Positions 1 through 64,000 of a stretch of DNA of 64,000 nt are shown piece after piece. Under the pieces are notes generated by a model. That model had not been told where the DNA came from, searched no databases, and was given only the letters and a program-made list of their open reading frames with translations. Position 1 is the first letter of the stretch. Each line of letters opens with the position of its first letter. Both the position numbers and the translations under genes were made by a program. The DNA comes from Gammaproteobacteria bacterium (GTDB taxonomy: Bacteria; Pseudomonadota; Gammaproteobacteria; DSM-19610): contig JAPHQV010000036.1 in NCBI GenBank assembly GCA_026197075.1, forward strand, positions 1 to 64,000, written 5' to 3'.

Positions 1-180
1 GAGCTGCGCATCCCCGATTTCTGGAGGCCAGCGCACATCCCGGACCAGGAACGATTGAAGGGACGCCTGTTCGAGGAACTGTTCAATCGCCGCCTGCTGG
101 CCATGGACCGGCTGGACGCCACCGTGGACAAGCTGATGGAACTGGCCCGCGCCAACCATGCCAGGCTGCTGCGGCCATGA
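1..180 (+). CDS. hsdR: Type I restriction endonuclease subunit R, C-terminal end (partial)
   Basis: An open frame runs from the window edge to a TGA at 178-180 and gives the last 59 residues of a larger protein. The segment is helical and charged, with a PDFW motif followed by ERLKGRLFEELFN and a leucine-rich end, which resembles the C-terminal helical domain of HsdR, the translocase/nuclease subunit of type I restriction systems. The stop overlaps the next start (ATGA), so the two genes are translationally coupled. A YgjP-like metallopeptidase directly after hsdR is a common arrangement and supports the call. The catalytic nuclease and helicase domains lie outside the window, so the identity rests on a short tail and on context. 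Confidence 0.6.
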   Translation, partial: ELRIPDFWRPAHIPDQERLKGRLFEELFNRRLLAMDRLDATVDKLMELARANHARLLRP

Positions 181-872
181 CCGAGTTCCACGTCGACGAC
201 CTGGCCTTCACCCTGCGCCTGAGCCCGCGGCGCAGAACCCTGCAGATTACCGTGGACCGGGGTGGGGAACTGGTGCTCGCGGCCCCCGAGGGCGTCGAAG
301 CAGGCCGACTCGAGGCGTTCGTGCGTGAGAAGCGCTACTGGATCTACACCAAGCTCGAGGAGAAGGCCCAGCTGCAGCGGGCCATTCCCAGGAAGGAGTA
401 CGTGGACGGGGAGGGCTTTCTCTACCTGGGACGCAGCTACCGGCTGAAGCTGGTACAGAAGCAGGAACTGCCACTCCGGCTGATGGGAGGGCGGTTCAGG
501 CTACGCAAGGACCTGGCCGCGGAGGGCCGGACCCATTTCATCCGTTGGTACTCGGAACATGGCCGGGACTGGCTCGGCGCCAAGGTTGCCGAACATGCCC
601 CGCGCATGGAGGTCCAGCCCTCGGGCGTGAAGGTGCAGGATCTCGGCTACCGCTGGGGTTCCTGCGGCAAGGGCAACTGCCTCTACTTCCACTGGAAGAC
701 CATCCTGCTCCCACGACTCATCGCCGAGTACGTGGTGATCCACGAGCTGGTGCATTTGCGCCATCCGCACCACACCCCCGAGTTCTGGCAGCGCCTGGAA
801 CGGGCCTTGCCCGATTTTGAGCGGCGCAAGCAGTGCCTGGCGGCGCATGGGATGGATGTGGAGGGGGTCTAG
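177..872 (+). CDS. YgjP-like (DUF45) M48-family metallopeptidase
   Basis: A 231-residue protein with the zinc-protease signature HELVH at residues 189-193, followed by HLRHPHHTPEFW, typical of the YgjP/DUF45 branch of gluzincin-like metallopeptidases. The N-terminal half is beta-rich and includes YLGRSYRLKL, also typical of the family; the WGSC motif precedes the active site. No signal peptide is visible, so it should be cytoplasmic. The start overlaps the hsdR stop by four bases, so both sit on one transcript. Members of this family are often found next to type I restriction genes, but their role there is not established. Family assignment is firm; substrate unknown. Confidence 0.85.
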   Translation: MTEFHVDDLAFTLRLSPRRRTLQITVDRGGELVLAAPEGVEAGRLEAFVREKRYWIYTKLEEKAQLQRAIPRKEYVDGEGFLYLGRSYRLKLVQKQELPLRLMGGRFRLRKDLAAEGRTHFIRWYSEHGRDWLGAKVAEHAPRMEVQPSGVKVQDLGYRWGSCGKGNCLYFHWKTILLPRLIAEYVVIHELVHLRHPHHTPEFWQRLERALPDFERRKQCLAAHGMDVEGV

Positions 873-990
873 CGGAGCGCCTTTGGTATTGGCACTGGAC
901 GTTGCGATTGTTATTGCGGTGACCGCAGTTAAAATATTTCCAAGCAAAGGCTGGAAATTAAGGTCTATCCACGGAACAGCGGCATGGTGG

Positions 991-1152
991 CAACCACGGC
1001 GCACAGGAGGCGCTGTTTAATACCCTTGATATTACTCGGGCTTGCCAGTAGCGTTTGATCAAATGGTGAAAACCCCGCGAGCCAGTAGGGGAACGGGATA
1101 TGCTGGATTCTCACGTGTTTGAACGTGGCATCATTCTGGATACACACTGTTA
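991..1152. repeat. Long diverged direct repeat, copy 1 (within a 321-bp gap without a gene)
   Basis: Non-coding gap 873-1193. The block from CAACCACGG at 991 to CACTGTTA at 1152 recurs at 8703-8868. Shared stretches include CTTGATATTACTCGGG, TTGCCAGTAGCGTTTGAT and TTGGATTCTCACGTG-like segments. Both copies begin with CAAC and end with GTTA, and a + strand cassette gene follows each. This is where an attC site would lie, but the copies are longer than usual attC sites and I could not draw a convincing full-length hairpin. Short open frames over the copy do not look like genes. Confidence 0.8.
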
Positions 1153-1193
1153 TGTGAATTTGTCGGCCAGGTAACGGCATTGGACTCTTCTTC

Positions 1194-2060
1194 ATGATTG
1201 ATATTGCTCAGCGGATCGGTGTTATCAAGGCTTTGCTGCAAGAAGATACAGACGCATCGCTGACCTATGCGGCATTGGAATGCCGCATTACTATTGAGCA
1301 AGTCTGCTACGACCGCTTGAAGATGTCTTATGGCCATATTTCCTACGATGATTTGGCCAAGTGGCAACCTCGACACGTAGTGATGCAGGTAGTTGAGGAT
1401 GCAAACGAGCTGGCAGCCAGCGGCTTCGTGTTCTCCATGTCGAGGGAGCCTGTGCCAAACGATAGGCTACTGTCCCGTGAGGAATTCGAAGAGCAGGAGT
1501 ATATCCAGATCGGGAAGCAGGCCGCGTTGGATTTATCGAAGCTGGGAAAATTGTGGAATGCGCTATCCCGAGTGGCGTTACATTCCCAGTTGCCGGAAAA
1601 AAAATCCGAAGATGTACGTCCTTATGGGTGCCGTGAGGCCATCGAGCGGCAGGTAAAATCCACTTTGGAAGAGTTGGAAAGGCTAAAGTCTGGAACTCTT
1701 CTTTCTAGCGGGCTGGGAATGAATTATTACTTCCCATGCGTCTCCTGTGGAGTTGAGATCAGGCGTATCCTAAAGTTGCTGAAGCATGGCCAAGTGGTTA
1801 GCTGTGTCAACCCAGAATGCAAAGAGTCTTATCAAATTCACAAGGAAGGCGAGGCAATTTCGCATATACAGCGCACTGTCTCAGTGAAATGCGAAAAGTG
1901 CGAGGGGCAGGTAGCTATTGCTCAACGCTTGGTCGATGATTTGAGGCAAGGTGACCAGCTTGATATGTCTTGTGATGCTTGCGGGCATGTGAGTCTCATC
2001 AAGGTCATCCCGGTGCTGGTCAAGGCCAACAAACAAGTGAATCAAAACAGTGGGCAATAG
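1194..2060 (+). CDS. Hypothetical cassette protein with two zinc-ribbon motifs
   Basis: A 288-residue protein of unknown function. The C-terminal third holds four Cys pairs: CVSC, then C-x4-C within CVNPEC, then CEKC and CDAC. This suggests two zinc ribbons at roughly residues 182-265. The N-terminal half is helical and acidic. No signal peptide or membrane segment is visible. It is the first gene of the cassette array, lies after the long repeat ending at 1152, and is followed at once by an attC-like site. The ATG at 1194 gives the full frame; no strong ribosome-binding site precedes it. Zinc ribbons suggest nucleic-acid or protein binding, but I do not recognise the family. Confidence 0.6.
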   Translation: MIDIAQRIGVIKALLQEDTDASLTYAALECRITIEQVCYDRLKMSYGHISYDDLAKWQPRHVVMQVVEDANELAASGFVFSMSREPVPNDRLLSREEFEEQEYIQIGKQAALDLSKLGKLWNALSRVALHSQLPEKKSEDVRPYGCREAIERQVKSTLEELERLKSGTLLSSGLGMNYYFPCVSCGVEIRRILKLLKHGQVVSCVNPECKESYQIHKEGEAISHIQRTVSVKCEKCEGQVAIAQRLVDDLRQGDQLDMSCDACGHVSLIKVIPVLVKANKQVNQNSGQ

Positions 2061-2068
2061 TGAGGCGT

Positions 2069-2128
2069 CACATAACCAGTCGCTGCAGCCGACGCGCTAA
2101 AGCGCGCGCCTGAGCTTAGGCGTTATGA
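2069..2128 (+). other. attC-like recombination site 1
   Basis: Between two cassette genes. Outer arms are CATAAC (2071-2076) and GTTATG (2122-2127), perfect complements. The inner arms GACGCGC and GCGCGCG surround a short AAA-type loop. The AAC/GTT ends are kept although the flanking core bases deviate from RYYYAAC/GTTRRRY. Confidence 0.65.
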
Positions 2129-2145
2129 GTCATGAGGGGAATCAA

Positions 2146-2520
2146 GTGAAGCGAGATATGGAGTTAATTAGAAAGATTCTCTTCGCTGTCGAGAACGAAG
2201 AGAAAGATAATCCCATCGAAGGATATAGCGAGAATGTACTGCGATACCACCAAGCTTTACTAATAGAAGCGGGTTTGCTTGAAGGGAAAGTCCTTCACGG
2301 GAACGTAACGTTTTCAGAATCGCCCGTCTCAGTGCTTATCAAAAAACTTACCTGGGAAGGCCATGAGCTGTTAGCCGCAGTTCGCCGCGATTCAATATGG
2401 AATACCATAAAATCGGATTTCCAAGAAGCAAGCGTAGAGACCATCATTAAAGTTGCAAAACAGCTTGCAGAAGGTTGGGCAAAGAAAAAGGTCGAACTGC
2501 TATTGGAGGGAGACTCATAA
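2146..2520 (+). CDS. DUF2513 family protein
   Basis: A 124-residue protein beginning VKRDMELIRKILFAVE, with LTWEGHELLAAVRRDSIW in the middle. Both match the pattern I know for DUF2513, a family of small phage- and island-associated proteins of unknown function. The GTG at 2146 is preferred because GAGGGG lies six bases upstream and because family members start at this point. An ATG at 2125 lies in the same frame but inside the attC core, so it would give an unusual seven-residue extension. The gene is one cassette, bounded by attC-like sites. No catalytic motif is evident. Confidence 0.75.
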   Translation: MKRDMELIRKILFAVENEEKDNPIEGYSENVLRYHQALLIEAGLLEGKVLHGNVTFSESPVSVLIKKLTWEGHELLAAVRRDSIWNTIKSDFQEASVETIIKVAKQLAEGWAKKKVELLLEGDS

Positions 2521-2595
2521 CAACAGCACCCAGTTCGTCGCTGCGCGGCTGAGACGCGCCAAACAGCGGCGCGCCCTTGGTGCTTGACGTTGGCT
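2515..2595 (+). other. attC-like recombination site 2
   Basis: Overlaps the stop of the preceding gene. The 5' arm TCATAACAACAGCACCCAG can pair imperfectly with the 3' arm CCTTGGTGCTTGACGTTGG, which ends in the core GTTGGC at 2589-2594. The inner GCGC-rich arms form a second stem. Confidence 0.65.
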
Positions 2596-2609
2596 TTCGG
2601 ATAATCATA

Positions 2610-3191
2610 ATGCAAGATATTCAATCTCCGCCAGATGTAATTTTCTCCATCCCTGCGAATGCACCAATTCCTTCAGATGACGGTGCGTGCGAACATCTGG
2701 AAAACATGCTAATGCCCGATGTTTCACTATGGTCAACGGATGATCAAAAAATAAACCTATCTCGTTTGTCCGGCTGGAACGTAATTTTCTGTTACCCAAT
2801 GACAGGTCGCCCCGGTGTTTCCATCCCCGAAGGCTGGATTCAAATTCCCGGTGCCGCTGGGTGTACGCCCCAGGCATGTTCGTATCGCGACAATCACACT
2901 GAACTAAAGCGTAGTGGCGTAGGCGTTTACGGAATAAGCACTCAAACATCTGAGGCGCAAAAAGAAGCCTCTAATCGTTTAGGGCTACCTTATCCGCTTT
3001 TGAGCGATGCAAATTTTTCATTTTCCTTAGCTTTGAAATTACCACTTCTTGAAGTTGGTAATTTCAAATTGATCAAAAGGCTGACGTTTATCCTTAAAGA
3101 TGGGATGATAAAAAAGTGCTTTTATCCTGTATTCCCGCCAGAAAAAAATGTTGTTGAGGTTCTAGCTTGGCTCTCCGAAAATCAAGCCTAA
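2610..3191 (+). CDS. Peroxiredoxin of the BCP/PrxQ type
   Basis: A 193-residue thioredoxin-fold protein with GCTPQACSYRDNH at about residues 84-96. This closely matches the BCP/PrxQ signature, in which the first Cys (C85) is peroxidatic and the second, five residues later (C90), is resolving. The following GVGVYGISTQTSEAQKEA and LPYPLLSDAN segments are also typical of this family. It should reduce hydroperoxides using thioredoxin. The N-terminus is about 40 residues longer than in classical BCP. The ATG at 2610 is chosen over one at 2577 that lies in the attC site. The gene is AT-rich compared with the core genome, as expected for a cassette. Confidence 0.8.
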   Translation: MQDIQSPPDVIFSIPANAPIPSDDGACEHLENMLMPDVSLWSTDDQKINLSRLSGWNVIFCYPMTGRPGVSIPEGWIQIPGAAGCTPQACSYRDNHTELKRSGVGVYGISTQTSEAQKEASNRLGLPYPLLSDANFSFSLALKLPLLEVGNFKLIKRLTFILKDGMIKKCFYPVFPPEKNVVEVLAWLSENQA

Positions 3192-3250
3192 CCTTGCGCT
3201 CGAGCGGGACTGCCGAAAAGCACGGCAGCCCCTCAACTTTGAGGTTGGGC
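3186..3250 (+). other. attC recombination site 3 (canonical cores)
   Basis: A classic 65-bp site: R'' core GCCTAAC at 3186-3192 and R' core GTTGGGC at 3244-3250, both matching consensus. A strong central hairpin is formed by GACTGCCG and CGGCAGCC around AAAAGCA. Confidence 0.85.
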
Positions 3251-3261
3251 ATAGGGTAACG

Positions 3262-4071
3262 ATGAATCCGTGGTCTACTAATCCATGCTGGCAGAACTTC
3301 TCATCACTCTATCGTGAAGTGGTTGCTGCCCAGGAAGCGCCAAATGAAATTGGTTTGTATCACCATCTCACTGCTTCATTGTACTTTGGAATGGCCGCCC
3401 TTGAGGCGTTTCTGAATCAACAGATGCGTGAGCATCTTAAGTCCAATACTCAAGAGGCAGAAATATTCGCAACACTTCGTAGAGGTCGAATCACGGATAA
3501 GCTGAGAAAATGGCCTGCAAAGATTCTGTCAGATAATCTTCCGATTTCGGAACAGGCCATGGAATTTCTCGTCCTTTTCAATGAAGTGCGCGGAGACCTT
3601 ACGCACCCGAAAACGAACGGCTTTGACATCTACACAAGGCTAGAAAAGATTGAGCCGGAAGCGGTCCTTTTGTCTGTCGCAGAGTACATTGTCTGCTTCT
3701 ATCAGGTTCGAGGTGAGAATTTTCCCTATTGGCTCTTCGGCTGGAATTATCTGAATCCCAGTCACGACACACATGAAATCATAATTATTCATAACCAACA
3801 GTTTATGTTTTCGCTTCAAGGCTTAGGCTTTAACGTTCCTGGTCACGAGGCTTTTGCCGCAGAACAGTGGCAAAAACAGAATATGTCGTCATTTACTGGT
3901 TATCAGAAACTAAAACGAAGCATGGAATCATTAGGGCATTGTGAATTGAAAAATGATCGTTTCCCGTATCAGCCCAAACTATGTCGCCGGTGGTGGATTA
4001 AAGAGCACCACAAGAGCTGCGGATATGTAAGTCAGGAGGCCATCAAGCGTTCTTTAGAGTTCGATGCCTAA
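3262..4071 (+). CDS. Hypothetical cassette protein, possibly HEPN-like
   Basis: A 269-residue protein not assigned to a known family. The N-terminal ~135 residues are helical and contain NEVRGDLTHPK, an R-x4-H motif in a helical setting, as in HEPN ribonuclease domains. LYHHLTASLYFGMAALEAFLN upstream also resembles the first helix of HEPN-like proteins. The C-terminal half is rich in aromatic residues and has no recognised motif. No signal peptide is visible. It is a single cassette between two clear attC sites. HEPN proteins often act as toxins or in phage defence, but here the assignment is inference from one motif. Confidence 0.5.
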   Translation: MNPWSTNPCWQNFSSLYREVVAAQEAPNEIGLYHHLTASLYFGMAALEAFLNQQMREHLKSNTQEAEIFATLRRGRITDKLRKWPAKILSDNLPISEQAMEFLVLFNEVRGDLTHPKTNGFDIYTRLEKIEPEAVLLSVAEYIVCFYQVRGENFPYWLFGWNYLNPSHDTHEIIIIHNQQFMFSLQGLGFNVPGHEAFAAEQWQKQNMSSFTGYQKLKRSMESLGHCELKNDRFPYQPKLCRRWWIKEHHKSCGYVSQEAIKRSLEFDA

Positions 4072-4140
4072 CAAAAACATTAACTTCGCGCCTACGGCGC
4101 CGGACACTCGTACCTCTTGCCGGTTATGTTGGCGTTAGAA
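4066..4140 (+). other. attC recombination site 4
   Basis: A 75-bp site: core GCCTAAC at 4066-4072, overlapping the stop of the preceding gene, and core GTTAGAA at 4134-4140. Internal arms GGCGCC and neighbours form the loop region. Typical cassette-boundary geometry. Confidence 0.85.
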
Positions 4141-4153
4141 CTTGTAGAGGTCT

Positions 4154-5302
4154 ATGAACGCAAAACATTTATTTCTAAAATACAAGCCGGAAAGGGATGT
4201 TGTGTTTTTTTTCGGTGCCGGAGCATCCTACGCAGATGGAGCCCCGCTTCAGCAAGATCTTCTACCTTACATCCTATCCGGGCAGGATAAAACGATAGCG
4301 GAATCTGGACTGGGTGCTGAGGTGGTGGAATTTGTTAGGGAATACTTTGGCGCAGGAGAGCTCTACTACCCAAGTCTGGAGTCCGTTTTTGGGTTTATCG
4401 ATTATTTGATAAGCCACCGAGAATCCCTAGGAAAGGATCTCTCTGTCGCAAAGATCCAAGGTGTAAGAGAGTCGTTGGTTAAACTTATTCACTACACCAT
4501 AGCTCGGCATTGTAAGTCGGGTACAAGTGTTTATGGTAAGTTTTGGAACAATGTTCGTTTGTCGAGTAGAAACGTTGGTGTGGTCACGACAAACTATGAC
4601 TCTCTTCTGGATGAAGCGTTCTCGCTGTTTCCGGACGCTGGCTACATCGATTACTGCCTGCACCTGATGAACTATGACCAATATGAAACTTATCACAGGG
4701 AAATAGATCCGTTTAATTGGTGGATTAATCCCAGAGAGCCTGTTCCAGAATGGGGCGGGTCCGTCGTGAGTCCAATAAAAATAATAAAGCTCCACGGTAG
4801 CTTAGACTGGAAATACTGCGGATGCTGTGCCCAAGTCCTTCTGACTCCATGGAACTCTGAGATTGACTTGGATCGTAGAGGCTTTATACGGTACGAGTAC
4901 TATGAGGGGCCTGATCCCCACTCACCAGATATACAACCAGTCGAGTTCACCTGTCCGATAGATGGCGTCCGCTTTGATACTCTCATCGTGCCCCCGAGTC
5001 ACGTCAAGGAGATCACTAACCCTGTGATATCAAGTTTGCGCTCTGAGGCCGCCAGAGAACTCAGGTGCGCGAATACCGTTGTGTTCGTCGGTTACTCATT
5101 TCCCGATGCTGATGTCCATATCAGGCTGTTGCTTAAGAAGAACATCAAACCCTCTGCCAAAGTCATAGTGATTGACCCTGTGATAGATGACAGAAAGAGG
5201 CTGGGTTATTCTACGATCAATGATGATGTTGAGTTTTATGAAGAGGCGTTTAGTGATGCCCTAGAGAATGAGGTACTTTTAGCAAAGATATTTCCAGCTT
5301 GA
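4154..5302 (+). CDS. SIR2-like domain protein, probable NAD+-consuming defence effector
   Basis: A 382-residue protein with the SIR2-type NAD-binding landmarks: FGAGAS (residues 20-25), TTNYD (145-149), KLHGSLDW (212-219) and VFVGYSFPDADVHI near the C-terminus. The cysteines in CGCC (222-225) and a later FTCP could form a small zinc site. SIR2-like proteins of this stand-alone type often act in anti-phage systems by depleting NAD+; that role here is inference. It is a single cassette, with an attC-like site on each side. The next cassette encodes a helicase, and SIR2 proteins frequently partner ATPases or helicases, but the intervening attC means the pairing may be chance. The ATG lies six bases after AGAGG. 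Confidence 0.8.
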   Translation: MNAKHLFLKYKPERDVVFFFGAGASYADGAPLQQDLLPYILSGQDKTIAESGLGAEVVEFVREYFGAGELYYPSLESVFGFIDYLISHRESLGKDLSVAKIQGVRESLVKLIHYTIARHCKSGTSVYGKFWNNVRLSSRNVGVVTTNYDSLLDEAFSLFPDAGYIDYCLHLMNYDQYETYHREIDPFNWWINPREPVPEWGGSVVSPIKIIKLHGSLDWKYCGCCAQVLLTPWNSEIDLDRRGFIRYEYYEGPDPHSPDIQPVEFTCPIDGVRFDTLIVPPSHVKEITNPVISSLRSEAARELRCANTVVFVGYSFPDADVHIRLLLKKNIKPSAKVIVIDPVIDDRKRLGYSTINDDVEFYEEAFSDALENEVLLAKIFPA

Positions 5303-5307
5303 TACTG

Positions 5308-5384
5308 TTTTAACGAGTGAATCAACCCGACAAATTCTTCTGCGCTTCGCGCTCCAGAAATTTCGGGTTATTCTGGCGCTATGC
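5308..5384 (+). other. attC-like recombination site 5 (degenerate 3' core)
   Basis: The 5' core is TTTTAAC (5308-5314). The inner stem AACCCGA...TCGGGTT encloses TCTGCGC-TTC-GCGC. The 3' core reads GCTATGC (5378-5384), where GTTATGC would be expected, so the conserved GTT has become GCT. Confidence 0.6.
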
Positions 5385-5435
5385 AATATTTGGCGCCCCA
5401 TACAAACGTCACATGATAGAAATGGATAGCAGATT

Positions 5436-8138
5436 ATGATTACGGTCAGTACGCAAATTCGTAGTGCTGACGAGGCAATTTGCCGGAATATAGAATTGCT
5501 CTCTGACCAGCGGGATTTGCTCTCGCAAAATATTCTCTCTCAACTTCGGAATTTAGTAGAGGGAGTTGCTGTGCTTATCCACAAGCGCTCACAGGATGCC
5601 GAGTTCAATTACACAGACGTAAAGCCGGCGCTCGCGTTCATCAAGAGCAAGGGAAGGCTAAACTTTCTCGGAAAGTTCCACAAGCTGATTCAGAAAAGCG
5701 CGTCCCACTACACCATGGACGGGGACACATCCGAGCGGTTAATGCTCAAATACTACGAGTATCTCTTTCGAACCCGCAGCTTACTTCAAGATCATTATGG
5801 AACTACAGTGCTGGTAAACCTTGAAGATTTCCCAGTTGACCTCGATCCTTCATTACGTGAGTATCACGAGAAGATAGCCGCAAGGATTGAGGCGGTTCGA
5901 TCATACCCTCCAGACAGGGATGCCAAGGATCGATACTACATACACAAAATACGCCCCTTTTTCTTCGATGGTCGCGTCTTCTACGAGGTCACGCTCTATC
6001 GCGCTATCAACAAAGTGAGCAAATTCGACCGAATTATTGCCTTCACCGACATCGAAATTACTGATAAGTATGCAGCAATGTTCACACTTCAAATGGACGC
6101 AATTGAAGTGCTCAACCAAATAATGCCGATAACAGTCATACGTAAGTGGGAAGTCTCTATTCGCCCGTGTGAGCTCAACAATTTCGCGCGCCTCTTAAAT
6201 ATCGACTTAAACGTTAGCACTGGTTCGGCTGAGTATCGATACCTCATGCGCGGGCTCACATTGGGGTCGAGCAGCCTTATCGACTTATTAGATATTTCTG
6301 ACGATAAGTACGAGAGGGTAAAGGCGGAGGGGACGGCACGTGCGACCAAACCACAGCTGTTCCCCGTAATTGATGAAGCACGCCGCATCGTGAGGTCAGG
6401 TTCTCCAGGACAAAACGTGCTTCGCTATCTCATGTTGCGGATGCACAACAAGATTCTTAAGTTGCAGTATGACCGTGATGGTTGCGGGCGTCTTTCCGAC
6501 TTAAAATTTAAGTATGGCTGCATTCCTTTTGATCAGATGCCACTTTGCACCTCGCTACCCGGACACAACCCTAGATATTGGGATCTCGTAGAGTGTCTTG
6601 ATATGGCTGGGAGAAACCATGAGTTGCTCGCTCGGCGAGTCAGGAACAACGTGGAACGTTATGGAATACTTTACACCCCGATGAGTGACCTTCAGGAACT
6701 CGGTAATGTTGATCAATTGATCCCTAAATACAATAACATGCTTTATTACAAGCACACGGAGCGACAGCTTGTGCATGACGTGGGACACATTTTTATCCGG
6801 GGGTATGAGAACGACACGGTATCTATCGTTGAGAAACTTCAGGAGCACGCATCATCCGGAATTGCCGGTTACACCCAAGCCGTCGAGCGCTGGTTAAACG
6901 ATTCGTTTCCCGTCATCGATGACCCGGTAAAAGTGGAAGCAATCAAACAATTGTTTAGTCAGTCGCACGTAGCTTTGATTTACGGAGCGGCTGGAACTGG
7001 CAAATCCACTATGGTGGATCACATTGCTCACTACTTTAACGATAAAGACAAACTATTCCTGGCGCACACCAACCCCGCTATTGACAACCTACAGCGTAAG
7101 GTAACTGCGCAAAACTCAGAGTTTCGGACGATTAGTAGTCAGATCTACAGAGGCGCATCAGGCCAAGATTACGATCTTCTCGTCATCGACGAGTGCAGCA
7201 CTGTCAGCAATGCAGACCTTATTAAGGTGCTAGAACAAACGGCTTTTAAATTGCTCGTGCTTGTTGGTGACGTCTACCAGATCGAGTCGATTCAGTTCGG
7301 CAACTGGTTCGGGATCATTCGTTCATTCATACCGAACACGGCGGTTTTCGAGCTGACGACGCCTTTCAGAACCAGAAACGATGCACTATTAGCCTTTTGG
7401 GATAAGGTTAGAAATATCGAAGAAGATATTGCTGAGGTCATGGCTCGCAACGCCTATTCAACGGTGCTAGATAAAACACTATTCGAAAGTCAAAGGCAGG
7501 ACGAGATCATTTTGTGCTTAAACTATGACGGCCTCTATGGGATCAATAACATCAATCGATTTTTGCAGAGCAGTAATCCCGGCGCAGAAACTACTTGGCG
7601 TGTATCCTCGTACAAGATAGGAGACCCGGTCCTTTTCTTTGAGACGGAGCGGTTCAGGCCTGTGATATATAACAATCTTAAGGGCCGCATTGTAGGTATT
7701 TATTGCGAACCTGGGCAGATACAGTTCGATGTAGAGCTCGACCGACCGCTCACCGAGTTTGACGTCTTAGATTTAGATGAGATCGAATGGGTAGAGGGGT
7801 CGATTGTTCGCTTCTCGGTCTACGAGTATGACACTAGCGATGATGACGACGACTCGCTTAATACTACTGTGCCCTTTCAGGTGGCCTACGCCGTGTCGAT
7901 ACATAAGGCTCAAGGGCTAGAATACGACTCTGTCAAGATTGTGATCACAGATGCAAATGAGGAAGATATAACACACAGTATTTTTTACACAGCCGTAACA
8001 CGGGCACGTGAGCGTCTGAAGATTTTCTGGACACCCGAGACACAGCAGAGGGTTCTACAGCATCTTCACCGCAGTGCCAATCTAAAGGACGTCGCCCTGA
8101 TTTCTAATCGACGAGGACTTACGCCGACCGGGGTATGA
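5436..8138 (+). CDS. Large SF1-type helicase/ATPase with a long N-terminal extension
   Basis: A 900-residue protein. The C-terminal ~390 residues form a superfamily-1 helicase core: Walker A GAAGTGKST near residue 517, Walker B LLVIDECST, a motif-III-like LVGDVYQIES, AVSIHKAQGLEYDSV, and the terminal motif YTAVTRARERL seen in UvrD/RecD-type C-terminal domains. The first ~500 residues have no motif I recognise. They are mixed alpha/beta, with no signal peptide. As a cassette of about 2.7 kb it is unusually long. It lies immediately after the SIR2 cassette. A nucleic-acid-translocating sensor in phage defence is a reasonable guess; the sequence itself shows only the helicase core. Confidence 0.8.
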   Translation: MITVSTQIRSADEAICRNIELLSDQRDLLSQNILSQLRNLVEGVAVLIHKRSQDAEFNYTDVKPALAFIKSKGRLNFLGKFHKLIQKSASHYTMDGDTSERLMLKYYEYLFRTRSLLQDHYGTTVLVNLEDFPVDLDPSLREYHEKIAARIEAVRSYPPDRDAKDRYYIHKIRPFFFDGRVFYEVTLYRAINKVSKFDRIIAFTDIEITDKYAAMFTLQMDAIEVLNQIMPITVIRKWEVSIRPCELNNFARLLNIDLNVSTGSAEYRYLMRGLTLGSSSLIDLLDISDDKYERVKAEGTARATKPQLFPVIDEARRIVRSGSPGQNVLRYLMLRMHNKILKLQYDRDGCGRLSDLKFKYGCIPFDQMPLCTSLPGHNPRYWDLVECLDMAGRNHELLARRVRNNVERYGILYTPMSDLQELGNVDQLIPKYNNMLYYKHTERQLVHDVGHIFIRGYENDTVSIVEKLQEHASSGIAGYTQAVERWLNDSFPVIDDPVKVEAIKQLFSQSHVALIYGAAGTGKSTMVDHIAHYFNDKDKLFLAHTNPAIDNLQRKVTAQNSEFRTISSQIYRGASGQDYDLLVIDECSTVSNADLIKVLEQTAFKLLVLVGDVYQIESIQFGNWFGIIRSFIPNTAVFELTTPFRTRNDALLAFWDKVRNIEEDIAEVMARNAYSTVLDKTLFESQRQDEIILCLNYDGLYGINNINRFLQSSNPGAETTWRVSSYKIGDPVLFFETERFRPVIYNNLKGRIVGIYCEPGQIQFDVELDRPLTEFDVLDLDEIEWVEGSIVRFSVYEYDTSDDDDDSLNTTVPFQVAYAVSIHKAQGLEYDSVKIVITDANEEDITHSIFYTAVTRARERLKIFWTPETQQRVLQHLHRSANLKDVALISNRRGLTPTGV

Positions 8139-8154
8139 TTTGAGGAAGCGTCGA

Positions 8155-8286
8155 ATGAGCGACAGGTTTTTCAACGTGCATAATAAAGTGCTGCCAGGCA
8201 TAACCTACCCCGAAATAATTGATGCCTTTCCTAAGGGGGCTAGGGTGTGCTTTCGTCAGATTACTGGCCAGAATATGCCTTTGTAA
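8155..8286 (+). CDS. Small hypothetical protein (43 residues)
   Basis: A short frame, MSDRFFNVHNKVLPGITYPE..., starts 16 bases after the helicase stop and has a good ribosome-binding site (GAGGAAG, six bases before ATG). It ends at TAA 8284-8286. Spacing and the ribosome-binding site suggest translation together with the helicase gene. It may be a real accessory peptide or the start of a truncated gene, because the sequence after its stop is non-coding. No family recognised. Confidence 0.4.
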   Translation: MSDRFFNVHNKVLPGITYPEIIDAFPKGARVCFRQITGQNMPL

Positions 8287-8380
8287 TGTGGCCAATTAAT
8301 GCTTTCATGCACAAATTCTGAATTTTTCAATGACTACTCGCCAGGTCAGGGTGAGATCAATCGAAACCTTATAGCTGAAA

Positions 8381-8415
8381 ATATCATAAAAATATGCTAC
8401 ATATTTTTATGATAT
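8381..8415. repeat. Perfect 16-bp AT-rich inverted repeat, in a 619-bp gap without a clear gene
   Basis: ATATCATAAAAATATG (8381-8396), then a 3-base spacer CTA, then its exact complement CATATTTTTATGATAT (8400-8415). No T-run follows, so it is not a standard terminator. It lies in the gap 8287-8905, whose other content is the second long repeat. A 109-residue frame at 8437-8766 runs into that repeat and is doubtful. Confidence 0.85.
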
Positions 8416-8702
8416 CTCTGGCCGGGCAGGAAGCCCATGAAGTGGATTGAGAAAACCTCTCTGAATTCGTACTCGCGCAAGGTGAACATTACTAAAGAAC
8501 GTCCATTAGTGTCGAGGAAATCTGTAGAATCACGTAGCCGACTCCATGGAAGACCAATCAAAACGAAAGTTAGTGCGCGGGATTCTGAGCTTCGAATTCA
8601 ACAGATCGATATAGGATCAATGTCACGTTATCGCCGCTGTACGCGGAGTGCCGTAGCACGTGTTCACCGATCTCTTGCACAGACATTGTATTATATGGGA
8701 TT

Positions 8703-8868
8703 CAACGCTACGGAGCACAGGGGGCGCCGTGTAAACACTCTTGATATTACTCGGGATTGCCAGTAGCGTTTGATTAAATGGCGGATAACACCACGAGTCA
8801 GTTGGAGAACAGGATATATTGGATTCTCACGTGCTTGAACACGGCAACATTCCGTATACACACTGTTA
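8703..8868. repeat. Long diverged direct repeat, copy 2
   Basis: Second copy of the ~160-bp block seen at 991-1152, by eye roughly four-fifths identical. It begins CAACGCTACGG and ends CACTGTTA; with the next bases the end reads GTTAGGC, a perfect integron R' core. The cassette gene for the exchanger follows 37 bases after. Its 5' side ATTCAAC fits RYYYAAC, so the whole block may be an unusually long attC site; this is inference. Confidence 0.8.
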
Positions 8869-8905
8869 GGCCTTCAATCTTGATGCCGATTACTTAAGGA
8901 ACTAT

Positions 8906-9868
8906 ATGCTGAACATTTTGTTTCTGCTTATCGGTATAGCCTTACTCACCGTTGGTGGTGAGGCGTTGATTCGAGGCTCGCTGGCAGCGGCAAAGCGACT
9001 CGGTGTATCGCCGTTGCTGAGCGGTCTCGTAATAGTAGGCTTCGGCACCTCAGCCCCTGAGTTGGTGGTCTCAGTCAATGCTGCGGTGGAAGGTCGACCA
9101 GACATCGCTATTGGCAACGTTGTTGGTAGCAATATCGGAAATATCTTACTGATACTCGGCATTTGCGCTTTGATTTCGCCATTGGCGGTCAAGCCATTGG
9201 CACTGAGGCGGGACGCGGTCACGGTAGTAGCAGCAAGTGTATTGTTTCTCGTTCTGGTTGGAGGAAGTGCGCTAGGGCGCGTAGATGCAGCTATATTCCT
9301 TGTCGCTCTGGGCGCTTACCTAGTCTGGGCTTACTGGAGCGAAAGTTTTCACGCTGCGCCCTCGGGTGAACTACACCAAGCTGAAGCAGATGAGCTTTCC
9401 ACCATTCCGAAGTCGGTGTTATGGACTGTAACTGCGGTGGTTTTGGGCTTGCTGCTTTTAATCGCCGGATCACAGATTCTTCTGATTGGTGCCATTGGCA
9501 TTGCAGCGCACTTTGGTGTGCCAGAGGCGGTCATTGGCTTGACGCTGGTGGCCGTGGGTACCTCTCTTCCCGAGCTGTCCATATCGGTAATTGCAGCTAT
9601 TCGGCGACATGCGGACGTGGCTGTCGGAAACATACTTGGCAGCAATATCTTTAACTTGCTGGGGATTCTTGGGGTGTCCGCTCTACTTCAGCCACTTCCG
9701 GTTCACGCAAGAATCATACAGTTTGATCAATGGGTCATGCTTGGAACATCGTTGCTTTTGCTTTTGTTCTTGTACACTGGGCGCCGCCTGAGCCGCACGG
9801 AGGGTGGGGTACTATTAATTGGATACGGAATTTACGTCTGGTTGAGTTTTACGGTATTCGGTGGCTGA
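8906..9868 (+). CDS. Calcium/sodium antiporter (YrbG/CaxA-like, CaCA superfamily)
   Basis: A 320-residue integral membrane protein with about ten hydrophobic segments and the two inverted alpha-repeat motifs of cation/Ca2+ exchangers: GFGTSAPELVVS near residues 49-60 and VGTSLPELSISV near 216-227. Each is followed by a GN(V/I)xGSN(I)-type segment. It should exchange Ca2+ for Na+ or H+ across the inner membrane. Full family length. The gene sits as a cassette between the second long repeat and an attC-like site, and the codon use is moderately AT-rich. Housekeeping-like transporters are less common as cassette cargo than small unknown proteins. Confidence 0.9.
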   Translation: MLNILFLLIGIALLTVGGEALIRGSLAAAKRLGVSPLLSGLVIVGFGTSAPELVVSVNAAVEGRPDIAIGNVVGSNIGNILLILGICALISPLAVKPLALRRDAVTVVAASVLFLVLVGGSALGRVDAAIFLVALGAYLVWAYWSESFHAAPSGELHQAEADELSTIPKSVLWTVTAVVLGLLLLIAGSQILLIGAIGIAAHFGVPEAVIGLTLVAVGTSLPELSISVIAAIRRHADVAVGNILGSNIFNLLGILGVSALLQPLPVHARIIQFDQWVMLGTSLLLLLFLYTGRRLSRTEGGVLLIGYGIYVWLSFTVFGG

Positions 9869-9877
9869 CATAAAATG

Positions 9878-9937
9878 GCCTAACAAGCGCTTACAGAGTG
9901 ACGCGGCTGCGCCGCGCACCTGAAGCGGGCGCTAGAT
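9878..9937 (+). other. attC-like recombination site 6 (last of the array, degenerate 3' core)
   Basis: The 5' core is GCCTAAC (9878-9884). The arms AAGCGCTT...AAGCGGGC and CGCGGC-TGC-GCCGCG form a hairpin. The 3' core is GCTAGAT (9931-9937) rather than GTTAGAT, the same T-to-C change as in site 5. No further cassette gene follows; 9938-10035 shows no other feature. Confidence 0.7.
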
Positions 9938-10035
9938 TCCAGCTGCGCTATCGATACATCAATTACTATTACAGAAATATTCACTGGACCTCCTGACATT
10001 GAGCGCATATTTTTCAAGAATTATAAGCATTGGCA

Positions 10036-11349
10036 CTATTCAGAATTGTTTTCCATATGTTCAATCAACATTCGGAGTCTTGCGTTTTCCAATTCTGCGT
10101 CTGCAAGTTGACTAGCCATGCCATGGTTTTCTTGTATCAGTTTGGCTTCTATCGTTTTCTCGGATTCCACCGCCATTGATTTGATATAAGCCTCTTGGCT
10201 TGAAACGTTGGATTGACCGAGTTTTCTGGCAACGACCATCCCAATATCTTCAGATGCTAGGGATAGTTTATGGGCACGTCTAAATGCGGCTTCTTTGTCA
10301 GACGTGTCTTGGGCAAACTTTCTCCGAAATGAATGGATGCTAGATCGTGGAGGGCACCCGATTTCCCTCATTGCATTAGAGAATATCTGGCTAATCGTAT
10401 TTAGTTCAAGTCCTTCGCAGTTCTTTCCGCTAAGAAACAAATCATTGCTAGCATTGCTCAGGTTTCTGAGCTTTTTCCTAATGAATTCGTCCCTTGTGGT
10501 TTTTATGTGCTTTGCGATTCTTGATGCAAGAGCCAATGGAACCTCAAAGTAATTTTCATAACCGAGCTTCTGAATCGATGGTCTGACAAGTATGTGATCT
10601 TCGTTGGCTCGATAAATCTGTTCTTCAGAAAACAGGTCAGTTGTAAGGCAGGCGATTGATCCGCGACGCCAACCTACCTGATCGGAAAGCTCCATAATCA
10701 ATATGTTTCTTTCTGCAATGTAGGGGCTGCATGTGTCAGTGAAGTGCTTAATCAGCTTCGCTTTATCCTCAGGTGTAGCGCTGTACTCATTCCGGGTTCT
10801 ACTACCTTCTCCGCACCGGCGAAAACACTTCGGATACAGCCTCTCATCGTTGCTCTTGATGTCACCGCTGGTAATGAACCTGGCCAGTGCGCTATTGATT
10901 GGGAAGTCAGAACCAAGTCCAATATGACTTTCTGTGTAATTCATCGTATCTTGCGCCCATACAAAGTAATTGTAGATTACGCGAAGCTTGCGATTAGTAG
11001 TGCGTTTCGCAGGGTTAGTCTGTCCTTTGCTTTTAGAGTCACTTTGCGTCTTATCGAGCAACCAATCTCTGAAGGCAACTAAGCCATCATCATCCATTAA
11101 TCGCCAGTCTAATCCCTTTCCGCACAGATATGACAGGAAAGCTTTTAGGCTGTAAGCATGTAGGTCGATTCCTGATCGGTATGCCTGTGCAGATGGTGCG
11201 GTTTCGATCTTTTGCTTGGCTATAGCGAACAGGTATGCATTGAACTCATCTACCAGATCCGTATTATTGTCGTAGATGATTGGCAAAGGGTATCCCCAGT
11301 CTGAGTCGACCCAGTTCATTGTCACTGGATAAGATGATTTTACGGGCAT
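10036..11349 (-). CDS. Tyrosine recombinase/integrase with C-terminal coiled coil
   Basis: A 437-residue site-specific recombinase. The catalytic core shows IHSFRRKFAQD (the H-x-x-R box) and ARKLGQSNVSSQEAYI, with the likely nucleophile Tyr at residue 388. The final ~45 residues are a charged coiled coil (AELENARLRMLIEHMENN), a feature shared with large integrases of genomic islands. The N-terminal half should be the core-binding domain. It lies four bases after the RecD2-like helicase gene and ends the six-gene operon. It is the third recombinase here and may act with the neighbouring helicase and coiled-coil protein as a separate unit. Confidence 0.85.
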   Translation of the reverse strand: MPVKSSYPVTMNWVDSDWGYPLPIIYDNNTDLVDEFNAYLFAIAKQKIETAPSAQAYRSGIDLHAYSLKAFLSYLCGKGLDWRLMDDDGLVAFRDWLLDKTQSDSKSKGQTNPAKRTTNRKLRVIYNYFVWAQDTMNYTESHIGLGSDFPINSALARFITSGDIKSNDERLYPKCFRRCGEGSRTRNEYSATPEDKAKLIKHFTDTCSPYIAERNILIMELSDQVGWRRGSIACLTTDLFSEEQIYRANEDHILVRPSIQKLGYENYFEVPLALASRIAKHIKTTRDEFIRKKLRNLSNASNDLFLSGKNCEGLELNTISQIFSNAMREIGCPPRSSIHSFRRKFAQDTSDKEAAFRRAHKLSLASEDIGMVVARKLGQSNVSSQEAYIKSMAVESEKTIEAKLIQENHGMASQLADAELENARLRMLIEHMENNSE

Positions 11350-11353
11350 GTGC

Positions 11354-13573
11354 TCAGAACTCCAACCCTACGACACGGTTGAATGCGCGTGGCTCGCTGG
11401 ACGATTCAAGGTAAAAACTCTCCCTATCACCGATTACGCATACCTGTTTCTTCGATCGAGTTATAGCTGTGTAAATTAGAGAGTTATCCAAGATACCGTT
11501 TCGATTAGGGGTCGGGCAGAGGAAGATTACGCGTTCAAACTGACTGCCTTGGCTCTTATGAACAGTGATTGCATACCCAAGAGAGATGTAACCAAAGTCG
11601 TCATGTGTCAGCATAACGATATTCCCGTTATCGAAATCGGCCTCAGCAATGTACTCATGCTCAATGCCATCTTCATCGACGGAGAAAACGGGGTTTCCGT
11701 ACACCTCGGTTAAGATGCCGAGAGAGCCATTGTAAAGCTCCTTTCTGTAATCGTTTCGATCTCGGTATAAAAGAGGGTCGCCTACTGTCATCGACATCCC
11801 AACAATCGTCACCAAAGGGACAGGAAGCTTCTGATATCGCCTTAGCGCCACAAGCTCATTGTGAAGATGCCCGTTGATCTGGTCACACAGCTTATTGGTA
11901 GGCGCAATGATTTGCACTTCGCTGTAATGGCTGAGCTCCCTGTAGGTTTTGAGTGTCTTATCAACCAAATCGTTTATCTTGGTTGCATCGATAAAAGAGA
12001 TACCAAATCCTTTCTTAGAAACATCCTGAAAGTTGTCTAGCTGGAACTCACATGACTGATTGCGTATGGCATCAGCAACATCGAGTATGCCGGTTTCTTT
12101 TGCGAACCTATGTGTCTCTAGCAATCGCACGATTGGAATGATTCCTGATTGGCTATCAACCATTTTTTTAAATGGGAGGCCAGGGCCAATCGGCGGTAAC
12201 TGGCTTGGGTCGCCAACGAAGCATATCGTTGCATTCATCGGAGTCACCTTAAGCAATCGATAGAGAATAGGGATATCTAGCATGGACGCTTCATCGATAA
12301 ACAAGAAGCATTCTTCCTGGATCTGCTTGTCTTTAGCCTTGAGAATAAAGGAGGCGATCGTCGTGGCCTCTAGGCCAGTAGCTTCGTTCATCCGTTTAGC
12401 AGCTCGCCCAGTTAGGGCCACCTGATAGATGATTTCTGGAGTACCGATCTGATCGTAGATGGCTTGAAGCACCGTGGTTTTACCTACGCCTGCGCCTCCA
12501 GTGATGCAGCAAATCCTGTTCTCTAGGCATGTGATTACGGCATCTCTTTGCTCTTGGTTAAACGCAAAACCAATTTGCTTCTCAAACTCGCATAGTCGAT
12601 TAAAGTTGAAAATTGGTCTGAACAATGACTCCTGCAAGCTTACCGTTTCCTGAGCACCAACGATCCTTTCCTTGATCAGCTTTTCCAGTGCATAAGAACC
12701 GACTGATTGGTATAGCTTTCCTTCTTGGATCGGAACAATCCTTCCACGGATTAAATCTCCCACTTCAGATAAGCTTCTGATGCCGATACCGGTCTTCTGA
12801 ATGAAGCCAGCTCTGATTTCGCTTTCTGTTGCCGCCGTATTGCCACGGTCGTATCGGTCATAGGCTGCATCTTCTAATGCTGCGGCTTTGCGTCGATTAT
12901 CATCCTTCGAAATACCTATCTCAAAAGCCAGGCGGTCGACTTCTTTCCATTTGGCAAAGGCAAGCAACCGGTACGGGTCATCATTGATTCTCTCTAAGGC
13001 TTGAGATCCCCAGAAATTAATCACTTTCGACGCTAGCCCCACAGGAAATTCATGCTTGTTCAGCCATTCTATAACTGGAGTTTCGGCAGCATAAGTCGCC
13101 CAAGTATCAACAAGATTTTGAGCGAGAACGTGAGTTAACCCGCCTTTCTTCTTATCCGTTAAAGTGACTACGTCTCCTCGATCTAAGACGGAATAAAGGT
13201 CTTCACCGTATGCAGCCCAGAGCCGTTTGGCCTTTGTGTTGCCAACCCCTGCAAACTTCCGGTTATTGCCTATGAACTGGATGAGAATGGTGCCTTTCGG
13301 ACGCGTGCGGCAACACTCGGTAGCGATGAGTTGAGTGCCATATTCCTTGCTCTTCGAGAACGCTCCAGAAACCCTCCACACCTCACCTATGCTAGGCATG
13401 GACGGAAGTGCGTGATAATCAGCCTTGATCTTTATGCTAACTACGTTATCTGCTGTGACAGCATCCATCTTGAAGATCGAACCATTGTTTCTGGCGCTCA
13501 GAATGGATGTGACAACGCCTGTGTGGGTGACTTCAGGCTGCTCTAAGGATTTCTGCGCGGTGGATGTAATCAT
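11354..13573 (-). CDS. RecD2-like SF1B DNA helicase
   Basis: A 739-residue protein with the RecD2 layout. It has an N-terminal OB-like part, a helix-hairpin-helix region (FAGVGNTKAKRLW near residues 107-119), and a helicase core: Walker A GGAGVGKTT (about 358-366), Walker B LFIDEASMLD, motif III VGDPSQLPPIGPG, then GYAITVHKSQGSQFE and YTAITRSKK. RecD2 enzymes unwind DNA 5' to 3'. The gene overlaps the upstream small coiled-coil gene by four bases (ATGA) and is followed by an integrase gene after four bases. The position suggests a role in processing or replicating the element during transfer, rather than in RecBCD, but that is inference. Confidence 0.85.
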   Translation of the reverse strand: MITSTAQKSLEQPEVTHTGVVTSILSARNNGSIFKMDAVTADNVVSIKIKADYHALPSMPSIGEVWRVSGAFSKSKEYGTQLIATECCRTRPKGTILIQFIGNNRKFAGVGNTKAKRLWAAYGEDLYSVLDRGDVVTLTDKKKGGLTHVLAQNLVDTWATYAAETPVIEWLNKHEFPVGLASKVINFWGSQALERINDDPYRLLAFAKWKEVDRLAFEIGISKDDNRRKAAALEDAAYDRYDRGNTAATESEIRAGFIQKTGIGIRSLSEVGDLIRGRIVPIQEGKLYQSVGSYALEKLIKERIVGAQETVSLQESLFRPIFNFNRLCEFEKQIGFAFNQEQRDAVITCLENRICCITGGAGVGKTTVLQAIYDQIGTPEIIYQVALTGRAAKRMNEATGLEATTIASFILKAKDKQIQEECFLFIDEASMLDIPILYRLLKVTPMNATICFVGDPSQLPPIGPGLPFKKMVDSQSGIIPIVRLLETHRFAKETGILDVADAIRNQSCEFQLDNFQDVSKKGFGISFIDATKINDLVDKTLKTYRELSHYSEVQIIAPTNKLCDQINGHLHNELVALRRYQKLPVPLVTIVGMSMTVGDPLLYRDRNDYRKELYNGSLGILTEVYGNPVFSVDEDGIEHEYIAEADFDNGNIVMLTHDDFGYISLGYAITVHKSQGSQFERVIFLCPTPNRNGILDNSLIYTAITRSKKQVCVIGDRESFYLESSSEPRAFNRVVGLEF

Positions 13574-13953
13574 GGCCTTATCACCCTTCCTGTCTCAAGA
13601 AACCAAAGCTCCTGCTGTTGTTGTGATCGTAGAAGTTCATTCTCAGCTTTGAGCGAAGCGATGCGATCCTGAAGCGTAGATATGGTCCTCTTCAGGCTCC
13701 GTACCTCCTCAGAGGATGCCGTGCTTCTCGTGACGGTCTCTGCTCCAAGTTTCTTGTTGAGCTTTTCAAAGAGCGTCGAGATAGACTCCGAGTCGCGATT
13801 AGACGTGGGTATGCCGAGGTCAGTAAGAATCCTTTTCTGGCTGGCAGAGCCGTACTGATTGGTGGGTATTTTACTCAAAGGGGTCGAGCGAATATACGCT
13901 TCTAATTTGGCCTCATTCGCTTCCCCTTTCTGCTTGTTGGTCAACCTTGCCAT
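13570..13953 (-). CDS. Small coiled-coil protein of the recombinase operon (TnpC-like)
   Basis: A 127-residue basic protein. The N-terminal part (MARLTNKQKGEANEAKLEAYI) resembles a helical DNA-binding region. The C-terminal half (about residues 70-115) is a leucine-heptad coiled coil: LKRTISTLQDRIASLKAENELL. Size, shape and position between recombinases recall TnpC of Tn554, which helps the two Tn554 recombinases, but sequence identity was not tested. The start has GAGGT eight bases upstream. It is translated just after the GmtX-like gene (gap of five bases) and overlaps the RecD2-like gene. Likely a DNA-binding accessory for one of the recombinases. Confidence 0.6.
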   Translation of the reverse strand: MARLTNKQKGEANEAKLEAYIRSTPLSKIPTNQYGSASQKRILTDLGIPTSNRDSESISTLFEKLNKKLGAETVTRSTASSEEVRSLKRTISTLQDRIASLKAENELLRSQQQQELWFLETGRVIRP

Positions 13954-13958
13954 TGGAA

Positions 13959-14585
13959 TTACCTCACTGTCTTTAGCACAGATACTTTGTCGATGGTTTT
14001 TATGAGTTCCGATAACTGCGCTCTGAGTTTTTCGATCTCGCGATCTTTATCGGTCAGGTGGTCGCTCAATACCTTCTTTGATTGCTGATGCGCTCGCTGC
14101 TCTTTGCGCAATGCATTTTCAAGTATTTGATGCCTCACATTGATTTTGAGGTATTTCTGCTCGGCAGACTCACGTTGAAGTTGAGCCAGCTTAAGCTCCT
14201 GCCTTAGCTTGTCTGCGATTGCAGTTTTGCTTGTATTGGTTATCTGGGAGTTCGCCCTGATTTCAAGCGCTTTAAGGTCATTAGTGATCTCTTTTTTCAG
14301 CTCCGGAAGATTATCGAGCGTTGTCGTTCCGGTCCCACTGATGGCGCTAATTGCAGCCCTGGTTTTCTGGCAGTTCTGGTCACCATTCCATTTGTAGAAA
14401 GAGCGCAATGAGGTTGGATAGTAATCAAGCACCATTTCTCCGTCTCCATCTCTGACAGGGTTGCCATCGTCATCATACTTATAAGGGATGCCTGTCTCAA
14501 TCCAGGCCTTGATGACTTTATGCTTTGTCTTGATGTTTTTATGCGCTGCTTTCTTTAGCGATTGCGACTGATGCTGTTTGTTCAT
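13959..14585 (-). CDS. gmtX: Gamma-mobile-trio-like protein GmtX
   Basis: A 208-residue protein. The N-terminal domain (KHKVIKAWIETGIPY, then FYKWNGDQNC) looks like a small DNA-binding unit, and residues ~95-200 form a long coiled coil. Its start lies inside the end of the GmtZ-like gene (47-base overlap), and it is followed by a small coiled-coil gene after five bases. Placement as the third gene after two large tyrosine recombinases, together with its size and coiled coil, fits GmtX of the gamma-mobile-trio elements of Gammaproteobacteria. The biochemical role of GmtX is not known. I am confident it belongs to the recombinase module and moderately confident of the name. Confidence 0.6.
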   Translation of the reverse strand: MNKQHQSQSLKKAAHKNIKTKHKVIKAWIETGIPYKYDDDGNPVRDGDGEMVLDYYPTSLRSFYKWNGDQNCQKTRAAISAISGTGTTTLDNLPELKKEITNDLKALEIRANSQITNTSKTAIADKLRQELKLAQLQRESAEQKYLKINVRHQILENALRKEQRAHQQSKKVLSDHLTDKDREIEKLRAQLSELIKTIDKVSVLKTVR

Positions 14586-16995
14586 CTTTGATACTCACTT
14601 TAATCATGTCGTGGACACCCCAAGCAAGATAGGCGCTCATTTTGGCATAGGCGATTGCCTCGGAATTTTCCGCCTGTATTCGTTCTTCCATTTCTATGAG
14701 AGCGACTAGCTCTTTCTGGCTGTCTTCGTAAGCAACACGCTCGGCTGCAGAGATCGAAAAGTCGTTGGCCTTGTCCGATAATTCAGATGCCTCCTCCTTT
14801 AGCACCGCCAAATAGTTGGTGTTATCGAAGTGAAAAGGGCAGTTCATGCACGTTTTAAGGCACGCGCTTTCAACGCAAGCCACACCATGCTTGTCACTGT
14901 AACAGCTAGCTTTTTTCTGCTTGGATGAAGGAGATAGTGTGCAGACACCATGCATATCGACGGAGGGGAGATACCCTTTGTCCTCCAACTCGTTTGATAT
15001 GGTTTTAGCCTGATCCGACTCATCCATCTTTCGGAACTCAGCACGCCTCAGTAGGTGTTTGTATAGACGGAATACTGTCTTAGAGAAACCGCCGCCAGTC
15101 GGGTGTTCTGACAGAATATCTTGTATCTTTTCTGTTAGGTATTCCTTGCCGATCCCATTGAACTCAGTGTCGAAATCGTTGTGTTCCTGCTGGTAGAGCA
15201 TTTCTACGCTTTCTGCCTGCTCACGAACCGCTGGGTCGGTAACGTAAACCCGCGTCATCAATACAGAGATATGCCTCAGGTGATGCTTTAGCGATATTAG
15301 CTGAGGATTGTCATAGCGATGGTAGTAGATCATCGCGAAGATGCGACGGAAGACATGGGTTTTATGATCCACGCTCTGATGGTCAACACCAGACAAGCGC
15401 ATAAACAAATCAGAGTGATTGAAGTAATCATACGAGCACCAAGCTCTATCAGATGCGAGAGAATCAGGGGTTATCGAACGGAAGCGGAATAGTTTTTCTC
15501 TTCTGCTAACCCCATCTCCGAATTGATAGTTCGGGCGTTCTTCGTCTGAGAGATAAAAACAATCGTTGATTTTCTCAAGCACGTTAACGCAGTCAGATAC
15601 CAGCCGATTGCAGAGGAATGTGGACCAGTCCTTTAAGGTCTTCTCAACGTACAAGTCAATTTTGCGGCATTCGATGCCAGAATTCTCTTCGATGACGCAG
15701 CCGCGATAGATGCCATAGGGAAGTGATCTTTCGCCCAGTATTTCCTGTTTTCTTCTTCCGTGATTGATGCCGATGATTACCATACAGGCGGTTTGCAGGG
15801 TCTGGATTAGCTCCATGAGAGATGGGTTCTGGATGTATTCAGGATCGTCCTTTAACTTTTTTCCCCGTTGGGTTATGCCAGATATTGATGGGAACGGCGC
15901 TGCTATTCGTTTGGCCAAGTCGGCATAAATAGCTTTGACGCATTCCTGGTTGCGTACGTTTTGTTGCTTTGTTGGGTTTTTGTTACAAAAATTACGTGCC
16001 GCCTCGGCTGTCCTGATAATGATGGGAGAATACTCATAAACAAAAGACAGTCCGGTATTCAGAAGTTTGACGACATCTTGTAGAGAGAGGTTTTTTGTCC
16101 GTATAGACATCTTACCCTTGCTCAGGCTTTCAGCCAATTGGTTGACTTTGTTGTACGGTATGCAGGTAGGCTTATCTGTGCCGTCTGGGAGGGCGTAAAG
16201 CCAATTCAATGGGCTGAGGTGGGTCTTAAGAAGCTGATAGCTTGCGCCCATAGGATATTTGTTGACCTCTTGGCCTTTTATCGGTATTGATCCTGCGATT
16301 TCAGCCATGGAGTTGTGGAAATAACCCGGTACGATGTTTCTACTGAAGAGTAAGCCAGTTAACTCATTCAGTCTTCCGATGCGAATGCTGGGCACACCTT
16401 TTTGATGCTCCTCGATAAGGTATTTTGCAATAGCTGGGTTATTCTTCGCTTTGAGCGATAACGATAACAAACGATCTTCAACATTAAGCATCCTGTAGAG
16501 ACCATCTCTGGCAAGACCTACCGCATATTCTTCGAAATCTTCTTTCGTTAACGTACCAAACTCGTAAACTCCGTTCACTACGCACCACGCCATGAATCGA
16601 GAAAGGTGGGTGATCCTCTGTGACACCCGATCTCGACGACTTGACTTGTGCCTGTGCAAAGCGTCGTTAATGCCGAGCTTTAGCAGGTCAATCCAATGAG
16701 GAAATTCAGTTATATTGACCGGTTTCGTGAACGGCCCTAGCGGCGCATTAGAGGGAAGCCAGATCGCATGCAGGTTGTAACATACTACTTCGGGCTGTCC
16801 TGCATTGTCCTCAGCGACGTCAATCTTTAGCACATTGGAACCCCAATCGTTTAAATAGCGCGGATCTTTTACAACGTGTTTGAATAAGTTGTCTGTCTTT
16901 GTCAGCTCTGGGCGGCGATAAGGCGCATCTATAACAAGCGGGATGTGCTGGTTGCGTTCGATTCCCTTAGTCATTTTTGTGTCCATTTTCAGCAT
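14539..16995 (-). CDS. gmtZ: Large tyrosine recombinase, GmtZ-like
   Basis: An 818-residue protein. The catalytic part holds THVFRRIFAMIYYHRY (H-x-x-R) and LKHHLRHISVLMTRVYV, with the probable nucleophile Tyr near residue 584. After the core come a cysteine cluster (HGVACVESACLKTCMNCPFH, about residues 703-722) that could bind zinc and a C-terminal coiled-coil region. This extended architecture is known from large integrases of Tn554-like and gamma-mobile-trio elements. Its start overlaps the end of the upstream recombinase gene: by 29 bases from the ATG at 16995, or by eight from the ATG at 16974. It likely works with the GmtY-like protein as a pair. Confidence 0.7.
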   Translation of the reverse strand: MLKMDTKMTKGIERNQHIPLVIDAPYRRPELTKTDNLFKHVVKDPRYLNDWGSNVLKIDVAEDNAGQPEVVCYNLHAIWLPSNAPLGPFTKPVNITEFPHWIDLLKLGINDALHRHKSSRRDRVSQRITHLSRFMAWCVVNGVYEFGTLTKEDFEEYAVGLARDGLYRMLNVEDRLLSLSLKAKNNPAIAKYLIEEHQKGVPSIRIGRLNELTGLLFSRNIVPGYFHNSMAEIAGSIPIKGQEVNKYPMGASYQLLKTHLSPLNWLYALPDGTDKPTCIPYNKVNQLAESLSKGKMSIRTKNLSLQDVVKLLNTGLSFVYEYSPIIIRTAEAARNFCNKNPTKQQNVRNQECVKAIYADLAKRIAAPFPSISGITQRGKKLKDDPEYIQNPSLMELIQTLQTACMVIIGINHGRRKQEILGERSLPYGIYRGCVIEENSGIECRKIDLYVEKTLKDWSTFLCNRLVSDCVNVLEKINDCFYLSDEERPNYQFGDGVSRREKLFRFRSITPDSLASDRAWCSYDYFNHSDLFMRLSGVDHQSVDHKTHVFRRIFAMIYYHRYDNPQLISLKHHLRHISVLMTRVYVTDPAVREQAESVEMLYQQEHNDFDTEFNGIGKEYLTEKIQDILSEHPTGGGFSKTVFRLYKHLLRRAEFRKMDESDQAKTISNELEDKGYLPSVDMHGVCTLSPSSKQKKASCYSDKHGVACVESACLKTCMNCPFHFDNTNYLAVLKEEASELSDKANDFSISAAERVAYEDSQKELVALIEMEERIQAENSEAIAYAKMSAYLAWGVHDMIKVSIKDEQTASVAIAKESSA

Positions 16996-18859
16996 ATAGA
17001 TGCGCGTACTCTGAGTTTTCGATAAGCTTTTCCAGCGCCATGCAAACGATAATTCGTGGAAGATGGATCCTCATAAACCGAGCTTCATTCGAAGAAAGCA
17101 ATGATTGCCAATTAGCTCTATACCAACTAGATTGTCGGTATGTATGCCTGATTCTATCATCGTTCAGCAGAATGGGAGTGTCTTGGTCACTTAGCCACTC
17201 ATCGGCGACATTAGAGGTCGGCGTTGCGTCAGAGTTGATTGGGAAGAGTAACTTTCGATTAACATCATCAGGGTCGATACCAAACCTCTTTAGGTAATCA
17301 TCTCCTTTGGCAGCCCAGATGATGCTTTTGGCGAGCTCAGCCATGTATGTGTTCATGTTGGCCTCTGAGAGGATACGGATAATCGTCTGCCCGAGATATT
17401 GATCAGTAGTAGCAATGCTGTCCCACCCGGCGCGAGCCTTTAGTGCGTGGATATCGTGGGTGCTCATATAGAACTCATTGAGTCCTTGGTCCCGCAATTG
17501 CTCCGCCGTGAAACGAGGCAATGAATAGCTAGCCGAAAATATTTCGTTATATTGCTGATATAGGAACATCACGGCCTCTGGAAACGCTTTTCCATTAGGT
17601 TCTAATGAAACGAAGATGCTATCCGTCTCCCTTGCCCAGTTATTGGATAGCCAGCGGGAGTGGTCTACCAGGGCGCTAACGACACGATGAAGGCTACTGC
17701 AATTCAGGGAATTACCTGATGTATTTCCTGAAAATGCTTGGCTGGTTTTTGGCTTAATGGCATCAATGTGGTAGCCATCTGGTGTTTCGGAAATCATCGA
17801 GTGTTCAACTGAATTACACGTACCTATATTCCAGTCGAACTCCATTTGAAAAAGATGCCTAGCGCACATGATCGGCATGGGTGGCATGACAAATCGGCTC
17901 AAGACTAGTGCGGCTAACAGAGGGCTTTTATTTCGATTGTGCTTGCTTTTGGCCAGCCCAAGCTCATCAATGATCGACAACTCAGAAATTCCGTCGGCAA
18001 AAGGAAATTCGCCGTATTCTTTCACCCACTGTTGATATGAGCCAATTTCGGTGAGATTATAGGTATCGAAAAACTGGACGTAGAAGTGGATAAGCGCATC
18101 AGGGGATAGCTTGCTAAGAATATTGATGGTGGAAATTTCCGAAAGTGTGCGGTCTTCAAGTGCGCAAGCAGTATGTCGATCGAGGCGTTGAGAAGCGAAT
18201 TCTGAGAGGCGCTTCTGAAATGCATGGTACTTGGCAATAACATCGAGGCAAGCGCCCCTCATTCGTGCTTTTCGTTTCCTTAGGTGGTTAAGCGCTTTCT
18301 CTTGCAACTCTTCAGCGTCCGCAGCTTTGAGTGCGGAAATTGGAGCACTTAACTCAGGGTCATCGCAGCCGTGGTCGATGCTCTCGCTTATGATAGGGCG
18401 ATAGCCTGTTTTCTCGCTGAATCTTGAGGCGAACTGAACATCCGCGATGTGCATGCCGCCGCCCAAAGGAGAGGTCAGATACTTCATGACCCGGCGAAAC
18501 ATAACGGAGGGTCTAGATCCGTTTTTATATCTACCGGTATCCACCAATTCAGATTGAATTATTTCCTCGGCGAGAGTGAAGAGCGTTTGTATATCGACTG
18601 CCTGTAGCTGCGAGATCGGAAGAGAGAGTATTCGCAGCGCCTTCTTTTGAGTAGTAAGAAGTTGGATTACTTGAAAGAAAAAGAAAGAGTAGCTTTTGGA
18701 AATCGGGCTTGGCAGGTCACGAAGAACAGATTCTAGAAGTCCACCCGGCTGCACGCCTAATTCGCCGAAATCGTATTTTGACGAAAAGTATCTGGTCTTC
18801 CCATATTTTCGATGGAACCTCTTTATCTCGAATATTTTGGTGTCTTCTTGTGCCTTCAA
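16967..18859 (-). CDS. gmtY: Tyrosine recombinase, GmtY-like
   Basis: A 630-residue protein, first gene of the operon. The C-terminal catalytic region has LRDQGLNEFYMSTHDIHALK followed by ARAGWDSIATTDQYLGQ, with the likely nucleophile Tyr488, the pattern of tyrosine recombinases. About 140 residues follow the tyrosine. The start is a TTG at 18859 with GGAGAG five bases upstream; no ATG fits as well. The gene begins about 130 bases from the tRNA-Leu fragment, the usual position for an island integrase next to its attachment site. The name GmtY follows from gene order with the GmtZ- and GmtX-like genes. Confidence 0.65.
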   Translation of the reverse strand: MKAQEDTKIFEIKRFHRKYGKTRYFSSKYDFGELGVQPGGLLESVLRDLPSPISKSYSFFFFQVIQLLTTQKKALRILSLPISQLQAVDIQTLFTLAEEIIQSELVDTGRYKNGSRPSVMFRRVMKYLTSPLGGGMHIADVQFASRFSEKTGYRPIISESIDHGCDDPELSAPISALKAADAEELQEKALNHLRKRKARMRGACLDVIAKYHAFQKRLSEFASQRLDRHTACALEDRTLSEISTINILSKLSPDALIHFYVQFFDTYNLTEIGSYQQWVKEYGEFPFADGISELSIIDELGLAKSKHNRNKSPLLAALVLSRFVMPPMPIMCARHLFQMEFDWNIGTCNSVEHSMISETPDGYHIDAIKPKTSQAFSGNTSGNSLNCSSLHRVVSALVDHSRWLSNNWARETDSIFVSLEPNGKAFPEAVMFLYQQYNEIFSASYSLPRFTAEQLRDQGLNEFYMSTHDIHALKARAGWDSIATTDQYLGQTIIRILSEANMNTYMAELAKSIIWAAKGDDYLKRFGIDPDDVNRKLLFPINSDATPTSNVADEWLSDQDTPILLNDDRIRHTYRQSSWYRANWQSLLSSNEARFMRIHLPRIIVCMALEKLIENSEYAHLYAENGHKND

Positions 18860-18989
18860 AAAATCTCTCCAAGCTGACAGTCGGCGCGTATTTTGTATTG
18901 GTATCCCGACAAAGAATCGACTATCATCGATTTATCATGGTCATATAGCTTGTCCGTTCAGTAAGTGCAAGTGAAAAATCGCACATAAC

Positions 18990-19047
18990 GGGTTTAAAAT
19001 CCCTCGGTGGCGACACCGTGCCGGTTCGACCCCGGCCCCGGGCACCA
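18990..19047 (+). tRNA. 3' fragment of tRNA-Leu(UAA): right attachment site of the island
   Basis: GGGTTTAAAATCCC contains the UAA anticodon loop. The long variable arm (CGGTG-GCGA-CACCG), a T-arm (GCCGG-TTCGACC-CCGGC), CCCGGGC and the encoded CCA end follow. No D-arm or 5' acceptor strand (GCCCGGG) lies upstream, and the 5' side of the anticodon stem no longer pairs, so only the 3' part is native. This is what remains when an element recombines in the anticodon loop. The reconstituted full tRNA should lie to the left, outside the window. 18860-18989 holds the recombinase promoter region, including short inverted repeats such as GTGC...GCAC. Confidence 0.8.
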
Positions 19048-19076
19048 TCCTGATTTATTTCTCCCGCGAGACTCTC

Positions 19077-19760
19077 ATGACCCCTTGGATCCTGCTCGAT
19101 AGCACGCAAGTGCCCGGCAACGGTGGAGAACTGCGCCTGTACCGACGGGGGGATGAGTTTTCGATCATGATCGTGGGTCATGGGGAACTCATGAACAGCC
19201 GGGTTCATGCTTCCGAGGATGCCCTGGCTGACTATACCTGCGCCCGTTTGGTGAATGGCGCGTCACCGAGACTCCTGATTGGGGGTTTGGGGATGGGTTT
19301 TACCCTGGCGGCTGCTTTGCGCCAGGTTGGGGAACAGGCACGGGTGGAAGTGGCGGAATTGGTGCCTGCCGTGGTGAAGTGGAACAGAGGGGAGCTCGGG
19401 ATGAAGGCTGGCCATCCGCTCGATGATCCGCGGGTTGTCGTGCGGGAAGGAGACGTCGCACGCATGATCCGGCAGGAGCAGCAGGCCTTCGATGCCATCC
19501 TGCTGGATGTGGACAACGGTCCCGAAGGCCTTACCCATAAGAAGAACGATTGGCTTTATGGCATGGAAGGTCTGAATGCGGCGTATACCGCATTGCGGCC
19601 CAAGGGCGTGCTTGCGATCTGGTCAGCTGGCCCGGATCAGGCCTTTGAGCAACGTCTGCGCAAGGTCGGCTTCCATGTGGAGAGGATACGTGTACATGCC
19701 CATGGCGCAAAGGGTGGGAAACATGTGATCTGGTTCGCAAATCGCACAACCAGCAACTAG
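19077..19760 (+). CDS. Spermidine synthase-like (SpeE-fold) protein
   Basis: A 227-residue protein with a Rossmann methyltransferase fold. LLIGGLGMGFTLAAAL at about residues 65-80 is the nucleotide/aminopropyl-donor binding loop, VEVAELVPAVVKW (about 93-105) the acidic loop, and DAILLDVDNGPEG (about 138-150) matches the catalytic-loop region of spermidine-synthase relatives. It is shorter than true SpeE (about 280 residues) and lacks its N-terminal tetramerisation strands, so polyamine synthesis is not certain; many such proteins have unknown substrates. First core gene right of the island, just after the tRNA fragment. No signal peptide. Confidence 0.75.
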   Translation: MTPWILLDSTQVPGNGGELRLYRRGDEFSIMIVGHGELMNSRVHASEDALADYTCARLVNGASPRLLIGGLGMGFTLAAALRQVGEQARVEVAELVPAVVKWNRGELGMKAGHPLDDPRVVVREGDVARMIRQEQQAFDAILLDVDNGPEGLTHKKNDWLYGMEGLNAAYTALRPKGVLAIWSAGPDQAFEQRLRKVGFHVERIRVHAHGAKGGKHVIWFANRTTSN

Positions 19761-19940
19761 TATTTACGTGTGTGTGGTAGCCAGACCATTTTGACCCTGT
19801 CGAAGGAGTCGGTATGAGCCTGGTATTGACAATAACCGGAGTGCTATTGATGTTGGTCGAATGGCCTGCAGGGCATCCTTATCAAGTGGAGTCGGAGTTC
19901 CCACGAGCATTCGCAGGCACTCCGACCCGTTCCTGGGGAA

Positions 19941-20426
19941 TCAGCGCTGGGTTCCGGAACCCATGGCCGGGCCCTGTGGTTCAAAGGCCGAGAATTCACT
20001 GATCGGCCTGTCCGGTTTCAATTCCACGTACGATCCGGGCATGTACAGGTTGTTCGCGTGTAACGATTCCCTGGTGTCATCGATCAGTAATTTTCCATCC
20101 ACGAGCTGCAACCGATTCAGAGGCACGGAAATCTCCCTTGCGCCATAACCCATTATGCCGCCATCGGTAATTACGGCATGGGCTATGTCTTTAACCTGAC
20201 TCCTTACCACGGTCCGGATGGTGCCGATTTTCTCGCCGTTGCGGTCGAAGACTTCGCGTCGCCATAATTCATCCGGGGTCTTGCGGTAGATGGGGTTTTC
20301 GTTCGCGGAGCCCATCGAAGGCATGGCGTTTACAGCGCCAGGCGCCTCGTCGATCCCCCACGCGGGTAATGCCATCGATGCCATCAAGGCACCGGCCAAC
20401 AACATTTTGTAGAGTCTCGGGTTCAT
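19941..20426 (-). CDS. Exported PRC-barrel domain protein
   Basis: A 161-residue protein that starts at ATG 20426, with GGGAGGG seven bases upstream. The first ~24 residues (NPRLYKMLLAGALMASMALP, ending AWG) form a Sec signal peptide. The mature part holds a PRC-barrel-like domain: VFDRNGEKIGTIRTVVRS, HAVITDGGIMGYGAREISVP and the LQLVDGKLLID strand. PRC-barrel proteins occur in RNA processing, in photosynthetic reaction centres and as envelope stress proteins; an exported form like this is usually of unknown function. It stands alone between the spermidine-synthase-like gene (convergent) and ybiT. Confidence 0.75.
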   Translation of the reverse strand: MNPRLYKMLLAGALMASMALPAWGIDEAPGAVNAMPSMGSANENPIYRKTPDELWRREVFDRNGEKIGTIRTVVRSQVKDIAHAVITDGGIMGYGAREISVPLNRLQLVDGKLLIDDTRESLHANNLYMPGSYVELKPDRPISEFSAFEPQGPAMGSGTQR

Positions 20427-20545
20427 GATGCCCTCCCGCCTGTGGCTGTGAATGAACCGGTCCTGCATCCCGTGAGCCAGGACGCCACCTCTCCACAACA
20501 CTGCAATGTTCCGAGGTTCCCCAAGTTTAGCAAGGCCCCGACCGA

Positions 20546-20562
20546 TTGCTGACCGTCAGCAA
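20546..20562. promoter_or_regulatory. Inverted repeat upstream of the PRC-barrel gene
   Basis: TTGCTGAC-C-GTCAGCAA, a perfect 8-bp dyad about 120 bases upstream of the gene start and 104 bases past the ybiT stop. No T-tract follows, so an operator is more likely than an intrinsic terminator. The regulator is unknown. Confidence 0.35.
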
Positions 20563-20665
20563 CCGAAGTGCGAGGTGACCGCGGAGGGTTAGCCGCAACG
20601 CATTGAGTTTCCCTGGTAATTGGCAGGGCGCTTCAAACCATTTTCTTGTTACGGTTTTGTGGTCG

Positions 20666-22261
20666 TTACGCCTGCAGGCCCTGGCTCTGCAGGTAGTCTT
20701 CGTAATTCCCATTGAAGTCCAGGATCCCAGTTGGAGTGAATTCCAGGATGCGGGTGGCGAGCGAGGAGACAAATTCACGATCGTGGCTGACAAAGATCAG
20801 CGTGCCGGGGTAGTTTTCCAGCGCCAGGTTCAGGGATTCGATGGATTCCATGTCCAGGTGATTGGTGGGTTCATCCATCACCAGTACATTGGGTCGCTGC
20901 AGCATCAGCTTGCCGAACAGCATGCGCCCCTGTTCACCACCGGACAGGACCTTTACCGATTTGGCGATCTCATCGGATGAGAACAGCATGCGTCCCAGGG
21001 TACCGCGGATCCACTGCTCATCGTCACTCTTTTTCGCCCATTGGCTCATCCAGTCGAACAGGCTCATGTCATTCGCGAAGTCGGCGGTATGTTCCTGGGC
21101 GAAATAGCCAGGATCGGCGTTCTCGGACCATTTCACCGAACCGGTGTCCGGGGCAAGGTCGCCGATCAGGCAACGCAGCAGGGTGGTCTTGCCGGCGCCG
21201 TTGGGTCCGAGTATGGCCATCCGTTCGCCGACGTCGATACGCAGATCAAGATTGTTGAACAGGGCTTCGCCGTCGAAGCCCTTGGCCAGACCCTCCACAT
21301 TCAGTGCCGAGCGATAGAGTTTCTTTTCCTGTTCGAAACGGATGTAGGGGTTCTGTCGACTCGAAGGCTTGACCTCATCCAGCTTGATCTTCTCGATCTG
21401 GCGCGCACGTGACGTGGCCTGGCGCGCCTTGGAGGCATTGGCGGAGAAGCGGCTGACGAAGGCCTGCAGGTCCGCAATCTGTGCTTTTTTCTTGGCGTTG
21501 TCGGAGAGCAGCCGCTCGCGCGCCTGCGTCGAGGCGGTCATGTAATCGTCGTAATTGCCGGGATAGACACGCAGTTCGCCGAAATCCAGGTCCGCCATGT
21601 GTGTACATACGGAATTCAGGAAATGGCGGTCATGGGAAATAATCACCATGGTGCTGTTGCGGGCGTTGAGCAGGCCTTCCAGCCAGCGGATGGTGTTGAT
21701 GTCCAGATGGTTGGTGGGTTCGTCCAGCAGCAGGATGTCCGGGTCGGCAAACAGGGCCTGGGCCAGCAGGACGCGGAGTTTCCAACCCGGCGCCACGGCG
21801 CTCATCGGCCCGGCGTGCTGGTCCAGGGGAATGCCGATGCCGAGCAGCAGTTCGCCGGCGCGTGCTTCAGCGGTATAGCCATCGTATTCGGCGAATTCCA
21901 CTTCCAGTTCGGCGACCTTCATGCCGTCATCTTCGCTCATCTCCGGCAGTGCATAGATCCGGTCGCGTTCGTGTTTCACGCGCCACAGTTCCTCATGACC
22001 CATGATCACGGTATCCAGCACGCTGAATTCCTCGTAGGCGAACTGGTCCTGGCGTAGACGGCCCAGGCGCTGGTTGGCGTCCAGGGACACATTGCCGGAG
22101 GAGGGCGCCAACTCACCCGCGAGGATCTTCATCAGCGTGGACTTGCCGCAGCCGTTGGCACCGATCAAACCATAGCGGTTGCCATCGGCAAACTTGACGG
22201 AAATGTTTTCAAACAGGGGCTTGGCCCCGAATTGCATGGTGACATTGGCGGTGGATAGCAA
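20666..22261 (-). CDS. ybiT: ABC-F family ATPase YbiT
   Basis: A 531-residue soluble protein with two ABC ATPase domains. Walker A motifs are GANGCGKST (near residue 34) and GPNGAGKTT; Walker B/signature regions are [11 protein letters not shown] and [10 protein letters not shown]. Between the domains lies the charged ABC-F linker. The first domain has the altered signature [18 protein letters not shown] that is characteristic of E. coli YbiT, and the length (530 in E. coli) agrees. ABC-F proteins bind the ribosomal E site and relieve stalled translation; YbiT has no membrane partner. The gene stands alone, separated by about 166 bases from the upstream MFS gene. Confidence 0.92.
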
Positions 22262-22427
22262 GGGAAACTCCGAACAAAAGCAGTGCGCCCGGGCAGGACG
22301 CGGGTAAACGGGATCGGACGGGAGGGGATTTCACGCCGGAGCGTGTATTGTCCACGGATTTGGTCCCCGGGTACAGCCTGGGGGCGGAAAAGTCTGGGAG
22401 ATGAGAAAGGTTAAGCCCGGGTGGGAA

Positions 22428-23687
22428 TTATTTCTGCCCGGGTTCCGGTTCTCCAGGGGGATCTCCTTCCGCGCGCGGATCCAGTTCCAGGACCTCCGAG
22501 GAAGTGCGCGCCATCATGACGAAATCGCCCTGTTCGTCAGTGCTGATATGGGCGCCGACCTTGCGCCGGAACCAGGTGAATACCGCCAGCAGTGTCAGCA
22601 ACAGGGCGAAATAGGCCATCAGGCTGCCGGCGCCCGCCCAGCCCATCAGCAGGCCCGCCAGGATGGGACCGAGGCTGGCGCCGATGCCGCTGAGTAGCAG
22701 CAGGCCGCGGCTGACTTCCATTACATGATCCACATTGGCATGGTCATTGGCATGGGCCACGCTGAGGGAATAGATGGAGAAGGCGCAGCCCCCGAACAGC
22801 ACCGCCGCCATGAAGGAAAGGTTGGGGTGTAATTTTACCAGCAGGAACACCGCTGTGGCGGCCAGGCCCCCGGCCAGGCTGACACCGAGCATCACCATGC
22901 GCCGGTCATGGTTGTCGGACAAGTGGCCGAGGGGCCATTGCAGCAGGGCGCCGCCGAAGATCACACCACTCATGAACATGGCGATGCCGGCTTCCGTGAA
23001 GCCCGCCTCCACGGCGAACACCGGACCCATGCCCCAGAAGCCGCCGCTCACCATGCCCGAGACGAGCGCACCGGTGGAGCCCAGGGGTGAAGTGGCATAG
23101 AGCTGTCTCAGGCCCAGGCGGGCCGCCACCACCGGTGTGGGCTGGGGCATGCGGGTCAGGGCGATGGGCACCAGGGCCAGGGAGAAGAACAGGGCACTCA
23201 GTGCGAAGGGCGCCACGTCCGTCACCCCGTAGACCAGAATGAGGAACTGCCCGGCACCCAGGGCCAGCAGGTTGATGGTCATGTACACGGCGAACAGGCC
23301 GCCGCGGGTGCGGTTGGTGGACAGGCCGCTGAGCCAGGATTCGATGACAAGGTACATGCCCAGCATGCAGATACCGGTAAGAATGCGCAGGCCGATCCAT
23401 ACCAGAGGGTCGATCCACAGGCCGTGCAGGATGACGGAGGCACAGCCGATGGCGGCGAAGGCGGAGAAGCTGCGGATGTGTCCGAAACTGCGCACGATGT
23501 GGGGACACAGATAGGAGCCCAGGACATAACCGAGGAAGAAACCGGCCATGACCAGGCCGATGACGGCGGTGGGGAATTGTTCGATTCCGGCACGCAAGGC
23601 CACTACCGTGCCCAGCAAGCCGGAGCCCAGCAACAGGATGGCGACGGCGGCGAGCAAGGAGTAGATGGAGGTTATGGTACGCAGCAT
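22428..23687 (-). CDS. MFS transporter (YcaD-like)
   Basis: A 419-residue membrane protein with twelve predicted hydrophobic segments. The MFS motif between TM2 and TM3 is modified (LGYVLGSYLCPHIVRSFGHI), and LGHLSDNHDRRMVMLG between TM8 and TM9 is the second-half copy. The overall pattern resembles the YcaD family of inner-membrane transporters, whose substrates are largely unknown. The soluble C-terminal tail is rich in acidic residues and proline. Downstream, ybiT is in the same direction but 166 bases away, so co-transcription is possible but not evident. Confidence 0.85.
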   Translation of the reverse strand: MLRTITSIYSLLAAVAILLLGSGLLGTVVALRAGIEQFPTAVIGLVMAGFFLGYVLGSYLCPHIVRSFGHIRSFSAFAAIGCASVILHGLWIDPLVWIGLRILTGICMLGMYLVIESWLSGLSTNRTRGGLFAVYMTINLLALGAGQFLILVYGVTDVAPFALSALFFSLALVPIALTRMPQPTPVVAARLGLRQLYATSPLGSTGALVSGMVSGGFWGMGPVFAVEAGFTEAGIAMFMSGVIFGGALLQWPLGHLSDNHDRRMVMLGVSLAGGLAATAVFLLVKLHPNLSFMAAVLFGGCAFSIYSLSVAHANDHANVDHVMEVSRGLLLLSGIGASLGPILAGLLMGWAGAGSLMAYFALLLTLLAVFTWFRRKVGAHISTDEQGDFVMMARTSSEVLELDPRAEGDPPGEPEPGQK

Positions 23688-23853
23688 TTCGGCCCTTTTC
23701 CGCTAGCCCTTTCATCCCTGACAGCGGCAGGGTAATGTATGGGAAGAAAGTAAAATTTCCTTGTGCGGGAGTAAACTACATGACTTTGGTGTCTATTTCC
23801 CGAGCCTGGGGCACCCGCTCCCCACTACAGGAATTCCCGCCTTGCCAAGCATA

Positions 23854-24924
23854 ATGACAAACACACCGCCCCCTGCCTACCCCCGCTGGCTGGTGATTCT
23901 GCCCGTTCTGCTCGCCCTGGCGGGCTGCGGATCATCGACACCCCCGGAGCAGGCCCGTGCGGAGCGTCCCCATCTGGTGGAAACGTCGGCAGTGGTCCAG
24001 GCCAATCTCAGCCTGGTACGCACCCGTACCGGTACCTTGCGCGCCCGTCACGAGGTGATGATCCATACCCAGGAAGAGGGACGGATTCAGGAATTTCCAC
24101 ACTACGAAGGGGATCGGGTGGCAAAGGGAGAGATGCTGGTGCGCCTCGATGACGCCCTCATCCAGGCCCAGTTGGCACGCGCCAGCGCCACTCGCAAACA
24201 GGCGGAACAGGATCTGCGTCGCTTGCGTGAGCTGCGCGCGCGTAATCTGGTATCCGAAGATGAGTATGCCCGCGCCCAGACGCAGCTCGAGGTCGCGAAG
24301 GCTGACGAGCAACTGCTGCAAACCCGGCTCGGCTACACCACCATCGAGAGCCCTATCGATGGCGTGGTTACGACACGCCTGTCTGAACCGGGGAACGTGG
24401 TGGAGCGTATGCGTCATGTGCTCACGGTAGCCGATCTTTCCTCCCTGGTGACCGCAGTGGAGGTATCCGAACTGGTGCTGCCCCATCTGCGCCTGGGCGA
24501 TACGGCCAATGTGCGCATCGATGCCCTGGGGGACGAGGTTCATCCCGGGCGCATCGTTCGCATTTTCCCGTCCCTGGATCCGCTCACCCGCCGTGGAACC
24601 GTGGAAGTGGAGCTGAACCCGGTACCGGCCGGCGCCGCGCCGGGGCAGCTGTGCAGAGTGGAGTTCACCACCCATGCCCGCGAACGTTTCGTCATACCCT
24701 TCAGTGCCCTGCGCCGTGACGATGCCAGCGAATATGTGCTGGTGCTCGATGCGGAGAATCGCGCCCGGCGCGTGGCCGTCACCAGTGGATTGAGGTTGGC
24801 GGAACAGGTGGAAATCCTTACCGGCCTGGAGGCCGGGCAGCAGGTGATCACCAAGGGCTTCCTGGGCCTGAGTCCCGGCAAGCAGGTCAAGCCAGTGAAC
24901 CCGGTATCGGCAAAGGATTCCTGA
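23854..24924 (+). CDS. RND efflux periplasmic adaptor (membrane fusion lipoprotein)
   Basis: A 356-residue protein starting at ATG 23854. The N-terminus has a lipoprotein signal (VILPVLLALAGC lipobox), then a barrel-sandwich hybrid (HTQEEGRIQEF...GDRVAKGEMLVRLD), a helical hairpin (about residues 95-140) and GYTTIESPIDGVVTTR, the second half of the lipoyl-like domain. Beta-barrel and membrane-proximal domains follow. This is the HlyD/AcrA-type adaptor that links an RND pump to an outer-membrane channel. The pump gene starts one base after its stop. No outer-membrane factor gene is nearby, so one encoded elsewhere is presumably shared. Confidence 0.9.
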   Translation: MTNTPPPAYPRWLVILPVLLALAGCGSSTPPEQARAERPHLVETSAVVQANLSLVRTRTGTLRARHEVMIHTQEEGRIQEFPHYEGDRVAKGEMLVRLDDALIQAQLARASATRKQAEQDLRRLRELRARNLVSEDEYARAQTQLEVAKADEQLLQTRLGYTTIESPIDGVVTTRLSEPGNVVERMRHVLTVADLSSLVTAVEVSELVLPHLRLGDTANVRIDALGDEVHPGRIVRIFPSLDPLTRRGTVEVELNPVPAGAAPGQLCRVEFTTHARERFVIPFSALRRDDASEYVLVLDAENRARRVAVTSGLRLAEQVEILTGLEAGQQVITKGFLGLSPGKQVKPVNPVSAKDS

Positions 24925-24925
24925 C

Positions 24926-27900
24926 ATGAGCGGCAAAGGTTTGCGCACCGGCGGCCTGGCCGCCTGGTCCATTCGTCACCCGGTGGGGGTGACCATGATC
25001 GCCCTGGCCGTGATCGTGCTCGGGTTCTTCGCCCTGGCCCGCCTGGCCATCGACCTGCACCCTCATATCATCTATCCCGAGATCGTGGTGCGGGTGCTCA
25101 ATCCCGGTGTACCGGCGGCGGTCATGGAAGACCAGTTCACCCGCCAGCTGGAGGAACAGCTGGCCATCACCGAGGACGCCATCAGCGTCCAGTCGCGCAC
25201 CAGCGAGGGCAACAGCACCCTCAACCTGTCCTTCCCATACGGCAAGGACATCGATATCGCCCTGCGCGACGCCAGCACCCGGCTGGATCGCGCCAAGCGA
25301 TTCCTGCCCGAAACGCCGGATCCGCCCATGATCTACAAGCGCGATCCCTCCCAGATCCCGGTGATCGAATTCGTGGTCAGCTCCCCTCTGCGGGACGCGG
25401 TGGAACTGCGTACCTGGGTGGACGATGTGTTCAGCAAGTGGTTCATCACCCTGCCGGGTGTGGCTGCTGCCGAGGTGGGCGGCGGGCTCAACCGTGAGGT
25501 CCAGATCCTGCCGGACCAGCAGCGCCTGGCCGGCCTGGGGCTGGAGATGCAGGACCTGATCAGCGCCCTTCAGCGCGGTAATCGCGAGGCCCCGGCGGGA
25601 CGGTTGCAGATGTCCCGGCAGGAGCTTTCCGGACGCATCAGCGGACGCTATACCAGTGTGCGCGATCTCGCCGAATTACCTTTGACCCTTCCCGGCGGTG
25701 AGGTGATCCACCTCCAGGAAGTGGCGGAGATCATCGACACCCACGAGGATGAGCGCCTGCGTGTACGCCTCAACGGTATTCCGGGCATCAAGCTTTCCAT
25801 CCAGAAACAACCCAACGCCAACACCGTGGCCGTGGTGGATGCGGTGCGCGATCGTCTCGTCTGGTTGGAGGAACAGGGGCTGATGCCCCCCGACATCGAA
25901 CTGCGCAGTGTGGATGACCAGTCCATCTATATACGCCATGCCCTGACCAATTCCGCCACGGCCGCCATCAGCGGCGCCATCCTGGCCATGCTGGTGGTGT
26001 ATGTTTTCCTCGGCAATCTGCGTCGCACCCTCATCATTGGCAGTGCCATCCCCATCGCCATCATGGTGACCTTCGTCTTCATGGGAGTAGGTGGGCTGAC
26101 GCTCAACATCATGACCCTGGGCGGTCTGGCACTTGGCGTGGGGCTTATCGTCGACAACACCATCGTCATGCTGGAGAACATCTATCGCCACCAGCGCATG
26201 GGCGAGGGCGACCTGGATGCCGGCACCCATGCCGCCCAGGAGGTGAACAGCGCCATCGTCGCCTCCACCAGTACCAACCTGGCTGCGGTGCTACCCTTCC
26301 TGTTCATCGGTGGCCTGACAGGACTCCTGTTCCGGGAGCTGATCTTCACCATTTCCGCCGCCATCCTGGCCTCGCTGGTAATCGCCCTTACCCTGGTCCC
26401 GGCCCTGGCGGCCAAGGTCCATACCCTGGAATCGGGATGGCTGCGCAAGCGCGTGGACGGCGGCATGGTCTGGTTGCAGGAGCGCTATTCACATCTGCTT
26501 GGCGGTATTCTGAAGGCGCCTTACCTGGTGGTCCTGGCAGGCGTCATCATGCTGGTGTTGGCCAGCCAGAGCTTTATCGGCAAGCCGGAGATCTTTTTGC
26601 CTGACATGGATGATGGCCAGGTCAGGATCACTATTACCAGTGATCCAGGGTCCACCATCGACCAGACGGATGAGCGCGTACGCATCATCGAGGAACTGCT
26701 GGCCGAGCAACCGGAAGTGGCCCATGTGTTTACGCTGGTGGGTGGTTCCATCTTCGGACGTTCCCAGCGCGAAGTGGCCAACCGTGCAAACATCAATGTC
26801 CAATTGGTACCACTGGCGGAGCGCAGCCTGAGCAGCAATGAGTGGATCGAGAAAATGAAAAAGCTCGTTGCGGAACAGCAAATGGCGGGCTTGAGGGTGA
26901 ATATGCGGATGCCCGGCATTCGCGGGATTCGCACCAGCCGTGGTGACGATGATATCAGTCTGCGCATACAGGGTCCGGACCAGAAGAGACTGGAAAGCAT
27001 TGCCGACGAGGTGGTGCTGCGATTACGCTCCCTGGAGGGATTGAGCAACCTGCAGCACTCTCTGGAAGAGAGCCATCACGAAATCAGTATCGATATTGAC
27101 CGGGAACGGGCCAGCATGCTCAACCTGGATGTGGAAAATGTCGCCAGCGCCATGCGTATTGCGCTGGAAGGCATCGTGGTGACTGATTTCATCGATAATG
27201 ACCGCAGCTACGACGTGCGCCTGCGTCTGCCACGTGAAGTCGCTTCCGACCCCCAGCGTCTCCAGTCAGTATTGTTGTACCCGGCCCGGCCCGATCGCCC
27301 GGCCATACACCTGGGGGACGTGGCCGGGGTAAATCTGATCGCTTCGCCGGCGGTGATCATGCGTGACAACCAGTTGCGCATCGTGGAAATCAGCGCCTCC
27401 ATCGGTCCCGGGGCCACCATCAGCGAGTTGCAGGCTGGAATCGATGCAGCCCTGAAGGATCTGGAATTGCCCATGGGTTTCAGCCTCTACGATGGAGGCG
27501 CGGGCGAAACCCTGCAGGAAGGCCGCAATATGACACGTATCCTGTTGCTTCTGGCGTTGTTCCTGGTCTTTGTGGTGATGGCCATCCAATATGAGTCCCT
27601 CCGCAATCCCTTCATCATCCTGTTCAGCGTGCCCTTTGCCGTCATCGGCGTGGCACTGGGTATCGAGTTCACGGATTTACCATTGTCCATGCCCATCTGG
27701 CTCGGCATGATCATGCTGGCGGGTATCGTGGTGAACAACGCCATTGTCTTGGTGGAGTACATCGAGATCTTGCGTGAGCGGGGAAAGACGGTGCGCGAGG
27801 CCATCCTGGAGGCTGCGCGCCTGCGCTTGCGTCCGATCATGATGACCACCCTGACCACAGTGGCGGGCATGACCCCCTTGGCCCTGGGTCTGGGAGAAGG

Positions 27901-28063
27901 GTCTGAAATGCTCAAGCCACTCGCAGTCACAATCGTCTCCGGCCTGAGCTTCTCCATGCTGGTCAGCCTGGTGCTGGTGCCGGTGTTCTATCAACTGACC
28001 CATTATCACCTGATGCGTGTGCAGGTATCGAATCCGGCGGCTGATGCGGCACAAGATGCCTGA
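24926..28063 (+). CDS. RND family efflux permease
   Basis: A 1045-residue inner-membrane pump with twelve membrane segments and two large periplasmic loops, the length and layout of AcrB-type transporters. TM4 carries GVGLIVDNTIVMLENI and TM10 carries GIVVNNAIVLVEYI. Against AcrB, the first relay Asp is kept, while the positions of the second Asp and of the TM10 Lys read Asn. This is common in AcrB-like groups outside the enteric drug pumps and suggests a different proton relay. Substrate cannot be told from sequence. Co-transcribed with the adaptor gene (TGAC-ATG junction). Confidence 0.92.
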   Translation: MSGKGLRTGGLAAWSIRHPVGVTMIALAVIVLGFFALARLAIDLHPHIIYPEIVVRVLNPGVPAAVMEDQFTRQLEEQLAITEDAISVQSRTSEGNSTLNLSFPYGKDIDIALRDASTRLDRAKRFLPETPDPPMIYKRDPSQIPVIEFVVSSPLRDAVELRTWVDDVFSKWFITLPGVAAAEVGGGLNREVQILPDQQRLAGLGLEMQDLISALQRGNREAPAGRLQMSRQELSGRISGRYTSVRDLAELPLTLPGGEVIHLQEVAEIIDTHEDERLRVRLNGIPGIKLSIQKQPNANTVAVVDAVRDRLVWLEEQGLMPPDIELRSVDDQSIYIRHALTNSATAAISGAILAMLVVYVFLGNLRRTLIIGSAIPIAIMVTFVFMGVGGLTLNIMTLGGLALGVGLIVDNTIVMLENIYRHQRMGEGDLDAGTHAAQEVNSAIVASTSTNLAAVLPFLFIGGLTGLLFRELIFTISAAILASLVIALTLVPALAAKVHTLESGWLRKRVDGGMVWLQERYSHLLGGILKAPYLVVLAGVIMLVLASQSFIGKPEIFLPDMDDGQVRITITSDPGSTIDQTDERVRIIEELLAEQPEVAHVFTLVGGSIFGRSQREVANRANINVQLVPLAERSLSSNEWIEKMKKLVAEQQMAGLRVNMRMPGIRGIRTSRGDDDISLRIQGPDQKRLESIADEVVLRLRSLEGLSNLQHSLEESHHEISIDIDRERASMLNLDVENVASAMRIALEGIVVTDFIDNDRSYDVRLRLPREVASDPQRLQSVLLYPARPDRPAIHLGDVAGVNLIASPAVIMRDNQLRIVEISASIGPGATISELQAGIDAALKDLELPMGFSLYDGGAGETLQEGRNMTRILLLLALFLVFVVMAIQYESLRNPFIILFSVPFAVIGVALGIEFTDLPLSMPIWLGMIMLAGIVVNNAIVLVEYIEILRERGKTVREAILEAARLRLRPIMMTTLTTVAGMTPLALGLGEGSEMLKPLAVTIVSGLSFSMLVSLVLVPVFYQLTHYHLMRVQVSNPAADAAQDA

Positions 28064-28111
28064 ATTGGGAATAACTTTTAACGGCAGTAACCAAAAAAGT
28101 AGGACAAAGAT

Positions 28112-29521
28112 ATGGGCATGAAACTACATTGCTACGGCGCCGCCGGTGAGGTAACCGGTTCCTGTCATCTGCTCCAGATAGGTTCAAAGCGCGTGCTGCT
28201 CGATTGCGGCCTGTTGCAGGGCGGAGACGAGGGCGAGCAGCGAAACCGGGAACCCTTTCCCTTCAACGTGCAGGCCCTGGATGCCGTCATCCTCAGCCAT
28301 GCCCATATCGACCACTCGGGCCGTTTACCCTTGTTGTACAAGGAAGGCTACCGGGGCCCTATCTATACCCATCGTGCCTGCCGTGACCTGTGCCGCATCA
28401 TGCTCAAGGATTCCGCCTTCATCAGCGAGAAGGATGCCGAATGGGAAAACCGCAAGCGCCAGCGCAAGGGGTTGAGTCGGGTGGAGCCGCTCTACACGGT
28501 GCAGGATGCCCAACGGGTGATGCACCAATTCAAGGTGCTGGATTACAGCAAGCGCACCAGGATCCTGCCGGGGGTGGAAGTGGAGCTGGCCGATGCCGGC
28601 CATATCCTGGGCTCCTCCATCGTGCAGCTCTGGCTGCATGAGGATCAGTCGGAGCGCAAATTGGTGTTCAGCGGTGATCTCGGTTACCACGAGGATCCCA
28701 TCCTGGCCGATCCGACCCGCATCCACGATGCAGATCTGGTGATGCTGGAGAGCACCTACGGCAACCGTTGTCACCGGCCGTTGCAGGAAACCTACGCGGA
28801 AATCCACCAGGTCATGACCGATGCCATGTCCGAGGGCGGGAATATCCTCATGCCGGCCTTCGCCGTGGGGCGCACCCAGGAGATCCTGTACCTGTTCGGG
28901 AAACATTTCGAGGAGTGGGGATTGGGCAACTGGCAGGTGTTCCTCGACAGCCCCATGGCCATCGAGGCCACCGAGGTCTATCTGCGCCACAGCGACCTGT
29001 TCAACGAGGAGGCCTATGACCTCTGGAAGAAGAACAAGAAACAGCCCCTGTTACCCAACCTGCATTTCAGCCGTACTCCCCAGCAGTCCATGAAGCTGAA
29101 CCATATCCAGTCGGGTGCAATCATCATTGCCGGTAGCGGCATGTGCAACGGGGGCCGGATCCGCCACCACTTCAAGCACAACATCTGGCGCCGTGACTGT
29201 CATGTGATCATTGCCGGCTTCCAGGCCCGCGGTACCCTGGGTCGATCACTGGTGGATGGAGCGGAAACCATCAGCCTGTGGGGTGAGAAGATCAAGGTGG
29301 CCGCGAAGATTCACACCATCGGTGGCTTGTCCGCCCATGCCGACCAGGCGGGCCTGTTGCGCTGGTACCAGGGTTTCAATAATCGCCCGCCTGTCTTGCT
29401 GGTGCACGGTGAACCCGAGGCCAGCGAGGTCCTGCAGAAGGAATTGCGTGAACGCCATGATGCGCGCGTACATATCGCCAAACAAGGCGAGGGGCTGGAC
29501 CTGCTCGATCTGCGTTTTTGA
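28112..29521 (+). CDS. Beta-CASP metallo-beta-lactamase-fold hydrolase (RNA-processing type)
   Basis: A 469-residue protein with the zinc motif SHAHIDHSGRLPLL (about residues 60-73) and further ligands in ADAGHILGSS and FSGDLG. The beta-CASP part includes ESTYGNRCHR, then PAFAVGRTQEIL and SGMCNGGRI. The C-terminal RMMBL motif is KIHTIGGLSAHADQ. The family (CPSF73/YSH1-like exonucleases) cleaves RNA; bacterial members of this length are thought to be nucleases, with roles mostly unstudied. It starts 48 bases after the RND gene with GGACAAAG upstream, and may be on its own transcript. No signal peptide. Confidence 0.9.
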   Translation: MGMKLHCYGAAGEVTGSCHLLQIGSKRVLLDCGLLQGGDEGEQRNREPFPFNVQALDAVILSHAHIDHSGRLPLLYKEGYRGPIYTHRACRDLCRIMLKDSAFISEKDAEWENRKRQRKGLSRVEPLYTVQDAQRVMHQFKVLDYSKRTRILPGVEVELADAGHILGSSIVQLWLHEDQSERKLVFSGDLGYHEDPILADPTRIHDADLVMLESTYGNRCHRPLQETYAEIHQVMTDAMSEGGNILMPAFAVGRTQEILYLFGKHFEEWGLGNWQVFLDSPMAIEATEVYLRHSDLFNEEAYDLWKKNKKQPLLPNLHFSRTPQQSMKLNHIQSGAIIIAGSGMCNGGRIRHHFKHNIWRRDCHVIIAGFQARGTLGRSLVDGAETISLWGEKIKVAAKIHTIGGLSAHADQAGLLRWYQGFNNRPPVLLVHGEPEASEVLQKELRERHDARVHIAKQGEGLDLLDLRF

Positions 29522-29560
29522 GCATGACGCGCAGGTCGGTGATTGCGGCCCTCTTTCCTG

Positions 29561-30202
29561 CTAGAAACGTATCGAGAGGCCGGCGTTGATTTCCACTTGT
29601 GTCAGGCCGCTGCTGTCCACCCGGGCGATACAACCGCCATTGCCGCAGAAGACAGCGGCGTTGGTATTGAGCAGGCTGTAATAGCCGCGGGCCTCGAGGC
29701 GCACACCGATGTTATCCGTCAGGCGGAAACGATAACCGCCGGTAAGCGAGAGCAGGGCGCGGGTTTCGGAATCGTAGCGTGAATCCTGGGGCGAGAAATG
29801 GGCAATGCCAATGCCGGCACCCAGGAAGGGCTCCACTTTGGGGTCGCGCCAGACATAGATACCACCGCCGGATAAATAACTCACATCCAGATCGATGCGG
29901 GATGCCCCGGTGAACAAGGGTGCCGGCCGCAGCCGGGTCGACTGGTGGCTGAACAGGAATTCCCACTCGGTGTTGGCGTCATGGTCGATATTGAGCACCA
30001 GGCCGACACTGCCATCGTCATCCAATTCCAGCCGTTGGTCGCTGACGGGATCCTTGAAGTTTCCGCCCCAGCGATAACCGGCGAAGCCGCTGAGTTCCAT
30101 ACTTGGCTTCGTGCCAGATTCGGCATAGGCGGGAGAGACGCTGGCGAGCCACGTGGCCGCCAGGCCTGCAGGGATGATGAACGAACGGGTCATGATGGAC
30201 AT
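29561..30202 (-). CDS. Outer-membrane beta-barrel protein
   Basis: A 213-residue protein from ATG 30202, with GAGG upstream; an ATG at 30193 is also possible. The signal peptide ends at SPAYA. The mature part alternates hydrophobic and polar residues in short strands: MELSGFAGYRWGG, SVGLVLNIDHD, EWEFLFSHQ, SYLSGGGIYVW, VEPFLGAGIGIAHF, ALLSLTGGYRFRL. It ends in a C-terminal phenylalanine (LSIRF), the barrel-assembly signal. This fits an eight-stranded OmpW/OmpX-like barrel. Two cysteines near the end may form a loop disulfide. The start overlaps the upstream aminotransferase gene by 13 bases, so they probably share a transcript. Confidence 0.8.
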   Translation of the reverse strand: MSIMTRSFIIPAGLAATWLASVSPAYAESGTKPSMELSGFAGYRWGGNFKDPVSDQRLELDDDGSVGLVLNIDHDANTEWEFLFSHQSTRLRPAPLFTGASRIDLDVSYLSGGGIYVWRDPKVEPFLGAGIGIAHFSPQDSRYDSETRALLSLTGGYRFRLTDNIGVRLEARGYYSLLNTNAAVFCGNGGCIARVDSSGLTQVEINAGLSIRF

Positions 30203-31338
30203 CGGGGTTCCTCGTCGAGTCGGCATAGCAGTGACAGCGCCCGTTCGATCTCGTCGGGGCGGGTGTGGAAGTGGGGTGAGAAGCGGATGCCGCCACCCCG
30301 CTGGGCGCAGATTACGCCCGCGGCCTGCAGGCGCCGGTACAGCGCATCCAGGTCTTCACGCAGGGGCTTGAAGGTGACGATGCCGGCGCGCCGCGCGGGT
30401 GTCGGGTCGGTAATCAATGAATAGTGTTCCGGTGCATCCTGGATGAAATCGATGATGCGTTGGGTACGTGCCATGATCCGTTCGGCGACCGGCTCCATTC
30501 CCACCTCCAGCAGCAGACCGATGCTGGCGTGCAGGGCGTGGGCGCAGAGCAGGTTGGGACTACCGCATTCGAAGCGGGTGGCCGTGGGGGAGGGCGCCCA
30601 TTCCTTGCGATCGAATTCACCAACGGCCGCCACCATGTGCCAGCCGAACTGGTTGAGGCGCAGGCTTTCCAAACGTTCGCGGCGACAGTAGAACAGGGCC
30701 AGGCCTTCCGGTCCCAGCATCCACTTGTGGCCATCGGCCATGACGAAATCCGCTTGCATGGCCTGTACGTCGAAGGGTCCGGTGCCGATGCTCTGTATGG
30801 CATCGACACAGAACAGGATGTTGCGCTCCCGGCAGGCCTTGCCCAGGACAGGCAGGTCCAGACGCAGGCCATTGCCATACTGGACGGAACTTACCGACAG
30901 CAGGCGGGTGCGTTCCGTCAGGCAATCCAGCAGGGCCTCCTCGGGATTATCGCGACTGTACAGGTCTGCGATCCGCACCTTCACACCGTAACGGGCCAGG
31001 GATTCCCAGACGATGCGGTTGGAGGGAAATTCGAGATGGGAGATCACCACTTCATCATCGGCGCGCCAATCGAGGCCGTGGGCGACCACCGACAGTGCCT
31101 CGGACGTATTTTTGAGCAGGGCGATTTCATCCGTGGAGGCGGCGTTGATCAGCTGCCGCAATCCTTCGCGCAAATCCCGTTCCGTCGCCAGCCAGCGTTC
31201 GTAGTGGCGGGATCCGGTATGGTTGTTCTCCTCGGCAAAGGCCTGCACCACCCGCGTGGTACGGGTGGGCCAGGGAGCCACGGCGGCATGGTTCAGGTAG
31301 CAAAGGTCAGGATCGAGAGGGAATTCAGCGGAGAACAT
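30190..31338 (-). CDS. Class-V aminotransferase-fold PLP enzyme (CsdA/isopenicillin-epimerase-like)
   Basis: A 382-residue fold-type-I PLP enzyme. CYLNHAAVAPWP at the N-terminus is the usual start of class-V members. CVDAIQSIG supplies the Asp that binds the pyridine nitrogen, and DFVMADGHKWMLGPEG carries the PLP-linking lysine. The region around residue 330 lacks the conserved catalytic cysteine loop of SufS/IscS desulfurases, so cysteine desulfuration is not indicated. Related proteins act as aminotransferases, epimerases or selenocysteine lyases; the substrate is unknown. It overlaps the downstream barrel-protein gene. Confidence 0.85.
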   Translation of the reverse strand: MFSAEFPLDPDLCYLNHAAVAPWPTRTTRVVQAFAEENNHTGSRHYERWLATERDLREGLRQLINAASTDEIALLKNTSEALSVVAHGLDWRADDEVVISHLEFPSNRIVWESLARYGVKVRIADLYSRDNPEEALLDCLTERTRLLSVSSVQYGNGLRLDLPVLGKACRERNILFCVDAIQSIGTGPFDVQAMQADFVMADGHKWMLGPEGLALFYCRRERLESLRLNQFGWHMVAAVGEFDRKEWAPSPTATRFECGSPNLLCAHALHASIGLLLEVGMEPVAERIMARTQRIIDFIQDAPEHYSLITDPTPARRAGIVTFKPLREDLDALYRRLQAAGVICAQRGGGIRFSPHFHTRPDEIERALSLLCRLDEEPRCPS

Positions 31339-31385
31339 ACGGGAAAATCCAGGGTGGCTTCAGCATCCGCTCATGGTATGCGATC

Positions 31386-31580
31386 ATGGCACTCCCTGCG
31401 AAGAGCGCTGCCATGGAACCGTTCGCATCCATCAACCAGGTCCAGTTGTGGCCGCTCATCATGGGCTGGATCGTGGTTTGCTGCCTTTTCCTGTTTTCCT
31501 GGCGGCGCCAGGCGCTGCTGGCCTTCGCGGGCATGACCATCGTCACCGTTGCGGTCGTGATGGCCAGACTGAGTGCTTGA
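31386..31580 (+). CDS. Small two-TM membrane protein (tentative)
   Basis: A 64-residue frame with two hydrophobic spans (VQLWPLIMGWIVVCCLFLFS and LLAFAGMTIVTVAVVMARL) joined by a basic turn (WRRQ). This is the pattern of a genuine small inner-membrane protein, with the basic loop inside. The start is uncertain: ATG 31386 has no ribosome-binding site, while ATG 31413 has a weak GAAGAG. It is divergent from the aminotransferase gene. No family recognised. The 184 bases after it show no other gene before the HPP operon. Confidence 0.4.
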   Translation: MALPAKSAAMEPFASINQVQLWPLIMGWIVVCCLFLFSWRRQALLAFAGMTIVTVAVVMARLSA

Positions 31581-31764
31581 GGCGAAGCGATACAAAACCT
31601 CGTAATTCCGTAAAGAACTCAATATATCCTGCTGTATTTTCAGAACAAATAAACACATATTTTACGCGGGATCCCGCTCACCAGGCATGACTTCCGAGAC
31701 CTAGCAAAGTAATATTCGATTTACATGTTCAATATCTGACCCACATTTCCGACAGTAACTCTCC

Positions 31765-32343
31765 ATGAAAAAACCGCACCCCCTCCTGGCCCTGCTCGGG
31801 CTACAGGCGCACAAGACCGGCCACCTGGAAAAACTATTGGCGGGCGTTGGTGGTTTTTTCGGTATTCTCGTGGTGCTGTTGGTCAGCCGTCATTACCTGG
31901 GCCTTGAAGGGGCTGCCTGGATTGCCGCCTCCATGGGTGCCTCTGCGGTGCTGGTTTTTGCCGTTCCGCATGGTCCCTTGTCTCAACCCTGGCCGGTTCT
32001 GGGTGGCCACGTATTGTCCGCCTTCGTGGGCGTAAGCTGTGCCTGGTTGATTCCCGATCCAATGATCGCCTCTGCGGGCGCCGTGGCACTGGCGATCCTC
32101 GCCATGCAATACCTGCGCTGTATCCATCCCCCGGGTGGGGCGACCGCCCTGGCGGCAGTGGTGGGCGGGGAAGGTATTCAGGCGTTGGGTTTCCTGTACG
32201 TCATTACGCCGGTTCTGGTCAATGTGCTGGTGCTGCTTCTCATGGCGGTGCTGTTCAACTATCCCTTCCCCTGGAGGCGTTATCCCACGGTTCTGGCGCG
32301 CACCTCCAAACCTGCAGGTGGCGGGGAGAATGAAGGAGCCTGA
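31765..32343 (+). CDS. HPP family integral membrane protein
   Basis: A 192-residue protein with about five membrane segments and the family signature CIHPPGGATALAAVVGG (around residues 119-135). HPP proteins are inner-membrane proteins, some proposed to transport nitrite; direct evidence for bacterial members is thin. It is the first gene of an apparent operon with a CBS-domain protein (eight bases later) and NnrS. That context ties it to nitrogen-oxide metabolism. Confidence 0.88.
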   Translation: MKKPHPLLALLGLQAHKTGHLEKLLAGVGGFFGILVVLLVSRHYLGLEGAAWIAASMGASAVLVFAVPHGPLSQPWPVLGGHVLSAFVGVSCAWLIPDPMIASAGAVALAILAMQYLRCIHPPGGATALAAVVGGEGIQALGFLYVITPVLVNVLVLLLMAVLFNYPFPWRRYPTVLARTSKPAGGGENEGA

Positions 32344-32351
32344 ATCGGGAG

Positions 32352-32975
32352 ATGCCAATGGACAAATCATCGGAAAACAAATTGATGCGTGAGGATTTCG
32401 CGAAGGCCCTGCGGGAGATGAATACCTTCCTGGACATTACCGCGGATGATCTCATGGAACTCAATCGGCGTGCCGCACAATACGCTCGCCAGCGGGTGCG
32501 GGAGAGTGTGCCGGTCTCACAGCTCATGACCACGCCTGTAACCACGGTGCGAGCGGATTGTTCCCTGGCCGAGGCGGCCCATCTCCTGGTGGAGAAGCGC
32601 ATCAGCGGCCTGCCGGTGGTGGATGGGGAACAACGGCTGATCGGCCTGGTGACGGAAGCGGATTTTCTGCGCGCCATGGGGCTTCCCAGCCACCAGCCCC
32701 ACCATAGTGTCTGGCAGACCCTGGAATCCCTGTTCCAGCACCAGGATCGCGTGCGCGATCCCGAGGGTACGGTGGCGGACCTGATGATCCCGGATGTGGT
32801 GACGGTACGCGCCGAACAAACCTTGCATGAGGCGCTCGATATCATGAAAAAACATCGCATCAAGCGCCTGGTGGTCGCGGATGATGAGCGTCGCGTACAG
32901 GGGATCATCACCCGCTCCGATCTGGTGCGGGTGTTCTTCGAGCGCATTCGCAAGTCCGGCGATAGCAGTGATTGA
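32352..32975 (+). CDS. CBS-domain protein
   Basis: A 207-residue soluble protein with two CBS motifs: VSQLMTTPVTTVRADCSLAE through LIGLVTEADF (about residues 55-110) and VADLMIPDVVTVRAEQTLHE through GIITRSDLVRVF (about 138-195). A helical N-terminal ~45 residues precede them. CBS pairs bind adenosyl nucleotides and regulate partners, often membrane transporters. Its place between the HPP protein and NnrS suggests it controls one of these. Starts eight bases after the HPP stop, with GGGAGATG upstream. Confidence 0.88.
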   Translation: MPMDKSSENKLMREDFAKALREMNTFLDITADDLMELNRRAAQYARQRVRESVPVSQLMTTPVTTVRADCSLAEAAHLLVEKRISGLPVVDGEQRLIGLVTEADFLRAMGLPSHQPHHSVWQTLESLFQHQDRVRDPEGTVADLMIPDVVTVRAEQTLHEALDIMKKHRIKRLVVADDERRVQGIITRSDLVRVFFERIRKSGDSSD

Positions 32976-32978
32976 ATC

Positions 32979-34178
32979 TTGGCCCTGATACCGATCCAGG
33001 ATCCTGGCAGACGCCCCCGCGCAGACCAGTTTGCCCTGTTCGAACTCGGTTTCCGGCCTTTTTTCCTGCTGGCCGGTTTGGCGGCGGCACTGCTGGTCGG
33101 GGTCTGGTTGTGGCTGTACCTCGGCAGTGCCACGGCTCCTGGTCTCTATTACGGTGCGCAACTTTGGCACGGCCATGAAATGCTGTTCGGCTTCACTCTG
33201 GCCGTGGTGGCGGGTTTCCTGCTCACCGCGGTGCGCAACTGGACCCAGCTGCCAACGCCGCGGGGGAGGGCGCTACTCGGCCTGGTAGCCCTGTGGCTGG
33301 CCGGCCGCCTGTCACCCTTCGCGGCCGCCTGGCTGCCTGCCTGGTCCATTGCCCTGGTGGACCTGGCCTTCCTGCCGATGCTGGCGCTGGTCCTGGCGCT
33401 GCCGCTGATTCGCAGCCGTCAGACCCGCAACCTGGTCTTTCTGTTGATCCTGTTGGCATTGGCCGTCTGTAATCTCCTCGTCCATCTCGACCTGCTGGGA
33501 TTGGCACCTGCAGGACTGGGGCGCCAGGCGATCCTCCAGGCCGTCTATCTCATCATCCTGTTGATCACCATCATGGGTGGACGGGTTATCCCGTTCTTCA
33601 CGGAAAAGGCCATACCTGGCATGAAGAGCCGCAGCTGGCCCCTGGTCGAATACACCGGACTTGCCGCCTTGCTGCTGTTCATTCTTCTGAAACCCTTCCT
33701 GCCCACGGCGGCGACCTTGTGTGCCATGGTTGCGGGTTTGGCCCACGGCCTGCGTTTGTATGGCTGGTATCACCGGGGTATCTGGAGTCGGCCACTGCTG
33801 TGGGTATTGCACCTGGGGTATGCCTGGCTGGTGGCGGGCCTGTTGATGGAGGCGCTGGCCTGGATCGGCGTGCCGGGAACCCTGGCACTCCATGCCATGA
33901 CCGTCGGCGGCATTGGCATGGTGACCCTGGGAATGATGGCCCGGGTGTCCCTGGGACATACAGGGCGCAGCCTGGAAATCACTTCCGCGGTGGCCTGGTC
34001 GTTCCGGTTGCTGGCCCTGGCGGTACTGCTGCGGGTGTTGATGCCTCTGACACCTGTCACGGTGGGGTATGCCGATTGGGTGTTGTTGGCCGGGGTTGCA
34101 TGGATACTGGCCTTTGGCCTGTTCGTCCGGGGCTATTGGCCGATTCTGTCGCGCCCCAGGATCGATGGTTTGTGGTAA
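32979..34178 (+). CDS. nnrS: NnrS family membrane protein
   Basis: A 399-residue polytopic membrane protein with about twelve hydrophobic segments. LWHGHEMLFGFTLAVVAGF and LLTAVRNWTQLPTPRG near residues 66-100 match the NnrS signature, and FFTEKAIPGM lies further on. NnrS is a haem- and copper-containing protein that protects cells against nitric oxide. A TTG at 32979, three bases after the CBS stop, gives the best full-length start; there is no ATG in a suitable place. NsrR, an NO-sensing repressor, is encoded about 1.5 kb downstream. The C-terminus ends just before an AT-rich gap. Confidence 0.88.
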   Translation: MALIPIQDPGRRPRADQFALFELGFRPFFLLAGLAAALLVGVWLWLYLGSATAPGLYYGAQLWHGHEMLFGFTLAVVAGFLLTAVRNWTQLPTPRGRALLGLVALWLAGRLSPFAAAWLPAWSIALVDLAFLPMLALVLALPLIRSRQTRNLVFLLILLALAVCNLLVHLDLLGLAPAGLGRQAILQAVYLIILLITIMGGRVIPFFTEKAIPGMKSRSWPLVEYTGLAALLLFILLKPFLPTAATLCAMVAGLAHGLRLYGWYHRGIWSRPLLWVLHLGYAWLVAGLLMEALAWIGVPGTLALHAMTVGGIGMVTLGMMARVSLGHTGRSLEITSAVAWSFRLLALAVLLRVLMPLTPVTVGYADWVLLAGVAWILAFGLFVRGYWPILSRPRIDGLW

Positions 34179-34303
34179 TGGGCCATGATCATGCGCCATG
34201 AACCCTGTTAACCTATTGATAAAAAATAATTAAATAGCTGGAAACAGGGCAGGGCGCTGGTGGTGGACATTCCCCAGGCAGCGTCTGCGATACGTGCAAA
34301 ACG

Positions 34304-34325
34304 CACAATAAAGTACTATATTGTG
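34304..34325. promoter_or_regulatory. Probable operator of the Xre/RES toxin-antitoxin operon
   Basis: CACAATA (34304-34310), 8-bp spacer, TATTGTG (34319-34325): a perfect dyad about 30 bases upstream of the antitoxin start. CGCACA occurs at 34302 and again at 34331. This is the usual position for antitoxin autoregulation. The remainder of 34179-34354 is AT-rich without a gene. Confidence 0.55.
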
Positions 34326-34354
34326 TTCATCGCACATTCATCGGGGGCGACCAC

Positions 34355-34714
34355 ATGAATCAGGCTAGCGCGCAAACCGCCACCAAGGCCGACATCCTCG
34401 CCGAGGCTCTTGGCAATGCCGGACGACAGCTGGGCATGAACCAGACCGAGCTGGGCGCCATCATCGGCAAGGACCGCACCGCCATCAGCCGGGGACGCCT
34501 CGACCCGGACAGCAAGGCCGGAGAATTGGCCTTGCTGTTCATTCGCTGCTACCGCGCCTTGCACGTCCTGAGCGGGGGTGACCCCTCGCAAATGAAACAC
34601 TGGATGCATACCTATAACCACCACACGGGCGCTGTGCCGGCCGAGCAGGTCAAGTCCGTGCAAGGCCTGGTCACGGTCATGGAATATCTGGACGCCATAC
34701 GAGGCAAACTCTGA
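34355..34714 (+). CDS. Xre/MbcA/ParS-type antitoxin
   Basis: A 119-residue protein with an N-terminal helix-turn-helix (LGMNQTELGAIIGKDRTAIS, about residues 28-47) and a C-terminal part resembling the MbcA/ParS toxin-binding domain (LALLFIRCYRALHVLSGGDP, WMHTYNHHTGAVPAEQVKS). Such proteins neutralise RES-domain toxins and repress their own operon. The toxin gene starts directly at the next base. A dyad lies in the promoter region. GGGGGCGACC precedes the ATG. Confidence 0.85.
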   Translation: MNQASAQTATKADILAEALGNAGRQLGMNQTELGAIIGKDRTAISRGRLDPDSKAGELALLFIRCYRALHVLSGGDPSQMKHWMHTYNHHTGAVPAEQVKSVQGLVTVMEYLDAIRGKL

Positions 34715-35464
34715 GTGGTGGATTGGGCCGATGTCCTGGCGCCCACAGGACCGACGCACCTGGCGGGCACCTTGCGTCGCCTGGTGGAAAGCCAGGAGCA
34801 GGTGGCCACCAATCAGCTGGTTTCCTCGCTCGTGCGCCAGTCTTTGCTGGAAGAGATGCTGGAGGCCACCAAACCGCCCCGGCGACCGGGGACGGAGCGG
34901 CTCCACTACCTTCTGGCCACTCCTTTCCGTTATCCGCCCCTAAAACACGGCTCGCGTTTTGGCCGCCGCAGCGAGCCCAGCCTGTTCTACGGCGCCCAGG
35001 AAACCCGCACGGTACTCGCCGAGGCGGCCTATTACCGGTTTGTGTTCTGGTATGGAATGGCGGAACCGCCACCGGGCAAGCTGGACACCCAGCACACCCT
35101 GTTTGCGGCCAAGTATCAGACCGAGCACGGCCTGCGGCTACAGGCGGCACCCTTTGCGGAGCACGAGAATTTGTTGCGCGATCCGGCGGAGCACCGCCAG
35201 ACCCAGGCTCTGGGCACCTGTATGCGCGAGGCCGGCATCGAGGCGTTCGAATACCGCTCGGCCCGTGATCCCGAAGGCGGGATCAACGTGGCCCTGTATA
35301 CACCCGCTGCCTTCGCGCATCCGAAGCCGGTTTTCCAGGAAGCCTGGCTGTGCGAATCAACCGGAGCGCATGTGCGTTTCCGACCCGCCCATGGCGGGAA
35401 ACTGTATGGCTTTCCGGTTGAGCCGTTCCAGCTCGACGGTGTCTTGCCCTGGCCATCCCTGTGA
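34715..35464 (+). CDS. RES-domain toxin (NAD+ phosphorylase/glycohydrolase type)
   Basis: A 249-residue protein with the RES core: RFGRRSEPSLFYGAQETRTVLAEAAYYR holds the Arg, Tyr and Glu pattern of the NAD+-cleaving active site (about residues 82-109). A serine in YRSARDPEGGINVALYTP fits the later catalytic position. RES toxins deplete NAD+ and stop growth. The GTG start follows the antitoxin TGA with no gap, so translation must be coupled by re-initiation, keeping toxin below antitoxin. Length is at the upper end for the family because of an N-terminal ~75-residue helical region. Confidence 0.85.
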   Translation: MVDWADVLAPTGPTHLAGTLRRLVESQEQVATNQLVSSLVRQSLLEEMLEATKPPRRPGTERLHYLLATPFRYPPLKHGSRFGRRSEPSLFYGAQETRTVLAEAAYYRFVFWYGMAEPPPGKLDTQHTLFAAKYQTEHGLRLQAAPFAEHENLLRDPAEHRQTQALGTCMREAGIEAFEYRSARDPEGGINVALYTPAAFAHPKPVFQEAWLCESTGAHVRFRPAHGGKLYGFPVEPFQLDGVLPWPSL

Positions 35465-35605
35465 AATCGGCGTTGTTCAAGCGGCAGTGGAGTTGGAGAT
35501 CCGGTAACATGGTCACATTGCCCGGGTAGCCCTGGTTTATATCCTCGATGGCATAGCGCACTTTGCAGGCCCTCCATGCATTCCTGGGCCCATACTTTGG
35601 TAGTG

Positions 35606-35633
35606 ATAATGTATATTATGTTAAATACAAGAT
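35606..35633. promoter_or_regulatory. AT-rich dyad upstream of nsrR
   Basis: ATAAT-GTAT-ATTAT lies at 35606-35619, and AAATACAAGAT at 35623-35633 resembles one arm of the NsrR consensus. The spacing does not match the canonical 11-1-11 NsrR site. The gap 35465-35715 shows no gene. A tentative promoter/operator. Confidence 0.25.
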
Positions 35634-35715
35634 CGGATGCCCCCGGGAACTCTTCCGACCATCCGGTATCTACTTGTGTATGTCCTTTTCTTATCCCCTC
35701 TGAGCCCGCGGCATC

Positions 35716-36150
35716 ATGAAACTGACCTCATTTTCTGATTACTCCCTGCGGGTACTGATCTACCTGGCGGTACGGGACGATTCACTGGCCACCATTGGTG
35801 AGATCGCGGAGTCCTACGACATCTCCCGCAACCATCTCATGAAGGTGGTTCATCACCTCGGGGTGCTGGGATACCTGGAGACGGTGCGCGGTAAACATGG
35901 TGGTGTACGGCTGGCCATGGAACCCAAGGACATCAACATCGGTTCCTTGTTGCGGGAAACCGAGCACACCACCTCGCTGGTGGAATGCTTCGATCCGGAG
36001 GGTTCCCATTGCACCATTGAGTCGGCCTGCGCCCTGCGTGGGATGATGCACCAGGCCCTGGCGGGTTTTTTCGGCGTTCTGGATGGATATACCCTGGAGG
36101 ATGTGTTGCGTAACCGGGCGGGACGCCTGAAAAAGCTCCTGTCCGCCTGA
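35716..36150 (+). CDS. nsrR: Rrf2-family repressor NsrR
   Basis: A 144-residue Rrf2 regulator. The N-terminal winged helix (LTSFSDYSLRVLIYLA, ISRNHLMKVVHHL, VRGKHGGVRLA) closely follows E. coli NsrR, and the cluster region ECFDPEGSHCTIESAC holds the three Fe-S cysteines with C-x5-6-C-x5-C-like spacing. NsrR senses nitric oxide through this cluster and de-represses NO-protection genes; the nearby nnrS operon is an obvious target. Convergent with the DsrC-like gene, with only seven bases between stops. Confidence 0.88.
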   Translation: MKLTSFSDYSLRVLIYLAVRDDSLATIGEIAESYDISRNHLMKVVHHLGVLGYLETVRGKHGGVRLAMEPKDINIGSLLRETEHTTSLVECFDPEGSHCTIESACALRGMMHQALAGFFGVLDGYTLEDVLRNRAGRLKKLLSA

Positions 36151-36157
36151 ACCTCGA

Positions 36158-36802
36158 TCAATGCTCGCCTTTTACCCGTAACAGGCCGGCCAGGCGATTA
36201 CCCTGCTTCTGCGGTCCACCGCGCGGAAAGATGTCATGGAGGTAATGATTGTTGCCTCGTTCCGGCCCCCATGCCACGCGGTAGTGCTTGATGATGTCAC
36301 GGACATTGGCCTGCACGCCATGCTTCTCATAATAATCGCGCAGGAAGCGAATGACCTCCCAGTGCTCGTCGGTTAATTCCAGCCCCTCGTATTCCGCCTC
36401 GGCGCGAACAAAGGCTTCCGACCAGTCATCGAGGTTGACCAGGTAACCTTCGCTGTCGGTGAGTACTTCCTTGCCGTTGACCTGCAGGCTGCGGGTTTTC
36501 ATGCCGGGATAGGCGGTACTGCCGCCGGAGCTTCCATCGGGCGTTCCATGGTCGTAGACGGAATCACCTTCGGTCAAAGACCAGAGACTGACTTCGATGT
36601 CACCCGTAAGGGGGCCGTGATAGCGAATGGCATTGCCGATCACCACCTTTCCGCTGGCGGGTGGCATGTCGAAGGTGGCAACGCCTTCCCGGTCCGTGGC
36701 AACCTCCACGGGGTGATCGGGATCCCGGTCCAGGTAGAGCAAGACAGGCGTGCGCTTTGCCGGCTCATTCTTGAATTTCATTGTCACTTTCACACGCACC
36801 AT
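36158..36802 (-). CDS. DsrC/TusE-like protein with extra N-terminal domain and no C-terminal cysteines
   Basis: A 214-residue protein starting at ATG 36802 (AAGGAG seven bases upstream). Residues ~110-214 are a DsrC/TusE domain: VNGKEVLTDSEGYLVNLDDW, LTDEHWEVIRFLRDYY, then FPRGGPQKQGNRLAGLLRVK and GEH at the end. In DsrC two cysteines and in TusE one cysteine sit in this last segment; here both positions are non-Cys, so it cannot carry sulfur in the usual way and recalls the cysteine-free regulatory homologues. Residues 1-~105 are a beta-rich domain (VRVKVTMKF...TPVLLYLDRD...GVATFDMPP...GKVVIG) like a small carboxypeptidase-regulatory/Ig-like fold. The fusion is unusual. Neighbour nsrR is convergent. 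Confidence 0.75.
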   Translation of the reverse strand: MVRVKVTMKFKNEPAKRTPVLLYLDRDPDHPVEVATDREGVATFDMPPASGKVVIGNAIRYHGPLTGDIEVSLWSLTEGDSVYDHGTPDGSSGGSTAYPGMKTRSLQVNGKEVLTDSEGYLVNLDDWSEAFVRAEAEYEGLELTDEHWEVIRFLRDYYEKHGVQANVRDIIKHYRVAWGPERGNNHYLHDIFPRGGPQKQGNRLAGLLRVKGEH

Positions 36803-36961
36803 GTTGCTACTCCTTGTTTTCGTCTCTGTCTGAATTTTTATACTATCTGGCATAACATAAAGCAATATATGAGATGCATGTTAATGTTTCGGAAAAGCGA
36901 TTTCCGCGACTTTTTGCCTGGTATATACTGCCGTTTCATTCGATTCCAATAAAGGAAAAAC

Positions 36962-38077
36962 ATGCGCATCGGCGTTCCGAAGGAAACCAAGGACCATGAG
37001 TACCGGGTTGGCCTGACCCCCGCGGGCGTTCGCGAGTTGGTGCAAGGTGGGCATGAAGTAATGGTCGAGCAGTCTGCGGGGCACGCCATCGGTCTGGATG
37101 ATGCACTGTATGAAGCCGCGGGCGCCCGTGTCGCGGCGAGCGCCGATGCCCTCTATGACCAGTGTGAGCTGATCATCAAGGTCAAGGAACCCCAGCCCGA
37201 GGAATATCGATTACTCCGACAGGGACATACCCTGTTTACCTATCTTCATCTTGCGGCCGACCCGCGGCTGACCCGCGCCTTGCAGGATTCCGGCTGTACG
37301 GCCATTGCCTACGAAACGGTCACGGATGCGCAAGGCCGCCTGCCCCTGCTTGCCCCCATGAGCGAGGTTGCCGGTCGCATGGCCATCCAGGCCGGCGCAC
37401 ACAGCCTGGAGATGGTGCGTGGTGGTCGGGGTGTGCTGTTGTCCGGCGTGCCGGGAGTGGAACCCGGGCAGGTGGTGGTACTGGGTGGTGGTGTGGTGGG
37501 CAGTAACGCCGCACGTATCGCCTTGGGTCTTGGTGCCCGGGTCACCTTGCTGGACCATTCCCTGCCCCGACTGAGGGAACTGGATGAACGCTATGGACCA
37601 CAGCTCAACACCCTTCACGCCAACCGGGAGCATATCGAAACGGCACTTCTGCAGGCGGATCTGGTCATCGGCGCGGTATTGTTGCCCGGCGCCTCGTCAC
37701 CCAAGCTGGTGGACCGGGACCAGGTGCGGTCGATGAAACGGGGATCCGTGATCGTGGACGTGTCCATCGATCAGGGTGGCTGCTTCGCCACCAGCCGTCC
37801 CACCACTCATGCGGAGCCGACATTCATCGAAGAAGAAGTGGTGCATTATTGTGTGACGAACATGCCGGGGGCCGTGGCGCGCACCTCCACGTTCGCCCTT
37901 ACGAACGCCACCCTGCCCTTTGTCCTGGAGCTGGCAAACAAAGGCGTGACGGGGACGTTGGCGGATAACCGGATGCTGGCAGCCGGTATGAACCTGCACC
38001 GCGGCCAGATCACCCATGCCGCGCTCGCGGCATCACTAGGCCAGCCCTATGTGCCGGTGGCACAGGCCATGGCCTAG
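36962..38077 (+). CDS. ald: Alanine dehydrogenase
   Basis: A 371-residue enzyme starting [20 protein letters not shown], with the catalytic Lys segment [11 protein letters not shown] and the substrate histidine in YLHLA. The NAD-binding Rossmann motif is [21 protein letters not shown] (about residues 170-190), and [18 protein letters not shown] follows. It interconverts alanine and pyruvate plus ammonia using NAD. Full length for the family. AAAGGAAAAAC precedes the ATG. The stop overlaps the stop of the convergent sigma-54 regulator: both TAGs share the CTAG at 38074-38077. Confidence 0.95.
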
Positions 38078-39453
38078 GCGTCGACTGTCCGCAGGCGCTG
38101 AATATGGCGGTACAGGGTGCGTTCACTGATGTCCAGCATGTTGGCGGCCTGCTGCCGGTGCCCACGGGCCTGCTTCAGCGCCGCCAGTATGGTGGCATCG
38201 GAGATGCGCCCTCCCCTGCGGTTCAGCAACTGCTCACGCTGTGTATCGTCGAGCTCGCGCGCATCCGTCGCCATTCCCTGTGATCCTGTTTCCGGGTCCA
38301 CTTGCTCCTGCATGGGATTGGATTCGCAGATGATATGCTCGATATCGATGGTGCCGCCCGTTGCCAGTATGGCGGCCCGTTCGATGATGTTTTTCAATTC
38401 TCGTACGTTGCCGGGGTATTCGTGCACAAGCAACGCCTCGATCACTTCGGGTGTGAGCGGCAGATTGCGATCACCATCGGGTAGCTGGGTCAGGAAATAT
38501 TCCGCCAGGGCCGTGATATCCCCCTTGCGTTCCCGCAGCGGAGGGATATGGATCGGGAAGGCTGACAGGCGATAATAGAGATCCTGGCGGAAGCTGCCCT
38601 CGCGTACCATGTCCTGCAGGCAGCGGTTGGTGGCGGCGATCACGCGGACATTGGTCTGGATGTATTCGGTGCCGCCGATAGGCCGGATGGTGCTGGTCTC
38701 CAGTGCGCGCAACAACTTGGTCTGCAGCGCCAGCGGTAATTCACCGATTTCATCGATGAACAGGGTGCCGCCATGGGCGGCCTCGAACAATCCTTTCTTG
38801 TTGTGGGTGGCGCCGGTGAAGGAACCCTTTGCGTGCCCGAACAGCTCGCTTTCGATCAGTGATTCACCGAGCACACCACAATCCACCACCACGAAGGGAC
38901 CGTTCATGCGCTCCGAGTAGCGGTGCAGGTACTTGGCCACCTGCTCCTTGCCTACCCCGCTCTCGCCCTGCAACAGAACCGTGGTCTGGGTGGGCGCCAC
39001 CCGCTGTAACAGGCTCAGCATGCGCATCAGGGGTGGAGAGCGGCCGACCAGCAGGCGGTTTTCCTCTCTGGCTGGCCGCAACGGCTGGATGTACTCGCCC
39101 ATGTACATGGGGACGCCTTTGTCGTCCAGGATGGGATTGGCGGACAGTTGCACCCATTCCTCGCGCCCTTCCGAATCAAAGTGGATATGCATGACCTGGC
39201 TGGCTTGCCCATGCTCGAACACGGTATCCATCGGACAATGTTCGCCATGCTCGCTACAGGGCACGGAGGAATGGTGGGAAATTTCATGGCAGCGGCGGCC
39301 GATCAATTCGCCCGCCTCCAAGCCGTAATGTCGCCGATACTTCTCGTTGGCGGCCACGATCTGGTAGTTGCGGTCGATGACCACGAAGGGATCCGGCAGC
39401 ATGTCGATGAGCTGCTCACAGGATGGCATGACGTTTTTCTTCTTCATCGGCAC
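38074..39453 (-). CDS. Sigma-54-dependent transcriptional activator with a cysteine-bearing PAS domain
   Basis: A protein of about 459 residues. The N-terminal PAS domain ([21 protein letters not shown]) carries a cysteine group [19 protein letters not shown] that could bind a metal or sense redox or sulfur species. The AAA+ domain has [22 protein letters not shown] (sigma-54 contact loop, GSFTGA instead of GAFTGA), [13 protein letters not shown] and [11 protein letters not shown] Fis-type helix-turn-helix closes the protein ([21 protein letters not shown]). GTG 39453 is preferred because GGAGGA lies eight bases upstream; an ATG follows six bases later. It lies next to sqr, which has a sigma-54 promoter, so sqr is its probable target. 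Confidence 0.88.
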
Positions 39454-39483
39454 GCGTAGTTCCTCCAGTGCTGACGGCTTCTG

Positions 39484-39510
39484 ACGACCATGACATACTG
39501 CCATGGTCGT
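39484..39510. promoter_or_regulatory. Inverted repeat between sqr and the sigma-54 activator gene
   Basis: ACGACCATG (39484-39492), 9-bp spacer, CATGGTCGT (39502-39510), a perfect 9-bp dyad 30 bases upstream of the activator start. Its centre contains TACTGCCATGG, also found upstream of sqr, so it may be an autoregulatory site. A terminator for sqr is less likely because no T-run is seen. Confidence 0.5.
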
Positions 39511-39532
39511 TCCATTATTGTTATGACCCAGG

Positions 39533-40804
39533 TCAATTCAGCTTCTCGATTCCCATGGCCTTGAGGATGACGGTTTCGTAGAAGGGTTCCGAGGTGCCTT
39601 TTTTCATCTTGCGAATGAAGTACTTCTCGAAGGCCACCTTGGCCAGGTGTACCCATTTCCCCTTCTTCATCCACTGGGTGTTGCGCGGCGGGATCTGCGG
39701 CATGGCCACGAAGGCGATTCCCGTATCCCCCATGTCCGCCAGGCAGATGGCATTCCAGGTGGCGGTGGCACTCACCTCCCGTCCCTCGATATCGGCCTGG
39801 ATATTGGCCACCGTGGCCTTGACCATGGACTCGATCATGTAGCCGGTCTTGGGCGCGCCAGTGGGTACTGGCGTGGCTTCCACCGGTGGAATGGCGATGC
39901 AGACCCCGACCGAATAGATGTTGTTCCATTTCGGATTTCGCTGGAAAGCATCCACCTTGACGAAGCCACGCGGGTTCACCAGGTCCTCGCCCACTGCCGC
40001 GATCGCGTCCACGCCCTTGAAGGCCGGCAGAATCATGGAATAGTGGAACGGCAATTCATGTTTCTGCAGGGTCTCGCCGTCGGCCTGCTGCTCGCTGACC
40101 TGCATCCGGCTTTCCTCGATGCTGTCGATACGGGCATTGGTGATCCATTTGATATGCTTGTCGCGCAGCTCCGATTCCAGCATGCCGCGGGAATCGCCTA
40201 CCCCGCCCAGGCCAAGATGGCCGATATAGGGCTCCGAGGTGACGAAGGTCATGGGTACCTTGTGGCGCAGCTTGCGTCGCCGCAACTCCGCATCGAGGAT
40301 GAAGGCATATTCGTAGGCCGGCCCGAAGCAGGAAGCCATGGGAGCGGCTCCGACCACGATGGGACCTGGATCCTGGAGGAAACGCTGCCAGGCCTGGTGG
40401 GCATGCTCGGCATGGTCCAGGGTGCAGATGGACTGGCTGAAACCGCCGGGTCCCATGCCCTGCACCTCGTCGAAGGCCAGCTTGGGACCGGTGGCGATCA
40501 CCAGGTAGTCATAATGCAGCGTGGTGCCGTCACCCAGGACGACCTCGTTGTCGTCTGGTCGTATTTCCGATGCGCCCACGGAGGTGAACTCGATCTGCTT
40601 CTTGCGCAGATAGGGTTCCAGGGGAAAGCTCACATCGGCCCGGGAACGCCAGCCCACGGCCACCCAGGGATTGGAGGGTATGAAGCTGAAATGGTCCGTG
40701 TTCGAAACCACGGTGATACGGTGCCCCGTGCCCAGGGCCTCCCGCAGTTCGTAGGCGGTGGGCAACCCGCCGGTGCTGGCGCCGATGATGATGATGCGTG
40801 CCAT
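39533..40804 (-). CDS. sqr: Sulfide:quinone oxidoreductase
   Basis: A 423-residue FAD flavoprotein from ATG 40804 (GGAG nine bases upstream; an in-frame ATG at 40819 has none). The dinucleotide-binding start is IIIIGASTGGLPTAYELR. Cysteines at residues 127 (SQSIC), 159 (MASCFGPAYEYAF) and 354 (NAIC) coincide in position with the three catalytic cysteines of Acidithiobacillus SQR (128, 160, 356). VAIPPVE-type and KTGYMIESM segments and the amphipathic C-terminus are also typical. It oxidises sulfide to polysulfide or sulfur and passes electrons to the quinone pool at the inner membrane. Expression is probably by sigma-54 through the adjacent activator. Confidence 0.9.
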   Translation of the reverse strand: MARIIIIGASTGGLPTAYELREALGTGHRITVVSNTDHFSFIPSNPWVAVGWRSRADVSFPLEPYLRKKQIEFTSVGASEIRPDDNEVVLGDGTTLHYDYLVIATGPKLAFDEVQGMGPGGFSQSICTLDHAEHAHQAWQRFLQDPGPIVVGAAPMASCFGPAYEYAFILDAELRRRKLRHKVPMTFVTSEPYIGHLGLGGVGDSRGMLESELRDKHIKWITNARIDSIEESRMQVSEQQADGETLQKHELPFHYSMILPAFKGVDAIAAVGEDLVNPRGFVKVDAFQRNPKWNNIYSVGVCIAIPPVEATPVPTGAPKTGYMIESMVKATVANIQADIEGREVSATATWNAICLADMGDTGIAFVAMPQIPPRNTQWMKKGKWVHLAKVAFEKYFIRKMKKGTSEPFYETVILKAMGIEKLN

Positions 40805-40850
40805 GGGGATACTCTCCATCTGTCCCGGAATGGGATTTTAAATTTCAATC

Positions 40851-40865
40851 GCAGTATTCGTGCCA
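40851..40865 (-). promoter_or_regulatory. Sigma-54 (-24/-12) promoter of sqr
   Basis: On the minus strand TGGCAC-GAATA-CTGC: GG and GC are exactly ten bases apart, and only one base differs from TGGCAC-N5-TTGC. It lies about 47 bases upstream of the sqr start and beside a sigma-54 activator gene. Confidence 0.8.
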
Positions 40866-40999
40866 GGGTAATAAAGAATTACTATAAAACATTAAATAAT
40901 TAATGTATCTATTTGTTATAAAAGTTAATATGTATAATTCATTCATGCAAATCTTGTTGGGATGTGATCGTGCCCGGACCCTGACTCTCCTGACATTTA

Positions 41000-41034
41000 C
41001 TGCCATGGCAGATAGGACAGGTCAGCATGGCAGT
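41000..41034. promoter_or_regulatory. Candidate upstream activator sites for sqr
   Basis: The palindrome CTGCCATGGCAG (41000-41011) and the inverted copy CATGGCAGT (41026-41034) lie about 135-170 bases upstream of the sqr promoter, a typical place for sigma-54 activator binding. The same ACTGCCATG element recurs upstream of the activator gene. The gap 40805-41272 otherwise holds AT-rich promoter sequence and no gene. Confidence 0.5.
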
Positions 41035-41272
41035 CATGTTCGATGGCAGGCTCTTAACTTGACAATCCCGATTCGAGTGGCCTATTTTTCACGCAAGGGA
41101 TGTTTTCGCAACGCGGACAGGGATTGTTTCGTGTCACCCCCACTCCCACCTTGTGTTCCCACGCTACCTGTTTCCTTGAGCGGGCATTTGATTGAGCTCC
41201 GCGCCGGTGTCGCCAAGATGCGGGCATAGGAAACCTACGTACAAAAACCAGTGCTGCCAGGGAGGGTATAGC

Positions 41273-44200
41273 ATGGGACAACGGGCACGGTGGGCAACCA
41301 CCACGAGCAGCAGGTTTGTCTGGAAAGGATTCACCATCCTCCCGGTTTGGCTATTGTGCCTGGTGCTTCTGTTGGGTGGCGCGCTAGGTCAATCCATCGC
41401 AACTCCCTCCTCTTTCCAGTACTACATACTGAACCCGAATCTTCAGGGTGGCCCCATTCATGTGCTGAGCCTCTCGGACGGCAACCGGATACACGTGAAT
41501 GGCGTTGAACTCCGATTGGACCGTAATGAAACCGGCATCCTGAACGGGGATGCAAGGCTGATTCCCGGGACAAAAATCACCGGAAGCGGGCCTTTCACGC
41601 TACGTAGTGACGTGAAGGGTGTGGATCTTCCAGTGCCCGGCCTGTTCGCAGGAATGGAATTCGTGATTCCACATCATCGGGATCATCATCTCTACTACCT
41701 GCTCAGCCCCCATGGGGATGCTCAGGTCGAAATCCGACTCGGCAGTGATCCCCAGATATTGACACTTCCTGCAGGAGAAGTGGTGACCTTTGATGCCGGT
41801 GGCAATAACAGTATTGCAGGTATCCTGCGCTCGGATCGACCGATCCTGATGGAGCATGCGGCCTATAGCGGCGCAACACCACGTGATGTTTATCCGGTAC
41901 CTCCCGCTGTGCGCAATCTCTGGGGCATTCGCTCCAATACGGCCGTGCTCGCGGCGTTGGAGGATGCCACCACGGTGTGGGTCTATGCCAGTAATGGTGA
42001 TAGTGCGCAATATCAGCTGAATGCGGGTGAAAAACGCAACATCGGCACGGGAAGTAGCGGTGCCCAGGGTACTGGCAGTGCCCTGCGTATCGTCGCCGAC
42101 AAGCCGGTAGCAGCCATCCAGGTGGCCGATGGTGATGGCATTGAAGCCACAGCATTTCTTGAAACGTCCTACCTGGGAACACGGCATGGAATTCCCGTCG
42201 ATGCCCAGTATCTGGCGGTGGCCTGTACGGATCAGGGCACTATTCTGAATTTGTATCACGATGGTGAGCATATCCAGGAGCTTGCCTGCCATACAACGGG
42301 TGACAGCGCGTATCCCGGAAAGGCCTATTTCGGCTCAACCACGAGCGGCGTCCATATTCCCGCCGGTGCCTATCTCGAAAGTGATCATCCTGTTCATGTT
42401 TATTACGAAACACGGTCTTTTGATGCCGAACACAACCTGCTTGGCCATCAGTACCGTTATTTCATTCTGGATGACCGCGCCATGACCGGGCCGCTCAATG
42501 TGGTGAGCCTGACAGATGACAATCAGATCCGGGCAGGGAGTCACTCCCTGTCCCTGTACCAATATTGGATGAACAGCATCCCGCCCGGAGATCATCTGCA
42601 ACCGGGCGCCATGATCACAGGCACTGGCCCCTTCGTCCTGGGCAGCGATATCGTGGGCACGGACCTGCCTGTGCCCAGCACGTTCGCGGGATTGGAATTC
42701 GTGATCCCGCATCAGCGGAACCGACACGTATATTCATTGCTCAGCCCCTACGGGGATGCTCAGGTGGAAATTCGGCTCGGGGACAGGGTCGAGCTTGTCG
42801 AATTGCCCCAAGGATCGGTAGTGCAGTACGAGGCCGGCGATGACAATACAGGCGCGGCGGTTTTACATGCCAGCAGTCCGATCCTGGTGATGCATACCGC
42901 CTACAGTGGCAATAATACCCGCGATGTATACCCGGTACCGCCGGCGGCGCATTCCCTGTGGGGCATACACAGCAACACGGTGGTCATCGCGGCGGCACGG
43001 GGCGATACCCTGGTCGAAGTCCATACCAGTAATGGGGCCACCGATAGCTTCAGTCTTCAAGCGAGCGAAAAACGTGTATTGAACATCGACAGCAGCGGCG
43101 GCCAGGGTACGGGCAATGCCGTGCATATCCGTGCCGACAAGCCAGTCGCCGCCATCCAGATTGCCGATGGTGACGGGTTGGAAGCCACGGCCTTCCTGGG
43201 TAGATCGCACCTGGGAATGCGTCATGCCATTCCCGTGGACAGCCAATATGTGGCCGTGGCCTGTCCGGAACCCGACACCCGGATCACGCTCATGGATGGC
43301 GTTCCGCCCAGCATTACCGAGCAAATCTGCTCCGCCGATGGATTCGTGCCGGGCAAGGCCTATTTCGGGTCACCGAACAACGGCACGCATATCCAGGCAC
43401 GGGCCATCCTGGAGAGCGACCGGCCGGTCTACCTGATGTACGAGGCGGCGGCGTCCAATGGGGAGCGCAACCTGATCGGCATGATGGAGGCGCAGTCACA
43501 CCTGCCCTGGATCCGCATCGCTAATCCCACGGAAGGCACCTACATCAACCAACCCAGACCGGAGATCCAGATCGAGCTCAATCCACCGGTATATGGGTTT
43601 GATTCCGCAAGCCTGGCGCTGCTGATGAACGGGGAGTCGCTGGTGATGGATTGCCAATCCGGCTTGGCATTCACCACTTGCGTGCCAGACAACCCCATGC
43701 CGGAAGGCGGGATAACACTTGAGGCCTCCATCCGCGATGTGGCGGGAAAGACCATCGAGGCGGCCCCGGTGTCCTTCACCCTGGACATCACAGTACCGCA
43801 AATCCATCTGGACAACCCGGAGCATGTGGACTGGGTAAACGAAAGCACATTGGCCGTTACCGGGCAACTGAGTGAAACGGCGGATTTGCGGATCAATGGT
43901 GCCCAGGTAGGGCTGGATGAGGAGCTGCATTTCAATCATGTTATCGAACTGGTTGAAGGCAGCAACGGTATCTGGGTGATTGCCTTTGATCGAGCCGGCA
44001 ATCTGTCCTGGCTATATCGTGAAGTACACCTCGACACCGTCCCACCGCAAGCCCCGGACGGTGAATTTATCCAGATAAGCGAGCCAGAATCGGGACAGAT
44101 CACCGTCAGCGGTGAACCGGGCGCGGTTGAAGCCAACAGCACGGTGGAAATCATCAACCTCGATACCGCTGAGAGTACCCATGTCGCGGCCACACCCGAG

Positions 44201-47200
44201 GGCGGTTTTGATGTCAGTATCGGTGCCCAGACAGGGCACCAACTGGCGATCCTCGTGCAGGATCAGGCTGGCAACCGGAGTGAGGCCTGGGAAACAGAGG
44301 TGCCCTCCGGTGATGCCGGCCAGCTCCCGCCGGACCCATCCAGTATCGCCCCGCCACTCGACCAGACCGTGGCCACCAATATATATGACGCCACCCGTTT
44401 CCTCTACACCGGTTCCAACCCGATTCAGCGTGGTATGGCGCCGGAGACCATTGATGAGCAACGAGTGGCCGTGATCCGTGGGCGGGTACAAACCCGGGGC
44501 GGTCAGCCACTGCCCGGTGTCACAATCACCGTCAAGGACAAGGAAGAGTATGGGCATACCCTAAGCCGTGACGACGGTATGTTCGACATGGCCGTCAATG
44601 GCGGTGGCTGGGTCACGATCCGCTATGAGCGGGAGGGTTATCTTCCGGTCCAACGGCAGGTCAGGACACCCTGGCGGGACTACGCCTGGCTGCCCGATGT
44701 GGTCATGATCGGCCTGGATTCCCAGGTGACCGCCATCGATCTGAATGCCACAACATCCATACAGACTGCGCGCGGGAGCCAGGTCACGGATGCCGATGGT
44801 ACCCGCCAGGCCACGATTCTGTTCCCGCAAGGCACACAGGCCGAGCTGGTGATGCCGGATGGCACTACCCAGCCGCTTACGAACCTAAACGTACGTGCCA
44901 CCGAGTACACCGTGGGTGAGGATGGCCCCGCCGCCATGCCCGGGGAACTGCCGCCCAACTCCGGGTATACCTATGCCGTCGAACTTTCCGTGGACGAGGC
45001 GATTGATGCCGGTGCCAAAGAGGTTCGCTTCGATCGCGTGGTCCTATTCTATGTCGATAACTACCTCGGATTTCCCGTTGGCGAGATTGTACCAGCCGGC
45101 TGGTATGATCGTGACGAGGCTGCCTGGATCGCATCCGAGAATGGTCGCATCATCAAGATCCTGTCGATCACCGAAGGCAAGGCCGACCTGGATGTGGACG
45201 GGGATGGAACTCCCGCCGATGCCACCGCCCTTGCCATACTCGGGATTTCAGATGAAGAACGGCGTGAACTGGCAACGCTTTACTCCGAAGGCAAAAGTCT
45301 CTGGCGCGTGCCGGTTCGGCATTTCACGCCTTGGGATTGTAACTGGCCCTATGGGCCGCCCGATGATGCGGTTGCCCCACCCAATACACCACCAGACAGT
45401 CGCGATGGACGCGATCCACCACCGGACGACAGGTGCGAGGTAAGCGGATGCACCATCGACGTACAGGCACAGGTCCTGGGCGAGGAAATCGGGATCACGG
45501 GAACACCCTATACCTTACACTATAGAAGTGACCGTGTTCCTGGCGGAGGGAATACTGTCGATATTCAGGTATACGACGATACCGCCCCAGCATCTCTCAA
45601 GAAGGCCGGTGCCGAGGTGTACATAGCGGGCAGGCAACACGAAGCCACCTTCCTTTCACCCGAGATGCGTCGCTTTGAATGGGATGGAGTGGATGCCTAT
45701 GGTCGGAAGCTGACGGGGCGACACCTCGCGACCATAACGGCATATTATGAATATCCACTCGTCTATTATGCTTCATCAGTGGCGTGGGGCCAGGCCTTTG
45801 GCCGCCTGAGTGCGAATTCTTCCGGTACGGGTGGATCCAGCCGCTTTCTTGGTATGCGAGGCTCCCAGTCGATCCGGGTTACACGTACATGGCAGACCTA
45901 TCTCGATGCGCCTACACCAGGGCAACCCTTGAATGGCTGGTCACTGGATGTGCATCACAGTTATGATCCAAATACACGGAAGCTCTATCTCGGTAACGGC
46001 GGAGTAGTCGACAGCAAGAATCATGGCCATGTAGCAAGAACCCTTTATTCAGGTAGATTCCAGGATATATCAGTCGCGGATAATGGAGGCTGGCTGTTGG
46101 TGGATGAGATTTCTCACCAGATTCTTCACCTGGCATCTGAGGGTACAATCACTGTACTCGCTGGTGATGGGACCCCGGGCTATCACGGTGATGGCGGCCC
46201 TGCGATACTGGCGAAATTTAATACTCCACGTGCGGTAGCCGCTGATGGGAATGGTGGTTTTTACGTGTCTGATGCCGGTAATCATCGGATTCGTCACGTG
46301 GATAGTGGCGGAGTCATAAAAACCGTGGCGGGAACAGGGGTGGCAGGTTTCTCCGGTGAAAACGGAATGGCAACGCTGGCCATGATTGCATCACCGAGTG
46401 GGATCGCTTACCACCCAGGCCAAGGATTGTATATCGCCGATACTGGAAACCACCGTATTCGGCACATCGGAACGGATGGGATAATCACCACTTTCGCAGG
46501 TGGATCCATGGGGTACTCCGGTGATGGGGGCATGGCCTATGAGGCCCGTCTCGCTGCCGCGCAAGGTGTGGCGGTCGATATGGCAGGGAGGGTATATATT
46601 GCGGATACGGGAAACAACCGTCTTCGCAAAGTCGACCAGGATGGAACCATCCATACCGTGGCAGGTGGTGGAATTCAATTCGATGGTGTCCTGGCAGTCG
46701 ACACGATGCTTCCCTCCCCCTCACGGGTAGTGATAGCGCACGATGGTAGTGTATATGTATCCACAAACGAGCGTATCCTGCATATCGGCCCGGATGACAT
46801 TACGAGTACGGTTCTTGGTGGTGGAACGGATGGCTACCTTGAAGGTGGCAGTATCGACTTCCGTTTAAATGGTCATTCGTTTATATCCCCTACTGGGGAC
46901 GGCAACCTCATCGCTACGGTTCCTGGCATGAGTCGATTGTTACGGATCGAGGATGTCCTTCCAGGGATTGGTGATAATGAATACCTGATTCCATCTGAAG
47001 ATCGTGGACTGTTGTATCACTTCGACAATTATGGGAAACACCTGCGTACGCTGGATGCCCTCACCGGCGATGAGATCTATATCTTCGGGTACGATTCCGC
47101 AGGAAGACTGGTTGACATTACGGATCGTGCCGGAAATCGAAGTGAAATACTCCGTGAATTAAACGGTGACCCTAAGGGCATTTCCGCGCCCGGCGGGCAA

Positions 47201-50200
47201 CAGACCACACTTGCAGTCGATGTCGAAGGCTGGCTTTCCCAGGTTGAAAACCCTGCGGGAGAAAAATGGGAGCTGGAGTATTCGGCATATGGCCTTTTGA
47301 CGATTTTTACCAACCCAAGAGGAGTCCATGACCGGTTCTCCTACGACACTTCAGGTCGTCTCATTTTGAATGAAAACGCTATTGGTGGTGGGTGGAGCCT
47401 GGTGCCCAGCACGGTAGATTCTCGCACGAATCTGATTGAGCTGATCACTGGAGAAGGCAATAGCACTCAATACAGTGTTACACGCTCATCGTGGTATTCA
47501 CGTGACCGTGTTACGCAACGGATCACACATCCGGATGGCACGGAAACCATGATAGTGCCTTGGGCGGGAGGTTCACAGACGACATACCGAGTACCAGACG
47601 AAACCATAATTACCACTTGGCCTACTGAAGACCCTGTGTTCGGGTTTTCATCTCCAATCCAGGGGAACCGGACAGTGAAACTGCCCAGCAGAGAATTCAA
47701 CAGCGCATTGTGGTTCGAAGAAAGAAATACTCGCACCGTAAACAATGTGGCAGGATCCCTGTTTCCGGAATACCTGGAAGAACAGAATGAGCGCAATGGG
47801 AAGGTATCCACGCGGGTATACACCGCTTCAGATCGCACCTGGCGTATGACCAGCCCGGATGGCAGAGTCCAGTCTGTCGAACTCAACGCGCTCAGTCTTC
47901 CGGCAAAGGCCACTATTGGCGGCTTGGCGCCAATTGAAATGGAATATGACACTCAAGGGCGTATCTATCGGATCAGCCAGCAGTCGAGTGTGGAAAACCG
48001 GGCGATGATTCTGGACTACCATGCCTCTGGGCACCAAAAGAACTGGCTCGCCGGGGTAACGGACATCTTTGGGCGTCGCGCCGCGTATGAGTACGACGCG
48101 GCAGGTAGGCTGATCAGCCAGACAAGTCCGGATGGTCGTGAGACTCTGTTTCAATGGAATCAAACGGGTAATCTGATCTCCATTACCCCTCCCGGACGGC
48201 ATGCGCACCTGTTCACGTATACGGCGTTGAATCAGGAAGAGACCTATGACCCACCGAATCTGTTCGGCGTTAGCATGGTCACCCGTTACACCTATGATCT
48301 TGACAAGAATTTGACTCGTATTGAGCGCCCGGACAGCAGGGTTGTAACGCTGAATTACGATAGAGGGCGGCTGGACAAACTCATGCTGGCTCGTGGTCTG
48401 TATCAATATGATTATCATCCAGTTACGGGCCAGCTGGATCGATTGACCGCACCGGATGGCGGTGTGACTGAATACACATGGGATGGCTTCCTGCCCTTGG
48501 CGGAGACCTGGAGCGGTGTGATCAATGGTGAAGTGGCCAGGAGCTATAACAGGGATCTGCAAGTTGATCAGCTTACCATAGCGGGTAATACCTTTGTTTT
48601 TGATTATGATCTGGACGGGCTATTGAGAAAGGCTGGCAGATTGCTGCTGGGTCGTGACCCACTGAATGGGTTACCACAAACCACTGGTATAGACGCCGCG
48701 ACGACAAGGTATCGCTATAACGCGTTTGGAGAACCCACCAATGAGTATCTTGTGGGATACAGGGTTCCCGCGAATATATCCGTTACATTGAACAACATGG
48801 TGGTGAATGATCCTTCCGTGAATATCATAGCCGAGGTCGACAACGCCGCGAGGATAACGGTTAACGGTATGGAGCTTACGCGGATATCGGGCAATCAGTT
48901 TTCCGGTACTTTATTAATCGAAACGCCGGGAATCCATGGCCTTCAGACGAGTGCCTATGGATATGACGACGGGCTTTATTACTCAGATACCAACTACATC
49001 ACATACGAGGACACTGGTACACTGACCGGTGAGCTTGTTGCCAGAATTATGGGTGTTTCCTCTGTAGGTGATGTCTACTTCATGACCTCGGATGGTGCGG
49101 CAAAAGTGCTCTATTCCGGAGAGTCAACCGCGTCACAACCAGACTGGCTGATAGACGTGAGCGCGCTCGGAATCGCGTCTGACGGGTCTCGATCGATATT
49201 TTTCGCACGGAACGGGATACTCTGGAAGCGTGATGGCGCAATGGAGAGCATGATTGCTGATCTTCTCGGCCAGTCGCTCACACCGGCGGACATCGCCGTG
49301 GGCCCGGGAGATGACGTGATTGTGTCTGATGAAAGCGGCATATATCGCCTTACTAGCGATGGTAGCTTCCAATTCATCAATGATGATGGATGGTACCCTG
49401 CCATCCTTTCCGGGTCCGCATCCGGCGTTTTAGCGTATTGGCCCGGCGATAGCTATGAGATTCCATACGGAACCGATATCTACCGCGTAGGAACTGCTGG
49501 ACTTGAGCCATTCTATGACCTTGAGGACAATGGATACGCAGACGTGAAAGATATTGCCCACGCGGGTGATGGTACCGTTTGTTTTGTTGCCGTCGGCCAT
49601 CATGACCTTGTCCAACTTGGTTCCTCGGGTTCTGGCGAAGAGATGCCCAGTCTTGTGTGCGTACCTCCTGGTGGAAGCGCGGCAGAATCCCCGCTTACAA
49701 AAGTGGACCGTGGACTGGAATTCGGTGATGGAGACAATCTTTATGGTGCATCACGGGATAATCTTTATCAGATTATAAACGAACAGGAATACCCGAAACT
49801 GACCAGTGGTGCACTTGTGAGTGCTTCACTCAACATCAACGGAACACTGGGTGGTGGCGTCTTCGCCCTTTCGTTTGAGCGTGACGAACTAGGCCGGATT
49901 TCCCGCAAGGTGGATGAAATCCAGGCCGTGGCCAAGATTTCCGACTATGTCTATGACGATGCCGGCCGCCTGATCGAGGCCACGGTCGATGATATATCCA
50001 CCACCTGGGACTATGACCCCAACGGCAACCGCACCCATGAGAACGGCGCTCTGATGGCCACCTATGATGAGCAGGATCGCCTGCTGACATACGGCGCCAC
50101 CAGCTACACCTATACCGCAAATGGCGAGCTCAAGACTCGTACCGATTCCGGCCTCACCACAAGTTATGGCTATGATGAGCTCGGCAACCTGCTCCAGGTT

Positions 50201-51088
50201 GATCTACCGGGTGGCATGGTGATCGATTACCTTATCGATGGCCGCAACCGCCGGATCGGAAAGCGGATCGACGGTATTCTGGTGCAGGGGTTCCTGTACC
50301 AGGACCAGTTGAACCCGGTGGCGGAGCTGGACGGCAGCGGCAATGTGATAGCCCGCTTCGTCTATGCCGACAAGCCCAACATCCCGGCCTATATGGACAA
50401 AGAAGGTAAGACCTACCGCATCCTCTCAGACCACCTGGGCAGTCCCCGCCTGGTCATTGATACCGCCACGGGCGATGTTGTCCAACGGCTGGATTATGAT
50501 GTATGGGGCAATGTCTTGCTGGACACGAATCCTGGGTTTCAGCCGTTCGGGTTCGCCGGAGGCATCTACGACAACCACACCGGCTTGGTGCGGTTCGGGG
50601 CGCGGGATTATGACCCACAGACCGGACGGTGGACGAGCAAGGATCCGATACGGTTTGATGGTGGTGATTCTAATCTTTATGGTTATGTGGAAAGTGACCC
50701 TATAAATTCGTTTGACCCTTATGGATTGTTTGGGACAACCAATATGGTTCTTGGCCTAACAGGCTTAAGGCCAAGCCAACTGCCAAATACCCAAAGAGAG
50801 GCAGATTATCGCTTTAATCCACAATACACATATAATCCTAAGCATATAGATGCTGCAATAAACACTGTTGGAACGATAGCTACGGTATCAGCTATTTGTA
50901 CTTCTGGTCCGGTTTCACCTGTTCTGGCGGCTGCAGCGCTCGCTATTGATGCATATGGAATTTATACTGCACCATCACCCAGCGAGCTTGCTCTTCGATC
51001 TGCGCCAAGTATTCTTGGGGTATCTGGATTTAATAAGACTGCTGCTACGCTATCAGCAATTAACTCTACAAGATCATGGCTGCAATAG
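41273..51088 (+). CDS. Giant exported Rhs/YD-repeat protein with NHL repeats and variable toxin-like C-terminus
   Basis: A 3271-residue protein from ATG 41273 (GGGAGGG upstream). Residues ~16-41 form a Sec-type signal or anchor ([18 protein letters not shown]). Two tandem ~345-residue repeats follow (about 43-390 and 393-738), sharing [23 protein letters not shown] and [13 protein letters not shown]. Next are Ig-like segments, a carboxypeptidase-regulatory-like domain (about 1070-1130), a Rhs spine region, NHL repeats (about 1617-1810, with TGNHRIRHI and TGNNRLRKV), YD repeats (about 1900-2500), a ~360-residue propeller-like insert, and the RHS core ending [12 protein letters not shown]...DPYGLF at 3148. 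The last ~119 residues are AT-rich and hydrophobic, like a polymorphic toxin tip. No VgrG or PAAR genes are nearby; Sec export is indicated. Confidence 0.88.
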
Positions 51089-51375
51089 ATAGAAGCCGGA
51101 TTTCCGTTTATTTATGGATTATCACTTCACTTGTGTATGGGGTGTTCGTATTGATTCAATCAGAAGCAATATATACAACCAAAGCTGGTGGAATCATTTT
51201 ATTTTCTATCGGAACGAAGATAATAATAGAATACATGTTAGGGTTACCCATTCGATTTCCATATAGCGGAGTTATCGAGCGTGGTACGTCGCTTCGCTAT
51301 ACGCGAATGTTCTCGTTAGCATTCTCGCTTGGGTTGTCGGTTTTCGCTGTTTTGTTTTCGTTAGGAAAGATATGA
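51076..51375 (+). CDS. Small membrane protein, probable immunity protein for the Rhs tip
   Basis: A 99-residue protein with three hydrophobic segments ([38 protein letters not shown] and [19 protein letters not shown]). Its ATG overlaps the end of the giant Rhs gene by 13 bases, and it shares the low GC content of the Rhs tail, so tail and small gene were probably acquired together. This is the classical place for an immunity gene. A membrane-embedded immunity protein fits a toxin tip that is itself hydrophobic and may act on membranes. No known immunity family recognised. Confidence 0.65.
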
Positions 51376-51451
51376 CGAACAAATAGGTTATGCTGCATTT
51401 CAGAAAATTCACATAATCCAGTTAGTAGTGTTCGCCATAGATGTGTAGTAA

Positions 51452-51880
51452 TTATACGCTCACAACCTTCACAGCAGTCTTTCCAGCAGCACGCATCAAT
51501 TCCTTGTCAATGGTCGCCAATGGAATTCCATTACGCAGGGCCAGATCCAAATATGATGCATCATAAGACGACAGGTTGAAACGCCGTGCCAGTTGCTGAA
51601 TACTTCCCACGGCATGTGCGGAGGTGTCCACTTCTACCTGGATGGCCATGCGCTCCAGAAGACCGGAGAATTCCGCGCTCCTGGCCTCGGTCAGCAGACC
51701 TTGTGACTCGCCTCGTGCCAGTACGTTTGCCACCTCCAGCGGCCATATCGACGGGGTCACGGCTTGATTTTCGATATCCTCCAATAGCGAAAGTATACCG
51801 ATGGAATACTCCTTATCGGCCCTGCTGCCATCTACAAACAACCACCTCATCACGACAGAATTATCCAGGACGAAGCGCAT
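51452..51880 (-). CDS. VapC-like PIN-domain toxin
   Basis: A 142-residue PIN-domain protein starting MRFVLDNSVVMRWLF. The acidic residues expected for the Mg2+ site are Asp6, a Glu in WPLEVANVLARGE, Asp in NLSSYDASYLDLA and Asp in LATIDKELMRAA. PIN toxins of this type are ribonucleases that cut tRNA or rRNA. The start ATG shares a base with the antitoxin stop (TGATG), so the genes are coupled. Confidence 0.88.
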   Translation of the reverse strand: MRFVLDNSVVMRWLFVDGSRADKEYSIGILSLLEDIENQAVTPSIWPLEVANVLARGESQGLLTEARSAEFSGLLERMAIQVEVDTSAHAVGSIQQLARRFNLSSYDASYLDLALRNGIPLATIDKELMRAAGKTAVKVVSV

Positions 51881-52131
51881 CAATCCCTACCCTCTTCCAA
51901 AAGGCTTTTGACTTCGACGCCGCTCACCGGGGCATGTTTGCACATGAATTCACGCATCTGCCGCGCTGCAACACCGGCTTCTCTTCGGGCGTCACTGTCT
52001 ACCGGGATGAGTTCAGCGACTGGTCGACCACGCTGGGTGATGATGAATCTTGCTCCAGCCTCGACCTTGCGCAGATAGGCGGGCAAATGCGTTTTGGCTT
52101 CGTAGGCGCCAACCTCTTCATGAATGGACAT
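51880..52131 (-). CDS. Phd/YefM-type antitoxin
   Basis: An 83-residue protein. EVGAYEAKTHLPAYLRKVEAG and FIITQRGRPVAELIPVD match the Phd/YefM DNA-binding fold, and the C-terminal tail (about residues 50-83) is the part that should wrap the toxin. It represses its own promoter; a palindrome lies just upstream. It forms an operon with the PIN toxin. Confidence 0.88.
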   Translation of the reverse strand: MSIHEEVGAYEAKTHLPAYLRKVEAGARFIITQRGRPVAELIPVDSDARREAGVAARQMREFMCKHAPVSGVEVKSLLEEGRD

Positions 52132-52160
52132 GCCAGTCTCCCTGAATAGGATATTAATAA

Positions 52161-52178
52161 ACTAGTCTATAGACCAGT
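52161..52178. promoter_or_regulatory. Operator palindrome of the vapBC-type operon
   Basis: ACT-a-GTCTATAGAC-c-AGT, an 18-bp near-perfect palindrome 30 bases upstream of the antitoxin gene; AGTCTAT is repeated at 52164 and 52176. It is well placed to overlap the promoter. Confidence 0.55.
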
Positions 52179-52329
52179 CTATTATTTTGCAAGTAAGACT
52201 GCGCCACAATCGCGGAACCAGTCATCAATATCCAGGGGTTTACGCTGGAATATTTATCGATTTATTAGTATGTTGCATACAGCACGAGTGGCTATCATCC
52301 GTGCAGTGATAGATCCTATGGGGGGATCC

Positions 52330-53040
52330 ATGCAAAAAATCCACAGTTGGCACCTGCTCTTCCTCCTGGCCATGGCCCTGTCCAGCCCCGCCCTTGGCCA
52401 GCCCGCATCCTGGTCCGACTGGCACCACGGTGCGCGCGGCCATGCCCAGGCGCTCGCCTCCGCTGAACGCGCCATGGAGCCGATGGTGGTGTATTTCCAT
52501 ACGGATTGGTGTCCCTGGTGCCGCAAGCTCAACGAGCGCTACCTGCGCCATGGTCAGGTGCGGGATGTACTGTCCGGCATACAGAAGATAGAGATCAATC
52601 CGGAAGAAACTTCCGCTGGCGAGGCGCTGTTCAAGAAATACGGTGGCAAGGGCTATCCCTCGTTCTATGTGCTGATACCCGGCTCCGGCGAGCCGACGAT
52701 GAAGATTTCTCCTTTCAAGCGTTCTGGGGAGCAATCACTTGTGGAGTTTTCAGACGTCATACGCAACACCGTCACCACGCAATACAATCGTTGGGCGCAT
52801 CGTCTCGTCCAAGCCAATGACAATGCCCGCGCACTACAGGTACTCGAAAAATCGCTGCTGGCTGACCCCCGAAATGGCTATGCCCACTATATGCAGGGAC
52901 TGCTGTATCACAAGGAAGGCCATGAAACACGTAATCTGGATCTCCTGCGCAGAGCCAAGCTTGCCTATGAGCGTGCGCTTTCCATAGAACCTGGGCACAC
53001 GGGAAGCCGACAGGGCCTGGAGGCCTTGCGCAATTTGTAG
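52330..53040 (+). CDS. Exported thioredoxin-fold protein with TPR-like C-terminus
   Basis: A 236-residue protein from ATG 52330 (GGGGGGA upstream). The signal peptide ends near SSPALGQ. The thioredoxin-like domain has YFHTDWCPWCRKLNE with the redox motif CPWC (residues 61-64) and a cis-Pro region GYPSFYVL. The C-terminal ~90 residues form TPR-like helices (NARALQVLEKSLLADPRNGYAHYMQGLL, YERALSIEPGHTGS). It is probably a periplasmic thiol-disulfide protein with a protein-binding tail; the partner is unknown. Confidence 0.8.
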   Translation: MQKIHSWHLLFLLAMALSSPALGQPASWSDWHHGARGHAQALASAERAMEPMVVYFHTDWCPWCRKLNERYLRHGQVRDVLSGIQKIEINPEETSAGEALFKKYGGKGYPSFYVLIPGSGEPTMKISPFKRSGEQSLVEFSDVIRNTVTTQYNRWAHRLVQANDNARALQVLEKSLLADPRNGYAHYMQGLLYHKEGHETRNLDLLRRAKLAYERALSIEPGHTGSRQGLEALRNL

Positions 53041-53112
53041 TGTGTGTATGCAGGAAGAGAACTCATCGATGGAAGATGTCCATCAGTTGCATTTCTACCA
53101 CGATCTGTCGTT

Positions 53113-53168
53113 TCGTAACATTACCGTAATCTGTTCTTAACAGAACCGTCATCCTGTCTCCCTAGACT
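53113..53168 (+). promoter_or_regulatory. Tandem PHO-box-like promoter of the porin gene
   Basis: Four 7-mers at exact 11-bp spacing: TCGTAAC (53113), CCGTAAT (53124), TCTTAAC (53135) and CCGTCAT (53146). They resemble the PhoB half-site CTGTCAT. The last ends exactly ten bases before a -10-like TAGACT (53163-53168), the geometry of PhoB-dependent promoters. Confidence 0.6.
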
Positions 53169-53234
53169 ACCCCTGCCGCCGATGATCCACACGGCGATGC
53201 GGATATCTCATACAGTCAAATTTGGAGACAGTTT

Positions 53235-54236
53235 ATGCACAAGAAACTCATCGCAGTGGCGGTGGCCGCGGCCCTTGTCGCCCCCCTGGCCAGCCAGGCC
53301 GAAATGAAACTTTATGGTCGCGCCCACGTGTCCGTGGACCAGCTCGACGATGGCACCGAAAGCGGCACCAACGTGTCCAGCAACTCCAGCCGCATCGGTT
53401 TCAAGGCCGACAAGGAACTGGAAAACGGTATGACAGCCCTGTTCCAGGTGGAACAGGAAATCCGTTACGACAACGGTTCCGGCTCCGATTGGGCCTCGCG
53501 TGACTCCTTCGTGGGACTGAAGGGTGATTTCGGCATGGTGCGCCTCGGGTACTTCGATACCCCGCTGAAAGGCGTCCGCAGCAAGACAGACCTGTTCGGC
53601 GATCAGATCGGTGATGCCCGCAATCTCACTCGCCTGAAGGAATTCGGTGCGGATTTCGACACCCGTTTCCGCAACGGCGTTCACTATCGTACCCCCAGCA
53701 TGAGCGGCCTGACCGGCGATCTGCACTACTCCACCAACAACAACAGCAATACCAATCCTCCGGCTGACGATACCGATGCCCTGAGCCTGGGTGTCAACTA
53801 CCGTTCCGACGATATGTACCTGGGTCTGGCGCACGAAAAGCGTGAATCCGACGACTTCAGTGCCGTGCGTCTGGGTGCCTACTATGACTTCGGCGACTTC
53901 CGGGTCACCGGTCTGGGCCAGTGGGCCGACCTGAAGGCCAGTGGTGATGTGGACACCTACGGTCTGGGTCTGCGCTACAAGATGGGCAAGACCGCCCTGA
54001 AGGGCCAGTACTACTGGGTGGATACGGATGGTACCGATACCGACGCCAACATGATGGCCATCGGTGTGGACTACAGCCTCGACAAGAGCACCAAGGTCTA
54101 TGTGGCCTATGCCCGTACCGACAACGACGACAACGCCGACTTCAGCATGGCCGGTGGTGGTCATGGTGCACAGATCAGCCCGACGGTTGGCGAAACCATC
54201 AGTGGTTTCTCCGTAGGTCTGCTGTACAACTTCTAA
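53235..54236 (+). CDS. Gram-negative outer-membrane porin
   Basis: A 333-residue protein with a signal peptide (HKKLIAVAVAAALVAPLASQA), then KLYGRAHVSVDQLDDGTESG and SSRIGFKADKELENGMTALF, the usual start of 16-stranded general porins. LGYFDTPLKGVRSKTDLF (loop 3 region) and the C-terminal VGLLYNF with terminal Phe agree. It forms a trimeric channel for small solutes. GGAGAC lies nine bases before the ATG. The PHO-box-like promoter suggests induction at low phosphate, and a strong terminator ends the transcript. Confidence 0.92.
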   Translation: MHKKLIAVAVAAALVAPLASQAEMKLYGRAHVSVDQLDDGTESGTNVSSNSSRIGFKADKELENGMTALFQVEQEIRYDNGSGSDWASRDSFVGLKGDFGMVRLGYFDTPLKGVRSKTDLFGDQIGDARNLTRLKEFGADFDTRFRNGVHYRTPSMSGLTGDLHYSTNNNSNTNPPADDTDALSLGVNYRSDDMYLGLAHEKRESDDFSAVRLGAYYDFGDFRVTGLGQWADLKASGDVDTYGLGLRYKMGKTALKGQYYWVDTDGTDTDANMMAIGVDYSLDKSTKVYVAYARTDNDDNADFSMAGGGHGAQISPTVGETISGFSVGLLYNF

Positions 54237-54256
54237 GGCTATATCGCGGCACCGCA

Positions 54257-54291
54257 GGCCAGGAACCGGTAATCCGGTTCCTGGCCTTTTT
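54257..54291. terminator. Rho-independent terminator after the porin gene
   Basis: GGCCAGGAACCGG-TAAT-CCGGTTCCTGGCC, a perfect 13-bp stem with a four-base loop followed by TTTTT. It ends the porin transcript and may also serve the convergent tatD-like gene. Confidence 0.95.
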
Positions 54292-54305
54292 GTTTCTGCC
54301 GGATG

Positions 54306-55088
54306 CTAGGCCCGGGATACGGAACGGAACAAGCGATAAAAATTCTCGGTGGTTGCTGCCGCCAGCTCGGAGAAAGATTCCCCGCGCAGTTCAGCCAGGT
54401 ACTCGGCCACATGACGTACATAGGCCGGCTGGTTGGGCTTGCCACGTTTCGGCACCGGTGCCAGGTAGGGGGAGTCGGTTTCCACCAGCAGGCGCTCCAG
54501 GGGAACCTGGCGGGCCACCTCCTTGAGTTCCAGGGCATTCTTGAAGGTGACGATGCCGGAGAAGGAAATATAGAAGCCGAGCTCCATGGCCTGACGCGCC
54601 ATGTCGTAGTCCTCGGTGAAGCAATGCAGCACACCGCCCGCTTCCCCGGCCCGCTCCTCGCGCAGGATGCGCAGGGTGTCTTCCCGGGCCTCACGGGTAT
54701 GCACGATCAGCGGCTTTCCGCATTCCCGGGCGGCGCGGATGTGGGTGCGGAAGCGCTCCCGCTGCCATTCCAGGTCACCTTCGCCATGGTAGTAGTCGAG
54801 GCCGGTCTCGCCGATGGCGACCACACCCGCTTCACGTGAGCGTTCCACCAGTTCCGCTACGGTCGGTTCATGGCAGTCGGCATGATCGGGATGCACGCCC
54901 ACGGAGAGGGAAACCTCGGGATGCCCGCGCGTCTTGTCGCACATGCGTGGCCAGTCCTCGAAGTTCACTGATACGCAGAGCATGTGCTCGATGCCGTTGT
55001 TTCTGGCTGCGTCGAGGTAGGGCTGCAGGGAACCATCGGTGTCCGTGAGGTCCAGCATGTCGAGATGGCAATGGGAGTCGACCAACAT
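54306..55088 (-). CDS. TatD family metal-dependent hydrolase (YcfH-like)
   Basis: A 260-residue TIM-barrel hydrolase. Metal ligands are visible in VDSHCHLDML (H-x-H), AIGETGLDYY (Glu), PLIVHTREA (His), GGVLHCFTE (His) and LVETDSPYLAP (Asp). TatD proteins are Mg2+-dependent 3'-5' exonucleases or deoxyribonucleases. Its place after holB and pilZ is that of ycfH in other Gammaproteobacteria. Full length for the family. Confidence 0.92.
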   Translation of the reverse strand: MLVDSHCHLDMLDLTDTDGSLQPYLDAARNNGIEHMLCVSVNFEDWPRMCDKTRGHPEVSLSVGVHPDHADCHEPTVAELVERSREAGVVAIGETGLDYYHGEGDLEWQRERFRTHIRAARECGKPLIVHTREAREDTLRILREERAGEAGGVLHCFTEDYDMARQAMELGFYISFSGIVTFKNALELKEVARQVPLERLLVETDSPYLAPVPKRGKPNQPAYVRHVAEYLAELRGESFSELAAATTENFYRLFRSVSRA

Positions 55089-55159
55089 GGAAAGCCCTGG
55101 ATTCCCGCCTGCACGGGAATGACGAAAACAGACTGAATCGGAGAAAGTGTAACCGAAGG

Positions 55160-55516
55160 CTACATGGTATGGGTCGGCCGATCCGCGTGCAAGGCACCGG
55201 CCAGGTAGGTCTCGATCTTGTTGCGGGCGGTGCCGTTGTCCTGGTCGCTGAACTGTACGCCGATGCCGGCGGCGCGGTTGCCCTGGGCACCCCGTGGCGT
55301 GATCCAGACAATGCGCCCGGCGACCGGGATGCGTTCCGCCTCATCCATGAGTGAAAGCAGCAGGAATACCTCGTCACCGAGGTGGTAGGGCTTGGTGGTG
55401 GGGATGAACAGGCCGCCGCCCTTCACGAAGGGCATGTAGGCCGCGTAGAGCGCGGATTTGTCCTTGATGGTCAGGGACAGGATCCCCTGCCGTGGTGATG
55501 CACCCTTTTTCAACAT
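55160..55516 (-). CDS. pilZ: PilZ domain protein
   Basis: A 118-residue protein with the PilZ barrel strands (ILSLTIKDKSALYAAYMPFV, GGGLFIPTTKPYHLGDEVFL, VAGRIVWITP, GIGVQFSDQD). The Arg-x3-Arg and (D/N)xSxxG residues that bind cyclic-di-GMP are absent, as in the founding PilZ of Pseudomonas, which acts in type IV pilus assembly through PilB without binding the nucleotide. Its position just after holB is also that of the founding gene. Confidence 0.85.
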   Translation of the reverse strand: MLKKGASPRQGILSLTIKDKSALYAAYMPFVKGGGLFIPTTKPYHLGDEVFLLLSLMDEAERIPVAGRIVWITPRGAQGNRAAGIGVQFSDQDNGTARNKIETYLAGALHADRPTHTM

Positions 55517-55529
55517 ACTGCCGTTCCCC

Positions 55530-57142
<1,613 letters not shown>

Positions 57143-58153
57143 TCAGCGGTTCCTCTGGTATTTGTCCACGGCGCGGTTGTGCTCGGCCAGGGTGGCGGAA
57201 AAATGGTGGCTGCCGTCATTGCGCGAGACGAAATACAGGGCCTCGCCGGGTTCGGGATGCAGGGCGGCCTGGATGGCCTCGATGCCGGGCATGGCGATGG
57301 GCGTGGGCGGCAGGCCATGGCGGGTGTAGGTGTTATAGGGCGTGTCGGTACGCAGGTGCACGTAGCGGATGCGGCCATCGAAGTCGGGGCCGACACCGTA
57401 TACCACCGTGGGGTCCGTCTGCAGGCGCATGCCCTTTTGCAGGCGGCGCACGAATACCCCGGCGATGGTGCCGCGTTCCTCGGGCAGGCCCGTCTCCTTC
57501 TCCACGATGGAGGCGAGGATGAGGGCCTCATAGGGCGTTTTCAGTGGCAGGCCCTCGGCACGCTTCTCCCAGGCCTGGTTCAGGGCACGTTCCATGGCGG
57601 CATAGGCGCGACGCAGGAATTCCTCATCCGTGGTGCCGCGGGGAAAGTGATAGGTATCGGGCAGGAACCTTCCCTCGGGATGCTCCCCCGGGTGACCGAT
57701 GCGTTCCATGACGGCGTCGTCCGCAAGCTCCGCCAGGGTCTGTTCCAGTACCGGATGGGCGCGGACGCGCGCCATCATTTCACGGAAGTTATGGCCTTCC
57801 ACCAGTGTGAGTTCATGCTGCAGCACCCGCCCGGCCGCGAGCTGGCGCAACAGGTCCTCGGGGCTGGTGCCGGGGGCGATGCGGTATTCACCGGCCTGCA
57901 GGCGGGCTGCGAGGCCCGTGTCCCGGCCCAGCAGGCGCAGCCAGTAGGGATGCTCCAGCACCTCCCGCTCTACGAGTTCCTGCGCCAGGCCACGCAGGGA
58001 ATTGCCGGGTCGGAAATCGAGTACCAGGCCGTCCTCCGGAACCGCCAGCGGGCTGGCGCGAAAATCCTGGTATTGCTGCCACAAGGCCGCGGCGGCGAGC
58101 AACGCCACCAACAGCAACAGGATCCCGGCAATGCCAAAGGTGCGCAGATTCAT
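57143..58153 (-). CDS. mltG: Endolytic murein transglycosylase MltG
   Basis: A 336-residue YceG-family protein with one N-terminal membrane helix (GIAGILLLLVALLAAAALW), a LysM-like middle region, and the catalytic part LILASIVEKETGLPEERG...VFVRRLQKGMRLQTDPTV. The Glu in EKE is the expected catalytic residue, and YNTYTRHGLPPTPIAMPG is also conserved. It cuts nascent glycan strands in the periplasm. It overlaps pabC by four bases and precedes tmk by three. Confidence 0.94.
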   Translation of the reverse strand: MNLRTFGIAGILLLLVALLAAAALWQQYQDFRASPLAVPEDGLVLDFRPGNSLRGLAQELVEREVLEHPYWLRLLGRDTGLAARLQAGEYRIAPGTSPEDLLRQLAAGRVLQHELTLVEGHNFREMMARVRAHPVLEQTLAELADDAVMERIGHPGEHPEGRFLPDTYHFPRGTTDEEFLRRAYAAMERALNQAWEKRAEGLPLKTPYEALILASIVEKETGLPEERGTIAGVFVRRLQKGMRLQTDPTVVYGVGPDFDGRIRYVHLRTDTPYNTYTRHGLPPTPIAMPGIEAIQAALHPEPGEALYFVSRNDGSHHFSATLAEHNRAVDKYQRNR

Positions 58154-58983
58154 GGATGCCAGCCCTCCCCTTCCGGGGCCTGCATGACCAGCTGCTGCAG
58201 CTGGCGAGTACGTTCACCCACCGGCAGGGTCCTGTCGGCAAACCGGATGACCGGCTGTATGCCCATCAGGCTGTTGGTCATGAACAGTTCCTCGGCCTCT
58301 TCCAGTTCGGACCAGGTCACCTCGCGAATATGGCAGGCAATGTCCGCGGCGCTACAGGTATCGAGTACCACGGAGCGCAACACACCCGCCACGCCGCATT
58401 GACCCAGGTCCGGCGTAATGAGTTCGCCCTGGTGTACCAGGAACAGGTTGCTGCGCGTGCCTTCGATTACCATCCCCTCGCTGTCGGCCAGCAGACCTTC
58501 ATCGGCGTGCAGCTCCGTCAATTCGTGACTGGCCAGTACCTGCTCCAACCGGTTGAGGTGCTTGATGCCGGCCAGGCGTGGATTGAGGCCCAGGGTGGTG
58601 GTGCAGCGCGCCAGGCGCAGGCCTTCGGCCGGGATCACCGGACGCGGCAGGTAACGCACGATGCGGCACACCTCCACGTCCGCGGGCGGACTGTAGCCGC
58701 GTCCGCCCGTGCCCCGGGTGAGCAGGATCTTGACCACACCATGAGGCTGCTGGCGGATCAGGCGCCCCACCTCGAAATGCAGCCGCTGTTCATCGGGGGG
58801 CGGCAGTCCCAGGCGTGCGCAGCCGGCACGCAGGCGGGCCATGTGGCGCTCCCAGTAGCGTGCCTGTCCCGCCCGCACGCACAGGGTTTCGAACAGGCCG
58901 TCGCCGAACTGCAGGCCGCGGTCGCCGAGGGCGATGTGGTCCTGTTCGACGCCGTTGACCAGGTTGTGCACCGCCGTGGTCAC
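58150..58983 (-). CDS. pabC: Aminodeoxychorismate lyase
   Basis: A 277-residue fold-type-IV PLP enzyme: GDRGLQFGDGLFETL, the PLP lysine in LAGIKHLNRLEQVLA, and EGMVIEGTRSNLFLV. It makes p-aminobenzoate from aminodeoxychorismate for folate synthesis. The GTG start overlaps the pabB stop (GTGA), so the two steps of the pathway are encoded together. Full length. Confidence 0.93.
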   Translation of the reverse strand: MTTAVHNLVNGVEQDHIALGDRGLQFGDGLFETLCVRAGQARYWERHMARLRAGCARLGLPPPDEQRLHFEVGRLIRQQPHGVVKILLTRGTGGRGYSPPADVEVCRIVRYLPRPVIPAEGLRLARCTTTLGLNPRLAGIKHLNRLEQVLASHELTELHADEGLLADSEGMVIEGTRSNLFLVHQGELITPDLGQCGVAGVLRSVVLDTCSAADIACHIREVTWSELEEAEELFMTNSLMGIQPVIRFADRTLPVGERTRQLQQLVMQAPEGEGWHP

Positions 58984-60353
58984 GCCTTGTCCTCCCGCAG
59001 CGCCAGCAGCAGGCCACGCGCCTTGGCACGGGTCTCCTCGAGTTCCCGTTCCGGTAGGGAATCGGCCACGATGCCGGCCCCAGCCCGCAGGCTGAGGCGG
59101 TCGCCTTCGCGCACCAGGGTGCGAATAAGAATGTTCAGATCCATGCTGCCGTCCCGATTGAGATACCCCATGGCGCCGGTATAGGGTCCACGGCCTTCCC
59201 CCTCCAGTTCCGCGATGATTTGCATACAGCGTACCTTGGGACAGCCGGTGATGGTACCTCCCGGGAACAGGGCGCGAATCACCTGGCCGGGCGTGACCTC
59301 GTCACGCAGGCGGCCACGCACATTGGAGACGATGTGATGCACATGGGCGTAGCTTTCCAGCACCATGAGTTCATTCACCTCCACGCTACCGGGCACGCAC
59401 ACCCGTCCCAGGTCGTTGCGCTCCAGGTCGATGAGCATCACGTGTTCGGCGCGTTCCTTGGGATGCCCCAGCAGTTCATCGGACAGGGCCTGGTCCTGCG
59501 CCTGTGCCGCGCCACGAGGGCGGGTGCCGGCGATTGGACGGGTATCCACCACGCCGCCACGCACCCGTACCAGGCGTTCGGGCGAGGAGCTGATGATGGC
59601 ACCCTCCTCCCAGGTGGCCAGGCCATTGAAGGGTCCTGGGTTCCGCGCGCGCAGGCGGGCATAGAGGTCGGCATTGTCGATGGGCGTCTGCAACCGGGTC
59701 TGCCAGCGGCGCGACAGGTTGGCCTGGAAGATGTCACCATCACGGATATAGCGTAGCGCCCGCTGCACGGCCGCGTGGTACTGCTCTGGCGCCTGTTCCT
59801 CGATGGCGCCGATTTCCGGTTCCGGCGGTGCCGCGGCTGTGCACCCTCGCACCGTCTCCACATCCTGCCGCATCTGGGCCAGTTGTTGCTCCGCACCGGA
59901 CTCTGCCACCAGCCACAGGCACTGGTCTTGACGGTCACGCAGCAGGGCGGCGGGAAAGCGGGTGGCAAAGGCCGTGGGCAAGGCCTGGTGCGCGGGTGGA
60001 AAGGCTACGCTGGGCTCCACCTCACTGGCCAGTTCATAACCCAGGTAGAGGAACCAGCCTCCCTGGAAGGGCAAGGTGGATGTGTGCTCCGGTATCTGTT
60101 CCGTCTGCCACCATGCATCGAGGGCAGTGAGAAACGGGGTGATCAGCCGAGCATCGTCGCGCGACAAGTGCCCATCACGCAAGACGAGTGACTCGCCCGG
60201 AAAGGCGAACAGGATATCGAAATGCTCCTGCTCATTATGTGCCGTACTTTCCAGCAGGTGAGGATAACGCGCCGGAAAAGCCCGCTGCAGTGCCAGGAGA
60301 TCGAGTGCATCGGGAAGCCGTTCCCGATGCACCAGGCATTGATTTTCCGGCAT
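58980..60353 (-). CDS. pabB: Aminodeoxychorismate synthase component I
   Basis: A 457-residue chorismate-binding enzyme. The N-terminal domain has GGWFLYLGYELASEVEP, and the C-terminal part has the conserved blocks IRDGDIFQANLSRRW, ISSSPERLV, TRPIAGTRPRG, AEHVMLIDLERNDLGRV and FPGGTITGCPKVRCM. It uses ammonia from the PabA glutaminase to convert chorismate. It is inserted between fabF and pabC, so PABA genes sit inside the fatty-acid/cell-wall cluster; in many relatives pabB lies elsewhere. Confidence 0.94.
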   Translation of the reverse strand: MPENQCLVHRERLPDALDLLALQRAFPARYPHLLESTAHNEQEHFDILFAFPGESLVLRDGHLSRDDARLITPFLTALDAWWQTEQIPEHTSTLPFQGGWFLYLGYELASEVEPSVAFPPAHQALPTAFATRFPAALLRDRQDQCLWLVAESGAEQQLAQMRQDVETVRGCTAAAPPEPEIGAIEEQAPEQYHAAVQRALRYIRDGDIFQANLSRRWQTRLQTPIDNADLYARLRARNPGPFNGLATWEEGAIISSSPERLVRVRGGVVDTRPIAGTRPRGAAQAQDQALSDELLGHPKERAEHVMLIDLERNDLGRVCVPGSVEVNELMVLESYAHVHHIVSNVRGRLRDEVTPGQVIRALFPGGTITGCPKVRCMQIIAELEGEGRGPYTGAMGYLNRDGSMDLNILIRTLVREGDRLSLRAGAGIVADSLPERELEETRAKARGLLLALREDKA

Positions 60354-60364
60354 GGTCGGGTCGC

Positions 60365-61603
60365 TCAGACCCGGCGCAGTACCAGGGTCCCGTTGGTGCC
60401 GCCGAAGCCAAAGGAATTGGAGATGGCCACCTCGATGTTCATGGGGCGGGCTTCGTTAGGCACGAAGTCCAGGTCGCACTCGGGATCCGGGGTGAATTGA
60501 TTGATGGTGGGAGGCGACACCTGGTCGCGGATTGCCAGGGCGGCGAACACCGCCTCGATCCCCCCGGCGGCGCCCAGCAGGTGCCCGGTCATGGACTTGG
60601 TGGAGTTCACGGCCACCTTCATGGCATGGTCGCCGAAAACGGTCTTGATGCCCGTCACCTCGGCCTTGTCGCCGGCCGGGGTGGAAGTGCCGTGGGCATT
60701 GATGTACTGCACATCCTCGGGATTGATGTTGGCATCGCGCATGGCGGCGCGCATGCAGCGTACGGCGCCGGCGCCACCTTCGGCGGGCAGGGTCATGTGA
60801 TAGGCGTCGCCGCTCATGCCGAAGCCTACCAGCTCTGCGTAGATGTTGGCGCCACGGGCCTTGGCGTGTTCGTATTCCTCCAGTACCAGCACGCCGGCAC
60901 CGTCGCCGAGCACGAAGCCGTCGCGATCCAGGTCCCAGGGACGGCTGGCGGTCTCCGGATCGTCGTTGCGGGTGGACAGAGCGCGGGCGGCAGCAAAACC
61001 ACCCATGCCAAGAGGAGAGCTGGCCATCTCCGCACCGCCGGCGATCATGACATCGGCATCGCCATGGACGATGATGCGCGCGGCCTCCCCGATGTTGTGG
61101 GTGCCGGTGGTGCAGGCGGTGACGATGGCGATATTGGGCCCCTGCATGCCATACATGATGGACAGGTTCCCGGAAATCATGTTGATGATGCTGCTGGGAA
61201 CGAAAAAGGGCGAAATCTTGCGGGGGCCGCCCTTGTTGAGGGCGTCGTGACTGTTCTCGATGCTGGTCAGGCCGCCGATACCGGAGCCGATGGCCACGCC
61301 GATGCGTTCCGCGTTGGTCTCGGTGACTTCGATGCCGGAGTCACGGATGGCCTGCACGCCCGCGGCAATGCCGTAATGGATGAAACCATCCATTTTGCGG
61401 GCATCCTTGGATGACAGGTACTCCGTGACCTCGAAACCCCGCACCGTGCCAGCGAACCGGACCGGGAAGTCGGTGGCATCGAAATGGGTGATGGGGCTGA
61501 TCCCGCTGCGACCCGCCAGAATATTGTCCCAGCATTCCTTCAGGTTGAGACCCACGGGAGCCACGATACCAAGACCGGTGATGACTACGCGCCGCTTCGT
61601 CAA
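60365..61603 (-). CDS. fabF: Beta-ketoacyl-ACP synthase II
   Basis: A 412-residue enzyme from the TTG at 61603 (AGGA seven bases upstream), giving the usual [11 protein letters not shown] start. The catalytic Cys is in [13 protein letters not shown], and the two His are in [11 protein letters not shown] and [15 protein letters not shown]. It elongates acyl chains in fatty-acid synthesis. The upstream acpP gene is separated by a stem-loop, and pabB follows after eleven bases. Confidence 0.95.
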
Positions 61604-61652
61604 TGTTCCATCCTCACAAACCGTGCCCGCCCGGGAGCGGCGCACAAATACA

Positions 61653-61689
61653 GAAGGCCGCGCCCACCTGCGTGGGACTTGCGGCCTTC
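61653..61689 (-). terminator. Stem-loop between acpP and fabF (partial terminator or processing site)
   Basis: GAAGGCCGC (61653-61661) pairs with GCGGCCTTC (61681-61689), with a second stem CCCAC/GTGGG inside. No long T-run follows on the minus strand. It probably lowers fabF relative to the highly expressed acpP. Confidence 0.6.
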
Positions 61690-61703
61690 CCGAATTTCAC
61701 AAC

Positions 61704-61940
61704 CTAGTCCTGGTGTGCGACGACGTAGTCGATCGCCTGCTGAACCGTGGTGATCTTTTCGGCCTCTTCATCAGGAATCTCGCACTCAAATTCCTCTTCC
61801 AAGGCCATCACCAGCTCGACGGTATCCAGGGAATCAGCGCCAAGATCATCCACGAAGGAAGCCGCGTTGGTGACCTCCTCATCCTTGACATCCAGTTGTT
61901 CGACGACGATTTTCTTGACGCGTTCTTCGATGGTACTCAT
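61704..61940 (-). CDS. acpP: Acyl carrier protein
   Basis: A 78-residue acidic protein from ATG 61940, beginning [15 protein letters not shown], with the phosphopantetheine serine in the classic [15 protein letters not shown] motif. It carries acyl chains for fatty-acid and lipid synthesis. AGGAAAATTC precedes the start. The length and sequence are those of canonical gammaproteobacterial AcpP. Confidence 0.97.
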
Positions 61941-61974
61941 TGTTGAATTTTCCTCGCAAGGCAACAGAAAACAG

Positions 61975-62030
61975 CCGCAGCTGCGGCGGGTATTGTAGTG
62001 AAAAGCGTATGTGCATGCCAGTAATCACCG
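61975..62030 (-). promoter_or_regulatory. Probable acpP promoter and 5'-leader palindrome
   Basis: In the 249-base gap 61941-62189, on the minus strand, TACAAT (61992-61997) is a good -10, with TGGCAT 17 bases upstream as a weak -35. The palindrome CCGCAGCTGCGG (61975-61986) lies just downstream in the leader. The rest of the gap is AT-rich and without a gene, apart from a dyad CATGCCGA-TC-TCGGCATG near 62150 after fabG. Confidence 0.4.
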
Positions 62031-62189
62031 GCTGTGGATTTCGCCTCGGAAACCGGACCTCGAGATCCAATTAAATCGTAACAAATAATACTTGTTTAAC
62101 AATATATTAATAGGCATATATTACGCAATTTCTAGTATTCGTCATGCCGATCTCGGCATGGGCCGGGACAGGCTCGGTCCGGCAACTTC

Positions 62190-62933
62190 TCAGGCCATAT
62201 GCATCCCACCGTTCACGTGCAGGGTCTCCCCGGTGATATAGGCGGCCTGCGCCGAGGCCAGGAACGTCACGGCATGGGCGATGTCCCCGGCGGCGCCGAG
62301 ACGCGCCAGCGGGATCTGGCCGATGAGCTGGTTGCGCTGCTCCTCACCCAGGGCGCGGGTCATGTCGGTGTCGATGAAGCCTGGTGCCACCACGTTCACG
62401 GTAATGCCGCGTGAACCCACTTCCCGGGCCAGGGATTTGCTGAAGCCGACGATGCCGGCCTTGGCGGCGGCGTAATTGGCCTGGCCGGCATTGCCGGTGG
62501 CACCGACCACCGAGGCGATGCTGATGATGCGGCCCCGTTTGGCCTTCATCATGCCGCGCAGACAGGCCTTGCTGAGGCGGAAGATGGAACTCAGGTTGGT
62601 GTTGATCACCGCATCCCAGTCCTCGTCCTTCATGCGCATCAGCAAGGTGTCGCGGGTGATGCCGGCGTTGTTCACCAGGATGGTCGGGGAGCCGAACTGT
62701 TCGCCCACGGCCTTGATCACCGCTTCCACCGAGGCGGCATCGGCCACGTCCAGCACCATGCCGGCCCCCTTGATACCGGCTTCCTGCAGGTAGGCGCCAA
62801 TGGCCTCGGCGCCGCCCGGGGTAGTGGCGGTGCCGACCACGGTGGCACCGGCCTGCCCCAGTTCCAGGGCGATGGCCTTGCCGATGCCGCGGCTGGCGCC
62901 GCTCACCAGGGCGATTTCATTTTCCAGTGACAT
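62190..62933 (-). CDS. fabG: 3-oxoacyl-ACP reductase
   Basis: A 247-residue short-chain dehydrogenase from ATG 62933 (GGAG six bases upstream). The NADPH motif is SGASRGIGKAIA, NNAGITRD marks the active-site Asn, and the catalytic Ser and YAAAK motif are in IISIASVVG and NYAAAKAGIVGF. It reduces beta-ketoacyl-ACP. Located between fabD and acpP as in most Gammaproteobacteria. Confidence 0.96.
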   Translation of the reverse strand: MSLENEIALVSGASRGIGKAIALELGQAGATVVGTATTPGGAEAIGAYLQEAGIKGAGMVLDVADAASVEAVIKAVGEQFGSPTILVNNAGITRDTLLMRMKDEDWDAVINTNLSSIFRLSKACLRGMMKAKRGRIISIASVVGATGNAGQANYAAAKAGIVGFSKSLAREVGSRGITVNVVAPGFIDTDMTRALGEEQRNQLIGQIPLARLGAAGDIAHAVTFLASAQAAYITGETLHVNGGMHMA

Positions 62934-62961
62934 CTCGTTCTCCAATAGGACTATGCCGCGC

Positions 62962-63903
62962 CTAGACCGCCAGGGCCGCCGCCAGGCTGGCCGTGTCGTA
63001 TACCGGCAGGGTCTCGATCGCCTTGTCGATGCGCTTGTTGAGCCCGGTCAGAACCTTGCCTGGCCCCATTTCGAGACAATGTTGGATTCCCTGCCGACCC
63101 ATGGTCTGTATTGTTTCCACCCAGCGCACCGGGCTGTACAACTGCTGGGCCAGCGCAGCACGTATGGCGTCGGGATCGTGATGCGCCTGCACATCCACAT
63201 TGTGCAGCACCGGGATCTCCGGTGCCCGCAGGCTGACCCGGGCCAGCGATGCCGCGAAGGCTTCCGCGGCCGGCTGCATCAGGCTGCAATGGGAAGGCAC
63301 GCTCACTGGCAGCAGCAGGGCCCGCTTGGCGCCCGCGGCCTTGGCCAGGGCCATGGCCCGTTCCACGGCGGCGTGGTTGCCGGCGATCACCACCTGACCA
63401 GGGGAGTTGAAGTTGACCGCGGCAACCACCTCGCCCTCCTCCGCCTGGCGACAGAGTTCGATCACCTGTGCGTCCTCCAGGCCCAGTATGGCGGCCATGG
63501 CGCCAACACCCGCCGGTACGGCCGCCTGCATGCGTCGGCCCCGTTCCGCCACCAGGGCCACGGCCTCGGCGAAGTCCAGGGCACCCGCGCACACCAGGGC
63601 GCTGTACTCCCCCAGGCTGTGGCCGGCCATCAGCACCGGGCGCACACCACCCTGAGCACACCAGACGCGCCATACCGCCACCCCGGCGGCCAGCATGGCC
63701 GGCTGGGTCCGATCGGTCTGGTTGAGATCCTCGACCGGTCCCTGCTGGCACAGTGCCCACAGGTCGTAGCCGAGTACTTCACTGGCCTCGCGGAAGGTCT
63801 CGAGAAGGATATCGTGCCCGTCACCCAGTTCGGCCAGCATGCCGACGGCCTGCGAACCTTGGCCGGGGAACACCATGGCGAGTTGCGAATTGGTTTCAGT
63901 CAT
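62962..63903 (-). CDS. fabD: Malonyl-CoA:ACP transacylase
   Basis: A 313-residue enzyme from ATG 63903. LAMVFPGQGSQAVGML starts the fold, the catalytic Ser is in AGHSLGEYSALV, and the His is in SVPSHCSLMQPA. It loads malonyl groups on ACP. The ribosome-binding site is weak, and the gene follows fabH after 13 bases, so translation may be coupled. Confidence 0.95.
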   Translation of the reverse strand: MTETNSQLAMVFPGQGSQAVGMLAELGDGHDILLETFREASEVLGYDLWALCQQGPVEDLNQTDRTQPAMLAAGVAVWRVWCAQGGVRPVLMAGHSLGEYSALVCAGALDFAEAVALVAERGRRMQAAVPAGVGAMAAILGLEDAQVIELCRQAEEGEVVAAVNFNSPGQVVIAGNHAAVERAMALAKAAGAKRALLLPVSVPSHCSLMQPAAEAFAASLARVSLRAPEIPVLHNVDVQAHHDPDAIRAALAQQLYSPVRWVETIQTMGRQGIQHCLEMGPGKVLTGLNKRIDKAIETLPVYDTASLAAALAV

Positions 63904-63916
63904 GGGATGTGTGCAG

Positions 63917-64000
63917 TCAGTATTTGAGCAGTACGGAGCCCCAGGTGAAACCACCACCGAAGGCCTCCAGTAACAGGGTTTCCCCGCGTTTGATGCGCCC
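63917..64000 (-). CDS. fabH: Beta-ketoacyl-ACP synthase III, C-terminal end (partial)
   Basis: Twenty-seven codons and a TGA. The C-terminal LLLEAFGGGFTWGSVLLKY is the characteristic end of FabH, which starts fatty-acid chains from acetyl-CoA. The rest is beyond the window. Its place before fabD matches the standard cluster. Confidence 0.9.
   Translation of the reverse strand, partial: GRIKRGETLLLEAFGGGFTWGSVLLKY

Follow-up and report, generated by a model that had tools for sequence, protein, structure and literature searches.

The six closely packed genes in this stretch of DNA raise the question of what kind of recombination module they encode, to which island family that module belongs, and where in the host genome it has acted. 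A preliminary description of the locus had read the first three genes as the GmtY-GmtZ-GmtX trio of the gamma-mobile-trio (GMT) islands, joined to a fused second unit composed of the remaining three. In the following, the window denotes the whole stretch that was analysed, 64,000 nucleotides in length.

Layout and gene products of the operon

The genes are transcribed in the order W1 to W6 on the minus strand, from position 18859 to 10036, and all six frames are open:

16967..18859, minus strand: W1 (YR1), tyrosine recombinase-like protein, 630 aa; TTG start, start codon uncertain
14539..16995, minus strand: W2 (YR2), large tyrosine recombinase, 818 aa
13959..14585, minus strand: W3 (gene 3), coiled-coil protein, 208 aa
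13570..13953, minus strand: W4 (gene 4), VPA1267-related coiled-coil protein, 127 aa
11354..13573, minus strand: W5, RecD2-like SF1B helicase, 739 aa; corresponds to the AAA ATPase found in GMT islands
10036..11349, minus strand: W6 (YR3), tyrosine recombinase, 437 aa

The tight packing noted previously is borne out by the junctions from W1/W2 to W5/W6, which comprise, in order, an overlap of 29 nt, an overlap of 47 nt, a gap of 5 nt, an overlap of 4 nt, and a gap of 4 nt; across the six genes, gaps therefore do not exceed 5 nt and overlaps range from 4 to 47 nt.

Tyr488 of W1, Tyr584 of W2, and Tyr388 of W6 had been named as the nucleophiles of three tyrosine recombinases. All three assignments are correct, each residue occupying an invariant column in alignments with relatives, and family matches also place the proteins among the tyrosine recombinases. 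The YR1 family profile matches the catalytic box of XerA and XerD among the solved tyrosine recombinases, the Alteromonas YR1 matches PF00589 at 3.5e-7, and W1 itself shares 24% identity with Methylibium YR1 (E 5e-16). However, the alignment places an Asp in W1 at the position of the first catalytic Arg, where two relatives have Arg. W1 thus appears to lack this residue, and the description of three tyrosine recombinases must be qualified to the extent that, on alignment evidence, not all three need be catalytically complete.

In YR2, the catalytic residues follow in the order R415, HxxR around R550-551, H575, and Y584, and the C-terminal region bears a cluster of Cys residues. W2 has no Pfam match, and the YR2 family profile found no direct match to solved tyrosine recombinases. 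The corresponding residues of YR3 are R229, HxxR342, a Gln replacing the His of the third box, and Y388; its family profile matches XerH at 4e-5 among the solved structures.

The two coiled-coil proteins and the RecD2-like helicase were likewise recovered. Neither W3 nor W4 has a confident match to a library family. W3, which shares 41% identity over 68 aa with gene 3 of Alteromonas, resembles TnpC and GinD in kind only. W4 falls below the VPA1267 model in the NCBIfam profile search; it aligns with VPA1267 in hhalign (98%, E 2.4e-13) and in hmmsearch (2.6e-12). W5 matches TIGR01448 at 1.6e-103 with 347 bits, which lies under the equivalog cut-off of 500 bits, and it is therefore a relative of RecD2 rather than RecD2 itself.

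Relation to the GMT and GInt islands

According to NCBI annotations, GMT islands from Providencia and Vibrio have the order gmtY - VPA1269 - gmtX - VPA1267 - RecD-like AAA ATPase. Because VPA1267 and the RecD-like ATPase come after gmtX in these islands, genes 4 and 5 can be identified as standard GMT partners. W5 is 30-31% identical to the GMT helicases and holds the same position in the island; together with the gene order kept in Alteromonas mediterranea, this upholds the earlier view that the helicase belongs to the recombinase operon. The proposal that the whole downstream half is a standard partner holds for genes 4 and 5 but not for the third recombinase, which is missing from the annotated GMT islands. 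Instead of a fused second unit, the downstream half is more plausibly interpreted as two accessory genes together with a third recombinase that has been relocated.

The assignment of genes 1-3 to GmtY, GmtZ, and GmtX found no support. None of W1, W2, and W6 matched the NCBIfam GmtY model (NF040693) at E 0.1, and within the genome itself this model found only unrelated recombinases, located on other contigs and scoring below the cut-off. W3 had no NCBIfam match to GmtX (NF040692; hhalign E 0.21). W2 lacks PF13009, the domain of the GmtZ/VPA1269 integrase (hhalign E 0.16), which Providencia VPA1269 matches at 2e-97. As positive controls, the NCBIfam GmtY, GmtX, and VPA1267 models gave 529, 228, and 194 bits on genuine GMT proteins. 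With these controls working, neither profile nor profile-profile searches connected the three genes to GMT families, although the profile-profile alignments are shallow and very remote homology to the Gmt proteins could escape them.

The recombinases were also compared with a GInt-like locus from the Pseudomonas aeruginosa plasmid pPAC1.3a, with E-values scaled to 10,000 sequences; this reference is one locus picked by its gene layout (YR-YR-YR-small, with Pfam integrases) and not a set of published GInt proteins. The YR2 family profile matches the third recombinase of the locus at 4.6e-14, the YR3 family matches the first at 4e-7, and YR1 matches the second at 0.023, a value that is not significant alone. 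GInt islands (ginABCD; Bardaji et al. 2017, PMC5385486) resemble the present locus in having their three tyrosine recombinases grouped at one end of the cargo, along with a small coiled-coil partner. Here, too, the operon stands at one island end, with the start of W1 135 bp from the junction and the cargo on the other side. In contrast to the GInt order ginABC(D), however, the operon reads B-C-coiled coil-coiled coil-helicase-A, that is, a GinB-like and a GinC-like recombinase, two coiled-coil proteins, a helicase, and a GinA-like recombinase, and it has an apparent tRNA target. Neither a tRNA nor a helicase is mentioned in the searched text of the GInt paper (PMC5385486).

With the GMT islands, the operon shares a VPA1267-type protein and a RecD-like helicase directly after the third gene, as well as defence-type cargo, which has been reported for GMT islands (PMC12039261); it differs from them in having no detectable GmtY, GmtZ, or GmtX and in having a third recombinase past the helicase. 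The strand-biased circularizing integrative elements (SEs) are alike by description, with recombinases and a coiled-coil auxiliary at one end and imperfect terminal inverted repeats with a spacer of about 6 bp, but their gene order is intA-tfp-intB-srap (PMC10214605), and the searched text of that paper mentions neither a helicase nor a tRNA. By these sequence comparisons, the operon may be described as a permuted, GInt-related trio combined with a GMT accessory pair, and as a member of neither family.

Conservation of the operon

The six-gene order is conserved elsewhere: megaplasmids of A. mediterranea carry the identical six genes in identical order, next to a reverse transcriptase, a HEPN protein, and a type I RM subunit. 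Rhodovastum has the same genes plus a primase-like insertion and an unrelated gene preceding the last recombinase, and in Methylibium the order is YR1-YR2-coiled coil-YR3, gene 4 and the helicase being absent. Pairwise identity of the long genes across these relatives is low, at 23-32%. The order in A. mediterranea, along with a family still recognisable in Rhodovastum and Methylibium, shows that the operon is not a chance arrangement. Furthermore, rhizobial plasmids and Paraburkholderia (L010, L011, L012, L018) contain the series recombinase-recombinase-large protein-coiled coil-coiled coil-RecD2-like helicase, with an additional recombinase at the front.

A YR2 homologue was found in none of the 368 other genomes sampled from the class, and the element is therefore rare. 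YR2 also had no relatives among phages or viral contigs, and the helicase retrieved from viral contigs only distant, partial relatives of the RecD/Dda type. No tRNA was recognised near the first recombinase gene at the Alteromonas, Methylibium, Rhodovastum, rhizobial, or GMT loci.

Probable insertion into tRNA-Leu(UAA)

Next to the operon lies one half of a tRNA gene, whose other half is found on a second contig, C6, of the same assembly:

window 18860..18993, no strand: recombinase-proximal element end
window 18994..19047, plus strand: 3' half of the host tRNA-Leu(UAA), broken within the anticodon loop
contig C6 (L120) 4402-4369, minus strand: 5' half of the host tRNA-Leu(UAA)
contig C6 4249-3930, minus strand: complete second tRNA-Leu(UAA) carrying a putative group I intron, located 119 bp inward of the left junction

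The 3' half begins 135 bp from the start of W1, and the attachment junction lies at about window 18990-18994. The two halves, when joined by script, make a perfect tRNA-Leu(UAA), whereas an uninterrupted gene for this tRNA was detected in the genome by neither ARAGORN nor Rfam. The empty site is represented by a genome of the same genus (G369), in which the gene is intact and intronless at L266:11676-11762. The 5' flank in G369 shares 89-92% identity with C6 for about 5 kb, ending at C6:4369, and the 3' half of the G369 tRNA aligns with the window from 18994 onward, so that the two breakpoints lie about a base apart. In both G369 and C6, the tRNA-Leu(UAA) is preceded by tRNA-Gly, tRNA-Cys, and a GGDEF/EAL-type gene.

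The element ends, GCAA[GGGACT]GTATGTAAG and CACATAA[CGGGTT]TAAAATCCC, would fit a 6-bp spacer flanked by imperfect inverted arms. The outer bases, at about window 18967-18989, and the C6 end form an imperfect inverted repeat; it is weak, with 0.36% of random anchored comparisons scoring as high. From these observations we infer that the tRNA halves mark the two sides of a single insertion of at least 23 kb in the anticodon loop, with a crossover of about 6 bp. C6 and the contig of the window (C32) are unjoined in the assembly; they are taken to be continuous because each carries one half of the same tRNA. The methyltransferase gene to the right of the 3' half is not a neighbour of leuZ in relatives, being about 29 kb apart from it in the complete genome G080, and a rearrangement is therefore possible.

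An intron-bearing tRNA as a probable replacement

The second tRNA-Leu(UAA) contains an insert of 234 nt in its anticodon loop, which matches the group I intron model RF00028 with 46.7 bits (E 1.5e-9), just under the Rfam gathering score of 50. Splicing of the exons in silico yields a perfect tRNA-Leu(UAA) by ARAGORN, and no other complete copy was found in the assembly. The UUA codon is expected to be read only by a tRNA with the UAA anticodon. The intron-bearing copy is therefore probably essential now, and it would have been brought by the island as a replacement for the essential gene that the island destroyed. Since the intron splits the attachment core, the replacement should not be open to targeting again, and the site would thereby be blocked.

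Most genomes of the family have an intronless gene: 12 other members give a 5'-half match without intron, and in three that were read directly (G369, G080, G309) the gene is intact and intronless. Two members have a native intron-bearing tRNA-Leu(UAA):

L267 6303-7085: native intron-bearing tRNA-Leu(UAA)
L268 6679-7100: native intron-bearing tRNA-Leu(UAA)

The copy at L267 has about 475 bp extra within its intron, possibly a homing gene.

A genome-collection search for intron-bearing tRNA-Leu(UAA) returned at least 80 other proteobacterial loci. Among the matches listed, 7 of 80 show a truncated 5' part of tRNA-Leu that precedes the intron copy by 155-235 nt (L124, L137, L143, L160, L167, L169, L174), and the spliced copy is a valid tRNA-Leu(UAA) in all seven. 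Six of their end sequences are related (56-82% identity) and one is different, and all seven are unlike the island end in the window; three dissimilar kinds of element end thus adjoin an intron-bearing tRNA. A YR2 homologue was detected in none of the seven genomes, showing that the tRNA device is not specific to the six-gene module. Two of the loci adjoin VirB9/VirB10-like genes and one adjoins Gabija-like genes, as read by eye from translations, and the seven are presumably mobile elements. In the Rhodanobacter case, the far end, with the tRNA 3' half, was not found within 60 kb.

Island cargo and neighbourhood

Features of the island interior and of the contig ends are as follows:

window 1..872, plus strand: contig start, with the end of an ORF and a YgjP metallopeptidase gene (177-872)
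window 880..9950, plus strand: island interior, cassette-like cargo
window 4154-5302: SIR2-domain protein
window 5436-8138: candidate defence helicase PDC-S53, full-length family match (1379 bits), adjoining the SIR2-domain gene
window 8906-9868: Na/Ca antiporter
L120 1-254, minus strand: start of hsdM, at the end of contig C6

YgjP genes often accompany type I RM operons. With hsdM at the end of C6 and YgjP near the beginning of C32, a type I restriction cluster seems to lie in the assembly gap.

The cargo resembles integron cassettes, with no integrase nearby. Junctions resembling attC sites lie between cargo genes at window 3186-3250 and 9878-9937 (for example, GCCTAAC...GTTGGGC), with a cassette start at about 8866; the last such site, beside the operon, is without a canonical core. 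A direct repeat of approximately 134 bp, 82-92% identical, occurs at window 1019-1152 and 8734-8868, each copy ending at a cassette-like boundary. Elsewhere in the window, an ORF of 3298 aa occupies 41192-51088 on the plus strand. Matches to Rfam microRNA families were put down to chance.

Alternative explanations

Taken together, the six genes are probably the integration and excision module of a chromosomal island, and the two tRNA halves the trace of one insertion with an island-borne replacement tRNA. It is unlikely that the locus is instead a divergent GMT island, in which genes 1-3 are GmtY, GmtZ, and GmtX past recognition and one recombinase has been added. Five genes are indeed alike in size and order, the VPA1267-type protein and the helicase are common to both, and the cargo is of the defence type seen in GMT islands (PMC12039261); yet genes 1-3 gave no profile or profile-profile match on the shallow alignments available, YR2 and YR3 match the GInt-like trio instead, and the PF13009 domain present in GmtZ is absent from W2.

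The history of the insertion could also be a different one, in that the operon might belong to an island that is old and no longer active, with the intron-bearing tRNA having come separately, for example through duplication or aboard a different element that used this hotspot. The apparent loss of one catalytic Arg from YR1 would fit such a history, as would an IS3-type element read from the sequence inside the C6 end and the intron-bearing tRNA-Leu(UAA) that is common in Proteobacteria and native in two family members. We regard this history as improbable, given that all six frames are open, that the intron copy, the only complete tRNA-Leu(UAA), sits within the insertion 119 bp from the junction, that the insertion would hardly be tolerable without it, and that the layout is repeated at seven other loci. 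An assembly artefact, with C6 and C32 misjoined or derived from different strains and the tRNA intact in the real genome, is very unlikely. The assembly is a draft of 59 contigs that lacks the C6-C32 junction, but the 5' flank on C6 and the 3' half in the window match one G369 gene with precise breakpoints, and contamination is estimated at 0.6%.

Proposed mechanism and implications

For an integration and excision module accompanied by its own replacement tRNA, the following mechanism can be envisaged. The module would most likely recombine the island ends at the anticodon loop, the island arriving with its own protected tRNA. The three divergent GInt-related tyrosine recombinases, with the GinA-like one at the operon end, would cut and join the island ends, and the two coiled-coil proteins would probably arrange these ends or set the direction of the reaction, by analogy with what is thought for TnpC, GinD, and Srap. 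The RecD2-like helicase, whose role is the least certain step, would probably open or process recombination intermediates, for example if only one strand were exchanged and then copied out, as proposed for SE elements.

The replacement tRNA would work once spliced, yet be unusable as an integration site. We tentatively extend this to a broader proposal, which may or may not hold: that elements destroying tRNA-Leu(UAA) carry a replacement with an intron on the attachment core as a combined rescue and site-immunity device, which has arisen or been acquired more than once and is here combined with a hybrid GInt/GMT module. A study of archaea (PMC3293823) proposed that tRNA introns supplied by elements block further integration. 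The archaeal model and the present one are alike in that an integrating element supplies an intron-bearing tRNA that may block further integration; they differ in that the archaeal tRNA gains its intron via attP, whereas here a putative group I intron resides in a separate, complete bacterial tRNA copy. In the openly accessible literature that was searched, no bacterial precedent for rescue or site-blocking by an intron-bearing tRNA was found.

The module connects GInt and GMT, recently named island families that have been described apart until now, and it suggests that a RecD2-like helicase functions within recombinase trios. If the reading of the tRNA is true, the group I introns of bacterial tRNAs would gain a concrete selective use in guarding an attachment site, and the archaeal hypothesis would become testable in bacteria.
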